DNA from: an uncultured Lachnospiraceae bacterium
GTDB lineage: Bacteria > Bacillota > Clostridia > Lachnospirales > Lachnospiraceae
Reading direction: 5' to 3'
Length of the DNA: 54,705 nt
Assembly (NCBI GenBank): GCA_947565425.1
Contig: CANOFW010000020.1
Span: 1-54,705 of the forward strand
Shown piece after piece: positions 1-54,705 of this stretch. Below the pieces are notes generated by a model. The model was not told the DNA's origin and ran no database searches. It saw nothing but the letters and a program-made list of their open reading frames with translations. The stretch's first letter is position 1. Every line of letters starts with the position of its first letter. The position numbers were made by a program, and so were the translations under genes.

Positions 1-1093
1 TCAATTCGATTGTCATCTCTACGTTATCGCCAGGCATGCACATCTCTGTGCCTTCTGGTAAGTTGCAGACACCAGTTACGTCAGTTGTTCTGAAATAGAA
101 CTGCGGTCTGTAGTTGTTAAAGAACGGAGTATGACGTCCACCCTCGTCTTTTGTCAAAACGTATACCTGAGCGGTAAACTTTGTGTGGCAGGTAACTGTA
201 CCTGGTTTTGCCAATACCTGTCCTCTCTCGATTTCTGTTCTCTGAATACCACGAAGCAGTGCACCGATGTTATCACCAGCCTGAGCCTCATCTAACAGCT
301 TACGGAACATCTCGATACCAGTAACAACTGTCTTCTTAACTTCCTCTTTGATACCAACAATCTCAACATCCTCATTAACGTGGAGAACACCACGCTCTAC
401 TCTACCAGTTGCAACTGTACCACGTCCGGTAATTGTGAAGATATCCTCGATAGGCATCAGGAACGGCTGATCTACTGCACGCTGAGGATCCGGAATATAA
501 TCATCAACAGTTGCCATCAGTTCCATAACCTTGTCGCCCCACTCTCCGCTCGGATCTTCCAGAGCCTTCAAAGCAGAACCTTTTACGATCGGACAATCAG
601 AGAATTCATACTCTTCCAATACTTCTGTGATTTCCATCTCTACTAACTCAAGCAGCTCCTCATCGTCTACCATGTCGCATTTGTTCATGAATACAACGAT
701 ATAAGGAACACCTACCTGACGAGACAAGAGGATATGCTCTTTTGTCTGAGCCATAACACCGTCAGTAGCAGCAACTACGAGGATAGCGCCGTCCATCTGT
801 GCAGCACCAGTAATCATGTTCTTTACATAGTCAGCATGGCCTGGGCAGTCAACGTGTGCATAATGTCTCTTCTCTGTCTCATACTCAACGTGAGCGGTAG
901 AGATTGTGATACCTCTTTCTCTCTCTTCGGGAGCTTTATCAATATTTTCGAAATCAGTAGCTTCGTTTCCGGCAACTCTCTCAGACAAAACTTTTGTGAT
1001 AGCAGCTGTCAAAGTTGTCTTACCATGGTCAACGTGACCAATGGTTCCGATATTACAATGCGGTTTTGTTCTCTCAAATTTAGCTTTAGCCAT
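1..1093 (-). CDS. tuf: Elongation factor Tu, 3' end cut by window edge
   Basis: Translation GTPase that delivers aminoacyl-tRNA to the ribosome. The visible 364 residues begin [20 protein letters not shown] and carry the GTPase motifs GHVDHGKTT (P-loop), DCPGHADY (switch II) and NKCD, followed by the start of domain III. About 30 C-terminal residues lie beyond position 1, judged against the usual length near 397. The start ATG at 1093 has an AGGAGG site 9-10 bases upstream. It follows fusA in the same direction with a 105-base gap that holds its own promoter, so it can be expressed apart from the rest of the str operon. Identity is certain. Confidence 0.98.
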
Positions 1094-1158
1094 TTTATAA
1101 CGTCCTCCTTCATTTATGCCCTCTTTGGGCTTTCTCAATTTTAAATCAGCTATTTATG

Positions 1159-1187
1159 ATTATATTCGATAATTATAGGATTTTCAA
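1159..1187 (-). promoter_or_regulatory. Sigma-A promoter of tuf
   Basis: On the minus strand TTGAAA (1187-1182) and a perfect TATAAT (1164-1159) are separated by exactly 17 bases, between the fusA stop and the tuf start. This gives tuf a dedicated promoter in addition to read-through from fusA. A short GCCC/GGGC hairpin lies in the leader just ahead of the ribosome binding site. Confidence 0.8.
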
Positions 1188-1198
1188 GTCTTTTCTTC

Positions 1199-3313
1199 CT
1201 ATTCTTTCGCAGAAATAACTTTTTCCTGTACCGACTTTGGAACTTGTTCATATTTCTCAAAGAACATGGAATAATTACCACGTCCCTGCGTCCTGGAACG
1301 AAGGTCTGTAGAGTAACCGAACATCTCTGCAAGCGGTACAAACGCACGTACAATCTTGCCGCCGCCCAAGTCATCCATGCCTTCAATACGTCCACGGCGA
1401 GAGTTGATATCACCGATAACATCTCCCATGTATTCCTCCGGCATTGTCACTTCCACTTTCATGATTGGCTCTAACAGTACCGGTGTAGCTTTCTTCATAG
1501 CCTCCTTGAATGCCATAGAACCGGCGATATGGAATGCCATTTCCGAAGAGTCTACTTCATGGTAGGAACCGTCGTATACGGTAGCATGCACACCCACAAC
1601 CGGGAATCCTGCCAAAATACCTGCTTTGGTTGCCTCTTCAATACCTTCACCGACTGCGGGGATATATTCCTTGGGAATCGCACCGCCGACAACCTCGGAG
1701 TCAAACTTAAACAATTCTTCTCCATTGGCATCCATCGGCTCAAATCTAACTTTACAGTGTCCGTACTGTCCACGTCCACCAGACTGTTTTGCATATTTGT
1801 ATTCCTGATCGATTGGCTTGGTAAACGTCTCTTTATACGCAACCTGAGGTGCTCCGACATTTGCCTCTACCTTGAACTCACGAAGAAGACGGTCAACAAT
1901 AATTTCCAAATGCAACTCACCCATACCGGCAATGATGGTCTGTCCCGTCTCGGTATTGGTATGTGCACGGAATGTCGGGTCTTCTTCTGCAAGCTTAGCG
2001 AGCGCCTCACCCATCTTGCCCTGACCTGCTTTCGTCTTAGGCTCAATTGCCAGCTCAATAACCGGCTCCGGGAATTCCATAGACTCTAAGATTACCGGGT
2101 GCTGATCATCACAGATGGTATCGCCCGTACTGGTAAACTTAAATCCAACTGCTGCTGCAATATCTCCAGAATAAACTTTATCAAGCTCAGCCCTCTTGTT
2201 TGCATGCATCTGCAAAATACGTCCTACACGTTCTTTTTTGCCCTTAGTCGCATTCAATACATAAGAACCAGAATTCATGGTTCCAGAGTAAACACGGAAG
2301 AATGCCAGCTTTCCAACAAAGGGGTCTGTCATAATCTTAAAAGCAAGTGCAGAGAAGGGCTCCTCATCGGAAGAATGTCTCTCTGTCTCATTTCCCTCAA
2401 GATCTACACCCTTAATTGCCGGAATATCTGTAGGAGCAGGCATATAGTCCAAGATTGCATCCAACAATTTCTGAACTCCCTTGTTGCGGTAAGCAGAACC
2501 GCAGCATACCGGAACTGCTGTACACTCGCAAGTTCCTTTTCTTAATGCCGCTTTCAGCGCTTCCACAGAAGGCTCTTTGTCCTCCAGGAACTCCATCATC
2601 AGATCATCATCTAACTCACAAATTTTTTCAATTAACTCAGAACGATACAATTCTGCATCATCCTTCATATCATCTGGAATATCAGTGATCGAAATGTCAT
2701 CGCCTTTATCATCATTGTAAATGTAGGCTTTCATTTCAAACAAATCGATAATTCCTCTAAAGTCATCTTCTTTGCCAATCGGCAATTGAAGAATAATCGC
2801 ATTTTTTCCTAAACGTGTCTTAATCTGATCTACAGCTCCGTAGAAATTCGCTCCTAAAATGTCCATCTTATTGATGAATGCCATTCTAGGTACGTTATAG
2901 GTGTCAGCCTGACGCCATACGTTCTCAGACTGAGGCTCTACCCCGCCTTTTGCGCAGAAAACACCGACTGCGCCGTCAAGCACACGGAGCGAACGCTCAA
3001 CCTCAACCGTAAAGTCAACGTGTCCCGGAGTATCAATAATATTGATACGATGCTCTAAAGCGCCATCCTTGGGCTTGCAGTTTTCCTGCTCTGTCCAGTG
3101 ACAAGTTGTAGCGGCTGAAGTAATCGTGATACCCCTTTCCTGCTCCTGCTCCATCCAGTCCATGGTAGCAGTACCCTCATGAGTATCACCAATCTTATAA
3201 TTAACACCAGTATAATAAAGAATACGCTCGGTCAATGTCGTTTTACCGGCATCAATATGCGCCATAATACCGATATTTCTGGTTCTCTCTAATGGATATT
3301 CTCTTCCAGCCAA
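1199..3313 (-). CDS. fusA: Elongation factor G
   Basis: Ribosomal translocase GTPase, 704 residues, the full family length. Motifs seen: [12 protein letters not shown] near residues 14-25, GITITSAAT (switch I), DTPGHVDF, and NKMD; the C-terminal domains IV-V include [20 protein letters not shown]. The start is a TTG codon at 3313-3311, supported by AGGAGG eight bases upstream and by alignment of [16 protein letters not shown] with other EF-G starts. It follows rpsG after 78 bases and precedes tuf, the standard str operon order. Confidence 0.98.
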
Positions 3314-3391
3314 GGTTCTTTCCTCCTAAATTTATATAACAGAAACAATTATTTTCACTTCTCAGCTCTTACGTTTCACATAAATGAACGC

Positions 3392-4144
<753 letters not shown>

Positions 4145-4567
4145 TTATTTCTTAGCGTCTTTCGGCCTCTTTGCACCATATTTGGAACGTGCCTGGCGTC
4201 TGTTTGCAACACCTGCGGTATCTAATGTTCCACGAATGATATGGTATCTGGTACCTGGTAAGTCTTTTACTCTTCCGCCGCGGATAAGAACAACGCTATG
4301 CTCCTGCAAGTTGTGGCCTTCACCCGGAATGTAGGATGTAACCTCAATTCCGTTAGAGAGACGTACTCTGGCGATTTTACGGAGAGCAGAGTTAGGTTTC
4401 TTAGGGGTTGCAGTCTTAACTGCGGTACAAACACCTCTCTTCTGTGGCGAAGCATTGTCCGTCGGGCGTTTCTTCAAAGAATTATACCCTTTCTGCAAAG
4501 CCGGTGCTGTAGACTTCTTCTCAGATGTCTGTCTTCCCTTTCTTACTAACTGGTTAAATGTTGGCAT
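4145..4567 (-). CDS. rpsL: 30S ribosomal protein S12
   Basis: Decoding-centre ribosomal protein, 140 residues. The start [13 protein letters not shown] uses ATG 4567 with AGGAGG eight bases upstream; an upstream in-frame GTG overlaps that ribosome binding site. The motifs [10 protein letters not shown] and [10 protein letters not shown], which carry the classical streptomycin-resistance positions, have the ordinary lysines at both places. The insert between residues 17 and 44 (about [20 protein letters not shown]) marks the longer S12 form common in Firmicutes. It heads the rpsL-rpsG-fusA-tuf unit and has its own strong promoter. Confidence 0.98.
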
Positions 4568-4617
4568 TCTTTTCACCTCCTATAAGATTATATGTGCCTG
4601 TTTATGCACGCTAAATC

Positions 4618-4646
4618 ATTATATAAGGTTAAAATCATCATGTCAA
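4618..4646 (-). promoter_or_regulatory. Consensus promoter of the rpsL-rpsG-fusA unit
   Basis: The minus strand carries a perfect TTGACA (4646-4641), a 17-base spacer and a perfect TATAAT (4623-4618), about 50 bases before the rpsL start. In many relatives rpsL is read from the rpoBC promoter; this strong local promoter fits the separation of the two blocks here. Confidence 0.9.
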
Positions 4647-4758
4647 GGACTTTTTCTAATTTTTCCCGCTTTTCAAAAATGTATACATTTTAAAAAACTG
4701 TAATAGCTATGCTGTTTTTCAGAAAAGTGGAAATTGAGTGAAAGTTTAGTTGGAAAGA

Positions 4759-4820
4759 TTGACAAAAGCAGTGCCATGATTTATTATATAATAATCGTTA
4801 TATAATTTTTGTTATATAAC
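4759..4820 (+). promoter_or_regulatory. Promoter and triple palindromic operator of first TetR/CPBP pair
   Basis: TTGACA at 4759-4764 and TATTAT at 4782-4787 are 17 bases apart. Overlapping and following the -10 box are three ten-base elements of the form (A/G)TTATATAA(T/C): ATTATATAAT at 4784, GTTATATAAT at 4797 and the perfect palindrome GTTATATAAC at 4811, spaced 13-14 bases. Their position suits repression by the TetR protein encoded immediately downstream. Autoregulation is inferred. Confidence 0.65.
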
Positions 4821-4847
4821 ATAAATTATCAAAAGGAGGATAACGTC

Positions 4848-5417
4848 ATGCCGCCAAAACCTAAAATCACACGAGATATGGTTATTGTCGCTGCATTTGA
4901 AGTTGCACGTAAAACAGGTGCAGAAAATATCAATGCAAGGACAGTGTCAAAAAAGCTGAATTGTTCCACACAGCCTGTCATGTATCATTTTTCAACAATT
5001 GATGAATTGAAAAAGACAGTCTATGCAAAGGCAGACAACTATCATTCGGAATATCTGATGAATATAGAAAATCCACAAAAAGGCGTTATGCTTGGGATAG
5101 GATTGAACTATATCCGATTTGCGGTTGAAGAACCGCATTTATTCCGTTTTCTTTTTCAGTCAAATTTTTTTACTGGAACTACTCTGCTCGAAATGATAGA
5201 CTCCGAAGAACTTACACCTGTAATTTCTGTTATGCAGGAAACAATCGGAGGAAGTATAGAGCAAGTGAAAGAAATATTTTTGACAATTTTTCTGTTTGCT
5301 CATGGGTATGCAAGTATCATTGCCAACAATTCATTGGCGTATGATGAAAAACTTGTAGCGTCCCATTTGGAGCATACATATAAAGGCGCAGTTTTAGCTA
5401 CTCAGGAGGAAGCATAA
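4848..5417 (+). CDS. TetR-family regulator with WHG-like C-terminal domain
   Basis: 189-residue one-component repressor. Residues 1-55 form the DNA-binding helix-turn-helix (ITRDMVIVAAFEVARKTG ... VSKKLNCSTQPVMYHF). The C-terminal ligand-sensing half contains a GLNYIRFAVEEPHLFRFLFQ stretch, similar to the TetR_C/WHG group. The start at ATG 4848 is set by AAGGAGG eight bases before it; an upstream ATG lacks such a site. It overlaps the next gene by one base (TAATG), so the regulator and the CPBP protease are co-translated. It probably binds the palindromes in front of itself. A second, related regulator lies at 6523-7119. Ligand unknown. Confidence 0.85.
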   Translation: MPPKPKITRDMVIVAAFEVARKTGAENINARTVSKKLNCSTQPVMYHFSTIDELKKTVYAKADNYHSEYLMNIENPQKGVMLGIGLNYIRFAVEEPHLFRFLFQSNFFTGTTLLEMIDSEELTPVISVMQETIGGSIEQVKEIFLTIFLFAHGYASIIANNSLAYDEKLVASHLEHTYKGAVLATQEEA

Positions 5418-6148
5418 TGAAAAAGTTATATGAAAAAAATGAATTGACATTTGCACTTGTATGGATTGGAATTTATTGCGTTTTGCAATCCTTAGCCAAT
5501 TCACTTAACGAAATAATCGGCATTGAAAACTTTGTAAGTGCTATTTTGGGCATCATACAGACTATTGTTTTATTTTCCTTTATGCAACAAAACAGGTTAC
5601 TTGAAAAGTACGGGCTTTGTAAATCATCTGTTTCTGCCCACCGTTTTTTGTATTATATTCCATTGATTATCTTGGCTTCAAATAATCTTTGGAATGGGGT
5701 TACGGTGAACTACTCTTGGTTAGAAATGGTCTGTCATGTCTGCCTTATGCTTTGTGTTGGATTTATAGAAGAATTGATTTTCCGAGGCTTCCTTTTTCGG
5801 GCGATTGCGAAAGACAATGTAAAGATAGCGATTATCATTTCAAGCATTACATTTGGTATCGGTCATTTGCTGAACTTAGTAAATGGCAGAGGTATGGGAC
5901 TTGTAGCAAATCTGTTTCAAGTTATGGGAGCGATTGCTTTTGGTTTTCTGTTTGTAATTTTGTTTTATTGCAGCGGAAGTTTACTCCCGTGTATCATAGC
6001 CCATTCTACAATAAACATACTTAGTGCTTTTACAAATAAAACAGGTCTAACTGTAGAGAAGCGCATTGCATTTATGTTGATTGAATTTATAATTATCGCT
6101 ATTTATGTCTTTATCCTCACAAAAACATTACCGAAAAACAAGATATAG
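5417..6148 (+). CDS. CPBP-family intramembrane protease
   Basis: 243-residue polytopic membrane protein (about seven hydrophobic segments). The CPBP (Abi/CAAX) signatures are intact: EELIFRGFLFRAI (EExxxR), FGIGH (FxxxH) and a later HSTINIL (HxxxN), consistent with an intramembrane glutamic-type protease. Family members process CAAX proteins in eukaryotes and are linked to bacteriocin self-immunity or maturation in Gram-positive bacteria. It overlaps the TetR gene by one base. No bacteriocin precursor or exporter is visible nearby, so the substrate is unknown. Confidence 0.85.
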   Translation: MKKLYEKNELTFALVWIGIYCVLQSLANSLNEIIGIENFVSAILGIIQTIVLFSFMQQNRLLEKYGLCKSSVSAHRFLYYIPLIILASNNLWNGVTVNYSWLEMVCHVCLMLCVGFIEELIFRGFLFRAIAKDNVKIAIIISSITFGIGHLLNLVNGRGMGLVANLFQVMGAIAFGFLFVILFYCSGSLLPCIIAHSTINILSAFTNKTGLTVEKRIAFMLIEFIIIAIYVFILTKTLPKNKI

Positions 6149-6446
6149 GAACAATTTGAAGGACCTTGCATAATAACTCTGCCGCCATAACTAAAACAGG
6201 CTTTTGATATTTACAAAGATTTTTACAGCTTTCATTCTTGGGCATAACAGTTCCTGTGTAAATGAAAACACCAAATAGCAGGAATCAGCACGGCTCATAA
6301 GATGCTATCTTCTTCATTTTCCTCTTCCTACATACTATTATACTATTTGACTAATATTACTCGATAGTTAATTTAAGCGTTGTTATATGGCTGTAGCCAT
6401 AAAAACCACAACTATTCATTATAGAATTTGATTTTCTAAACCTTGC
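6149..6446. other. Intergenic region between the two TetR/CPBP pairs
   Basis: About 300 AT-rich bases following the first CPBP gene. I found no coding sequence, RNA gene or convincing terminator in it. Confidence 0.5.
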
Positions 6447-6507
6447 TTGACATTTTAATAATTGCATGTCATACTATAAATGTATTTACAATAAATTAGT
6501 TTATAGT
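6447..6507 (+). promoter_or_regulatory. Promoter and inverted-repeat operator of second TetR/CPBP pair
   Basis: TTGACA at 6447-6452 is followed after 19 bases by TACTAT, a plausible though not ideal -10. An eight-base perfect inverted repeat, ACTATAAA (6473-6480) and TTTATAGT (6500-6507), separated by 19 bases, overlaps the -10 and the transcription start region. Its placement suggests an operator for the TetR protein starting at 6523. Confidence 0.55.
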
Positions 6508-6522
6508 GTTTGAGGTGACAAT

Positions 6523-7119
6523 ATGCCAAGCAGTCCGAAAATTTCGAAAGAAGCTATATTACAACATGCTTTAGAGATGTTGATACAAGATGGATATTCT
6601 TCGATTAATATTAAATCATTGGCAAAGAGAATTGGTTGCTCTACGCAGCCAATTTCATGGCAGTTTGGTAATATGGAAAACTTTCGTAACGCATTGACAG
6701 AATATGCGTTACATTATGCGAATGATAAAATGCTTTCTGCTTCGCAGGGTATGCCAGCTTTTTCAAATGTAGGAATCGGATATATTGATATTGCATTTGA
6801 CGAACCGAATCTATTTCGATATCTGTATATGAGCGGCGAAAGTGGATATCACGCTGGCGGCTTTGATATTCTCACAAATGCTGATACAAACTCTAATATG
6901 GTAAAACAGATTGCAGAACAATCAGGAATATCCGTTGATAAAGTAAAGGATTTTTTTAGGAACACCATAATTTACACGCATGGACTTGCTTGCTTTATTG
7001 TATCTGGTTTGATAACAGCAACCAAAGAAGAACTGTATGCAATGATTAACCAAGGAGCACATGGTTTTATGATACAAGCTGGTTTTGATTTAAACAAGGA
7101 GCAATACAATGGCAGCTAG
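6523..7119 (+). CDS. TetR-family regulator, second copy
   Basis: 198 residues with an N-terminal helix-turn-helix (ISKEAILQHALEMLIQDG ... LAKRIGCSTQPISWQF) and a ligand domain with IGYIDIAFDEPNLFRYLYM, matching the same region of the regulator at 4848-5417. The two are diverged paralogues: both have the rare (N/G)CSTQP turn in the recognition-helix region. Start ATG 6523 is preceded by GAGGTG. The 3' end overlaps the next CPBP gene by 11 bases, so the two are coupled. Likely an autorepressor acting on the inverted repeat just upstream. Confidence 0.85.
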   Translation: MPSSPKISKEAILQHALEMLIQDGYSSINIKSLAKRIGCSTQPISWQFGNMENFRNALTEYALHYANDKMLSASQGMPAFSNVGIGYIDIAFDEPNLFRYLYMSGESGYHAGGFDILTNADTNSNMVKQIAEQSGISVDKVKDFFRNTIIYTHGLACFIVSGLITATKEELYAMINQGAHGFMIQAGFDLNKEQYNGS

Positions 7120-8011
7120 AACAAAAGACATTACCAAAAATCGAATAATTGTTTTTCTCTCAATTGTATTTGGCATATTATATATTCCCTGGATGATTGG
7201 TATCATTATACCGAGCCTTGGAGAAACAGTATATGCAATTATTAGTTTTCCGCTTGTATTTATGGGAACGCCTGCTCTAGCTGTTTTTATCACACGAAAG
7301 CTTACAAAGGATAAAACACCACTAAATTTCAGTACAAAAATTTTCCAAAATAAGAAGGCATTATTATTTTCTACACTGCTTCCCGGTGCAGCTATCTTTC
7401 TGGGTACCGTATTATTCTTTTTGATATTTCCTGAAGATTTAGATTTTCAAGGCAGATATATTACAGAAACATACGGCGCATTTGGAGCGCCACAAGATAT
7501 TCAACTGACAATTGGCTCTATGTTCCTTATGGGATTCATTGTTTATGCGATATCATCTGTTGCATTCCCAATATGGTACATAGCCCTCGGTGAAGATATT
7601 GGCTGGCAGGGATACATGCTTCCTTTACTATGCAAAAAAATATCTGTAAAAGCTGCCGTTATCATAAATGGCGTATTATGGGGGTTCGCTCATGCTCCCT
7701 TAATTTATTATGGAATGAATTATGGCACCGATTATTGTGGCGCGCCCTATACCGGAATAGCAATGATGATTTTAGTGACTATTGTATTGGGAATATGGAT
7801 GTCTTATATAACCTTACGAACAAAGAATTTTATGTACGCAGCAATTCTTCATGGATCTGCTGATATTATCGGAGAAGCTGGTGTTTGGATATCAAAATCA
7901 ACAAAAAGCAGTTTACTTGGCCCCACACCGCCAGGAATTATTGGTTTAAGTTTTTTGCTGATAGGAGCAGTGATATTGTTCTTTAGGATGCCTTGCGACA
8001 TAGAAAAATAA
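7109..8011 (+). CDS. CPBP-family membrane protein, divergent active-site motif
   Basis: 300-residue integral membrane protein. A CPBP-type region is recognisable as GEDIGWQGYMLPLL followed by WGFAHAPL. Compared with the canonical EExxxR motif the second acidic residue is Asp and the Arg is replaced by Gln, while the first Glu and the FxxxH-like histidine remain. It may be a protease of a variant subfamily or a non-catalytic member. AAGGAG lies seven bases before ATG 7109, within the end of the TetR gene. It is longer and not closely similar in sequence to the CPBP protein at 5417-6148. Confidence 0.75.
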   Translation: MAARTKDITKNRIIVFLSIVFGILYIPWMIGIIIPSLGETVYAIISFPLVFMGTPALAVFITRKLTKDKTPLNFSTKIFQNKKALLFSTLLPGAAIFLGTVLFFLIFPEDLDFQGRYITETYGAFGAPQDIQLTIGSMFLMGFIVYAISSVAFPIWYIALGEDIGWQGYMLPLLCKKISVKAAVIINGVLWGFAHAPLIYYGMNYGTDYCGAPYTGIAMMILVTIVLGIWMSYITLRTKNFMYAAILHGSADIIGEAGVWISKSTKSSLLGPTPPGIIGLSFLLIGAVILFFRMPCDIEK

Positions 8012-8122
8012 GTACCACGTTTACGTAAAATCAATGCATGTAATTGCAAGGCTGTCGCGCTAACATAATGTACAAATCAGTGACCTATGAAACGAGTGAA
8101 TATATTATGCGACAATACCAAA

Positions 8123-8141
8123 AGGGCGCTTCCTGCGCCCT
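8123..8141 (-). terminator. Terminator of the hemerythrin/receiver gene
   Basis: AGGGCGC-AGGAA-GCGCCCT on the minus strand (seven-base GC-rich stem, five-base loop) followed by TTTT, 14 bases past the stop codon at 8155. The plus strand lacks a T run, so it is best read for the leftward gene. Confidence 0.8.
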
Positions 8142-8154
8142 CCTGCAATTTTCT

Positions 8155-9531
8155 TTATACTTTAGCCTCTTTCTTTTTAAAATAGTCATCAATATTTTTC
8201 TTTATTTCTTCTGGTTTCAACGACTTAACCAGATACCCCGCCGGTTTTAAAGGAATAATCTTATGTACGGTTTCCTTTGACACATTCGCTGTGAGGAAAT
8301 ACACCGGGATATCTGCAAAATCTTCGTCTGAGCGCATCATCTCCAAGACCACGCTTCCATTGCAGATAGGCATCTCATAATCCAACAGAATTAAATCCGG
8401 CACTCCCAGTGTCATGCACTTGAAAGCGGCAATCCCTGATTTTGCAACCTCAACTGCATAATCGTCGCCTAATAAATCCAGCATTGCCCGACGCACAACC
8501 TCCGAATCGTCTACAACCAGAATTTTCTTCTTACGGTTGATATCGCCCTTTTTGACACTTCCCACTTCATTATCATTGAGATAATTTTTAATTTCAGACA
8601 TCGCCGTCTCTGCCTTGATGGTGGTGCCTTCTGACTCGCTCTCAAACAAATGCGGAGCGATCACACAATAAGCAAAATATCCTTCTCCGGTATCAAACAA
8701 GAGACTGGACTGCGGATTATCCCTGTCAAGATTCTTGCGAAACTGCTCATAATTCAACAATTTCTCGTCCTTCATCTCATAATCGGCAGACGCCGGATAC
8801 TGCTCACTGATGCGGTGCACAAACTGCTGCGCCATATAGCGGGCAATGTTAATCACCATAACATTAATCTCTTCCGAATCAATATTCATCATACTGCCAA
8901 TCGTCTTGAGCAGAAGTTTCTCTTCAAATCCTAAAATAATCTCCCATCGCTCGCCTTTCTTCCCTACATAGGCAAGACGATAATATATGGCTTTGCCAAA
9001 ATTTTCCCCTCCATAACACTCACTGACTACGGACGCCTTCAACTGGAACATATCAGACAAAAGCTGAATAATCATATTCCGCATTGCCGCCTGCTGCTCT
9101 TCCGGCAAAAGCTCTCCCCATTTACTGACAGCCTTCCCTGTAATCGCACGATCTTCCGTCAGAGTGTGCCCAAGCAGCCACCCCGCACACACGCCAAGAA
9201 AATGTTCAATTGCTTCCGGTGAGAATGAGGACTGTGCCAGCTCTTTTTCAAGCGCCGGAAGTGTCTTCTGCCTGAAATTATCATGAAGACGCCTGTGAGT
9301 TTCAAAACCTGCATAATCAATGGAAGCCATATACTGTTCTTCCTCTGTGAAATGCTTCATTGCGTGGTCCTTAAAATACTTGATTCCTTCCTGGCAAACC
9401 CACTGGCTCTTTGACTCCTCTGTCTTGTACATAAAAAGTCTGTTCAAGATGCCAAATAATTTCTTATGCTCGTTATCAACGATTTCCACGCCAATATTAA
9501 ACCGATCCTGCCATACTAATTGATTCGCCAT
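8155..9531 (-). CDS. Hemerythrin / CheX-like / receiver three-domain protein
   Basis: 458 residues. Residues 1-130 are a bacteriohemerythrin domain with the iron-ligand pattern DNEHKKLF ... H..KHFTEEEQYM ... FETHRRLHDNF. The middle region (about 200-310) resembles the CheX-type phosphatase/adaptor fold (a hydrophobic pattern ending NVMVINIARYMAQQ); this is a weaker call. The last 120 residues are a response-regulator receiver domain: ILVVDDSE, the phospho-acceptor in LILLDYEMP, FLTAN, and the conserved Lys in the final strand. It likely couples oxygen or redox sensing to a phosphorelay or chemotaxis-like output. Start ATG 9531 has AAGGAGG upstream. It is monocistronic, with its own promoter and terminator. 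Confidence 0.85.
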   Translation of the reverse strand: MANQLVWQDRFNIGVEIVDNEHKKLFGILNRLFMYKTEESKSQWVCQEGIKYFKDHAMKHFTEEEQYMASIDYAGFETHRRLHDNFRQKTLPALEKELAQSSFSPEAIEHFLGVCAGWLLGHTLTEDRAITGKAVSKWGELLPEEQQAAMRNMIIQLLSDMFQLKASVVSECYGGENFGKAIYYRLAYVGKKGERWEIILGFEEKLLLKTIGSMMNIDSEEINVMVINIARYMAQQFVHRISEQYPASADYEMKDEKLLNYEQFRKNLDRDNPQSSLLFDTGEGYFAYCVIAPHLFESESEGTTIKAETAMSEIKNYLNDNEVGSVKKGDINRKKKILVVDDSEVVRRAMLDLLGDDYAVEVAKSGIAAFKCMTLGVPDLILLDYEMPICNGSVVLEMMRSDEDFADIPVYFLTANVSKETVHKIIPLKPAGYLVKSLKPEEIKKNIDDYFKKKEAKV

Positions 9532-9587
9532 TCCTTCCTCCTTCGATGCAATATTATACGCTCTGGTGCAGCAAGCGATTTTCTTAT

Positions 9588-9596
9588 AGTATAACA
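9588..9596 (-). promoter_or_regulatory. Extended -10 promoter of the hemerythrin/receiver gene
   Basis: TGTTATACT on the minus strand gives an extended -10 element (TG-n-TATACT) about 57 bases before the start codon. No good -35 is seen at the usual distance, which is tolerated for extended -10 promoters. Confidence 0.5.
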
Positions 9597-9638
9597 TACA
9601 ATTCACAAGAAAAACAGCCGTTTTTCAGACTAATTTAT

Positions 9639-12600
9639 TCATTTTTTTATTCTGACGGAAACTGCTTTAGAATAAGGTCCGTAGACCTTCTTTCCATTTT
9701 CCTTATAGTAGGCTCTAACTTTTATATACAGCTTTTTGGCTTTTTTCGGCGCCTTTATTATGACCTTTCTCACCGTCGCTTTTTTGACTGTTTTCACCGC
9801 CTGATAGCCCTTCGTTTTCCTTGTTGATGTGTAGACTGTATATCCTTGGGCAAGAGACACCTTTTGCCAATTGACCGTTACCTTCTTCGCTTTTGCCGCC
9901 TTTGCCTTTGCTGACGGACGCGCCAACACCTTTACTTTGGCATACTTTTTACTCAAGGTACTATTATAAGCCGTCTTATCTGCTCTTGCTACAACTTTGT
10001 AATAATAAGTCTTTGCCTTTTTCACTGTTTTATCGGTGTAGTTTCGCTTAGTCGTACTACCAATCCTTTTATAGCTTCCTTTCGCCTTAGTCGCGCGGTA
10101 AATATCATATCCTTTCGCACCGCTCACCTTCCCAAAGGTGATCTTTACATGTGGACTTGTAGGAAGCTGCGCCGCTGTTACGTTGGCGGGTGCATTCAAT
10201 TTCTTACGCTGCGGATTACTGGGATTGCTTGGATTCCCTGGATTATCGGGATTCTCCGGGTTCCCTGGATTGTCGGGGTTATCGGGATCGTCTGGATTCC
10301 CTGGATTATCGGGATTCTCCGGCTCATCAGGATTACCCGGTTCCGCTGGTTTCTGCGCCTGGAATTTTTCAAAATCAGTGACCTTATTTCTGCCGGAAAC
10401 GGCTACATTTCCGCTGACATCCAAGCCAAATACCTGAACTGTGTTGTAAGATCCGGTAGGTACAAACGTCTTGCCTGGCGCTTCCATCACAGCCTTTCCC
10501 TCTACCACATCCATGCTGCCAATCTTTACTCCATTCACTAAAAATTCCACTGCTTTTATATTACTATCTGTCACATTTGCTTCCAAATTGACTGTTTCAG
10601 ATTCCTGATTTGTCTCTTTCTTAACCTCCACAGTAATCCCACCCGCAGTCTTATATCCCAATGACGAGGCCAATTGCTCAGGCGATGTAAACTGCGTGTC
10701 CAACCATTGCAAACGGTTTGTGAGGTATGTCTTTAACGCCAATATTTGCATATCAAATTTCTTGTTATTCTCCCATGGATACCAGAGATTTGCGTTTGCA
10801 TTTGCCGACTCTGCAAGTAAACTTTGGTAGGTGTCTAACGTCCCGCCAGTTGCTATCATCTCTCCCATTTTCGCGCGCATGTGTACGTAAAGCTCATAAG
10901 CCTTTACCGCAAAATATGGGTCTTGAATCAATGATTTATACCACTGGTTTGCCTGGGCTGCATCAGAAAATTTTGTCGTCTGCCACGTATCGTAAGTGCC
11001 GGAGCCCTGGGAATTACTGACAAGACTATCTGAAGACCAGTCCATATCCCAAATCGGCCCCATTTTAAACAAACCGTCGATGTCCTTGTACATATACGTA
11101 CTCTTTTTCATAGCGTCTACATTCATAAACAGTTCATTTACCATCCAATACTGTACCAGGGAATCCATATCAAACAATTGACTATAGCCAACTGTCTCAT
11201 TATTATAGACCGTAGTAAAATCAGACGCATAAACCGCGCTTTCAAATGCATTGATATAAGTCTTCACATAGTTCATGGCAGTCTCATTGGTAGCAATAAA
11301 TTCAGGACTTTTAAACTGTAAAGGCTGCCCCCTATTAGTCTTAAACTTAGAAAATTCATCATAATAAGAATCCAGCTCTACCAGGAAACCACCTGTACAT
11401 TGGGGCATATCCGAAATATAATCCGCAATCGAATACTCCTTATTCTTATAGTTGAACGTTCCACTGGTCAGCCAGCCCATATCATCCTCTGCCAGCAACG
11501 TTTCTATCCCATCCTGGTCATCTTTCGTCAGCCCTTTATCCTTGTCGGATTTGTAGACAGCTTTCGCCACGTCCCCGGCATAATCTTCCCAGTCATGAAT
11601 ATCTACTCTGCTGCCGGCTATCTTTACCTGTTCACAAAATTGATAGGTGCCCTTATACTCTCCATTTAAAATTAAATCTACATGAACAGACTGCATGTAT
11701 GGCATCCCCATCTCACCAGATAAATTGTAGGAAAGCATATTTCTCATATGAGCCTCGTCCGTATAATTTGCCAGCAACACCCAATGCTTATTCTTGCCAA
11801 AGCCAAATACATCCGTTTTCTCATCTAACTTTATCTTATAAGGCTTCTTGTCATACCCCCAAGTGGTATTACCCCTGCCACGAATCTTAATTGCTCCATC
11901 GTACAATGTAACATTTTCCGTATTATACTGAGCATTTCCTTGGATACTGCAAACTCCATTGATGTAATTTTCTTTGCTGGTGATTGCCTGCTTATTTTCT
12001 GTATTTACATAGAGCACCGGAAGTTTGCTGATATACATACTCACCTCATACGTGCCCGCATAGGCGCCGGAAGAAGTTGCTGTCACTGTCAGCATTTTCT
12101 CCAAATCCTCCTTGGTAGGCGTATAAGTTTCCCCTGCCTCTTTTACAGTTCCAGCTACCTTCCATTCATAAGCACAGCGCATATCCTCCGGCGCATTGAC
12201 CACGCTCACAGTAAGAGGTTCTCCAACCACGGCATATTCCTGGTTTATCTTTAAGGCAATCTTTGTCAGCACTGTTAGCCTAAATTTCTTCGTCTTGCCA
12301 GATGATGTTACCGCTGCCAGCGTGCAACTCGTATCTGCATATACATTATTTACCGTTACCGTACCATCTTTTCCAATGGAAAGTACATTAGGATTATCGC
12401 AGCTCCAGGTTATCGTCTCTGCGTCTCCCCCTATTTGAACGCTCATGGGAACCGTAAAATCCCCGGTAATTGCAGAAAGTGTATCTCCCTTCGCCAATTG
12501 CGGGAAGATGTTTGCTAAGGCAAGAACGCCTTCCAAAGCCTCAGATTCTGCGCACTGCTTCAGCAGAATATAACCTCCCTCTTTTGCCGTCCAGTAATTA

Positions 12601-13589
12601 TCGTTGAGCCCTTCTAACAACGTTCCTGCTTTTAACTGCTCCTCCGATATTGCCCTGCCTGTATTTTCCATACTGGAATCAGACAGATAATAACAATTGC
12701 TAATATTTGCTTTCATGTCTCCGCCGCTAATCCCATATCCGCTGTTCCCCTTAAAATTCACATTTCCGCTAAACAAGCAAGCTGTCATAGAAGCCGGACT
12801 GCTTTTGGCAATCCTGCCAATCATACCTGCTGCATAGTTATTGTCTTTGGAACTACCAGAGATTACGTCCGCACCGACATAAATATTGCTGAGGCTTACG
12901 CCATTATTTGCCGCTGGCTGTTGTCCGCCCCAGCCGCCTCCCCAGCCGGCTGTATCCTGGGCTTCATAACGCATCCCTCCCGCAAAACCGCCCACGCCAA
13001 CTACATCTCCTCCATTAGAAGGATTACCTGTAATCGTACCATCCATAATCGCCACGTTATCAATCTCTGCATTATGGTTAATTTCCCCGGCAAGACCACC
13101 GAGCGAAAGATAACCGCTTCCTGACATATCCACATTTACGTCCACACCGGTAAGAATCAAATTTTTTACGGACGCCTTATCGCTGTCGCTGTCACTACCA
13201 ATAATACCAAACAAGCCATACTGCCAATCCTGCGCGGAATTGCCGGATTTATGTATGGACAAATTAGAAACAATATGATTGCCGCCATCAAATGTACCGG
13301 AAAACACATTATTCCCTGAAGATGCACCACGCGTACCCACACCGCCTCCAATCGGCGTAAAATCAACACCTGTCATGTCAATATCCGCAGAAAGCACATA
13401 ATCTCCTGACAAGGGGTAAGCTGCATCTGTACCAATTTTCTGTAAATCTTCCACCGTAGAAATTATAATTTTCTCCTCTGCACGTGCAACCATTATCCCT
13501 CCAGGATAACTCACGCCGCTTGTCACAGCCACGAACAGCACAAGCACAGCGCTGAATAGAGCTTTCACTCCTTTTCTGAATCTTTTCAT
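9639..13589 (-). CDS. Large secreted CotH-kinase-family protein with Ig-like and FN3 domains
   Basis: 1316 residues. Layout: signal peptide (MKRFRKGVKALFSAVLVLFV..., cleavage near ARAEE); residues 40-340, a GLUG/beta-helix-like region (LSADIDMTGVDFTPIGG and repeats); 360-530, bacterial Ig-like domains; about 540-970, a CotH domain (IRGRGNTTWGYDKKPYKIKL, WVLLANYTDEAHMRN, GPIWDMDWS); a following Ig-like segment; a Pro/Asn/Asp-Gly linker near 1085-1125; and two FN3-like domains to the end. CotH proteins are atypical protein kinases of spore coats, but many clostridial secreted versions are of unknown role. No LPXTG or transmembrane anchor at the C end. Start ATG 13589 follows GAGGAGAAGGT. Convergent or adjacent genes are unrelated. 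Confidence 0.85.
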   Translation of the reverse strand: MKRFRKGVKALFSAVLVLFVAVTSGVSYPGGIMVARAEEKIIISTVEDLQKIGTDAAYPLSGDYVLSADIDMTGVDFTPIGGGVGTRGASSGNNVFSGTFDGGNHIVSNLSIHKSGNSAQDWQYGLFGIIGSDSDSDKASVKNLILTGVDVNVDMSGSGYLSLGGLAGEINHNAEIDNVAIMDGTITGNPSNGGDVVGVGGFAGGMRYEAQDTAGWGGGWGGQQPAANNGVSLSNIYVGADVISGSSKDNNYAAGMIGRIAKSSPASMTACLFSGNVNFKGNSGYGISGGDMKANISNCYYLSDSSMENTGRAISEEQLKAGTLLEGLNDNYWTAKEGGYILLKQCAESEALEGVLALANIFPQLAKGDTLSAITGDFTVPMSVQIGGDAETITWSCDNPNVLSIGKDGTVTVNNVYADTSCTLAAVTSSGKTKKFRLTVLTKIALKINQEYAVVGEPLTVSVVNAPEDMRCAYEWKVAGTVKEAGETYTPTKEDLEKMLTVTATSSGAYAGTYEVSMYISKLPVLYVNTENKQAITSKENYINGVCSIQGNAQYNTENVTLYDGAIKIRGRGNTTWGYDKKPYKIKLDEKTDVFGFGKNKHWVLLANYTDEAHMRNMLSYNLSGEMGMPYMQSVHVDLILNGEYKGTYQFCEQVKIAGSRVDIHDWEDYAGDVAKAVYKSDKDKGLTKDDQDGIETLLAEDDMGWLTSGTFNYKNKEYSIADYISDMPQCTGGFLVELDSYYDEFSKFKTNRGQPLQFKSPEFIATNETAMNYVKTYINAFESAVYASDFTTVYNNETVGYSQLFDMDSLVQYWMVNELFMNVDAMKKSTYMYKDIDGLFKMGPIWDMDWSSDSLVSNSQGSGTYDTWQTTKFSDAAQANQWYKSLIQDPYFAVKAYELYVHMRAKMGEMIATGGTLDTYQSLLAESANANANLWYPWENNKKFDMQILALKTYLTNRLQWLDTQFTSPEQLASSLGYKTAGGITVEVKKETNQESETVNLEANVTDSNIKAVEFLVNGVKIGSMDVVEGKAVMEAPGKTFVPTGSYNTVQVFGLDVSGNVAVSGRNKVTDFEKFQAQKPAEPGNPDEPENPDNPGNPDDPDNPDNPGNPENPDNPGNPSNPSNPQRKKLNAPANVTAAQLPTSPHVKITFGKVSGAKGYDIYRATKAKGSYKRIGSTTKRNYTDKTVKKAKTYYYKVVARADKTAYNSTLSKKYAKVKVLARPSAKAKAAKAKKVTVNWQKVSLAQGYTVYTSTRKTKGYQAVKTVKKATVRKVIIKAPKKAKKLYIKVRAYYKENGKKVYGPYSKAVSVRIKK
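10213..10340 (-). repeat. In-frame Pro/Asn/Gly linker repeats within CotH gene
   Basis: Degenerate repeats encode a PGNP-D(N/D)P-type linker. One 29-base unit (10231-10259) recurs exactly at 10294-10322, an offset of 63 bases or 21 codons. This is a flexible wall-spanning linker, prone to length change by slippage or recombination. Confidence 0.7.
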
Positions 13590-13627
13590 ACCTTCTCCTC
13601 TTCTTCGCTTCTACAAATCTTTGTACT

Positions 13628-13633
13628 ATTATA
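13628..13633 (-). promoter_or_regulatory. Possible -10 element of the CotH-family gene
   Basis: TATAAT on the minus strand, 39 bases before the CotH gene start and downstream of the rpoC terminator. No TTGACA-like -35 lies 16-18 bases upstream (the bases there read AGGAAT), so an activator or an alternative sigma factor may be used. Confidence 0.35.
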
Positions 13634-13685
13634 TCGTCTATACTCGAACGATTCCTTAAAAATTCTATTCCTTTTCTAATAGGAT

Positions 13686-13721
13686 AAAAAGCCCCATACG
13701 TCAAAACGTATGAAGCTTTTT
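13686..13721 (-). terminator. rpoBC terminator
   Basis: Immediately after the rpoC stop the minus strand reads as a 15-pair stem (including two G-T pairs), from AAAAAGCTTCATACG to its partner CGTATGGGGCTTTTT, with a six-base loop and a U tract formed by the distal arm. It is symmetric enough to work in both directions. It ends the rpoBC transcript and isolates it from the CotH gene. Confidence 0.9.
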
Positions 13722-13724
13722 AAT

Positions 13725-16700
13725 TTATAACAACTCTGTCTCTGCCATTTCCTCTATGCTATCTTGTGAAAATTCCTCCACAGATTCCTCTGAGAAATCA
13801 TCCTGTGCCTCCTGTGGAAGTTCATTCTGCCCTACTGCGGACTCATAACTGAAATCCAATTCACCTTCCTCAAAATTGATATCATCCATAAGATTAACAT
13901 CCGTAGAAAGCTTGATATTATGGTAACGTTTCATACCCGTTCCGGCAGGAATCAACTTACCAATCAGCACATTTTCTTTCAATCCAATCAAGGGATCTAC
14001 CTTACCCTTAATTGCCGCCTCCGTCAGCACCTTCGTTGTCTCCTGGAAGGACGCCGCAGACAGGAATGAGTTTGTAGCAAGGGAAGCCTTGGTAATACCG
14101 AGCATTACTTGTTTGCCGTCCGCCGGCTCTTTCCCTTCCTCCTGTAATCTCTCATTCGTGTCCTCATATTCGAGAATATCTACCAAGGTCCCCGGAAGGA
14201 AATCAGAATCTCCATTATTCTCAATACGGATTTTCTTTAACATCTGACGCACAATCACTTCGATATGCTTGTCATTGATTTCCACACCTTGCAGACGATA
14301 AACACGCTGTACTTCCTGAATCATATAATCCTGTACGGCACGCACACCCTTAATTTTCAAAATATCATGTGGGTTCACACTACCTTCGGTCAGTTCATCG
14401 CCAGCCTCTAAGATTGCGCCATCCATAATCTTAATACGTGAGCCATAGGGAATCAGGTACGCCTTCATCTCTCCGGTCTCCTCGTTTGTGACAATGATTT
14501 CACGTTTCTTCTTGGTGTCCTTGATAGTAGCGACGCCTGCAAATTCTGTGATAATCGCCAGACCCTTTGGCTTACGCGCCTCAAAAAGCTCCTCCACACG
14601 AGGAAGACCCTGTGTGATATCGTTTCCTGCAACACCGCCGGTATGGAAGGTACGCATCGTAAGCTGTGTACCAGGCTCGCCAATTGACTGCGCTGCGATA
14701 ATACCTACAGACTCTCCGACCTGAACTGCCTGGCCGGTCGCCATGTTCGCGCCATAACACTTCGCACAAATTCCATTGTGTGAACGACAGGTCAGCACGG
14801 TACGAATCTTCACCTTGGTAAGCGGTTCGCCCTTCTCATTCACACCCTTGCTCATAACTAATGCCGCACGCCTAGGCGTAATCATATGATTTGCTTTTAC
14901 CAGGACATTCCCATCTGCATCACAGATGGTATCACAGGAGAAACGTCCAGTAATTCGCTCCTGCAAGCTCTCAATTTCTTCCTTGCCGTCCATAAATGCT
15001 TTCACATACATACCCGGGATTGATTTGCCTTCACAACAGTCAATATCACGGATAATCAATTCCTGTGATACGTCGACAAGACGCCTCGTCAAATATCCCG
15101 AGTCCGCCGTACGCAGCGCCGTATCGGACAGACCCTTGCGGGCTCCATGCGCCGACATGAAATACTCCAATACATCCAGGCCCTCACGGAAATTAGACTT
15201 AATCGGCAACTCAATCGTACGCCCCGTCGTATCAGCCATCAAACCACGCATTCCTGCGAGCTGTTTGATCTGTTTATCGGAACCACGGGCGCCAGAATCC
15301 GCCATCATATAGATGTTATTATACTTATCCAGACCGTCCAAAAGTTCCTTTGTCAAAATGTCGTCCGTCTGTTTCCAGGTCTCAACGACTTCCTTATATC
15401 TCTCTTCCTCAGTAATCAGGCCGCGCTTATAGTTCTTGGTAATTTTATCTACCGTGTCCTGCGCATTCTGAATCAATTCCGGTTTCTTTGCCGGCACGGT
15501 CATATCAGAAATAGAAACAGTCATCGCCGCCCTGGTAGAATACTTATAGCCCATAGCCTTGATATCGTCTAAAACCTCTGCCGTCTTTGTTGCACCATGA
15601 ATATTGATAACCTTCTCAAGAATCTGCTTCAGGCCCTTTTTCCCTACATGAAAATCAACTTCAAGCTTCAGAAAATCTTCCGGCTTGCTTCTGTCTACAA
15701 ATCCTAAATCCTGCGGCAAAATCTCATTGAAAATGAAACGTCCCAACGTGGACTCCACATTTCCGCTTACGACTTCACCCTCCGGCGTCGTGCGCTGCAT
15801 ACGCGCCGTAATCCTGGAATGCAAGGTCAAAGCTTCATTCTCATAAGCGAGAATCGCCTCGTTTACATTCTTGAAAAACTTGCCTTCCCCTAACGCTCCC
15901 GGCCTTTCCTGCGTCAGATAATAAATTCCGAGCACCATATCCTGGGAAGGAACTGCCACCGGCCCACCGTCCGAAGGCTTCAAAAGGTTATTTGGTGACA
16001 ACAATAAAAATCTGCACTCTGACTGCGCTTCTACAGATAACGGAAGATGCACCGCCATCTGGTCTCCGTCGAAGTCCGCGTTAAACGCCGTACATACCAA
16101 CGGATGCAGCTTAATCGCCTTACCCTCTACCAGAATAGGCTCAAACGCCTGGATTCCTAATCTGTGCAGCGTGGGGGCGCGGTTGAGCATAACCGGATGT
16201 TCTTTGATCACTTCCTCCAAAACATCCCACACCTCTGGTTGGAGACGCTCTACCATTTTCTTGGCGCTCTTAATATTGTGCGCCGCTCCATTATATACAA
16301 GCTCTTTCATAACGAAAGGTTTAAACAACTCAATTGCCATCTCTTTGGGCAATCCACACTGATAAATCTTTAACTCCGGCCCCACCACGATAACGGAACG
16401 CCCAGAGTAATCGACACGTTTTCCAAGAAGATTCTGACGGAAACGTCCTGATTTACCCTTCAACATATCGGACAATGACTTGAGGGCACGGTTTCCGGGT
16501 CCGGTAACCGGACGGCCTCTGCGTCCATTGTCAATCAGCGCATCCACTGCCTCTTGCAGCATTCTCTTCTCATTTCTGACGATAATATCCGGCGCACCCA
16601 GCTCTAACAGCCTGCGCAGACGGTTATTGCGGTTAATAATACGGCGGTATAAATCATTCAGGTCAGAGGTCGCAAATCGCCCGCCGTCCAACTGTACCAT

Positions 16701-17444
16701 CGGACGTAAATCGGGTGGAATCACAGGAATTACATCCATAATCATCCACTCCGGCTTGTTTCCGGAACCACGGAACGCCTCTACTACTTCCAGACGCTTG
16801 ATGATACGAGCACGTTTCTGCCCGGTCGCGTCCTTCAAAGCAGTCTTTAATTCCAGCGCATCCTTTTCCAGATCAATGGCCTCTAACAACTCCTTGATGG
16901 ATTCTGCGCCCATTCCCACACGGAAATCAGCGCCAAACTTCTCCCTTGCCTCCTGGTACTCCGCTTCCGTCAAAACTTGTTTGTACTGCAAGTCGCTGCT
17001 TCCCTTATCTAAAACAATATAAGATGCAAAATACAATACCTTCTCTAACGTCCTGGGGGATAAATCCAGAACTAATCCCATACGACTGGGGATTCCCTTA
17101 AAATACCAGATATGGGACACGGGGGCTGCAAGCTCGATATGCCCCATGCGCTCCCGGCGCACGCTCGCCTTCGTAATCTCTACGCCGCAACGGTCACAGA
17201 CAACGCCCTTATAACGGATTTTCTTGTATTTTCCGCAATGGCACTCCCAGTCCTTGCTAGGTCCGAAAATTTTCTCGCAGAACAAACCGTCCTTTTCTGG
17301 TTTCAGGGTTCTATAGTTGATGGTCTCCGGCTTCTTTACCTCGCCTCTGGACCACTCGCGGATTTTTTCAGGTGACGCCAGGCCAATCTTAATGGCGTCA
17401 AACGTGATTGGCTGGTATTTCTCTTTATTCATTGCTTCTGGCAT
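13725..17444 (-). CDS. rpoC: RNA polymerase beta' subunit
   Basis: 1239 residues, full length for a Firmicute beta'. Seen in order: N-terminal zinc site CHCGKYKK...CDRCG near residues 68-87; the catalytic magnesium motif [12 protein letters not shown] near 459; trigger-loop and bridge-helix segments; the second zinc cluster [13 protein letters not shown]; and [19 protein letters not shown]. The C-terminal 40 residues form an acidic tail rich in Glu/Asp/Ser. Start ATG 17444 has GGGAG upstream and lies 21 bases after the rpoB stop, so the two are one operon. No interruption or intein. Confidence 0.98.
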
Positions 17445-17465
17445 GGTGACTCTCCCTTCTATCCT

Positions 17466-20400
17466 CTATTCAAGAACATCTTCAAACTCGGCGAAATCAT
17501 CCTCTAGTTCCAACGCATCCTCTTCCTCATCATCCTCTTCTTCTATATCAACCAGCTCTTCGCTCTCCTCATTGAACTCCTGCTTGCTGAAGCCCATTTC
17601 ACCAAAGGATTCCTCCTCCTCAAAGGCAAAATTGCGGTCGCCTGCAATAATGGAATTCAAATCGGTGTTGCCATACTCGCTGGTTTCCATCAACTCTATC
17701 TCTTCTCTGTTCTCGTCCAGAACTTTCACATCAAGCCCCAATGACTGAAGCTCCTTCAAAAGCACCTTAAAGGATTCCGGAATACCCGGTTTGGGAATAT
17801 TGTCGCCTTTAATGATCGCTTCGTAGGTCTTCACACGTCCGATAACATCATCCGACTTCACAGTCAAAATCTCCTGCAAGGTATAAGATGCGCCGTACGC
17901 TTCCAGAGCCCAAACCTCCATCTCTCCAAAACGCTGTCCGCCGAACTGCGCTTTACCACCTAACGGCTGCTGCGTTACCAGTGAGTACGGTCCGGTAGAA
18001 CGCGCATGAATCTTATCATCTACCAAATGGTGAAGTTTCAGATAATGCATGTGCCCAATCGTAACCGGACTGTCGAAATATTCTCCTGTCCTTCCGTCGC
18101 GCAGCCTGACCTTACCGTCACGGGAAAGCGGTACGCCCTTCCACACTTCTCTATGCTCTCTGTTTTCATAAAGATACTCCAGTACCTCGGGAAGCAATTC
18201 CTGCTTGTGCTTTGCCTCAAACTCTTCCCAGGACAGATTCACATAATCGTTCGCTAAATCCAGGGTATCCATGATATCGTTCTCGTCCGCACCGTCAAAA
18301 ACCGGCGTGGCAATATTAAATCCCAGCGCTTTTGCTGCCAGGCTCAAATGAATCTCCAATACCTGCCCGATATTCATACGCGACGGCACGCCCAGCGGAT
18401 TCAACACGATATCCAGCGGACGTCCATTCGGCAGAAACGGCATATCCTCCACCGGAAGCACCCTGGAAACGACACCCTTGTTACCATGACGTCCAGCCAT
18501 CTTATCACCCACAGAAATTTTTCTCTTCTGGGCGATGTAAATACGAACTGCCTGATTCACTCCCGGCGACAGTTCGTCACCGTTGTCCCTGGTAAATACC
18601 TTGGCGTCAACGACAATCCCGTATTCACCATGCGGAACCTTGAGGGAAGTATCACGGACCTCACGCGCTTTCTCACCAAAAATTGCGCGCAGCAGACGTT
18701 CTTCTGCGGTCAGTTCCGTCTCTCCCTTGGGCGTTACCTTACCCACGAGAATATCCCCGGCACGCACTTCCGCGCCAATGCGGATAATTCCCCGCTCATC
18801 CAAATCTTTGAGCGCATCATCGCCGACACCTGGAACGTCTCTTGTAATCTCTTCCGGTCCCAGCTTAGTATCGCGCGCCTCTGCCTCATACTCCTCTATA
18901 TGAACGGATGTGTAAACATCCTCCTGTACTAATCTTTCACTCAAAAGAACAGCGTCCTCGTAATTGTATCCCTCCCAGGTCATGAAGCCAATCAGCGGAT
19001 TCTTGCCCAATGCAAGTTCACCGTTGGAAGTGGAGGGACCGTCTGCAATCACCTGACCCTTTTCTACTCTATCACCCTTAAAAACAATCGGTCTCTGGTT
19101 ATAACAGTTCGACTGGTTGCTTCGTAAAAATTTCGTCAATTTATAGACGTCGCGGTTGCCATCTTCCGTTTTAACCGTAATCTCATTGGAAACAGCACGC
19201 TCTACGACGCCGGCACGCTTCGCCAGCACGCAGACGCCGGAATCCTCCGCTGCTTTCGTCTCCATACCAGTTCCGACTGCCGGAGCCTCCGTAGTCAAAA
19301 GCGGCACAGCCTGACGCTGCATGTTAGAACCCATCAACGCACGGTTTGCATCATCATTTTCCAGGAAGGGAATCAATGCCGTTGCCACGGAGAACACCAT
19401 CTTCGGCGATACGTCCATATAATCAAACATTGCCTTCTCATACTCCTGTGTCTCCTCGCGGTAACGACCGGAAACGGAGTTACGCACGAAATGGCCTTCT
19501 GCGTCGAGCGCCTCGTTTGCCTGCGCTACATGATAGTTATCTTCCTCATCTGCCGTCATATAGATTACTTCATCTGTAACGCGCGGATTTTTGGGATCTG
19601 ATTTATCAATCTTTCGGTAAGGCGCTTCCACAAAACCGTATTCGTTAATTCTGGCATACGTCGCCAGCGAGTTAATCAGACCGATATTTGGACCTTCAGG
19701 AGTCTCAATTGGGCACATTCTTCCATAATGGGAATAATGCACGTCACGCACCTCAAATCCGGCGCGGTCCCTGGACAGACCACCAGGTCCCAATGCAGAC
19801 AAACGCCTCTTGTGTGTCAACTCTCCCAGAGGGTTATTCTGATCCATGAACTGTGACAATTGCGAGGAACCAAAGAACTCCTTCACCGCCGCTGTCACCG
19901 GTTTAATATTAATCAAGCTCTGCGGAGAAATTCCCTGCAAATCCTGAGTCGTCATCCTCTCACGGACAACACGCTCCATTCTGGATAACCCAATACGGTA
20001 CTGATTCTGCAACAATTCTCCAACAGCACGAATACGACGATTACCCAAATGGTCAATATCGTCGTCATTTCCCAGACCATATTCCAGATGCATATTATAG
20101 TTGATGGAAGATAAAATATCTTCCCTGGTAATATGCTTAGGAATCAAATCTGCCGCATTTCTGTGAAGCGCATCTTTTATATCTTCTAAACTCTCGTTTT
20201 CTTCTAATATTTTCTCTAAAACCGGGTAATATACTAATTCTGTAATCCCCAGGCTCCTTGCCTCTTCCTGCGTAATATCAACATAATTTGTCACATCCAC
20301 CATCAAATTGGACAGCACTTTGATATTGCGCTCCTCGCCCTGAATCCATACATACGGAACTGCCGTGTTCTGAATCGCATCCGCGAGCTCACGGTTCACG

Positions 20401-21341
20401 GTGGTTCCCTTTTCAGCGACAATCTCACCTGTCGTCTCATCAATCACGTCCTCGGCAAGAACCTGTCCGTGAATACGGTTGCGCAAAGACAGCTTTTTGT
20501 TAAATTTATATCTTCCGACCTTCGCCAAATCATACCGTCTGGGATCGAAGAACATGGCATTAATCAAGCTCTCCGCGCTCTCCACGGTAAGCGGCTCTCC
20601 GGGACGGATCTTCTTGTACAATTCCAAAAGACCTTCCTGGTAATTGGTAGCAACGTCTTTGCCAAAGCTGGCAATAATCTTGGGCTCTTCTCCAAATAAG
20701 TCAACAATCTCCTGATTGGTGCCAATCCCAAGCGCACGAATTAAGACAGTAACCGGTACTTTCCTCGTTCTGTCCACGCGCACATAAAATACATCATTGG
20801 AGTCGGTCTCATACTCCAACCATGCGCCTCGGTTGGGAATTACAGTGCAGGAATATAAGGTCTTGCCCACCTTGTCGTGCGCAATTCCATAATAAATGCC
20901 GGGAGAACGCACCAACTGGCTTACAATAACACGTTCCGCACCGTTGATCACGAAAGTTCCCGTCTCCGTCATAAGTGGTAAATCGCCCATGAAGATTTCA
21001 TAATCTTTAACCTCTTCTACCGCCTCTTTGTTGTAAAATCTTACTTTTACTTTCAAGGGTGCAGCATAGGTTGCATCTCGCTCTTTACACTCTGCGATCG
21101 AGTATTTGACATCGTCTTCGCACAATGTAAAACCAACAAATTCCAGACTCAACTGTCCGCTGTAGTCTGCGATGGGAGAAATATCAGCAAATACTTCTTT
21201 TAATCCTTCACTGATAAACCAGTTGTAAGAATTCTTCTGAACCTCGATCAGGTTCGGCATTTCTAATACTTCCTTTTGTCGCGAGTAACTCATACGAACG
21301 CTTTTTCCTGCTTTAATCGGACGTATTCTGTTTTTCTCCAT
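17466..21341 (-). CDS. rpoB: RNA polymerase beta subunit
   Basis: 1291 residues from ATG 21341 ([20 protein letters not shown]), chosen because GAGGTG precedes it and it matches usual beta starts; the frame stays open 29 codons further upstream. The rifampicin region is wild-type-like ([32 protein letters not shown]). Later blocks include [15 protein letters not shown] and [13 protein letters not shown]. The last 60 residues form a strongly acidic tail. Normally preceded by rplJ-rplL; here the upstream neighbour is an unrelated ECF sigma/anti-sigma pair. Confidence 0.98.
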
Positions 21342-21418
21342 TGACGTTTCACCTCTCGTTTTTATATTCTGCCTACTGCCTGGCAATGAGTACACGTTAC
21401 CACAATAGTGCATCCTAT

Positions 21419-21448
21419 ATGATAGCACAACCGCTTATTCAATGTCAA
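21419..21448 (-). promoter_or_regulatory. rpoBC promoter
   Basis: TTGACA (21448-21443), 18-base spacer, TATCAT (21424-21419) on the minus strand, about 80 bases before the rpoB start and just downstream of the preceding gene's terminator. This shows rpoBC here is an independent transcription unit. Confidence 0.8.
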
Positions 21449-21464
21449 GGATTATTTTCATAAC

Positions 21465-21493
21465 AAAAGGCACAGGCCACGCCTGCACCTTTT
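21465..21493 (-). terminator. Terminator of the sigma/anti-sigma operon
   Basis: AAAAGGTGCAGG and CCTGTGCCTTTT pair over 12 positions (two G-U) around a five-base loop, with a U-rich distal arm, about 28 bases after the DUF4179 gene stop. Confidence 0.85.
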
Positions 21494-21521
21494 GCTTCTC
21501 ACATTTTTATCTGTAGCTTCT

Positions 21522-22709
21522 TTACGGAACCTGGAAGCCAATATTGGCAAGGGTGACCGGTTCTTCATCTTTTGTCGTCACCTCGAAGGTCAAATCTTGC
21601 TCTCCATCGTAGAGCACCATAATCTGCATGGTTGATGTACCGTCCTCATGCATATCCGTCCTCTGGTTCATCCACTGGAGCCAATTGCCCTGGCTGTCCT
21701 TAATTCCCACATAGGGGTCGTTGTATGGGTCGTTATACGGAGCCTTAGTGAAATCAGGAAGTTCAACCTCAACAACAAGCCCTGCCTTCGTTTTTACTGC
21801 GTTCTTCACGGTAATTCCATTTTCTTCTTTATTAATATCGAAGGACTCATTGTTTGATTTGTCAACGGTTACCGGGAATCTCAGATGCCAGTCGCCTTCC
21901 ACTTTGCCTGTGCTCACATATTCTCCTGATTCCTCCCACTGATCCCAGAGGTAACCTACGAACTGCTTTACGTCCCAGTCTACGACAAGCGTATCTTTTA
22001 CGCCAACCTCTAAATCTATCGGCTTCTCCTGGGCATCGGTCGGATTTATCAAGTCGATCTGGTTAATCGTTACAAAAGAGCCGTCTTTGGATTTATCAAA
22101 TGCTTTTGAGGAATAGCCTGACAACTGGGCGCCATCTACAAATATGGATGGGTTGCGTTGTCCCTCTTTCGTCTCCACGATAATACCATCCGCCTTATTC
22201 AGACCCTCGTTATCGGTTTTAATAGATGCAGTATAATAGAGGACATAACCGTCACAATAGACGTCGGACACGGAAACTGTCACGCCATTGTTCTCCATAG
22301 TCGTCACATAACTGCCCTGTTCCTGCTGCTTACTCACTTCATCCTGGATAGCCGTTGCGCTCTTGCCAAGCTTCGTATACATTTCTGTATCTTCTTTCTC
22401 GTATTTCTCACCCTGCGCATTCTCAACTAGATTGCCAAATACATTGCTGAAAATCTCTTTCGCCAACACCGGGTTCGCCAAACTTGTAATGCCGACCGCT
22501 ACCGCACATGCTGCCGCCATCCCTGCCGCTGCTTTCCATACTCTGCCTTTTTTATTTTTATCTTCCTTATTTCCCATTCTTCTTACCTCCATCAAAACCT
22601 TCTGTTTATGATAATCTTTTTCCCGGGAGGACAATTCTGTCTGTTCATATTCCCTGAAATCAGTTTCTACTTCATTCAGCAGCTGATAAATGTTTTTCTT
22701 CATCATCAC
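21522..22709 (-). CDS. DUF4179-type anti-sigma factor
   Basis: 395 residues. The first 50 residues (YQLLNEVETDFREYEQTEL...) are the cytoplasmic sigma-binding portion. One membrane segment lies at about 59-80 (WKAAAGMAAACAVAVGITSLA), followed by an extracytoplasmic DUF4179-like domain with a beta-rich C-terminal region. The start overlaps the sigma-factor stop (ATGATGATG context, four bases), the usual arrangement for co-translated sigma and anti-sigma. The outer domain presumably senses an envelope signal; what signal is unknown. Confidence 0.85.
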   Translation of the reverse strand: MMMKKNIYQLLNEVETDFREYEQTELSSREKDYHKQKVLMEVRRMGNKEDKNKKGRVWKAAAGMAAACAVAVGITSLANPVLAKEIFSNVFGNLVENAQGEKYEKEDTEMYTKLGKSATAIQDEVSKQQEQGSYVTTMENNGVTVSVSDVYCDGYVLYYTASIKTDNEGLNKADGIIVETKEGQRNPSIFVDGAQLSGYSSKAFDKSKDGSFVTINQIDLINPTDAQEKPIDLEVGVKDTLVVDWDVKQFVGYLWDQWEESGEYVSTGKVEGDWHLRFPVTVDKSNNESFDINKEENGITVKNAVKTKAGLVVEVELPDFTKAPYNDPYNDPYVGIKDSQGNWLQWMNQRTDMHEDGTSTMQIMVLYDGEQDLTFEVTTKDEEPVTLANIGFQVP

Positions 22710-23257
22710 ACACCTCTTTCTAATCGGAATTGCCTGCGGAGTTTCCGTTTGCTCCTGGACAGTCGGTTATAGATTACTTCTTTTTTCATTCCGGTCTCCC
22801 GGCTGACCTGTTCCACGGACTGCTCTTCCACATATAATCTCATAAACAATTCCCGATCGACAGGCTTTAACGTATCCAGCATCTTTTCCACTTCCTCTGA
22901 AATTTCCTGTTCTATCATAGCCGCGATTCTGTGGTCTTCCCTGGCAATCACAGTATCTTCAATATCCACGGTCGTAAGTTCTCGCTGATATTGCCGCAGA
23001 TAATCAATTGCCCGATACCTCGCAATGGCGGCTGCCCAATTTTTAAACGAATTTTTGCTTTCATCAAAGTCGGAAATATTCTGCCAGATTTTCAAAAGCA
23101 CATCATCCAGACATTCCTCCTGTCGTCCCGGCAAACAGAAAAGCTGTTTGCGTATGACGGACTTCAATAAGCCGCCATATGCGTCAATCACATATAAAAG
23201 CGCCTTTTCATTATGCAATTGTAATTGCCGAATATAATTGTGCTCTCCTATCTTCAT
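22706..23257 (-). CDS. ECF-type sigma-70 factor
   Basis: 183 residues. Region 2 spans about 20-95, with DDVLLKIWQNI and NWAAAIARYRAIDYLRQYQRE, and region 4 about 115-180, with LKPVDRELFMRLYVEEQS and a helix-turn-helix QVSRETGMKKEVIYNRLSRSKRKLR. There is no region 1 or 3, typical of ECF factors. Ribosome binding site GAGGAT precedes ATG 23257. It is co-transcribed with the DUF4179 anti-sigma gene. Targets cannot be inferred from this window, though the surface-glycan genes next door are plausible candidates. Confidence 0.9.
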   Translation of the reverse strand: MKIGEHNYIRQLQLHNEKALLYVIDAYGGLLKSVIRKQLFCLPGRQEECLDDVLLKIWQNISDFDESKNSFKNWAAAIARYRAIDYLRQYQRELTTVDIEDTVIAREDHRIAAMIEQEISEEVEKMLDTLKPVDRELFMRLYVEEQSVEQVSRETGMKKEVIYNRLSRSKRKLRRQFRLERGV

Positions 23258-23362
23258 AAATCATCCTCTTTTCCAAACCTGCGCGCGGTTGGTTTTGTAA
23301 TTACATTAATTATTACGGATAGCGAACAGATAATCTATCAAAATTATATTAATAAATAGAAT

Positions 23363-23444
23363 AAAGTGTGCTTGCACACTTTGACGCGCCGAGTGCAGAT
23401 TTGTCCTAAGGGGTACCAGGCTTGCCTGGGGGATGCCTTAGGAC
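23363..23444. repeat. Intergenic palindromes upstream of the sigma gene
   Basis: Two perfect palindromic structures lie in a gene-free stretch. The first is AAAGTGTG-CTTG-CACACTTT (23363-23382). The second is nested: outer arms GTCCTAAGG (23403-23411) and CCTTAGGAC (23436-23444) enclose an inner CCAGG-CTTG-CCTGG stem (23416-23429). Neither is followed by a T run placed for a nearby gene. They look like a folded intergenic repeat or small RNA region rather than simple terminators. Confidence 0.55.
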
Positions 23445-23487
23445 CATGACGCAGTAACATTTTCCTAGTGCACGAGTGCGCATATCA

Positions 23488-23553
23488 TTTTTATCTTATA
23501 GGAAAGCCCTTTCACGCTTTAGCGTGACAAGGTTCTTCCTATAAGATAAAAAA
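23488..23553. repeat. Dispersed hairpin repeat, copy 1
   Basis: Imperfect palindrome: outer arms ATCTTATAGGAA and TTCCTATAAGAT, middle CCTTT/AAGG, inner TCACGC-TTTA-GCGTGA. The core CTTTCACGCTTTAGCGTGAC recurs at 25015-25034 (copy 2). The outer arms differ between copies but stay complementary. It abuts the terminator of the phosphoramidate operon. Confidence 0.75.
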
Positions 23554-23581
23554 CCTCAACTGGGTTGCACCACAGTTGAGG
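23548..23581 (-). terminator. Terminator of the phosphoramidate-type operon
   Basis: CCTCAACTG (23581-23573), ten-base loop, CAGTTGAGG (23562-23554), then six T on the minus strand: a textbook Rho-independent terminator 37 bases after the CysC-like kinase stop. It marks the downstream end of the glycan-related gene block. Confidence 0.93.
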
Positions 23582-23618
23582 GATTCATTCTTTTCAAGAA
23601 CAAAATATCTCAGAAAAT

Positions 23619-24131
23619 TTAGCTTCCATATTTATGGGAAAGTATTATTTGCGCCTGCTCCTCTGGCGACTTATTTCCATCGTTTTGCAATACCAAATCC
23701 GGATTCTGTGGTTCTTCATACTCCACATGGATCCCCACTACAGATTCTTCATTTCCTTTTTCCGACCTGCTGTAGAGTCCTTTTTGATCCCGTTTCTGTA
23801 AAGTTTCCCAGGAAACTTTTACATATACTTCCCGATAATTTTGAATATGCTCACGATTCCACTCCCTTACACTGTGGAACATTGAAATTGTACAGCATAC
23901 AACGTTAATATCTTGTTTTTCTAACATCGCGCAAAGCCTGGAATAACGCATGGCGCATTTCCTGCGGTCTTCTGTCTCATATCCCAAATCACCGCCAAAT
24001 ACTTCACGCATGGTATCTCCATCAAGAAATACCGTATTGGGACACTTTTCTTTTAACTTCTCATAAACAATTTTTCCAATTGTTGTTTTTCCGGCGCCTG
24101 ACAAGCCGGTAATCCAGTATATTTCCGCCAT
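23619..24131 (-). CDS. CysC-like kinase, probable cytidine diphosphoramidate kinase (Cj1415-like)
   Basis: 170 residues of the adenylylsulfate-kinase fold: Walker A GLSGAGKTT at 9-17, LDGDTMREVFGG near 34-45, and the ISMFHSVREWNR segment. In C. jejuni the CysC homologue Cj1415 phosphorylates the 3'-hydroxyl of cytidine diphosphoramidate. I favour that role over sulfate activation because no ATP sulfurylase gene is present and the four upstream genes match Cj1416-Cj1420. Start ATG 24131 has AGGAGG upstream and overlaps the preceding stop by one base (TAATG). Last gene of the unit. Confidence 0.8.
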   Translation of the reverse strand: MAEIYWITGLSGAGKTTIGKIVYEKLKEKCPNTVFLDGDTMREVFGGDLGYETEDRRKCAMRYSRLCAMLEKQDINVVCCTISMFHSVREWNREHIQNYREVYVKVSWETLQKRDQKGLYSRSEKGNEESVVGIHVEYEEPQNPDLVLQNDGNKSPEEQAQIILSHKYGS

Positions 24132-24919
24132 TACATTTCCTCCTGTAACCTTGCCTCCACTACTTTCAGATCCGCGCAATCATCAATTTCAAACCAGCCC
24201 CGGTTAATGTGGATAGCTTTTAAATCATACTTTTCGTCAATCATTCCCTGCAACAAATCTGTCATATACATTTTATCGTATGTACGGGATGTCCGCCATA
24301 AAGGAACGCCCTGTGCCGACCGCTCCTTTGCTTTCCCCGCTACATCCAGCATCGCCTGAAGCCCTGATTCCTGAAAACGCATTAATCCGATGTACTGTGC
24401 TTGAACTCTCTGTAAATCCGTTGTCTTCTGTCCGATTTCCGTCAGTATATCATTCTCATTAAACATCAGCGTCTCGGCATCGTCAAGCGGATTCTCACAA
24501 CGCTCCGACCAGTAACTGTACCATCCATCATCCACAACCACAGAGGCAGCCGCTTTTGATTTGAGGATTTTTCGCAACACATTTTCATTATAAATAATAT
24601 CTCCATAGGAAATCAAGATGTCCTTTTGTGTTTCCATGAAAGCCCTTGCACACATCAGAGAATATACCATGTTCGTCGTCTCATATTCTGTATTTATGAT
24701 AAAATTCTGGGATGACGTTTCAAATTTTTTCTTTAAGACGTCTCCACGATAGCCGGCAATAATCGTGATGTCTTTCTGCTCAATTCCACAAGCATACATA
24801 ATATCAAGCTGCCGTTCAATAATGCTTGTCCCATTCACTTCCACCATACATTTGGGCCTGTCATCCGTCAATGGCCTAAGCCTGGTTCCCTGCCCCGCTG
24901 CTAAAATTATTACTTTCAT
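24131..24919 (-). CDS. Nucleotidyltransferase, probable CTP:phosphoglutamine cytidylyltransferase (Cj1416-like)
   Basis: 262 residues, a nucleotidyltransferase of the MobA/LicC/sugar-phosphate type: ILAAGQGTRLRPLTDDRPKC at 5-24, the metal-binding SYGDII near 104-109, and a C-terminal FEIDD. By sequence alone it could be a phosphocholine cytidylyltransferase (LicC). Its place between a Cj1417-like hydrolase and a Cj1415-like kinase argues for the Cj1416 reaction, CTP plus L-glutamine phosphate giving CDP-L-glutamine. GGAGG is nine bases before ATG 24919. A hairpin repeat lies between this gene and the upstream one. Confidence 0.78.
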   Translation of the reverse strand: MKVIILAAGQGTRLRPLTDDRPKCMVEVNGTSIIERQLDIMYACGIEQKDITIIAGYRGDVLKKKFETSSQNFIINTEYETTNMVYSLMCARAFMETQKDILISYGDIIYNENVLRKILKSKAAASVVVDDGWYSYWSERCENPLDDAETLMFNENDILTEIGQKTTDLQRVQAQYIGLMRFQESGLQAMLDVAGKAKERSAQGVPLWRTSRTYDKMYMTDLLQGMIDEKYDLKAIHINRGWFEIDDCADLKVVEARLQEEM

Positions 24920-24995
24920 GTCCTTTGCCCTCCCGTGCGCACAGTTCTTAACATTTATATCAAAAACAGATCTCTATAGAACAAAGCGGAATTGT

Positions 24996-25061
24996 TTTAT
25001 TTATAGTAAAGGCACTTTCACGCTTTAGCGTGACAAGGTCTTTACTATTTAAGATAAAAAT
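24996..25061. repeat. Dispersed hairpin repeat, copy 2, overlapping a stop codon
   Basis: Arms ATAGTAAAG and CTTTACTAT flank the same CTTTCACGCTTTAGCGTGAC core as copy 1 (23488-23553). Its right edge includes the last codons and stop of the amidotransferase-like gene at 25049. Inside the operon it could act as an mRNA-stability or attenuation element between the two genes. Confidence 0.75.
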
Positions 25062-25654
25062 AACTCTTTTATGCGTTCTATATCCTTGTCTGCAAAAGGA
25101 TTCTCCCGCTCTGGATGCCACATACTACCCATTATGGGATAATTATCCGCCATAACAGCCTCCACAACGCTATCTTCTGCCTGCGCCATGATCCGAAGCT
25201 GCTTCGTAACCCTCCTGCACGCAAGATTATGGTAACTATTCACTTCCATATCTCCCCAGGCTCCATGCACGATATGACGTACCGCCACATGATGCTCCAC
25301 AACTTCCAGCTCGCAGCCAAAATAATCTAAAATAGACTGCATACCACGGCAAAATCCATATACAGGAATATTATTCTTAATGGCAGCCTCTATCATACAG
25401 GCATCCGTATGATCCCGTTCTGGGGCTGTTCCCCCATATCTTTGAATACTATTGCCCCCTGTCAGTACAATGCCGACAGGCTGCAAAAGTTCCACAAACG
25501 CAGCCGGTTCTTCCACAACATTTGGCATTGGAACAGGAAGATAACCGCACGCTTGCAAGAAACGCGGAATATTCTGATCTGCGCAATCCCTACGTTCCTG
25601 ATAACTCTCAACCACCTCGACCCGCTGGGTATAAATGACCATTTTTTTTCTCAA
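25049..25654 (-). CDS. Class I glutamine amidotransferase-fold hydrolase, probable gamma-glutamyl-CDP-amidate hydrolase (Cj1417-like)
   Basis: 201 residues. The catalytic triad is visible: nucleophile Cys102 in YGFCRGMQ, and His180 and Glu182 in MWHPERE; the oxyanion-type LTGGNSI is near 64-70. In C. jejuni Cj1417 hydrolyses CDP-L-glutamine to glutamate and cytidine diphosphoramidate. The start is uncertain: TTG 25654 (used here) or ATG 25642, neither with an ideal ribosome binding site (AAAGGA is about 16 bases before the TTG). Alone it could be read as a gamma-glutamyl-GABA or other gamma-glutamyl hydrolase; the neighbours decide. Confidence 0.8.
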   Translation of the reverse strand: MRKKMVIYTQRVEVVESYQERRDCADQNIPRFLQACGYLPVPMPNVVEEPAAFVELLQPVGIVLTGGNSIQRYGGTAPERDHTDACMIEAAIKNNIPVYGFCRGMQSILDYFGCELEVVEHHVAVRHIVHGAWGDMEVNSYHNLACRRVTKQLRIMAQAEDSVVEAVMADNYPIMGSMWHPERENPFADKDIERIKELFLS

Positions 25655-25743
25655 CTTTATATCCCGTGTCCTTTCTGATTATGCGTCTGTTTTGGCTTTT
25701 CTTCAAATTTCAACTTCTCTGTCACAAAATCGAATCATTTTCT

Positions 25744-26492
25744 TTACCTGACCTGCGCCATCCATACCCGCGTTGTGTATGGCACTTTGATATAACTTTC
25801 CCCCTTCTGCAACACTGCTTTCCTTATTCTTTCAATAATAAACTCAAACTTATCTTTTGACTGACGCTCTATCGTGCCATGGGATTTAAAACCTTCAATA
25901 AAATCCTCCGCTAAGATTTCATGTTCCACCGTTCCCTCAATATAAATCACATCCTGAAACAGCCCGCTGTCATTAATTACCCCGGTCTGGTCTTCTCTTC
26001 TTGTTCCATAATTGTAATCTTCTATCTCAGCCTTGAGAATATCCTCAATCTCCTTTTGCAACGGGTCTTCCAAATCCCTATGGTTCCACATACATGCAAA
26101 CCAGCCCTGATCCTTTAAAATTCTTTTTGTCTCCAGCAAAGCTTTCTGACGGTCGCACACATTAAAAGATGAACCAAACGTCACCAGTTCAAATACATGT
26201 TCTTCCATCCCGCTCTGCTCTCCGGTTCCTTCAAACCACTTCACATCCTGGTATTTTTCCGTCCTGCGTATACCGTTTGCGCGCATTGCGTCGTTTGGCT
26301 CCACTGCAAATACTTTAAGCCCATACTCCGCCAGCTTCAATGTCAGATGCGCGGCGCCAGCCCCCATATCACAAGCGCTGTCCCCTTTTTTACTCCTGCA
26401 ATTTCAAGCATTTTATCAATCGCGCTCTGTGCATAATCCGGCCTTTTCAAATACGCTTCCGCTAAATTCGTGTAATCCCATTCTGTTTTCAT
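25744..26492 (-). CDS. SAM-dependent methyltransferase interrupted by a -1 frameshift
   Basis: Two frames together give a 249-residue class I methyltransferase. The 5' frame (from ATG 26492, MKTEWDYTNLAEAYLKRPDY) runs to a stop at 26343. The 3' frame supplies MGAGAAHLTLKLAEYGLKVF onward. Joined by a -1 shift at 26385-26391 the protein reads ...VKKGDSACDMGAGAAHLT, a perfect SAM-binding motif I. Either strain-specific inactivation, a sequencing error, or programmed frameshifting at A AAA AAG. C. jejuni MeOPN loci contain methyltransferase genes Cj1419/Cj1420 beside the glutamine kinase, so O-methylation of the phosphoramidate is the likely role. AAGGA lies ahead of the start. Confidence 0.75.
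26385..26391 (-). other. Slippery heptamer A AAA AAG at the methyltransferase frame break
   Basis: In the incoming frame the minus strand reads GTA AAA AAG GGG, so the heptamer A-AAA-AAG has the phase of the dnaX-type -1 slippage site. A -1 slip continues GGG GAC AGC, restoring the methyltransferase frame. An AGGAG lies directly upstream, but closer than the stimulatory site in dnaX. Confidence 0.6.
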
Positions 26493-26560
26493 ATTTCGCA
26501 ATCTTCCTTTCTTATCATATCCTGTTATCCAGCAAATCAACTCCCCTGCGGGAAAAAGGT

Positions 26561-28888
26561 TTATTTCAATATTCTGATCTGCTTACCTAACGCATCCAAC
26601 TCTAACACGTTTGCTTTCCTGTACTTTTCAAAATTCTTAGCGCCAACCCCCACTGCCGCCGGAATCCCAAGCTCTCCGGCGCGGATCGCCATATGGGAAT
26701 TTGCCCCGCCGTACATAGTGATAAAGCCCCGGATCCCCCTGGAAAATATCCAATCATATCCCGGATCTGCGCTTGGGATCAACACGATCCTCTCCAGCAT
26801 GTTATCCGCCTGCAAGCTGCTGTCTAAATAAGCCACTTCGCCCAACGCCTTTCCCGACGTGATGAAATTTGGCTCCGAATCCGGATAATAAAATGCAAAC
26901 ACTTCTTCCGGTCTGGCAATAAATGGCGGCAGTGTGAGCACGCGCGTCATTTCATAATTCGCCTTCCCATATGCAATCGTTTCTTTGATGTTTGCCCGTA
27001 TATCCTGCGTCGACGCATATAGATTCATAATTTTCTTTATATTGATATAGGCGCAGTCTTCCTTGGAAAATCCCTGGCTCTCCCCTACATTTCCAATCAA
27101 TTGAATTACCTTGCTCAAACTCTTGGTAAAGACAAATTTGCCATATTCCCTGCCTTCTATGACGCTTTTAATAAAATCCATTAACTCCAAAACATCATTT
27201 CTGAGGTCATTCTCCAGAAGTTTTCCCTTCAAGCGGTTTAACTGCTCCAAAGAAAGGCGGAACACTCCTTTTTTCTCCTGAGAATTTTTCATTTCCTGCC
27301 AATTAAAATACAAATCCGGTGCTTCGTCATAACGCACGGAACTGATGTCATAAGTTCCAGGACGCAAATGTCCATATTTTTTTAAAAACGCGCTTTTAGA
27401 TAACTCTTTCGCATCCGCATTCATTCCCGAACTAATGCTGTTCACCCCATTCATGAACAATTCATAATCCTGTTTACTGAGGATGCCACAGGTAACAAGT
27501 GACTGAAGAATCTGTACGGCGATAAAAGCCGCTCTTGCCAATCCCGCAAAAGGCAGCGTGCCATAACGTTTACAATCCTCTAACAGCCAATAGATCTTCT
27601 CTATCTCACCCATATCACTATCCAGAATTTCTTCGTAACGCTGTTCCAATATCTTTATTCTTTCTGCGTCTTTTCGCCACAATCCTCCTTTGTAATCAAT
27701 AATCTGGTTGGTGACATTTCTCAATGATTCAATAATTTTTGCTATTTCATCCTCTGTAAATCCATAATTTTTCAGAATCTGAATACGTTCCGGCAAATCG
27801 AGCGTATAGCAGGAGAACACAATCTCAAATTCTGCCTTATCATGTTTTTCAGGATTTTGTATCAATCGCTGCAAATAATAATTTACCAGCTTCTTGCTGA
27901 TTTCCTCATCCAATTCCGCCGGCACAAATGAATTAAAGCTTACGCGTACATCAATATACGGCAATCCGCAAAAATCTACCATCAACGGAAAACTACGCAA
28001 ATTGCGATAGCCATAATTATCTCTTTGATATGCCCATACATTGTCCGTGATAATTTCCTGATACAAAGACATGGCCAAAGGCTTCGGCCTTATTCCGATC
28101 ATCTCTGCGGGATTCCAGTCTGTCATGACACTATATACCGTCCGCTCGCCGCATAGAAACGGCTTGGGGGATTGGTCGCGGTGAATCTTATTACAAATAC
28201 GTTCCAATCCAGCTTTTTGTTTCTCAGAACTCACCCTTGACGTTCCCACGCAGAGTGTGCGCACCTGTAAAATATACAAATCCAGTTCTTTTGTAATCGC
28301 AAATTCCACATCAAGATTATCCTGTCCAAAAAACAACTCCAATTCCTTTAACGCTTTGATAAGATTCCCTAACTCGCCTGCATCTTTGCCGCTATCGCTT
28401 TCTTTAAAACAGTAATACAAACAGTTCTCACACTCGCTGCCCGATGTAATTGATGAAGTAGAACCCGTCCTATCATAATTTATAACATAATAGTTACCCA
28501 GCGTATTCGGTTCCAATGTAAATGCAACGCCGCAAACCGACACCTTTTCCAGCATCGGCTGCACCAACACCTGATTCTGCGGATTCATATCATCATAGGA
28601 AGCAACGACTCTATTGACTGCCTGCTCAAACTCAACGCTGCCGCTTACATCAGTGATTGATTCATACTTTCCCGCCTGAGAACTGACGTCTGTATCTTCA
28701 CATAATGAACTGCTCCTTACAATCACAGACTTTTTCCATTCTATCGCATCAAATGCATGAATAATCGCTTCTTTCGTTTTATCCCATTCTGCTACGGTAA
28801 AGGTAAACTGTGGAAGAACTTTTGCATATTCCAGTTGCCCATACAACCTTTTCAGCGTCTCTGCTTTTGTTCCCAGTTTCGCTTTCAT
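26561..28888 (-). CDS. PEP-synthase-fold kinase, probable L-glutamine kinase (Cj1418-like)
   Basis: 775 residues. The N-terminal part (to about 215) is an ATP-grasp PEP/pyruvate-binding domain (VIVRSSSLCEDTD near 54-66, LYILQVRTL). A long middle region follows, and the C-terminal swivelling phosphohistidine domain has GGANSHMAIRAGELGIPAAV with the His near 732. The PEP/pyruvate TIM-barrel domain of true PEP synthase is absent. C. jejuni Cj1418 has this makeup and phosphorylates the amide nitrogen of L-glutamine, the first step of phosphoramidate synthesis. First gene of the unit, under its own promoter. Confidence 0.82.
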   Translation of the reverse strand: MKAKLGTKAETLKRLYGQLEYAKVLPQFTFTVAEWDKTKEAIIHAFDAIEWKKSVIVRSSSLCEDTDVSSQAGKYESITDVSGSVEFEQAVNRVVASYDDMNPQNQVLVQPMLEKVSVCGVAFTLEPNTLGNYYVINYDRTGSTSSITSGSECENCLYYCFKESDSGKDAGELGNLIKALKELELFFGQDNLDVEFAITKELDLYILQVRTLCVGTSRVSSEKQKAGLERICNKIHRDQSPKPFLCGERTVYSVMTDWNPAEMIGIRPKPLAMSLYQEIITDNVWAYQRDNYGYRNLRSFPLMVDFCGLPYIDVRVSFNSFVPAELDEEISKKLVNYYLQRLIQNPEKHDKAEFEIVFSCYTLDLPERIQILKNYGFTEDEIAKIIESLRNVTNQIIDYKGGLWRKDAERIKILEQRYEEILDSDMGEIEKIYWLLEDCKRYGTLPFAGLARAAFIAVQILQSLVTCGILSKQDYELFMNGVNSISSGMNADAKELSKSAFLKKYGHLRPGTYDISSVRYDEAPDLYFNWQEMKNSQEKKGVFRLSLEQLNRLKGKLLENDLRNDVLELMDFIKSVIEGREYGKFVFTKSLSKVIQLIGNVGESQGFSKEDCAYINIKKIMNLYASTQDIRANIKETIAYGKANYEMTRVLTLPPFIARPEEVFAFYYPDSEPNFITSGKALGEVAYLDSSLQADNMLERIVLIPSADPGYDWIFSRGIRGFITMYGGANSHMAIRAGELGIPAAVGVGAKNFEKYRKANVLELDALGKQIRILK

Positions 28889-28968
28889 CTATTGTCCCTT
28901 CTTGACGCTTATACTTGCCTTTATCGTCCATATCATAATGATCCGAAAAGGCTGCTACTACAGATAAA

Positions 28969-28997
28969 ATTCTATATTATAGCCATTTCAATGTCAA
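28969..28997 (-). promoter_or_regulatory. Promoter of the phosphoramidate-type operon
   Basis: Minus strand TTGACA (28997-28992), 17-base spacer, TAGAAT (28974-28969), about 80 bases before the glutamine-kinase-like start. A second TATAAT inside the spacer could extend the melting region. It makes the five downstream genes a separately expressed unit within the glycan locus. Confidence 0.8.
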
Positions 28998-29029
28998 GTA
29001 GTGTTCGAGTTAAGCTTGTTGCATTGTAA

Positions 29030-29057
29030 AGGCAGGAGCAATATATCCGCCCTGCCT
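29030..29057 (-). terminator. Weak terminator after the LicD-type gene
   Basis: AGGCAGG and CCTGCCT pair (seven base pairs, 14-base loop) 26 bases after the LicD-type stop, followed by only TTTAC. Termination is probably partial, allowing some read-through into the phosphoramidate unit. Confidence 0.55.
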
Positions 29058-29082
29058 CTTAGAATTTCATTATAAACTTTAC

Positions 29083-31368
29083 CTAGCACTCCACGTTGCA
29101 GATCATGACCGGCTTATGGAACACCTGAAATTTATTTCCCAGTGCGGAAGGCACACCATAATACCCATCGCACAAAGCAGCCAATGATTCATCCCTCATA
29201 TGCTCTGCCAATATCATACCCTGTCCATCCAAAATTTTTTTCCGTATCCCATAATACTTTGCATATAATGCTTTTCCAACTAGCTTTTCATTTAATTTTA
29301 TCATCATATCTTCTTTCCAGACAAACGCTACTTCCTCTTTATTTCTTAAGGCAGTCTCCAGCACACGTTCCATTTTATCAATCATTTTCTCCCCATGCTG
29401 AATCAGGGCGCTCATGCTTATATAAAACAAAAGCAGCCGCTTCCTCTCCCCGTCCGGTTTGCGGATTCGTTGTTCCCACTCCTGCGGAATCCCTGCTGTC
29501 CGCCCCATTACGTCTCTTTCGCGATCCATCAGCGGAGAACCAATTCCCACAATTTTCTTTTCCCAAATCTCCCTGGTCTCCTCACCTGCAAACTCAGCCA
29601 GCTTATCCACATACACCGCCTTCATCTGCTCGGACTGGACGAAAACAATATCCGCGTTTACCACGCCTGGAACCGTACAATAATAATTCATATTCCAGTA
29701 TTCACGTTCACTCTCTTTATCAAATTCTTCAACCTCAAAGTAAGGGATATAGACTAACTGTTCTGTATAATTGCGAATCTCAGATGAGTAGTATTCCTTA
29801 GGAATACTTGTTGCAGAATTCCATTCATCATAAGGATTCTGAATAAAAATAACATCCGGATGATGCAACGTCAAATCGAATTTCTTATAATCTGCCAGGG
29901 GGATATCCCGCGGATACTCCGACACATTATACACCATATCAAGAAAACTTCCATCATACTCTTTATAATAATACGGCAGCGGAATAACATACACATCCCA
30001 GTCCGCTTCTGACGACACTGCCTCCCATACGCTGTGCAGAGCATCCCAGTACCTGCCACTAAAAGGCAGGAACACGGCTTCCTTCCTCTCAAGTATACGC
30101 CTTGCATCTTCTTTGATACTGCTGCTCAGATGCTTCAGAGCCCTTATCTTTTCATCCGATATGGCATCATTGTGCTGGGCAGCTTCATTATATAATTCAA
30201 ACACTGCTTCGCAGTATTGTTCCAGTTCACATATAATAGAATCATTTCCGCCTCTCACCTGTTCAATCAGGTTCCCCATTTCAATCGCATTCCCCTGAGC
30301 CTCAACCAGAGCTTCCTGTACACGAATCCCTTGGCAGATCTCCCCATGAAGGCGGTCAAACCTATGGATAAATTCTCTGATCTGGTATTTGTATGAAAGG
30401 GCTTGCGTGTCCCGCTTCGGACAAACCCTCGAATATCTGTACCGCGGTAACGGATAGCCAAGGACTTTTTCAAACTGCTCCTTCTGCGACTGAAAAAACG
30501 GATAATCATGCCCAGCCCTGTTTCGCACAAGCTGCATATAATTTCCATACTTTTTCTGAAGCATCTCTTCATATCTGACCGGAAGCATTATTTCAATATT
30601 TTCAAAAGGAACCCGCACCCCATCTTGGAAATAATCCTGCGGAAAGCCGGTAGCTCCATGATATACGGCAAGGGGCATCATCTGCACATAATTTCCTTTC
30701 TTGTCCCCTTCAAAAGCCATCATAAGCTTTTTCACCAACTGATAGAGCTGCATTTTCATTTCCGGATTCGGCAGGAAATGTTTCAAGTCCACCCCGCATA
30801 GCTGTTCAATGCTGTACAAAGCCGACGCCTTTTCCTTCGCAGGCAGCTTCTTTGTCCCCAGTGAATCCGCTACCGCCAGGATATATTCTATCATCTTCTC
30901 CCTTTCCTTCTCCTTCTGTGGGTCAGAGGACAACGTATCCAATATAAAAACATCAATTCCCACAATATAGGGAAATCCATGAAACTGTTTTAAATGTTCT
31001 TCCTCAAAGCAGATCTGTGGTTTTAAGACAATCCTGGACAAGAAATACCAGAAGTTCTCCGTATTCTCCATATTCAATATGGCAAACCCCTGTGGAAGTT
31101 CCGCTGCTGCCACCTGCAAAAAACGTTCATAATCCTTGCGCAGCATCATAATGTCAAAATCATCATCCCACGGAATAAATCCTCCGTGGCGTACAGCGCC
31201 GAGCATTGTTCCCCACTCTGTATAATAAGTAATGTTATGCTTTTGACAAATCTTATCCACCTCATACATAACCGTAAGCTCTGCCGCCCACGCCTTTTTT
31301 ATCATGGCTGGCACGTAAAACCCATCTCTTACTTCATCTTCAAAAAAAGAATCTTCAAATTTCAGCAT
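29083..31368 (-). CDS. LicD-family phosphotransferase with glycerophosphotransferase-like C-terminal half
   Basis: 761 residues from ATG 31368, which has GGAG upstream; a TTG four codons earlier is less likely. Residues 25-230 are a LicD nucleotidyltransferase-fold domain with YTEWGTMLGAVRHGGFIPWD and DDFDIMML as the core. The second half (about 440-760) resembles the region found C-terminal to LicD in other Firmicutes and may be a CDP-glycerol/glycosyl-phosphotransferase-like domain; I am less sure of that. LicD enzymes move phosphocholine or other phosphate-linked groups from CDP donors to surface glycans. It overlaps the upstream dehydrogenase gene by 14 bases, next to a TarI-like CDP-forming enzyme, so a CDP-polyol donor is the obvious candidate. 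Confidence 0.8.
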   Translation of the reverse strand: MLKFEDSFFEDEVRDGFYVPAMIKKAWAAELTVMYEVDKICQKHNITYYTEWGTMLGAVRHGGFIPWDDDFDIMMLRKDYERFLQVAAAELPQGFAILNMENTENFWYFLSRIVLKPQICFEEEHLKQFHGFPYIVGIDVFILDTLSSDPQKEKEREKMIEYILAVADSLGTKKLPAKEKASALYSIEQLCGVDLKHFLPNPEMKMQLYQLVKKLMMAFEGDKKGNYVQMMPLAVYHGATGFPQDYFQDGVRVPFENIEIMLPVRYEEMLQKKYGNYMQLVRNRAGHDYPFFQSQKEQFEKVLGYPLPRYRYSRVCPKRDTQALSYKYQIREFIHRFDRLHGEICQGIRVQEALVEAQGNAIEMGNLIEQVRGGNDSIICELEQYCEAVFELYNEAAQHNDAISDEKIRALKHLSSSIKEDARRILERKEAVFLPFSGRYWDALHSVWEAVSSEADWDVYVIPLPYYYKEYDGSFLDMVYNVSEYPRDIPLADYKKFDLTLHHPDVIFIQNPYDEWNSATSIPKEYYSSEIRNYTEQLVYIPYFEVEEFDKESEREYWNMNYYCTVPGVVNADIVFVQSEQMKAVYVDKLAEFAGEETREIWEKKIVGIGSPLMDRERDVMGRTAGIPQEWEQRIRKPDGERKRLLLFYISMSALIQHGEKMIDKMERVLETALRNKEEVAFVWKEDMMIKLNEKLVGKALYAKYYGIRKKILDGQGMILAEHMRDESLAALCDGYYGVPSALGNKFQVFHKPVMICNVEC

Positions 31369-32434
31369 CTTGTTCTCCAACCACCTTATTCTCCAAGATC
31401 ATGATCTTATTGTAGTATTCCACATGCCCACGCATGATCCTAAGTCCCTTGGGCAAGTCTTCAAAATCCAACGCATGTGTAATTAATCGTTCTGGTTGCA
31501 GGCTCTTAGCCTCCATATGCCGCACCGCCTCGTGCCAGTCGTCCCCCGCCTGATGGGCAAATGAAGAATTCCATGTCCCAGTCAGCCGGAGCTGTTTTCT
31601 TAATATCTTCCAGTAGGATTCTTTGGATAATGCCATTTCGCCTTGGGGATTCCCGACAAGCAGAACCTGTCCCCCCGGTCTGACGCTCTCCAGGCAATTT
31701 GCCACGGTAATCAGGCTTCCTGCACAGTCAATGGCAATATCGGCTCCCTGCCCTCCCGTCTTTTCACAAATCCATTCCCTCACAGCTCCTTCTTCTTCCA
31801 TGCGGTATAAATAATCTTGGGAAGCAGTCTTATGCATCAGGATTCCCGGTTCTTTCCTGTGTCCAACTGCCAACACTTTTTTGATATGTAACGCGTGAAG
31901 CCACTGCGCCACAAGACAGCCAATAGTGCCCAGCCCAAAAATCACAACGGTATCATCTTCCCTCAGCTCAAGCCTTCTTAATGCGTGCAGAGCGACGGAC
32001 GCCGGCTCCAGCATCGCCCCCGCCTCCATGCTTACTCCCGCCGGAAGCTCCAGCAGATTCCACACCGGAACCCTCACATACTCCGCAAAACCGCCGTCGC
32101 TTCTTGAGCCAAGATAATCATAACTGCTGCACATTTCGTATTGACGCTCAATGCAGGAAGAACATCTGCCGCAGGGAATAAGCGGAAAAATTCCCACCCG
32201 TTTCCCAATCCATGTTCTTCCCGGCGCATCACAGGCGTCCACAACCGTTCCGGAAAACTCATGTCCCGGAATTGTCGGAAAATGATATGTGCCCGTCTCA
32301 AATATTCTCGGAATATCAGAGCCGCATATTCCCACTGCCCCCACTTTTACGAGAACCTCTCCTTCTTTCAGTTCCGGCAGCAGACGCTCCATATAGTCAA
32401 GTTGTCCAATCTTATTTAACACATATGCTTTCAC
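31355..32434 (-). CDS. Zinc-dependent polyol-phosphate dehydrogenase (TarJ/GatD-like)
   Basis: 359-residue medium-chain dehydrogenase. Catalytic zinc ligands: Cys in GICGSD, His-Glu in GHEFSG; structural zinc cysteines in CGRCSSCIERQYEMC; Rossmann motif GLGTIGC. Closest by eye to galactitol-1-phosphate dehydrogenase and to TarJ, which reduces ribulose 5-phosphate to ribitol 5-phosphate. With a TarI-like gene overlapping upstream by four bases (GTGA) and a ribulose-phosphate epimerase before that, the TarJ role is favoured. It starts with GTG. Confidence 0.8.
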   Translation of the reverse strand: MKAYVLNKIGQLDYMERLLPELKEGEVLVKVGAVGICGSDIPRIFETGTYHFPTIPGHEFSGTVVDACDAPGRTWIGKRVGIFPLIPCGRCSSCIERQYEMCSSYDYLGSRSDGGFAEYVRVPVWNLLELPAGVSMEAGAMLEPASVALHALRRLELREDDTVVIFGLGTIGCLVAQWLHALHIKKVLAVGHRKEPGILMHKTASQDYLYRMEEEGAVREWICEKTGGQGADIAIDCAGSLITVANCLESVRPGGQVLLVGNPQGEMALSKESYWKILRKQLRLTGTWNSSFAHQAGDDWHEAVRHMEAKSLQPERLITHALDFEDLPKGLRIMRGHVEYYNKIMILENKVVGEQDAEI

Positions 32435-33111
32435 TTCTGTCCCTCTTTCAGACGCAGGAAGCGCCTTAAATCCTCATCCGTGGTTATCTTAAAATTCATC
32501 TCTTCCCCCGGCAGCAATGCGATATCCATACCTGCCAGGATTGCCGGTTCTGCGGAACCGTTGATTTCCCATATTCGCTCAGGCAGCAGCCTTTTATTTG
32601 CCTCAAAATATGCTCCAAATACGAAGGCTTCCGGCGCCTGCCCCGCATATACCCGGCTGCGGTCGAGCAGTCCCGTAATCGTTGTTCCATCGCCCAGATA
32701 CACGGTGTCCTTCATTGCCAAAAATGGCATTGCTCCCTCATGCCTCTTGCAAGCAGCCAGGCAGTCAGAAATAAGCTTGTCCGATACCAGCGGCCTTGCC
32801 GCATCATGAATAATCACAATATCATCCGCGCCTATATCTTCCTCCATATCACACAACCCTTGAAAAATAGAAAGCTGCCTGTTTTCTCCCGGCTTAGAAA
32901 ACCCCCGGAATTTGCTGCCCGTCCATGCTCTTATATATTCATACCAGCCCACATCAGCTACAATGCGGATTTCATCTATATCCTTATTCTGTTCAAAAGT
33001 ATCCAGACAATACGCGATCATTGGTTTCCCGCTAACTTCAATATACTGCTTGGGCAGATCCGCGCTAAGCCTCATTCCGGTTCCTCCGGCTAAAATCAAT
33101 GCAATATTCAT
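32431..33111 (-). CDS. IspD/TarI-family cytidylyltransferase
   Basis: 226 residues. LILAGGTGMRLSADLPKQYI is the CTP-binding loop of IspD/TarI enzymes; HDAARPLVS and DTVYLGDG follow as expected. IspD and TarI cannot be told apart reliably by eye. Partnership with a TarJ-like dehydrogenase (four-base overlap) makes activation of a polyol phosphate, for example ribitol 5-phosphate to CDP-ribitol, much more likely than isoprenoid synthesis. ATG 33111 follows GAGG, seven bases after the epimerase stop. Confidence 0.8.
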   Translation of the reverse strand: MNIALILAGGTGMRLSADLPKQYIEVSGKPMIAYCLDTFEQNKDIDEIRIVADVGWYEYIRAWTGSKFRGFSKPGENRQLSIFQGLCDMEEDIGADDIVIIHDAARPLVSDKLISDCLAACKRHEGAMPFLAMKDTVYLGDGTTITGLLDRSRVYAGQAPEAFVFGAYFEANKRLLPERIWEINGSAEPAILAGMDIALLPGEEMNFKITTDEDLRRFLRLKEGQK

Positions 33112-33118
33112 ATGCGCC

Positions 33119-33784
33119 TCACATAAATCTTAATTCCCGAATATTTTTTATTGTCTCCCGGTAAGATTTCTCCTTTCCAAACAATAAGGTAGTCCCCAGC
33201 ACAAAACCATCCAGCCCCAACGGTGCATATTGCTCAATCTTATCCGCTCCGCAGGCGCCATCCCAGAAAAGCTCAAAGTTCATTTCATCCTTTAATTCTA
33301 ACAACCTGGCAATTTTTTTACCAACATAAGGCATAAACATCTGCCCCGCATTCCCCGGATTTACCGTCATCACGAGAACTCTCCGCACAATACGCAGCAT
33401 CTCCAGCACCGTCTCAACGCTTGTGCCTGGATTGATGGCAATCCCCGGTATCATATCGGCGTCAATTACTTTTTGAAGGGTGGTGGACGGATGATATTCC
33501 GCCTCCGGATGGATATATACCGTATCGCCTTTTCTGAGGGCCCGGATAAAAAGTTCAATCGTATTGTTAGGATGCTCCACCATTAAATGCACATCCAGCG
33601 GCCTGTCCGTCGCAGACGCTATGTATTTTAAATCATTTAAAGACATTGCATAGTTCGGTACAAACCGCCCATCCATAATGTCTATATGGAAGGAATCTAT
33701 CCCTCCCTGCTCCAGCTCCCTCACTTCCCGCTCTAAATTCCCGTAATCTGCGCACATCATAGACGCCATTAGCTTTATATCCAT
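33119..33784 (-). CDS. Ribulose-phosphate 3-epimerase family protein
   Basis: 221-residue TIM barrel from ATG 33784 (MDIKLMASMMCADYGN), set by AGAGGAGG seven bases upstream. Family motifs: HIDIMDGRFVPN, DVHLMVEHP, MTVNPGNAGQMF (normally TVNPGFGGQ), and LDGFVLGTTLLF. It converts xylulose 5-phosphate and ribulose 5-phosphate or a related ketose pair. Upstream of TarI/TarJ-like genes it would supply ribulose 5-phosphate for ribitol. The NPGNAGQ variant may mean a different ketose phosphate. Confidence 0.82.
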   Translation of the reverse strand: MDIKLMASMMCADYGNLEREVRELEQGGIDSFHIDIMDGRFVPNYAMSLNDLKYIASATDRPLDVHLMVEHPNNTIELFIRALRKGDTVYIHPEAEYHPSTTLQKVIDADMIPGIAINPGTSVETVLEMLRIVRRVLVMTVNPGNAGQMFMPYVGKKIARLLELKDEMNFELFWDGACGADKIEQYAPLGLDGFVLGTTLLFGKEKSYRETIKNIRELRFM

Positions 33785-33862
33785 TTGTATCCTCCTCTGT
33801 AAAAGATTAGTCCGCATTTTGGGAAAACCAGTTCAATCAAAATAATATAAAAGCTGCTTATT

Positions 33863-35920
33863 CTAAATCAAATCTGCCAATTCTGTCGTTCTGTTAAAAA
33901 AAGAATCCTCGACTTTTAACGCCATAAACATTTTATCCAAAATACTAAAATTATGAATGAAACCCAGAAAAGTCCCGTCTAGTTTCTTATCTATATATAA
34001 TTCGTTCTGAGGACATATTTGAATATATTCCCTAAAAAAGTCAAGGATTCCATTCTGAATTTCCTTACAGCAGACTAAATCTTCCTTACTTCGTGCTTCA
34101 ACTGCGTAGACAGCATTTCCCTTTTTATCAAATTCAATGACAGATGGTTCATTTGATGTCAAAATTGTTTCTAAAATATAGTAATCCTCATATATTGTAC
34201 AGTCTGCAAGATCTGTATTTTCAAAAAAAGCTTTTATATCAAGCTTTTTATCTTTCATATATTCCTTTTCAAGCTGGATAAAATAAAACCCCTTTAAATG
34301 CCTATCTACCAAACGGCTGATATACATCTGGCTTGTCCCCTTTGCCACGAAATCAAAAAAAGCAATATCTCCTTCTTTTATATTTATTTTTTTTATATAT
34401 CTCTGATAATTTTTTTTATTAAAACATGCTTTTTTTTGAATATCCTCTGAGAAATCAGACAAAGTCTTATTTTCAGTTTCTTCCTGGCTAACAGATATTC
34501 CAAACCGCGCCTTTAACTGTTCCTGTAGTGTTCCGCTGTATTTCATTCCTGCAACATATGCAATATCTTCCCCATCCTCTATCCCTGACCTTATTGCTGC
34601 CAGCCTTGAAGTAAGAAAATAGACAGAGGAATCACTGCCAGCCAATATATCGTAAAGTTTTTTTATCAGGTAACCATCTCTTGCGCTAAACCAAATATTC
34701 TGTAATTTTTCTTCTTTTATCTGGCGCCAAAACCATAAGGTAAAATCTGCCACTATGGGTGATATTAGCAGATAACCAATATCATATGCATTTTCTATAC
34801 ATAATTTTCTATCATCTGTTTCGAATTGAAATGGCGTATTGAACATCTTAGCTGTAAACATTCCAATTTTTAACCTTGAAGCTAAATGATCCATATATTC
34901 CCACATTCCAAAATAGCCAGCTTGTTCTAATAATTCAAGGCCACTATTGATATGACAGGCAGAAATCCCATGCTTCTTTGCACTTTCTATGTCAGCAACC
35001 AAATCATCACCAATATGTAGGCACTTCCTCCCCATAGCAAACTTGTTCAATTCACCAAAAAGTTCTTGCCTTTTACCCATGTTAAATTCACAAGACACTA
35101 AAATATCTGAAAAAAATGTGATGTTACACTTTGCAAGTATTTGCTCAATCCTTCCCCTTTGATAATAACTATCTGTCACAATATAGATTAACTTGCCCTG
35201 ACCATGAAGCTCTCTTGCAAAATCAACCATTTCACTTCTTGGTACAATTAGCTGATAGTCTATTTCCCACTCAATCTGCGCTAACTCCTCTGCTGAAATA
35301 TCCACAGATTCTGATTGTTCCAGCACAAATTGGTAAATTTGCTCCAGTGTTGGCGCTAACTCTCTTGATAAATCTTTTTCTGCCTGCAATCTTTTTTCGC
35401 AAAAATTATTTATGTAGATTTCCTTTTCCTTTAACTTACACTCTGCAAGGGCTGCCACATCTAATGTAAAAAGCGCCCGGCGCATAACAAGCGTATCAAA
35501 CAGATCAAAACTAATTACATCATTTGCATCTGTATGTGCTGCCAATTGTGCCTTTGTGATACCTGGTATATTTTTTAAGTCATAACTAGTCTTATTCTGT
35601 GCACATAAATTTTTTCCTCTGACATCTATCAAGTCAATCTTATTTTCTTTGCAGAATCCTCCAATTCTTTTCGCAATTGCCCGGCAAGAACCTGGACGTG
35701 CCACAACAATAATCAGCTTTACTTTCTTCTCTATACAGTCTGATAATGGCATAATCCGTTTCCCATAAATAACCCCATCATCCCGGAAACTATCCAACAG
35801 GCCAACTATACAGAATTCTTCTCTCAACTCCACTAATGCCCTCTCTGTTTCTGTTCCAATCCCATATAATGCAATTGGATGTATTCTATAATCTTTAAAT
35901 AGTGAATTTATATTTTCCAT
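33863..35920 (-). CDS. HAD-superfamily protein (COG5610-like) with N-terminal Rossmann module
   Basis: 685 residues. Residues 10-105 form the small Rossmann-like module shared across this locus (IALYGIGTETERALVEL, VGLLDS, GKRIMPLS, KLIIVVARPG). A HAD core begins near 133 with SFDLFDTLVMRRA, then IYIVTDSYY and HIGDDLVADIESAKKHG. The C-terminal half (about 350-685) has no assignment by eye. Such large HAD proteins are common in glycan loci next to glycosyltransferases; substrate unknown. A weak ribosome binding site precedes ATG 35920; the upstream gene ends 20 bases away. Confidence 0.7.
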   Translation of the reverse strand: MENINSLFKDYRIHPIALYGIGTETERALVELREEFCIVGLLDSFRDDGVIYGKRIMPLSDCIEKKVKLIIVVARPGSCRAIAKRIGGFCKENKIDLIDVRGKNLCAQNKTSYDLKNIPGITKAQLAAHTDANDVISFDLFDTLVMRRALFTLDVAALAECKLKEKEIYINNFCEKRLQAEKDLSRELAPTLEQIYQFVLEQSESVDISAEELAQIEWEIDYQLIVPRSEMVDFARELHGQGKLIYIVTDSYYQRGRIEQILAKCNITFFSDILVSCEFNMGKRQELFGELNKFAMGRKCLHIGDDLVADIESAKKHGISACHINSGLELLEQAGYFGMWEYMDHLASRLKIGMFTAKMFNTPFQFETDDRKLCIENAYDIGYLLISPIVADFTLWFWRQIKEEKLQNIWFSARDGYLIKKLYDILAGSDSSVYFLTSRLAAIRSGIEDGEDIAYVAGMKYSGTLQEQLKARFGISVSQEETENKTLSDFSEDIQKKACFNKKNYQRYIKKINIKEGDIAFFDFVAKGTSQMYISRLVDRHLKGFYFIQLEKEYMKDKKLDIKAFFENTDLADCTIYEDYYILETILTSNEPSVIEFDKKGNAVYAVEARSKEDLVCCKEIQNGILDFFREYIQICPQNELYIDKKLDGTFLGFIHNFSILDKMFMALKVEDSFFNRTTELADLI

Positions 35921-35939
35921 TTATCTGCACACTTTCTGT

Positions 35940-37349
35940 TTATTCCCCTATACAATCCCCTACAAGCTGTAAAAGTTCCCTTTCAAAAACATCCACAGAA
36001 AAATACATATCATATATCTTTCTTGCTTCTTTCCCCATCTGCCGGACATCCTGAATATGGCATATACACCACTCTATTTTTTTGGAAAGTTCTTTACTAT
36101 CCTCACTTTTAAAAACAAAACCGTTTACCCCCTCCTGAATATAATCTGCTATACCCGTTGCATTCGACACAATACAAGGAAGGAAATGCATCATTGCTTC
36201 CGCACAGACAGTCGGCATTGGATCCTCTCTTGATGGACATATTAGAATATCCGCCTTTTTCAGCAGACTGTCAACTTCGTATCTCCCCAAAGTCCCTGTA
36301 ATGATAATTTCTGGTATTGCTTCCGTTTGTTTTATTAATTTTTGTGCAAGAAGGGATGAATCCTGGCCCACGAAATAAAACTGCACCTTATCCCTCACTT
36401 CCTCAGAAAGCATTTGAACAGCCTCAACCAGAACATCCTGCCCTTTTCTATTTTCTATATAACCTATTGTAACAAAAATAATCTTATCATAATAGGTGCC
36501 ACAACCGCCGTCATTTTCATTTCCCACTGTATCGGATACTCCATAAAGAAGTCTCCTAATCGGCAGTTCCGGCAAAAAAGAATGCATAGATGCCTCCGGC
36601 ACAGGTCCCACAGAACATACTGTCACCCCCTCTCTATCAATTAACGCTAAAACATCTTTTCTTACCCCGTGATAAAAAAATTCTGAGTCATGAAGCCACC
36701 AGATAATAGGCGTCTTATCCGCTCGCTCTGACAAAAATACATGATAATTAATTGTGTTGCATATAATTAGCGCAAATCCCTTTATCCAATCTGCATCTGC
36801 CATTGTCTCTATCTGCAGGTTCACATCAACTACTACAGGGATATCTTCTGACAATAACTTCTCCCTTAGCGGACCGTCTATCATAGACGCAAAGATAACA
36901 CAGTAACCCTTTTTTTTTAATATTTGAGCCATATGGAATAATGCCAATGCCGGACCGCCAATCTCCAAATCCTGCGACAGCAGCAAAACCGCCCTGCTTC
37001 CCCTATGGGCTGACAAAATAAAGCTGTCCGCATTGCCATAATAAACCACAGGTTTCCTGCACTCCGCATCATAAATTAAACGATGCAAATCGTAAAAATG
37101 AAAAATCTTATCCTCCTCTACGCCCAATAAAAAAAGCTGCTGACGCATCTCTTTCACATAGAAGCTCAGAATGACGATTGCATCATATTGAAGGTTTATT
37201 CCTTCCTCTGGCGGTAATACCTGAATCCCATCAATTTTTGTATGGCGCTTTTGAGATGAATTATCAAGCAAAGCCAGAACCGATTCCTTTGAAAACCATT
37301 TTTTATACCGGTTATAGTAATCCCCGGTACCAAACAATAAAAATTTCAT
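35940..37349 (-). CDS. Family 4-type glycosyltransferase with N-terminal Rossmann module
   Basis: 469 residues from ATG 37349, which has GGGAG five bases ahead. Residues 1-90 are the recurring module (MKFLLFGTGDYYNRYKKW, LALLDNSS, IDGIQVLPPE, DAIVILSFY). The remainder is a GT-B retaining glycosyltransferase: LEIGGPALALFHMA near the N-lobe loop, IIFVTIGYIENRKGQDVLVE, then ADILICPSREDPMPTVCAEAM with the donor-binding glutamates and VSNATGIADYI. The sugar donor cannot be told from sequence. Confidence 0.85.
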   Translation of the reverse strand: MKFLLFGTGDYYNRYKKWFSKESVLALLDNSSQKRHTKIDGIQVLPPEEGINLQYDAIVILSFYVKEMRQQLFLLGVEEDKIFHFYDLHRLIYDAECRKPVVYYGNADSFILSAHRGSRAVLLLSQDLEIGGPALALFHMAQILKKKGYCVIFASMIDGPLREKLLSEDIPVVVDVNLQIETMADADWIKGFALIICNTINYHVFLSERADKTPIIWWLHDSEFFYHGVRKDVLALIDREGVTVCSVGPVPEASMHSFLPELPIRRLLYGVSDTVGNENDGGCGTYYDKIIFVTIGYIENRKGQDVLVEAVQMLSEEVRDKVQFYFVGQDSSLLAQKLIKQTEAIPEIIITGTLGRYEVDSLLKKADILICPSREDPMPTVCAEAMMHFLPCIVSNATGIADYIQEGVNGFVFKSEDSKELSKKIEWCICHIQDVRQMGKEARKIYDMYFSVDVFERELLQLVGDCIGE

Positions 37350-37370
37350 TTCCGCTCCCTGCTTCACTGT

Positions 37371-38540
37371 TCATAAGCCCGATAGATAGTCAGGATAACA
37401 CCATGCAACATATTCCCTGATATATTCTGCCAGATCCATGTTTTTTACTATTTTTTTCCCTTGCTTTCTAATATATTGAGTATCCCACTTTAGCCCCAAT
37501 GCATCCTTGACACATGGGTATACCGGTGTTTCATGCGCATCCATAGGATTACAGGCGATTTTGTCATCAGTTTCAAGCCCTAAAAGGGCAAATATTTCCG
37601 TCGCTATAAATATGATAACAGCTTCCGTCGGATGCCCTATGTCATAAAACAGTTTTTCTTCCTGATATCGTTCATTGATAAAAGAAGAAACCTTAATATC
37701 CCAATCATTTTCCCTGTCTCTTATTTTATCCATATAGAGATTAAAATTTCTTAGGATTTCTTCCTCCGAAAATACGTTCCTCTTGGAATACTCTACAATT
37801 TCAGTCCACTTTATCCCCTCCATAATCGCCTGATCAATAATAGTATCGCTATGTGGAAACATTCCATTTCTATCCTCTCCATTATTCAATGGCCTGTTTT
37901 TTTCTATTGGATTATATCCGTTATATTGAGGGAAAAAGCCCTTACCAAGTCCAAATAAATTAGGAATTGTAATATTCTTACAACTCTCTTTCAACAGTGG
38001 CACCAGATATTCGTCACTCAATTTATAGCCATACCGATTTTGAGGCTGAATGTCTTCATGAATAAAAACATCGCAATGTTCGATTAGATAGGAATTTATT
38101 GTCTCTCCGTCTTTATATTCCTGAATCATTCTGTGCTTATAAATAAAATATTCCTTACTAAACTCCTCAGAAGATGAAAGCGCCTCGCTCAGCGCGTGCA
38201 TATGGCAATTGCCGTGTAAGAGCGCCATTTTCTTGTGATACCACCCCGCATACATAAAGTTCTCAAATTCTTTGAGCCCAAGCTGCAGAAGTTGGGGCCT
38301 TATCTCATTTTCATATGCGGATATTGCACCTGCAAAAAAAATATAATACCTTCTAACATCCAATATCTCGGCCAGCCGGCAAACGGGTTTTCCGTTGAAC
38401 TGCCCATAATCCCCATTACTGTCAATGTATCCTACAATCTCTAAAATGTCTTCCACCTGGTATGTAAACTGAACAGCATTCAAACCTGTCCCCCAGATTA
38501 TAACTTGTTTTTCATTTATCATTTCCTTACTACGCTCCAT
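37371..38540 (-). CDS. WcbI-like polysaccharide biosynthesis protein with N-terminal Rossmann module
   Basis: 389 residues. Residues 11-105 are the recurring module (QVIIWGTGLNAVQF, VGYIDSNGDYG, FNGKPVCRLAE). From about 110 it resembles WcbI, a capsule protein of Burkholderia proposed to be a transferase: MALLHGNCHMHAL matches the GNCQ-type start, followed by VFIHEDIQPQ and DIGHPTEAVIIFIA. The start is uncertain: ATG 38540 used; ATG 38522 has AAGGA too close. It is placed between the SDR gene and a glycosyltransferase. Confidence 0.65.
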   Translation of the reverse strand: MERSKEMINEKQVIIWGTGLNAVQFTYQVEDILEIVGYIDSNGDYGQFNGKPVCRLAEILDVRRYYIFFAGAISAYENEIRPQLLQLGLKEFENFMYAGWYHKKMALLHGNCHMHALSEALSSSEEFSKEYFIYKHRMIQEYKDGETINSYLIEHCDVFIHEDIQPQNRYGYKLSDEYLVPLLKESCKNITIPNLFGLGKGFFPQYNGYNPIEKNRPLNNGEDRNGMFPHSDTIIDQAIMEGIKWTEIVEYSKRNVFSEEEILRNFNLYMDKIRDRENDWDIKVSSFINERYQEEKLFYDIGHPTEAVIIFIATEIFALLGLETDDKIACNPMDAHETPVYPCVKDALGLKWDTQYIRKQGKKIVKNMDLAEYIREYVAWCYPDYLSGL

Positions 38541-38542
38541 TG

Positions 38543-39298
38543 TTATGTCTCAGAACTCAACTGCGCCAGCACCCCTCCATCTGCCACAAGAGACTGCCCT
38601 GTCACAAATGACGACCATTCGTTATCCCCCAGGAAATAAATACATTTTGCAATTTCTTCCGGTGAACCGACTTTTCCGGCCGGTGATTTCTGCCCAAGAT
38701 TTTCAATTCTCTTATCAATGCTCTCTCCGCCAAAGTTTCCTCTCTCAAGCCCTGCCCTCAGCATATTGGTATTGACAGCCCCGGGCAGGACCGCGTTTAC
38801 ACGGATGCCCTCATGTGCAAATTCCAATGCCGTAGACCTGGTAAACGCCAGTATCGCGCCTTTGGAAGCCGCATATGCAGAAATATCTTTTGATGTGGCA
38901 AACGCATGCACAGAGCTTACGTTTACAATGCTGCCAACTGCATTTTTTATCAAACCATGCATCTTTCTAATAAATAAATAATTCGCCCTGATATTATTCT
39001 TAAATACCAGGTCCCATTCCTCCTCCGTCGTATCATCTATGCTTTTACATACCTGTACGGCGGCATTATTTACCAGGCAGTCCAGCTTCCCATATTTGTC
39101 TTCAATAAATCTTTGTACATGGTCTACCGTCTCAACCTCAGAACAATCCATACAGAAAAAATGATCGATTGAATGTTCCGAATCCTTGCCATGAAATTTG
39201 TCAATTCCTGCAACTACCCATCCGTTCTTTTTAAATACCTTGGCTGTCTCATAACCGATTCCGCCAAAAACACCTGTCACTAACACTACTCTGCTCAT
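38543..39298 (-). CDS. Short-chain dehydrogenase/reductase
   Basis: 251 residues, classical SDR: TGVFGGIGYE (cofactor-binding glycine motif), NNAAV, catalytic Ser in VNVSS, and YAASK active-site pair near 150-154. Ends with VTGQSLVADGG, typical of the SDR C-terminus. AAGGAG precedes ATG 39298, which lies one base after the stop of the 2-hydroxyacid dehydrogenase gene, so the two are surely co-expressed. It probably acts on a sugar or small acid precursor for the cytidylyltransferase two genes upstream. Confidence 0.85.
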   Translation of the reverse strand: MSRVVLVTGVFGGIGYETAKVFKKNGWVVAGIDKFHGKDSEHSIDHFFCMDCSEVETVDHVQRFIEDKYGKLDCLVNNAAVQVCKSIDDTTEEEWDLVFKNNIRANYLFIRKMHGLIKNAVGSIVNVSSVHAFATSKDISAYAASKGAILAFTRSTALEFAHEGIRVNAVLPGAVNTNMLRAGLERGNFGGESIDKRIENLGQKSPAGKVGSPEEIAKCIYFLGDNEWSSFVTGQSLVADGGVLAQLSSET

Positions 39299-39299
39299 T

Positions 39300-40247
39300 C
39301 TAGCGCTCTCCTTTTCTCTCTAAACCGTATAATAAATTATTCAGTGAATTCCAATGCACCTTTTCCCAATATTTGGGGCTGCTGTTTGAATTATGCGATG
39401 ACAGGATTGCCTGGTCCATGGACCTTAAAGGGCTGTCAGCCGGTAAAGGTTCCTGTTCATATACATCCAGCCCGCATCCGCCTATCTTTTGATCCTGCAT
39501 CGCCTTAATTAGCGCGCATTCATCCACAATTGGCCCCCTTGCCGTATTGATCACAACTGCCGTATCCTTCATTTGTTCAAATTCCTTATAGGATAAAATA
39601 TGATAGGAAGAAGGATTCAGATCACAGTTACATGACACGAAATCTGCCTCCCGCAGAAGTGTTTCCAAATCCGTCTGGGTAATATGATACTGCTCCTTCA
39701 CATACGCGGGAATCTCTTTGATGTCATAGGCATATATTTTCATGCCAAACGCATCTGCCTTTTTGGCAACCCTGGTACCGACGTTTCCACATCCAATAAT
39801 CCCTAAAGTCTGTTCTCCCAGTGTCTTTCCCTTTATTTTCTCCCATCTTCCCTCCTTCATAAGCTTGTCCGAGCTTATGATAGTCCGCGAAAAGGAAAGC
39901 ATAAACCCAAGGACTGTATCGCTTACCGGATGCGAAAAAGCATCCTCTGTATTCGTGACCAGAACGCCATATTGGGCAGCTATATCTTTATTCAACGAAT
40001 CAATGCCGGTTCCCCACTTAGAGACGACCTTTAATTTTTCCGCCTTCTGGTAGACCGCTTCCGTAAATCTGTCGTCTCCGGTAACTGCCCCGTCAACTTC
40101 CTCAATGATTGGCAGTAAATCGCTCTCCTCCAGCCGTTCCAAAACCTCCGGCACAACTACTTCTATATCATGCTCCTCAAACCACGGCATAAACCTGTCA
40201 ATCTCCGGTATCATATATGGCGCGCTTACCATCACTTTCCATCTCAT
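39300..40247 (-). CDS. D-isomer-specific 2-hydroxyacid dehydrogenase
   Basis: 315 residues of the phosphoglycerate/D-lactate dehydrogenase family. NAD-binding GIIGCGNVGTRVAKKADAFG near 146-165, NTARGPIVDE with the catalytic Arg, the Glu in LDVYEQEPL, and a catalytic His in SSHNSNSS. It overlaps the upstream cytidylyltransferase gene by four bases (ATGA) with GGAGG ahead. Not serA by context: it belongs with the SDR and the CMP-sugar-synthetase-like protein and may make an acidic precursor. Confidence 0.85.
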   Translation of the reverse strand: MRWKVMVSAPYMIPEIDRFMPWFEEHDIEVVVPEVLERLEESDLLPIIEEVDGAVTGDDRFTEAVYQKAEKLKVVSKWGTGIDSLNKDIAAQYGVLVTNTEDAFSHPVSDTVLGFMLSFSRTIISSDKLMKEGRWEKIKGKTLGEQTLGIIGCGNVGTRVAKKADAFGMKIYAYDIKEIPAYVKEQYHITQTDLETLLREADFVSCNCDLNPSSYHILSYKEFEQMKDTAVVINTARGPIVDECALIKAMQDQKIGGCGLDVYEQEPLPADSPLRSMDQAILSSHNSNSSPKYWEKVHWNSLNNLLYGLERKGER

Positions 40248-40936
40248 ACGCTTTCCTCCAAATGCTCCAAAACTCCTGATTTATATATTTCCCCCGCTAA
40301 TACAAAATCGCTTTCCTCATCAATATCAACGGATTCCAGAGAATCCATAACCAGCATCTGAGGATGTTCCCCAATCCTGGCATTCCTTGCAAGAAAACTA
40401 TCTCTTGAAAAAATATACAGATTAGAATTTTCCTCATACCAGGGCTCTAAGTCCTGTGTCCTTATCAGATGATCCGGATCATGATTGACAGGATGCGCCA
40501 TTTTATCATAAAATCTTGTCTGGACCTTATTCACAGTGAATAAAGAGTCATACTGCCCCAGGCCCTCGAAATATTTTTCACACGCCTTGTCAATTGTACT
40601 GGTCCTAAGCAAAGGGTTGGTTGCATGGGACTGTATATAATAATCTGCCCCAATTTCAGCTATATCGTATTTCAGAATATCATTCATGGATACCATATCC
40701 CCACACAGCCTGGCAGGCCTTTTAATGATTTCAATTTTCCTAAAGTTTTCCACCGCTGTCTGCGCAATCTCATCACTGTCCGTATCAATATATATTTTAG
40801 ACACATATCTGGATTCATGTAAGGCATTCAATATGTGGCACATTAGCGGCCTGTCGCCAAATCTTCTTAAATTTTTATTTTTCACGCGCTCGCTATGCCC
40901 CTTCATAGGAACTAGCGCTGCAAACTTTTCATTCAT
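40244..40936 (-). CDS. Acylneuraminate cytidylyltransferase-like protein
   Basis: 230 residues from ATG 40936. LVPMKGHSERVKNKNLRRFG matches the CTP-binding N-terminus of CMP-sialic acid/CMP-KDO synthetases (usually IPARxGSKxxxxKN), with YIDTDSDEIA, QSHATNPLLR and a final DIDEESDF. No sialic acid synthase, KDO synthase or epimerase is in this window, so the activated compound is unknown. It overlaps the upstream gene by eight bases and the downstream dehydrogenase by four. Confidence 0.75.
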   Translation of the reverse strand: MNEKFAALVPMKGHSERVKNKNLRRFGDRPLMCHILNALHESRYVSKIYIDTDSDEIAQTAVENFRKIEIIKRPARLCGDMVSMNDILKYDIAEIGADYYIQSHATNPLLRTSTIDKACEKYFEGLGQYDSLFTVNKVQTRFYDKMAHPVNHDPDHLIRTQDLEPWYEENSNLYIFSRDSFLARNARIGEHPQMLVMDSLESVDIDEESDFVLAGEIYKSGVLEHLEESV

Positions 40937-42323
40937 ATTGTACACTTCTTTCTTTTAATGCCGGAATAAAGGAGGTGGTAAAATTATAATATTTCTTTCC
41001 CTTTGCCTCGCCATACGCGAGAAGATTTTGCACATTCTGGCAATGTCTCTCATAATAATCCGCATATCCCATATCCCGGAAAAGAGATGGATATGTATCA
41101 AATATCGACTGCATCAGCTCCTTATACTGCGTCCTGTCATTGTGCTTCCAATAAAATGTTTCTCCTTCCACTCTCCCCGTGCTGCCAAAGATTCCCACCT
41201 CGTCACATAATGATGATGCTACTGGCAGCATAGTTTCTGTCAAAATATTTCCTGCCCGCTTTACTGACAGACCTTCTTCCCCTGGGAAACAAATTGCTCC
41301 AGCATTATTCGCAATTCCCATTACATACCCCTCAAATATTGGATAATGCCTCAACAACAAGGGAACTTCACGTTCATAAACAGCAATGTAGAAATGATAT
41401 TTATGCCATCCATCCACTACGTCTGCCAGAAACTGCCTGCAATAAGCCGTAGGGCTCAGATAGTAATTCAAATCTGTAAAAGCAAGTAATGACGGTTTTA
41501 TCACATTTAACATTTCTTTATCTTTTACCATAGAATTACATATTACATTAAACTCCTTATCAATCCCTTTGTACTTTTTAAAATCATTTAAATATTCACT
41601 AATTGACGGACCAGAGCAAAAAACATTCCCTTTCCGGATATTCTTCTGTTCCAATTCCTGTTTCATATTTCTGTAAATCTTCCTGGAATGTTCTCTAAAT
41701 TTTCTCTGTTCCTCTTCTGAAAACGACTGATAATACAACAAATCCCAATTTCCAGTTTCCACATAGTAAAAAAATTCCGGATCAATATTATGTATTTTAT
41801 CTTTATAATCCTCTAATAAATCAGATATCGCTGATACCTTATAAACAAGTATTGCATCAGCCTTATCCATATCCCATTCTTCCAACAAATCTATCCGTTC
41901 AGGCATAAACCACCTGACTTTTTCACACAGCTTTTCATTCTCCTTCCATCCGCCGGGATAGATACACACTTTACGGATACCACAAGGCACTTCCTGCATG
42001 GTCCTGAAATATGGATGAAATTCTTTCAGATAAATTATATTGTTTTGATCCACTCCTGCCTGTGTTAAATTTATACGCATCATCTGCTCATTAGCAAATG
42101 ATGCAATAATAACCTTTTCCCCGCATTTAAGATCTAAATCGGAGACTGCCAGTACATTTTTCCCCTCTGCAATTCCCACCTCTGGAAGAGTCTCTACAAA
42201 TCCAAGAAAATGTTCTTCTCCGTAATTCTCTGTAATAAATTTCTTGCAGTATTTGCCAAAATTGGAAATGCCGTATATATAATATTTATAATTACCAGTC
42301 AATTTTTTATCAAGATCAATCAT
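40929..42323 (-). CDS. Unknown glycan-locus protein A with N-terminal Rossmann module
   Basis: 464 residues from ATG 42323 (GGAG seven bases upstream); the frame extends upstream but without coding sense because it overlaps the hydrolase gene. Residues 12-100 are the recurring module (YYIYGISNFGKYCKK, LGFVETLPEVG). The rest is soluble, with CSGPSISEYL, FNVICNSMVKDKE, LAFTDLNYYLSPTAYCRQF and FYWKHNDRTQYKELMQ. The GPS-then-CNS pattern recalls DUF115/family 42 sialyltransferase folds, but I do not claim it. A close paralogue lies at 44289-45698. Confidence 0.6.
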   Translation of the reverse strand: MIDLDKKLTGNYKYYIYGISNFGKYCKKFITENYGEEHFLGFVETLPEVGIAEGKNVLAVSDLDLKCGEKVIIASFANEQMMRINLTQAGVDQNNIIYLKEFHPYFRTMQEVPCGIRKVCIYPGGWKENEKLCEKVRWFMPERIDLLEEWDMDKADAILVYKVSAISDLLEDYKDKIHNIDPEFFYYVETGNWDLLYYQSFSEEEQRKFREHSRKIYRNMKQELEQKNIRKGNVFCSGPSISEYLNDFKKYKGIDKEFNVICNSMVKDKEMLNVIKPSLLAFTDLNYYLSPTAYCRQFLADVVDGWHKYHFYIAVYEREVPLLLRHYPIFEGYVMGIANNAGAICFPGEEGLSVKRAGNILTETMLPVASSLCDEVGIFGSTGRVEGETFYWKHNDRTQYKELMQSIFDTYPSLFRDMGYADYYERHCQNVQNLLAYGEAKGKKYYNFTTSFIPALKERSVQYE

Positions 42324-43098
42324 CTTTTTTCTCCAAAGCCATCTTTTCTCCCGGCATGAACATCTTAAACTTCTGACCGGGATATTCCCGATATAAGTAA
42401 TCCACAAAAAATGCCGGATTCTCCGTATTATTATCAAACAAATCATAATGCATGGGAACCACATATTCTGTCCCTGCATAATCACACAAATCTAACGCTT
42501 CCCGATATGTCATATTGCCCATGGTATCATTCTCAAACCTTTTCCAGTCATGCCCATTGATTGGGACAAACATCACGTCAAAAGGCCCCGCGTTTTTTAA
42601 ATCATCTGCAAGCTTCTTATCTGCGACCGCATCCCCTGCATGATAAAATTTATAACCCTCCCACGTAAGGACATACCCTAAATTCCCATGCTCACCGTCA
42701 ATCACTGTATATTCCTCATGTTTCTGCGGAATCGCGTATACAGAAATGTCATTTCGTAATTCTATATGCTGGTAAGCCTTTGCCCCAATGATATTTTCCT
42801 CCGAAACGCCGCAGTCCTTTAGCAGATGCATATGCGGGTACGGACAGATAAAAATCATGCCAGGCGCGGCTTTTGCCAGCGCCTGCACGGTATCAACATC
42901 CAAGTGATCCAGATGATCATGGCTGATGAAATAATACATGATATCCTCCAATTCCTCTAAGCCGCATGGCGCCGGATAGTTCCTCTTTCCGCTTCCTGTC
43001 CTCTCATACACACAATTCGACAGATACAAATCAAAACTGACATTAACGCCATTATGCTGTATAAGAAATCCATTTTGTCCTTCATATATGATTTTCAT
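42316..43098 (-). CDS. Metallo-beta-lactamase-fold hydrolase (UlaG-like)
   Basis: 260 residues from ATG 43098, with GGAGGG five bases before it. The metal site HDHLDHLD is at about 68-75, with later ligands in FYHAGDAVADK and VPMHYDLF. The family includes L-ascorbate-6-phosphate lactonase (UlaG) and phospholipase-like enzymes. It overlaps the glycosyltransferase stop upstream (ATGA) and the start of unknown protein A downstream by eight bases. Substrate unknown; a phosphodiester or lactone in glycan metabolism is possible. Confidence 0.8.
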   Translation of the reverse strand: MKIIYEGQNGFLIQHNGVNVSFDLYLSNCVYERTGSGKRNYPAPCGLEELEDIMYYFISHDHLDHLDVDTVQALAKAAPGMIFICPYPHMHLLKDCGVSEENIIGAKAYQHIELRNDISVYAIPQKHEEYTVIDGEHGNLGYVLTWEGYKFYHAGDAVADKKLADDLKNAGPFDVMFVPINGHDWKRFENDTMGNMTYREALDLCDYAGTEYVVPMHYDLFDNNTENPAFFVDYLYREYPGQKFKMFMPGEKMALEKKDD

Positions 43099-44285
43099 TT
43101 TTCCCTCCACTCCTGCCTGCACGCATACATAATATTACTATAACCCATGCCCTGCAAACCAGAAATCACCGCGTCCGCGCCTTTGGAAGCAATCGCCACC
43201 AAAATCATGCAATCTTTAGGATTTTCATTAAAATCAGCAAGGGCGGTTATCCGATGTCCCATGTACACGTCCTTGTCTTCCTTTTTTGTAACGATAAAAC
43301 CATTGATATCTATCCCATAACGGTCGAGTTCTTCCAATAACTGTCCTGCTGCATATCCGGCCCCATAGATGTATTTGTGTTGACAAGCATGAATTCTATT
43401 TCTATTTTCATGAATCAAAGCTGCATCAATATGCTGCTCCCCAAGAAACATCCTTTCTGTTTCAATCATCTCTTCTTCCCAATTCTCCCGCCGGATATAA
43501 GTGCAGGATTCTCTGCGGTAAATGGACAGCATGGATTGTATTCTTTGCAACACCGATACCATAAACTGAGGCTCAACCGGAGCACTTATAATTTTCTTTA
43601 CCACATGAAGCAATGAATAATAACTATAGTTCTTGTCAACAAGTGATGTTGTAATTGAATTCATTGTCATATAATGATACTGTACAAAGGGCATATAAAA
43701 AACCCTTCCAGCATTTTTTAGCATTTCATACACAAACAGCACGTCCTCATGTATAATCCCCTCATAAAAATTTAATTTATACTTTTCCAGAAAACTTCGT
43801 CTAACAAAATATTTCCAAATTGCAAAGCTGTTAATCCCATATTGATTCTGATACTCTATGCCCGTTATTACATCTATTGGCGTCTGTCTTCTTACGGTAA
43901 TTTTTTTTTCATGCAGCGTATGCATCGTACATTCCGTCTCTAAAATATCAAGTTCTTTTTCTTGAGATAAACAATAACTTTTTTCCAGTAAATCTAGATC
44001 TATATAATCATCCGAATCAACAAACTGGATATACTTCCCTGATGCACATGCAATAGCCCGATTACGTGCGTAGCTCTGTCCCCTGTTGGTATCATTTATC
44101 AATAAGGTAACTCTATCATCCTTCTGTGTATATTTCTCAAGGATTGCGTACGAATTATCCTCCGATGCATCATCAACACATATCACTTCTATATCCTGCA
44201 GCGTTTGTGCCAATACTGAATCCAGGCATTTACATATAAACTTTTCACTATTATATACAGGAATAATTACAGAAACTTTCGCCAT
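43095..44285 (-). CDS. Family 2 glycosyltransferase with C-terminal Rossmann module
   Basis: 396 residues. The GT-A domain (1-230) has VSVIIPVYNSEKFICKCLDS, VCVDDASEDNS and the metal-binding FVDSDDYIDLD near 89-99. The C-terminal 100 residues are the recurring module (KYIYGAGYAAGQLLEELDRY, NGFIVTKKED, GHRITALADF, CMILVAIASKG). AGAGGT precedes ATG 44285. It is three bases from the stop of unknown protein B. Confidence 0.88.
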   Translation of the reverse strand: MAKVSVIIPVYNSEKFICKCLDSVLAQTLQDIEVICVDDASEDNSYAILEKYTQKDDRVTLLINDTNRGQSYARNRAIACASGKYIQFVDSDDYIDLDLLEKSYCLSQEKELDILETECTMHTLHEKKITVRRQTPIDVITGIEYQNQYGINSFAIWKYFVRRSFLEKYKLNFYEGIIHEDVLFVYEMLKNAGRVFYMPFVQYHYMTMNSITTSLVDKNYSYYSLLHVVKKIISAPVEPQFMVSVLQRIQSMLSIYRRESCTYIRRENWEEEMIETERMFLGEQHIDAALIHENRNRIHACQHKYIYGAGYAAGQLLEELDRYGIDINGFIVTKKEDKDVYMGHRITALADFNENPKDCMILVAIASKGADAVISGLQGMGYSNIMYACRQEWREK

Positions 44286-44288
44286 ATT

Positions 44289-45698
44289 TCAGACCTCTTT
44301 TTCCACTGGATGGGGATAACTTGAACTTCGTTCTTTCAGTGCCGGAATAAAAGAAACCGTATAATTATAATATTTTTTCCCTTTTGACTCCCCATACTCA
44401 ATTAAATTCTTCACATTCTGGCAATGCCTCTTATAGTAATCTTCATATTCTTGATCCCTAAAGAGCGACGGATAAGCATCAAATACAGACTGCATCAGTT
44501 CTTTATACTGCGTCCTGTCATTATGCTGCCAATAAAAAATCTCACCTTCATCCCTTCCTGTACAGCCAAAAATTCCGATCTCGTCGCACAACTCTGATGC
44601 AACCGGCAACATGGTCTCCGTCATGATATTTGCCGCTCTCTTTACCGTTAATTTTTTCCCACTAGGAAAACAAGGTACTTTAGAGTTATTTTCCAACCCA
44701 AACACATAATCCTTAAACATAGGGTAATGTTTCAGGAATAGTGGGAGCTCATACTCATAAACAGCAATATAAAAATGGTATTTATTCCATCCTTCGATTA
44801 CATCTGCCATGAATTGCCGACAATAAGCCGTTGGGCTGAAATAATAATTTAAATCTGTAAAAGCAAGCAACGATGGCTTTATGACATCCAGCATCTTTTT
44901 GTCCTTCACCATGGAATTGCATATAATATTAAATTCCCTGTCAATTCCTTTATATTTTTCAAACTGTTCTATAAACTCATGGATAGACGGACCAGAGCAA
45001 AAAATATTTCCTTTTCGTACACCTCTTTTTTCTTGCCCAGCCTCCATCTTTTGGAAAACCTGCTTTGATTGTTCCCGATATGCCTCCAATTCTTCCCCTG
45101 AAAAAGAACTGTAATATAATGCACCCCAATTGCTTGATTCTATATAATAAAAAAACTCTGGATCAACAATATATACTTTATCATGATAAGCCTCTAATAA
45201 GTCTGAAGCTGCTGTTGCTTTATAAACTAATATTGCATCGGCCTTGTCCGCATCTTCTACAATCTCAATTCTGTCTGGCATAAACCACCGAATTTTTTCA
45301 CATAATTTTTCATTTGTCCTCCATCCGTCTGGATAGATAAAAACCCTGCCAAAGTGTTCAACAGTACCGCCGACACATTTAAAATACGGAAATAATTCCT
45401 GAAAGCTGATGATGCTGTCTTCTGCAATTCCTATTTGGATTAGATTTTTTTTCATGCTGTCCCCATGAAAAAACGAGCCAATTATTATCTTCTCTCCATT
45501 CCCACACGATATATCGGAGACTGCCAAAACCTGTTTCCCATCAGCCATGTTTAGATCCGGAGCAGTTTCCACATATCCGAGAAAATAATCGTTCCCATAA
45601 TTCTCAAGAATATATTTCCGGCAATACCGGCTAAAATTCGTAATACCATAAATATAATATTTAAATTCACCTTGTATCTTATCGCCTAATAAGTCCAT
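44289..45698 (-). CDS. Unknown glycan-locus protein B, paralogue of protein A
   Basis: 469 residues from ATG 45698 (GGAGG seven bases upstream). Residues 13-105 are the recurring module (YYIYGITNFSRYCRK, LGYVETAPDLN). It is strikingly similar along its whole length to the protein at 40929-42323, for example both contain VIKPSLLAFTDLNYY and SPTAYCRQF, and both end TxSFIPALKERS. This indicates a tandem-type duplication that included an adjoining glycosyltransferase. Function not recognised. Confidence 0.6.
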   Translation of the reverse strand: MDLLGDKIQGEFKYYIYGITNFSRYCRKYILENYGNDYFLGYVETAPDLNMADGKQVLAVSDISCGNGEKIIIGSFFHGDSMKKNLIQIGIAEDSIISFQELFPYFKCVGGTVEHFGRVFIYPDGWRTNEKLCEKIRWFMPDRIEIVEDADKADAILVYKATAASDLLEAYHDKVYIVDPEFFYYIESSNWGALYYSSFSGEELEAYREQSKQVFQKMEAGQEKRGVRKGNIFCSGPSIHEFIEQFEKYKGIDREFNIICNSMVKDKKMLDVIKPSLLAFTDLNYYFSPTAYCRQFMADVIEGWNKYHFYIAVYEYELPLFLKHYPMFKDYVFGLENNSKVPCFPSGKKLTVKRAANIMTETMLPVASELCDEIGIFGCTGRDEGEIFYWQHNDRTQYKELMQSVFDAYPSLFRDQEYEDYYKRHCQNVKNLIEYGESKGKKYYNYTVSFIPALKERSSSYPHPVEKEV

Positions 45699-45766
45699 CT
45701 TTTTCCTCCGAAATTGTATCTGAAATGTCTCAACCTGCAGCCATATGCTGCCTGACATGACAAAAG

Positions 45767-46876
45767 TTATTTTTCAATATATCCCTCATACTTTACCCTT
45801 TTTTCATTAAACAGCCCATTCTGAACATCTTTAAACCAATAATAACTATCCTTGGCAAAGCCCAACTCCAGCAGTTGTTTTTCTATCTCTTTATATGTAT
45901 CCTCATTTTTGACACTGATATAAACAACCCCATCCCCATTTATTTCCTGCGGCCGGTAAATTGGTATTCCCTGCAGATTTTTATCTTCCTTAAAAGAGTC
46001 TATGAAACCTGCCACTTCCACATATATGGTTTGCATAAATGCGCAGCATTCCAACCCTCCGTAACCAGCCCCCCAGATATATATTTTTTTGCCCTGTACC
46101 TCAATTTTCTGCTTTGCCCACTTCCATTCATACTTGGTGACCCAGTTTAATACAGTCTGATAATACCAGCCACTTTCATTGCGTCTGGCGTTTATTCCAT
46201 CTATCACATCTTGATCATTCTCTGCGTAACTTAATGCAATTTCCATTGCTTCTTTTTTATACCGATAAAACTGCAGTTTGCTGATACCATCATTATTAAA
46301 ATTGACAAAATATTTATTTACCTGTCCAAATCTTGCTTTTCTGCAATATGCGCGAAGCATTAATTCATAATCCGCCGCTAATTTGTATTCCGTTGAAAAA
46401 TTTCCAATCTGATCTAAAAATTCTTTCTTCATAAAAACGGCCTGATGATTCACAGTCATTGTATACCTTAAATTATCAATGGATCCTTCCACAAAACGGT
46501 CTATAATCTTTTTCTCTCCAATCCATCGGTTTACTTTTCCTACCAGCACATCTATATTTTGTTTTTCAAAACACGCACAAATGTAAGACAATATATCGTT
46601 CTCATACCAGTCATCACCATTCAAAAAAGATACAACATCGCCTGTCGCTTTGGACAATCCCTTATTCATCGCATCATAAATACCATTATCTTTTTCACTA
46701 GACCAATAAAATATATCTTTTTCATACTTTTCTATTATATTGACTGTACCATCCTGCGATTTTCCATCAATAATAATGTATTCAACGTCTACACCCTGCT
46801 GTCTGATTACACTCTTTATAGTGCGCTCTATTGTATCCTCTGTATTATAACATACAGTTATTACTGAAAATTTCAT
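45767..46876 (-). CDS. Family 2 glycosyltransferase with C-terminal Rossmann module
   Basis: 369 residues. GT-A domain with FSVITVCYNTEDTIERTIKS, IIDGKSQDGT at 36-45, and SFLNGDDWYEND near 84-95, typical of WcaA-like enzymes. From about 268 the recurring module appears (KIYIWGAGYGGLECCAFM, AGFIDSFKED, LQGIPIYRPQE, VVYISVKN). The start ATG 46876 has GGGAGA about 11 bases upstream. A gap of 75 bases separates it from the next gene upstream. Confidence 0.88.
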   Translation of the reverse strand: MKFSVITVCYNTEDTIERTIKSVIRQQGVDVEYIIIDGKSQDGTVNIIEKYEKDIFYWSSEKDNGIYDAMNKGLSKATGDVVSFLNGDDWYENDILSYICACFEKQNIDVLVGKVNRWIGEKKIIDRFVEGSIDNLRYTMTVNHQAVFMKKEFLDQIGNFSTEYKLAADYELMLRAYCRKARFGQVNKYFVNFNNDGISKLQFYRYKKEAMEIALSYAENDQDVIDGINARRNESGWYYQTVLNWVTKYEWKWAKQKIEVQGKKIYIWGAGYGGLECCAFMQTIYVEVAGFIDSFKEDKNLQGIPIYRPQEINGDGVVYISVKNEDTYKEIEKQLLELGFAKDSYYWFKDVQNGLFNEKRVKYEGYIEK

Positions 46877-46951
46877 TTATCTAATGTTCTCCCATCATCC
46901 GCGCCATTCTAAAAATTTACATAACTCCCATTATTGTGCGGATTCCCCTCA

Positions 46952-47428
46952 TCAAAGTTCATATAAAATATCTTCCAGAGATAAAATCGGACAGTCCATT
47001 TTCTTTGAAAGGCTCTCATCAATTTCATAAAAAAACGTGACTGCCGTCACAATGACAGCATCTACAGTTTTCAGCTCTCCCTCCGGAGTTACAACATTAA
47101 TGTCCGAATTAATATTGTCTGCATTTTTATCAATACCATATTTTACTTCTACACCGGAATCCTGAAGTTCTTTTAATAGAGTCTCGCCTACATAATTCAT
47201 ACCGTAAATCGCAATCTCTTTATATCCTTCTCTTTTCAGGTAATCTGACATAGACTTATTCTCTTGCTTAATCCTTACCCATTGATTCATTAGAAGGTAT
47301 AGCGCAAGATGCTTATCTGCATATTCTTTTTGCTGCTTTGTCTTTTTAGAAGCCAATTGAGCTGTCGCCCCTGCTCCTGCTGCTACTCCAGCTAATGATG
47401 ATAACACAGCTATAAATCCTTTTTTCAT
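46952..47428 (-). CDS. Membrane-anchored single Rossmann-module protein
   Basis: 158 residues from ATG 47428 (GGAGG with nine-base spacing). A hydrophobic N-terminal segment (about 4-24, Ala/Gly-rich) could anchor it or act as a signal peptide, followed by a basic stretch and a helix. The recurring module fills about 65-158 (EIAIYGMNYVGETLLKELQD, VKYGIDKNADN, INVVTPEGEL, AVIVTAVTF). No catalytic motif seen. It may tether partner enzymes carrying the same module to the membrane; that is a hypothesis. Confidence 0.65.
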   Translation of the reverse strand: MKKGFIAVLSSLAGVAAGAGATAQLASKKTKQQKEYADKHLALYLLMNQWVRIKQENKSMSDYLKREGYKEIAIYGMNYVGETLLKELQDSGVEVKYGIDKNADNINSDINVVTPEGELKTVDAVIVTAVTFFYEIDESLSKKMDCPILSLEDILYEL

Positions 47429-47445
47429 ACAAAATTCCTCCATTC

Positions 47446-48498
47446 TTACTTTTTCATGAAATGAAATAGACCATACCTATAATCGCCATTATGTTCATCT
47501 TCATCATATTTATGTATATCTACATGATATTCTATTTCTCCCTCAGCCGTACATGAAAATTCCAATAAGTCCATTTGCAAAAAACAATTAATCACTGTGC
47601 TTGGATAAAATACCCTATGTGCGTTAAATTCTACTCTTTCCCTGCCAACAGGAAGTGAAATATACAGATGCCCGCCTTGTCTCATTCTTTTCTGGATTTC
47701 TTCAAAACAGATAAAACATGCTTCCGGTTCAACGGCATCCCCATATCTGCCTAATCCAAAATGCTCTAATGAACATAACGCCGACATACTTTCAATACTA
47801 TTTTCCGGTATCTGCCTTAGCGTAGTAGCATCATCTATAATTGTGTGCAGCCCCTCCACTTTCCAGGGAAACTCCCTTATATCTATCATGGTAACGTCTA
47901 TGCCCATTGCCAAAAGATGCCCTATGAATCCATTTATTTTTGAACCTATATCAAAATGTGTTTTCATTCCTGTTTTATTTATCAGCCTGGCCGCCCAAAG
48001 ATCCTGCCAGAAATAATTATTAATAATTCCAGCTTTCTTATATTTATCAGCCAAAATGGGCCATAAATTATTGTCATCTATTGCAAACTGCTTTCTTCTG
48101 TTACACTGTTCATATGTTTTATAATCGGCCTCAAAAAAACTTTCACTAAATATTCTGTATTCAATACAATACTCTGTATAATTTTTCTCCCCTAAAAGCT
48201 CGGCAAGTATTTTGGGTGTATGTTCCCCAACGGCCATTTTTATCGGTTTAAGGAATATAGCCTTACGCATATCAATATTCTTCTCATTACAGGTCTCATA
48301 AACTTCATTAGAAAAACTGTTAGCAATGATTAAATAGTCATAATCCGGCCATCGTTCATCCATCCCGTATACAGGTTTTCCCTGAAAAACATTCTTTTTT
48401 TTCTTAGTCTCAATAAAACCTTCAATACTTCCATTTAATCCGTTTTCACATAACTCGGACGCAATATTCCCTGTTCCCCAGATTAATAATTTTCTCAT
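47446..48498 (-). CDS. DUF268-type protein with N-terminal Rossmann module
   Basis: 350 residues from ATG 48498 (AAGGTGG upstream). Module at 1-95 (KLLIWGTGNIASELCENGLN, IEGFIETKKKKNVF, GKPVYGMDERW). The C-terminal half resembles DUF268, a methyltransferase-like family: THFDIGSKINGFIGHLLAMG, then MIDIREFPW, SMSALCSLEHFGLGRYGD and QGGHLYISLPVGRE, consistent with a SAM-binding fold. Likely modifies a sugar, but activity is unproven for the family. Confidence 0.65.
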   Translation of the reverse strand: MRKLLIWGTGNIASELCENGLNGSIEGFIETKKKKNVFQGKPVYGMDERWPDYDYLIIANSFSNEVYETCNEKNIDMRKAIFLKPIKMAVGEHTPKILAELLGEKNYTEYCIEYRIFSESFFEADYKTYEQCNRRKQFAIDDNNLWPILADKYKKAGIINNYFWQDLWAARLINKTGMKTHFDIGSKINGFIGHLLAMGIDVTMIDIREFPWKVEGLHTIIDDATTLRQIPENSIESMSALCSLEHFGLGRYGDAVEPEACFICFEEIQKRMRQGGHLYISLPVGRERVEFNAHRVFYPSTVINCFLQMDLLEFSCTAEGEIEYHVDIHKYDEDEHNGDYRYGLFHFMKK

Positions 48499-48539
48499 CT
48501 TACCACCTTCTTGCATGCCTAATTATGGCATTGTACATT

Positions 48540-49559
48540 TTAGGAAAATATATCCCAAATTACATTTCTACGCGTCTGATTTTTAATAAAATTATTACTG
48601 TTGAAATTCCTTTGATTTTTATTAATTCCTTTGTCAATAATGATCACATCTTCGTATGCTTCCTCCATTGCCAATTTATTGATCTGTGCGCATATTGCAA
48701 CCTGGGAAATTCCTGCCACAAGCGCATCACAATTTGCTAAAGTATACATATCGCGTATCACTTCAAGACCCAAACGATATTTATAGTTTTTCGTATTCTT
48801 CTCCTCAAATATCACAGACTTGTTCCTGTCATTCCTAACCACGTCCGCATAATAACAAATCCTGTCCCCATACCTTTCTATAAACTGCCCTAATATCCTT
48901 TTATCATCTGTTGCAACAAAAATTTTGTCATAACTTTTTTCCTTGGATATTCTTTCTATCTCAGAAAAACAGTCTTCGGCTGTTACATAAACAGGATGCT
49001 TGTTATAATTAGATCTGAAATCTGTCCCTCGGACATGAACGCCAATCATTTTCTTATTTTTAAAGCCAAGCTTATTTAATCCATTCGTTAAGAACTGCCA
49101 TGTTCTGTCATTGAATTTCATGTACTTTTTCACAATCCCGCTCATAGCATCCATATAATTAGAATTAGAAAAATAATTAGAATATCTTCCTGTATATACC
49201 AATTCAACAATTGTCCGATGTAATTTATGGGAACAGATGACATGATACGATGACCTTACCTGTTTCAATTCTACTCCCGCCGGCTGATAGAAATAATACT
49301 CAAACGGGTTCTTTTTCCCTAGCACCCGCCCTTCCTCTCTATAAGCAAATTTGCTTCCTCCGGATATAACAGGATAGTAACCACATATATCAGCAAAATA
49401 TAAATATTCCAACCAATAACGGTACATTGCAAAAAAGCCCAACGCACCGTTATTCTCACAAATAACGTATATCGTTTTGTCCTTATTCGCCAACCCCAAA
49501 TGTCTCGGATTCATCTTTAGGTATTTCACAAAATCTATTTCTTCTTTTTTCCATCCCAT
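48540..49559 (-). CDS. Fucosyltransferase-like glycosyltransferase
   Basis: 339 residues. The C-terminal half has IGVHVRGTDF (about 194-203) and FVATDD, the donor-binding motif of the alpha-1,6-fucosyltransferase/NodZ and O-fucosyltransferase-type GT-B enzymes. Unlike most neighbours it has no recurring Rossmann module. No GDP-fucose synthesis genes are in the window, so the donor may be another GDP-sugar or be made elsewhere. AAAGGC lies about ten bases before the ATG; gap of 63 bases to the upstream gene. Confidence 0.7.
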   Translation of the reverse strand: MGWKKEEIDFVKYLKMNPRHLGLANKDKTIYVICENNGALGFFAMYRYWLEYLYFADICGYYPVISGGSKFAYREEGRVLGKKNPFEYYFYQPAGVELKQVRSSYHVICSHKLHRTIVELVYTGRYSNYFSNSNYMDAMSGIVKKYMKFNDRTWQFLTNGLNKLGFKNKKMIGVHVRGTDFRSNYNKHPVYVTAEDCFSEIERISKEKSYDKIFVATDDKRILGQFIERYGDRICYYADVVRNDRNKSVIFEEKNTKNYKYRLGLEVIRDMYTLANCDALVAGISQVAICAQINKLAMEEAYEDVIIIDKGINKNQRNFNSNNFIKNQTRRNVIWDIFS

Positions 49560-49622
49560 TTCATGCTGCGCCTTTCCTCAATTCTTTGTATAAAAATTAT
49601 TTATTATCCGCAACCCGGTTTC

Positions 49623-50561
49623 TCAAATCTTTGTCCTGAAATAATTGATAGTCTTTTTTAATCCCTCTGTTAATTGAATTTCCGCCTCCCAATCCAATTC
49701 CTTTTTCGCCAAGTCTGTCAACGGCTTTCTCTGTTTCGGGTCATCTTGCGGCAATGGCCGAAAAATAATCCTTGATTTCGATTCTGTCAACTCTATTACT
49801 CTCTGAGCCAGTTCCAGAATTGTAAATTCTCTTGAATTTCCAAGATTGACCGGTCCAGTGAATCCATCACGGCTGTTCATCATCTTTATCATGCCATCAA
49901 CAAGATCATCCACATAACAAAAACTTCTTGTTTGGCTTCCCTGCCCATATATTGTGATATCCTCTCCTTTTAATGCCTGAACAATAAAATTAGAAACAAC
50001 CCTTCCATCATTAATAGCCATGCGCGGGCCATATGTGTTAAAAATACGGATGATCTTTATGTCCACTTTATGCTGGCGGTAATAATCAAAAAACAACGTT
50101 TCTGCCATTCTTTTTCCTTCATCATAACAGGAACGTACTCCAACACAATTGACATGCCCCCAATATTCCTCTGGCTGAGGATTGATTTCCGGATCACCAT
50201 ATACCTCACTCGTCGAAGCCTGTAGCACTCGGGCATGGCAACGTTTCGCAAGCCCAAGGCTGTGCAACGAGCCTAAAACACATGTCTTGCTCGTCTTTAT
50301 TGGATCATATTGATAGTGAATCGGGCTTGCCGGACAAGCTAAATTATAAATCTGATCCGTCTCAACATAATAAGGCTCAATAATATCATGCCTCATAAAT
50401 TCAAAATAGGGGTGGTCCATCAGATGACGGATGTTATCCTTGCTGCCGGTAAACAGATTATCTACACAGACTACATCATTTCCCTGCTCTAATAGTTTCT
50501 CGCATAAATGCGAACCAATAAAACCTGCCCCTCCAGTTACAACGATTCGTTTCTTTTCCAT
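49623..50561 (-). CDS. UDP-glucuronate decarboxylase (UDP-xylose synthase)
   Basis: 312-residue extended SDR. NAD-binding TGGAGFIGS at 9-17, the UXS-specific [18 protein letters not shown] at 73-90, [19 protein letters not shown] with catalytic Tyr146 and Lys150, and FNTYGPRM. These blocks distinguish it from UDP-glucose 4-epimerase. It produces UDP-xylose for glycan assembly. GAGGAG precedes ATG 50561. The UDP-glucose dehydrogenase that feeds it is not in the window. Confidence 0.88.
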
Positions 50562-50594
50562 TTCTTTCTTCTCCTCATATATCGTTCTGCCTGT

Positions 50595-51779
50595 CTAATC
50601 ACCTTTCAGCCATTTCAAGTACATTTGATTTCTCTCCTGTTCACTGTAAAAATATTTCATCTGCTCACTCTTTTTATAAATATCATCTAATACTTCTTGG
50701 GGAAGACAAATTTCCTTTTTATGTTCCTGATATGCAAAACGATACAGTTTTTCGTTCCCTACATTTTCTCTGTTCAGATGGAATTGTTCTATTTCCAGAA
50801 ATTTGCCTATTACATCTTCCAGCCCATTCAGGCTTTCCATCTTTATCATTAAAATCTCTATGTTCCCTTGTTTTATTGTACTATATCCTTTTTCCTTGTC
50901 AAAAGGATATTGAAAAATATCTATCTTAAGATACTTCTTTATTTCATTATCAAGCCAGCAGAATTCATGCATCCAGAAACCATCCGGGAAAAAATAATTT
51001 TCTATTTCTGCAAAATCCACCTGAGGGCTGTACATCTCTACCTCTGACACGTTCTGCCACATTGCGGCTATTGTTCTCGCAATCGGATCCCGGACAAGAC
51101 AGATAATTTTTGCAGATTTCAAGTCCAAAAGCTTATACAACTCGCCCTCAGTAAGTTCAATATCATTCAGGCTGTGGCAATGCAGGACATTCCGGTTATA
51201 GTTCTGTATACTATGGTATATGGAAGTCGACGCCACCTTTCCAGGCTGATATACTAAAATTATTTCATCTTGATGCAGTGGTAAAAAAGAAAAATATTGG
51301 AAAACTTTCTTTTGGCTTAATATAGAATTTTCTTTCCTTAGGCAGGCCACTTCGTGTTCCATCAGACTTTTTCTTTTAAATTCAGGATCAACATGTGGAT
51401 TTTCTAAACCAAAATAGATTCCCCATACAATGGCATAATGGGTATATACCGATACCCCCCTCCCTGTATTTTCTTCTATTTCCTTTATAATCTCATTCTG
51501 TGCTTTTATGGAAATAGGCGTGACTAATACTGCCGTTTCCTCTTCAGAAAATATTGCCTCCTTAATCCGCAAATCTTTCGGAGATAGAATTTCGTTTCCG
51601 CAAATACTATTCCCTAATAAATTGCTGTCAGAATCACATAACAAAATACCCTTTCGCCCCGCCCCCATAGATACAATATCCTGTATTATTTCACGCCCCT
51701 TATTTCCAGCTCCCCAAATAACAAGCTTTTTCTCAAATAGCGGCGTAATGTCCTTTAATAACTGTAAATCTTTTACCAT
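50595..51779 (-). CDS. Sulfotransferase-fold protein with N-terminal Rossmann module
   Basis: 394 residues from ATG 51779 (GGAGGAGG upstream). Module at 16-110 (KLVIWGAGNKGREIIQD, ILLCDSDSNLLGNS). From 173 a P-loop-like QPGKVASTSI (178-187) and CLVRDPIARTIA match the 5'- and 3'-phosphate binding loops of PAPS-dependent sulfotransferases. The donor would be PAPS, or conceivably another 3'-phosphonucleotide; see findings. No sulfate-activation genes are nearby. Confidence 0.7.
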   Translation of the reverse strand: MVKDLQLLKDITPLFEKKLVIWGAGNKGREIIQDIVSMGAGRKGILLCDSDSNLLGNSICGNEILSPKDLRIKEAIFSEEETAVLVTPISIKAQNEIIKEIEENTGRGVSVYTHYAIVWGIYFGLENPHVDPEFKRKSLMEHEVACLRKENSILSQKKVFQYFSFLPLHQDEIILVYQPGKVASTSIYHSIQNYNRNVLHCHSLNDIELTEGELYKLLDLKSAKIICLVRDPIARTIAAMWQNVSEVEMYSPQVDFAEIENYFFPDGFWMHEFCWLDNEIKKYLKIDIFQYPFDKEKGYSTIKQGNIEILMIKMESLNGLEDVIGKFLEIEQFHLNRENVGNEKLYRFAYQEHKKEICLPQEVLDDIYKKSEQMKYFYSEQERNQMYLKWLKGD

Positions 51780-51801
51780 CCGTTCCTCCTCCAATATGCT
51801 G

Positions 51802-53313
51802 TTATGGCAAATAAAAAATTTCTTTGTTACACTTCAATCCTTTATCTTCTAAAAACTGCACTGCCTGTTCTCTTTTATCGTTGAAACATATGAAAATAAT
51901 AAAGTCATCTTTGCCAAAACAGACATCTTCTATCTTCACAACTGGAATATCGCAAAAATCTATTTCCGTTTTCATCCTGTCAATAAATGCTGTCACCTCA
52001 ACCGGAAACTGAAGTGCATGAATCATTTCCCATGCAAGCTTCCCATTATTCCCAGCCCCCCATAAATATGCTTTCTTTTTTTTAAGGGTCGTTTTTAGGT
52101 ATGTATAATACAGCACATGTTTTTTTAATTTTGGATTTGCAGATAAAAAAGGCATTATCGTTTCATAAGTTTTGTCTACTTCCAGTTTTAAATCTGAATC
52201 TTCAGATTTTCTACATAAAAAATGCCCTATGATATATTGATAATACTCCTTTAGCTGTTCTCTGACAATATCCTGTGAAAAATATTCTTTCCAGGTAGCC
52301 TCCATATTTTTCTTTATTTTCTTTAAATTACCATTCTGAACCGCTTCCATATAATCTTTTATACTCCGTACTACATCATTTACCCCATTTCCTTCTGATA
52401 TAAATGCATTATAATCATTCGTAAATATTTCTGGTATTCCGGCAACCGGAACAGCTATTACTGGGACGTCATACGTTACAGCTTCCACCAGAGACAGTGG
52501 GAAGGATTCCCTGATGCTTGTACATATAATGGCATCACTTTTTTTTAAGATTTCTGATACATCTTCCAAAAAATCTAAAAAAATAATTCGTTCTTCCAAT
52601 CTATTTTTTTCTATATAATCCATGCATTCCCGCAAATATTCCCGGCTTATATTACCTGCAAGATATAAGGTAATATCATAATCATTTCTTAATGCATGAA
52701 TTGCCTGTATCGCACATAACTGATTCTTCGCAGGATGTACCCAACCTAACATGACAAAACGGAAATGATTTTTTTTAACACAATTGATACGTTTCTGTTG
52801 TGCCAACGGCGCAACAGGCCGGATACATCTTGATTCCATTCCCATCTCCTCCGCCCACATTCTGGAGTATAGTTTGGAATCACTCAAATGGAATTGAGGA
52901 TATAAATCTCCGTAACGTAACCGGAACTCCTCCCTTTTTAAAGAATAACTGCTCATCACATGCGGTATGCATAGTTTCCTAGAGACATACTCAACCGCTG
53001 GATTAAGCTGCACACTATGGAACAAATCAACCTTTTCTTTTTGGGCAATTTTTTCAATATCTGCTGTACTTTCAAGTGCAGCCAGATAATCTACACTATA
53101 AAATTCATATGCAGTTTCATAATAACAAGATACAAATTCCAATCCAAATTCTACACATCTCCGGACATATTCACCATTTGCAACGCCTTTCGCATTCGAA
53201 GGTACAATAACCAAAACGTCATATATATCCGACATTACCCTGGCATTCCACAAAAGTAAATTACCCGCTCCCCCCAGTCCCTGATACAAATCCAAAAAAT
53301 AGGCGATTTTCAT
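51802..53313 (-). CDS. Family 4-type glycosyltransferase with C-terminal Rossmann module
   Basis: 503 residues from ATG 53313 (GGGAG upstream). The GT-B fold begins MKIAYFLDLYQGLGGAGNLL and has the donor site at SDAIICTSIRESFPLSLVEA and VPVAGIPEIF. The C-terminal 85 residues carry the recurring module (KAYLWGAGNNGKLAWEMIHA, TAFIDRMKTE, CDIPVVKIEDV, IIFICFND). Together with the gene at 35940 this shows the same module at opposite ends of two family 4 enzymes. Confidence 0.85.
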   Translation of the reverse strand: MKIAYFLDLYQGLGGAGNLLLWNARVMSDIYDVLVIVPSNAKGVANGEYVRRCVEFGLEFVSCYYETAYEFYSVDYLAALESTADIEKIAQKEKVDLFHSVQLNPAVEYVSRKLCIPHVMSSYSLKREEFRLRYGDLYPQFHLSDSKLYSRMWAEEMGMESRCIRPVAPLAQQKRINCVKKNHFRFVMLGWVHPAKNQLCAIQAIHALRNDYDITLYLAGNISREYLRECMDYIEKNRLEERIIFLDFLEDVSEILKKSDAIICTSIRESFPLSLVEAVTYDVPVIAVPVAGIPEIFTNDYNAFISEGNGVNDVVRSIKDYMEAVQNGNLKKIKKNMEATWKEYFSQDIVREQLKEYYQYIIGHFLCRKSEDSDLKLEVDKTYETIMPFLSANPKLKKHVLYYTYLKTTLKKKKAYLWGAGNNGKLAWEMIHALQFPVEVTAFIDRMKTEIDFCDIPVVKIEDVCFGKDDFIIFICFNDKREQAVQFLEDKGLKCNKEIFYLP

Positions 53314-53328
53314 CCTTACATCTCCCAT

Positions 53329-53652
53329 TTACATCCTTATAAGATGAATGTTCTCAATTTTCTGTTCCGCTAACTCGCGCGCTATCTCTAATCTATATCG
53401 GTTGTATACGATATATTCAAGTTCCGCCTTTTTATCTATTGTTTCTTCTAAAGGTATAATTTCAATCCCCTGTACGGATGTCCCCCACTTATCTGCATCC
53501 TTATCACATATACTGCATATTCGATTTCTCATCCCTAATGATTCCAATTTAATCAGAAACTTGTCAAATAACCCGCCTGCGCCACATATCACAATTTTAC
53601 TTTTGCTCTCAAACAATGGGATATCATTTTCAATGTAACCTATATATCTCAT
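53329..53652 (-). CDS. Stand-alone Rossmann-module protein
   Basis: 107 residues from ATG 53652, overlapping the deacetylase stop (ATGA). It consists only of the recurring module: SKIVICGAGGLFDKFLIKLE, CSICDKDADK, VQGIEIIPLEE, EYIVYNRYR. It has no membrane segment and no catalytic motif. Its existence as a separate gene shows that the module folds alone. Function unknown. Confidence 0.7.
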   Translation of the reverse strand: MRYIGYIENDIPLFESKSKIVICGAGGLFDKFLIKLESLGMRNRICSICDKDADKWGTSVQGIEIIPLEETIDKKAELEYIVYNRYRLEIARELAEQKIENIHLIRM

Positions 53653-54548
53653 GTGTCTTTCCAAAACCTCCTGATTTTGTTTTTAAATTCCTCTTTGTCC
53701 CAATTACGGATAATATTTCTCGGTATTTCATACAGTTCCATATTCTCCTTCCATATTCCTGGGAAATTTGACGCTGCTTTATGGAAGCCAAGTTTTCTAC
53801 ATATTTCTTTTGTGTCATTGGTGTAGTCGTTTCGTCCGCCAAAGGGATATGAAAATACCTCAATTTTATTTCCAAACATATGCTCCAGCATTTCTTTTGA
53901 TCCACATATTTCATTTTCCTGTTCCTGCACTGACATTTTACTTAAAACACAGTGATTTACCGTATGTGCGCCAATTGTAAGCTCCGGTGAATATAGTGCG
54001 CGATACTCACCGGCATCCAACAAATAATTTATTTTCCTGTCATCTTCTAAGACATCCTCCCAGTTTTCCATCTGCTGCAGCCAATTCCACATTTTTGTTC
54101 GATTGTTAATCATTAACCAATGCAGCGTCTCATATAAATTTTTTCTTTCCTGACGATTTCGCGCTATCCACTTACAGCCAAACACATCATCTTTCAATTC
54201 CAGCTCATCTTTTGATATTCTGCAGAACAAATCGGACTCCAATTCATCCCACCAAAACTCGCGTTTTTTCCCAATATTTCCCGTGGACATAAAAACGGTA
54301 GCCGGAATCTTTAACTCCTTTAAAATTGGAAGGGCCTTTGTAAAATTATCTGCATATCCATCGTCAAAAGTGATACATACAGCCTCTCCATCCAACTGAT
54401 TCCAATCTTCCTCAAACCTCACTATTTGATAATTTTCTTTCAGCCAGCGCATATGTTCATAAAAATTATCTGCCGATACCGCTAGCAAATTAATATCCCG
54501 CTCTAACTCATTTACTCTATGATAGAGCAATGTTAATACTTTTCCCAT
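53649..54548 (-). CDS. Polysaccharide deacetylase (NodB/CE4 family)
   Basis: 299 residues from ATG 54548. YHRV near the N-terminus, the CE4 metal motif TFDDGYADN, GAHTVNHCVLSK with the two ligand histidines, and FSYPFGG. These enzymes remove N- or O-acetyl groups from glycans at the cell surface or during assembly; no signal peptide is evident, so it may act in the cytoplasm. Fifteen further codons are open upstream, but the gene's normal start fits MGKVLTLLYHRV. Confidence 0.85.
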   Translation of the reverse strand: MGKVLTLLYHRVNELERDINLLAVSADNFYEHMRWLKENYQIVRFEEDWNQLDGEAVCITFDDGYADNFTKALPILKELKIPATVFMSTGNIGKKREFWWDELESDLFCRISKDELELKDDVFGCKWIARNRQERKNLYETLHWLMINNRTKMWNWLQQMENWEDVLEDDRKINYLLDAGEYRALYSPELTIGAHTVNHCVLSKMSVQEQENEICGSKEMLEHMFGNKIEVFSYPFGGRNDYTNDTKEICRKLGFHKAASNFPGIWKENMELYEIPRNIIRNWDKEEFKNKIRRFWKDT

Positions 54549-54571
54549 ATTATTCCAAAAATTTCTCCTGT

Positions 54572-54705
54572 TTAATGTCTGACAACAGCGCATATTGATA
54601 CTTGATAATCCGGATCACTATACTTTAAATCTTCCTCTGCAAGCTCCTCTTGATTATTCCGGGGCTCTTTGAGCCACCTGTCCGGACTTTGAGAGCCACC
54701 ATTCC
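54572..54705 (-). CDS. C-terminal fragment of an unidentified upstream gene
   Basis: An open frame enters from the right edge and stops at 54574-54572, giving 43 residues ending DYQVSICAVVRH. It ends 24 bases ahead of the deacetylase start. The last residues resemble the SICAVVKNE-type start of glycosyltransferases rather than an end, so it might be a truncated gene; it is too short to identify. Confidence 0.4.
   Translation of the reverse strand, partial: NGGSQSPDRWLKEPRNNQEELAEEDLKYSDPDYQVSICAVVRH

Follow-up and report, generated by a model that had tools for sequence, protein, structure and literature searches.

A minus-strand gene cassette and its relatives

The window analyzed here, the whole stretch of 54,705 nucleotides, comes from a Lachnospiraceae-related host and carries a gene set on its minus strand, from 28888 down to 23619 by ORF positions. 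The set comprises a glutamine-kinase-type gene, a methyltransferase, a hydrolase, a nucleotidyltransferase, and a CysC-like kinase; the four core genes are intact, with Ka/Ks values of 0.06 to 0.20. An earlier note on this DNA had described five minus-strand genes of these types: the positions and the kinase, hydrolase, nucleotidyltransferase, and CysC types hold, whereas the methyltransferase proved to be frame-broken. The upstream limit given there, 28997, coincides with the best promoter-like match within 23300–31500: TTGACA-17-TAGAAT (28969–28997, minus strand), 5′ of the kinase gene and promoter-like by consensus match only (11/12). A palindromic repeat lies 3′ of the cassette (23509–23532, minus strand), with a second copy between hydrolase and nucleotidyltransferase (25015–25038); 16 copies are present genome-wide.

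The gene at 26561–28888 (minus strand) encodes a 775-aa protein of the Cj1418 type, predicted to be a glutamine kinase. Profiles detect PPDK_N (PF01326) and the PEP-utilizers mobile domain (PF00391), with His732, and no barrel domain, in line with the earlier description of a kinase lacking the PEP barrel. H732 is unchanged across an alignment of 7 kinase sequences, and Ka/Ks against the nearest relative, L044, is 0.06. The missing barrel, together with a match to NF004508 far above its cut-off (949.8 versus 501 bits), excludes an ordinary PEP synthase. A PDB sequence search with the kinase returned 3 weak matches: a designed repeat protein, a PEP synthase, and LHD101B4. The NF004508 family alone is not diagnostic of the cassette, because 5 of 6 other genomes of the window's family that score above its cut-off have neither a nucleotidyltransferase nor a CysC nearby.

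Profiles and alignment assign the 201-aa product of 25049–25654 (minus strand) to the gamma-glutamyl-CDP-amidate hydrolase type (Cj1417 type). Its best NCBIfam match is NF045546 at 115.6 bits, under the curated equivalog cut-off of 250; the runner-up family scores 56.5. This family is matched by 49 of 49 hydrolases scanned, in which the Cys-His-Glu triad (C102, H180, E182) is invariant, and in a search at E 1e-20 over 398 genomes of the phylum it was found in the window's own and one other. The adjoining gene (24131–24919, minus strand) encodes a 262-aa LicC-like nucleotidyltransferase, which profiles and synteny suggest may be a CTP:phosphoglutamine cytidylyltransferase of the Cj1416 type; it matches NTP_transferase, and its best solved relative is a CTP:phosphocholine cytidylyltransferase (1jyk).

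Gene presence in relatives was scored by blastp bit thresholds against the window's proteins in 80 loci, the best 80 of at least 568 relatives, a sample skewed to close relatives. Alignments used subsets, mainly with near-copies removed (A2, 21 of 22 cluster members; A6, 49 of 66; A7, 41 of 48; A8, 6 of 8). Within these best 80, a nucleotidyltransferase relative occurs in 76 loci and all three other core genes in 66, which rules out chance adjacency. The core spans seven named phyla among these best 80 of at least 568 relatives, many of them from Bacillota; CysC and the methyltransferase were not found in the spirochaete loci L068, L075, L085, and L093. Kinase relatives appear in 14 of 72,556 plasmid records (E 1e-40). 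Their presence in only 1 of 50,697 phage records (E 1e-10) and 1 viral contig rules out a phage gene.

The CysC-like kinase and APS kinases

The last cassette gene (23619–24131, minus strand; ATG at 24131, 170 aa) encodes the proposed CDP-amidate (cytidine diphosphoramidate) kinase of the Cj1415 type. Searches used a 172-aa version (24137–23619), which our residue numbering follows. The protein matches PF01583, and PAPS synthesis is possible in the window's genome, which has CysD (C23:32707–33588) and CysNC on the same contig; it might then be an ordinary APS kinase whose neighbors are PAPS sulfotransferases, the whole being a glycan-sulfation locus beside an unrelated kinase and hydrolase. 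These sulfate genes, however, lie on a different contig from the cassette. The protein scores 197.4 bits against NF004041 (cut-off 127) and 129.7 against the apsK model TIGR00455, under the cut-off of 138.7. Cassette CysC proteins form a clade apart from APS kinases (support 100/100) and carry the consensus TISMF in place of the FISP motif of APS kinases. They also occur in 20 genomes without detected ATP sulfurylase, in a set containing many drafts, so that single absences are weak. Cultured carriers of this kind include Eubacterium sp. 14-2, Lachnospiraceae bacterium 28-4, and Butyrivibrio sp. XPD2002. ATP sulfurylase was sought in 40 of the 80 genomes, the same 40 in which PF13469 was examined, and in G000 and G104.

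Clade, motif, and genomes together rule out a true APS kinase, leave the glycan-sulfation reading very improbable, and mark the protein as a probable CysC-like kinase of another kind. One exception is L036: its CysC, which sits on a long branch, groups with the APS kinases even though neither CysD nor Sat was detected in its genome, G104. The outcome that the earlier note regarded as fatal to its proposal, namely that the nearest relatives belong to ordinary PEP synthase, LicC, and true APS kinase families, is contradicted for two of the three, the kinase and CysC. The cassette and the PAPS system (APS kinase plus sulfotransferases) have in common the CysC family, a 3′-phosphonucleotide logic, and the sulfotransferase fold of relatives' neighbors; the cassette CysC, with its own clade and motif, would work similarly but is not classed as an APS kinase.

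Candidate transferases and methyltransferases

A sulfotransferase-fold gene is present in 38 of the 80 loci, again the best 80 of at least 568 relatives: the 34 (18 + 10 + 6) from which three models were built, plus L044 (fragments), L094, L096, and L116. The three models found no match in the other 42; L072 has a PF13469 match that they missed. Group-8 genes include L051:15196–17703, and group-6 proteins are encoded in Anaerotruncus colihominis at L073:5750–7498 and 7515–9200. The group-8 protein of relatives is predicted to adopt the PAPS-sulfotransferase fold. The group-8 fold search also matched one IMPDH chain (model residues 3–182), perhaps a CBS-like N-terminal part. For an Azospirillum fusion, the N-terminal part has no PDB match at E 1 and reaches only E 0.22 with Pfam Sulfotransfer_2, so its assignment as a sulfotransferase comes from a motif read by eye.

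Sulfotransferases may be attracted to glycan loci in general, and the fold is not confined to genomes free of ATP sulfurylase, because 10 of 14 locus genomes with that enzyme have such a gene. In a contrast formed post hoc and limited to Bacillota or unassigned genomes, PF13469 rows fell in the locus in 5 of 5 cases (four genomes without ATP sulfurylase) versus 0 of 9 (five genomes with it; p 0.008 by genome). Beyond that subset, genomes without ATP sulfurylase gave 1 of 4 (G678) and 0 of 3 (G680). Seven more rows with coordinates inside the locus range were dropped, being judged to lie on other contigs by open-frame length against the local ORF.

The window itself holds a possible start remnant of a group-8 gene (25703–25738, minus strand), reading MIRFCDREVEI before a stop; the match is weak (E 0.35 over the window), and group-8 proteins mostly begin with MIRF. 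A second candidate, at 50595–51794 (minus strand), is an NKWYS-family protein in which a sulfotransferase-like P-loop (QPGKVASTS) and RDP motif can be read by eye. Its hhalign match to the sulfotransferase group is not significant, and it may be a transferase for this pathway or an ordinary sulfotransferase; an NKWYS relative in L125 sits between CysQ and CysD genes, an arrangement that suits the glycan-sulfation reading. The sulfotransferase-like gene at C3:195325–196773 has a PF13469 match at E 0.0028 only and is likewise not significant by hhalign.

Transfer could instead be the work of LicD-like enzymes or of TagF-like ones (PF04464). Both normally take phospho-groups from CDP-activated donors, and here they would act on CDP-amidate or its 3′-phosphate. 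The adjoining gene (29083–31380, minus strand) encodes a LicD domain and a cluster-11-like tail, and is the intact upstream neighbor of the cassette both here and in L044. Cluster-11 tail-like proteins occur in 7 loci, and in two of these, L046 and L050, the kinase follows immediately; PF04464 genes lie near the cassette in Vibrio (L170), Pseudohalocynthiibacter (L172), and Pseudomonas (L102); and the Spirochaetota loci without visible CysC would require such a route. LicD and PF04464 genes are, however, common in glycan loci regardless, and this route leaves a 3′-kinase under selection (Ka/Ks 0.09) unexplained. We judge it decidedly unlikely, and favor transfer by a sulfotransferase-fold enzyme.

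The cassette holds no intact methyltransferase. Compared with a relative, methyltransferase 1 (MT1; 25744–26492, minus strand) falls into two adjoining pieces in different frames: residues 1–37 of the relative correspond to an N-piece at about 26492–26382, and residues 35–249 to about 26391–25747 of a C-piece that runs to 25744; the 207-aa ORF at 26367–25744 is only the C-terminal piece, which falls within the MT1 clade. The pieces are 79–81% identical to an intact relative, which indicates either that the break happened recently or that the sequence contains an error. Methyltransferase 2 (MT2) is intact on another contig (C3:170553–171323). The ends of C3 and C20, the window's contig, have no exact overlap and no 21-mer in common in their last 600 bases; a single locus across both is suggested only by the fact that rplL and rpoB usually sit together.

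The MT1 frame break, the possible group-8 remnant, and L044, where MT1 and a sulfotransferase-fold gene survive as fragments, would also fit a decaying cassette, in which intermediates are made now or were until recently and no transfer takes place in the window's organism. Four core genes intact under selection, the closeness of the MT1 pieces to their relative, and an intact MT2 argue against decay; we regard it as unlikely, and it is compatible with the main reading for relatives. The O-methyl phosphoramidate pathway of the earlier note survives as a shared biosynthetic core. Its "O-methyl" is not supported, with MT1 broken and the second methyltransferase on another contig, nor is a working pathway in this organism, the usual transferase-like neighbor being at most a remnant and the reactions predicted from sequence.

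A proposed route to a surface phosphoramidate

Matches to protein families, gene order conserved across several phyla, gene fusions, and the CysC clade and genomes make a Campylobacter-like four-step phosphoramidate core a strongly supported prediction. Our main reading, to which we give a probability of roughly 0.68, is that the four intact genes would make an activated phosphoramidate and that a sulfotransferase-fold enzyme would place it on a surface glycan. We infer the individual reactions from homology, gene order, fusions, the CysC clade, selection, and the fold of one relative's transferase candidate. The kinase would use ATP to phosphorylate the amide of L-glutamine; the nucleotidyltransferase would join this product to CTP, giving gamma-glutamyl-CDP-amidate; the hydrolase would remove glutamate, leaving CDP-amidate; and the CysC-like kinase would phosphorylate its 3′ position, yielding 3′-phospho-CDP-amidate, the cytidine counterpart of PAPS. 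These four steps are highly probable. A sulfotransferase-fold protein would then transfer the phosphoramidate to a glycan hydroxyl, which for relatives in general we think fairly likely, and methyltransferases would O-methylate at some stage. In the window's genome, where the usual neighbor is missing, transfer would depend on 50595–51794 or a gene elsewhere, and methylation on MT2; that this organism displays O-methyl phosphoramidate is doubtful.

By enzyme families, judged from profiles and not Cj sequences, the four core steps appear to be of the same types as in C. jejuni Cj1415–Cj1422, and the kinase, hydrolase, nucleotidyltransferase, and CysC genes are arranged in the Campylobacter order. 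C. jejuni has two methyltransferase paralogues, Cj1419/Cj1420, as does the cassette family. Differences from Campylobacter are a hydrolase under the equivalog cut-off, a methyltransferase between kinase and hydrolase, sulfotransferase-fold or LicD/TagF-like cassette neighbors, and a Lachnospiraceae-related host.

We know of no genes for the phosphoramidates of Xanthomonas campestris and Shewanella. Lipopolysaccharide of both carries a non-methylated form, a surface phosphoramidate outside Campylobacter, according to an excerpt of one report (PMC3907429). In the available portion of a 2019 review, O-methyl phosphoramidate is so far identified only in Campylobacter (PMC6429109), and the literature titles and abstract openings surveyed, at most 25 to a search, yielded no report of the pathway in a Gram-positive. 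The core in seven named phyla, among the best 80 of at least 568 relatives, contrasts with the glutamine kinase being called C. jejuni-specific in passages of a 2022 review (PMC9561416). Part of a 2026 paper on C. jejuni serotype HS:19 terms attachment of the group unclear (PMC13276843); transfer from a PAPS analogue by an enzyme of sulfotransferase fold offers a concrete, cheaply testable idea on attachment. Many phages recognize the group in Campylobacter, per the same 2022 passages (PMC9561416), and other bacteria may therefore share such a surface. At a little under even odds, 3′-phospho-CDP-amidate may be a second PAPS-like bacterial currency, made by a multi-phylum cassette, for which several diverged sulfotransferase-fold branches would have switched from sulfate to phosphoramidate, in methyl and formyl flavors.

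The core genes and their setting

The contig (C20), 54,705 bases in its entirety, belongs to a genome totalling 3.36 Mb; among the matches listed in the kinase scan of named genomes, the host's closest named relatives are Lachnospiraceae. The cassette lies within a minus-strand series. A long glycan gene tract occupies 54593 to 29083 ahead of it (glycosyltransferases, epimerase, SDR, WcbI, cytidylyltransferases, LicD); after it come a sigma-factor gene of the ECF type (23257-22706), one with no family match (22709-21522), and rpoB (21428-17466). Two mutually similar glycan-locus proteins (40929-42485 and 44289-45758) gave no match in the Pfam scan. The palindrome CCTTGTCACGCTAAAGCGTGAAAG, identical at 23509-23532 and 25015-25038, has 16 genome copies at up to 1 mismatch (reversed control, 0), and looks like an intergenic hairpin element.

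Four of the five minus-strand genes reported in the earlier note are intact; the fifth, the methyltransferase MT1 (25744..26492), is interrupted by a frame break, its two parts lying end to end in separate reading frames. As these parts still share 79% and 81% identity with an unbroken relative, either the gene broke recently or the assembly is wrong here. The proposed Cj1418-type kinase without a PEP barrel holds up by sequence: the 775-aa protein (28888-26561) scores 949.8 bits against NF004508, whose cut-off is 501, with nucleotide-binding and mobile histidine domains and no PEP-barrel match. The 201-aa protein (25654-25049), called Cj1417-like, has as its best family gamma-glutamyl-CDP-amidate hydrolase, the function of Cj1417, at 115.6 bits, short of the curated cut-off of 250. 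This model matches 49/49 scanned relatives, in which the noted Cys-His-Glu residues are invariant. Family and solved-structure matches make the nucleotidyltransferase (24919-24131) LicC-like. Against L044, the nearest relative's locus, Ka/Ks is 0.06-0.20 for all four intact genes; in three of them synonymous sites are almost saturated.

The cassette would work like the core of the Campylobacter O-methyl phosphoramidate genes, to which it is likened through family models, gene types, and order. It differs in its hydrolase score, below the curated cut-off, and its broken methyltransferase; because of these two results, and because the likeness is drawn from models and gene order, we do not claim strict membership in that pathway. 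Nor do genes prove product: PMC3907429 reports the signal in 9 of 13 orthologue-bearing Campylobacter strains examined.

The CysC-like kinase and sulfate genes

By its sequence, the cassette CysC-like kinase (24131-23619) is not an APS kinase; that identity is rejected on the tree, motif columns, and genomes without detected ATP sulfurylase. Of 54 cassette CysC domains put in a tree with 19 others, 53, including the window's, fall beyond a 100/100 branch, apart from true APS kinases, in keeping with the earlier note; the sole exception is the long-branched L036 protein. The window genome's own CysNC groups with the APS kinases. Eight alignment columns split the two sets, one being T83 in place of the F of FISP. 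Neither CysD (E 1e-20) nor Sat (E 1e-10) was detected in 26 of the 40 locus genomes scanned; several of these 26 are draft or metagenome genomes, where single absences are weak, and 20 of them carry cassette CysC. It is the only CysC found in the complete genome of A. colihominis DSM 17241, and likewise in Eubacterium 14-2, Lachnospiraceae 28-4, and Butyrivibrio XPD2002.

Because the window genome has CysD and CysNC, the protein at 50595-51794 (NKWYS family) may be a plain sulfotransferase. A relative lies between CysQ and CysD genes (L125:584-3699), which suggests that NKWYS proteins are PAPS sulfotransferases. On an Azospirillum lipoferum 4B plasmid, an 846-aa protein (L169:5644-8184) ends in a cassette-type CysC; its N-terminal part has a sulfotransferase-like RNPFDWYISSYYW motif (Pfam E 0.22 only), making a transferase-kinase fusion possible. 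Proteins at L132:14334-16790 and L133:10069-12231 (contig C3, elsewhere in the window genome) share an N-terminal part with group-8, the sulfotransferase-fold proteins coded beside relatives' cassettes; their C-terminal parts, PF04464 or citrate-lyase-ligase-like, are unlike group-8. The common part reads as a putative accessory domain of glycan enzymes.

Apparent exchange and possible decay

The cassette seems to have been exchanged as a block, because it is more diverged from L044 than its flanks: core proteins are 76-80% identical, flanking proteins 78-98% (the adjoining two, 87% and 98%), and Ks is 0.75-2.6 in the cassette versus 0.37 in two flanking genes. In L044, MT1 and a sulfotransferase-fold gene survive as fragments upstream of the kinase, and the paralogue MT2 is intact. 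Between the window's MT1 and hydrolase, MIRFCDREV, nine residues identical to a group-8 start, precedes a stop; at E 0.35 over the whole window, it is notable by position alone. The window genome keeps MT2 at C3:170553-171323, directly after rplJ and rplL; its protein falls in the MT2 clade and shares 73-83% identity with the MT2 proteins from other cassettes (eight listed). As rplL and rpoB are usually adjacent, C3 and C20 may be two ends of a single glycan locus inserted between them; comparison of the contig ends found no common sequence.

Distribution and variants of the cassette

Named genomes were scanned with the window kinase and the best 80 of at least 568 relatives kept. Within the stored stretches of these 80 loci, hydrolase occurs in 75, nucleotidyltransferase in 76, CysC in 68, and methyltransferase in 58; all four core genes occur together in 66. 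Where the stretch extends more than 6 kb each way (48 loci), 44 have all four. Hosts are Bacillota (38), Pseudomonadota (22), Acidobacteriota (7), Spirochaetota (4), one each in five other phyla, and 4 unassigned; the full core spans seven named phyla. Gene fusions point the same way, to a grouping beyond chance: kinase-hydrolase (L006, L007) and CysC-kinase (L080, L088, L091, L095, L101, L106, L113, L120). Within the window's family, the distribution counsels caution in reading kinase presence as pathway: 7 of 250 sampled genomes, the window's counted, pass the NF004508 cut-off, and around the kinases of the other six, only L036 has the full set; L037 and L038 show nothing beyond a kinase-hydrolase fusion, and L039-L041 nothing beyond the kinase.

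Four Spirochaete loci (L075, L085, L093, L068) hold kinase, hydrolase, and nucleotidyltransferase, with no CysC or methyltransferase seen, and perhaps encode a shorter pathway stopping at CDP-amidate. The Pseudomonas cassette at L089:6080-9837 follows FlgK and FlgL genes, a position that suggests flagellin glycosylation; other Pseudomonas loci have some neighbour clusters in common with it.

A formyltransferase-like protein (PF00551 match for L098; six aligned) is coded in seven of the 80 best relatives' loci and in L036 (the others being L068, L098, L102, L103, L107, L108, and L122). Six of the eight also carry a ~190-aa partner, with no family match for the one scanned. Methyltransferases, scored by a blastp-bit threshold against the window's proteins, occur in 0/7 such loci versus 58/73 others (p 5.4e-5), and in 0/5 versus 57/72 with near-copies removed (p 7.8e-4). 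Judged by gene content, the formyltransferase-like loci without methyltransferases are a cassette variant, for which a formylated phosphoramidate is a possible product.
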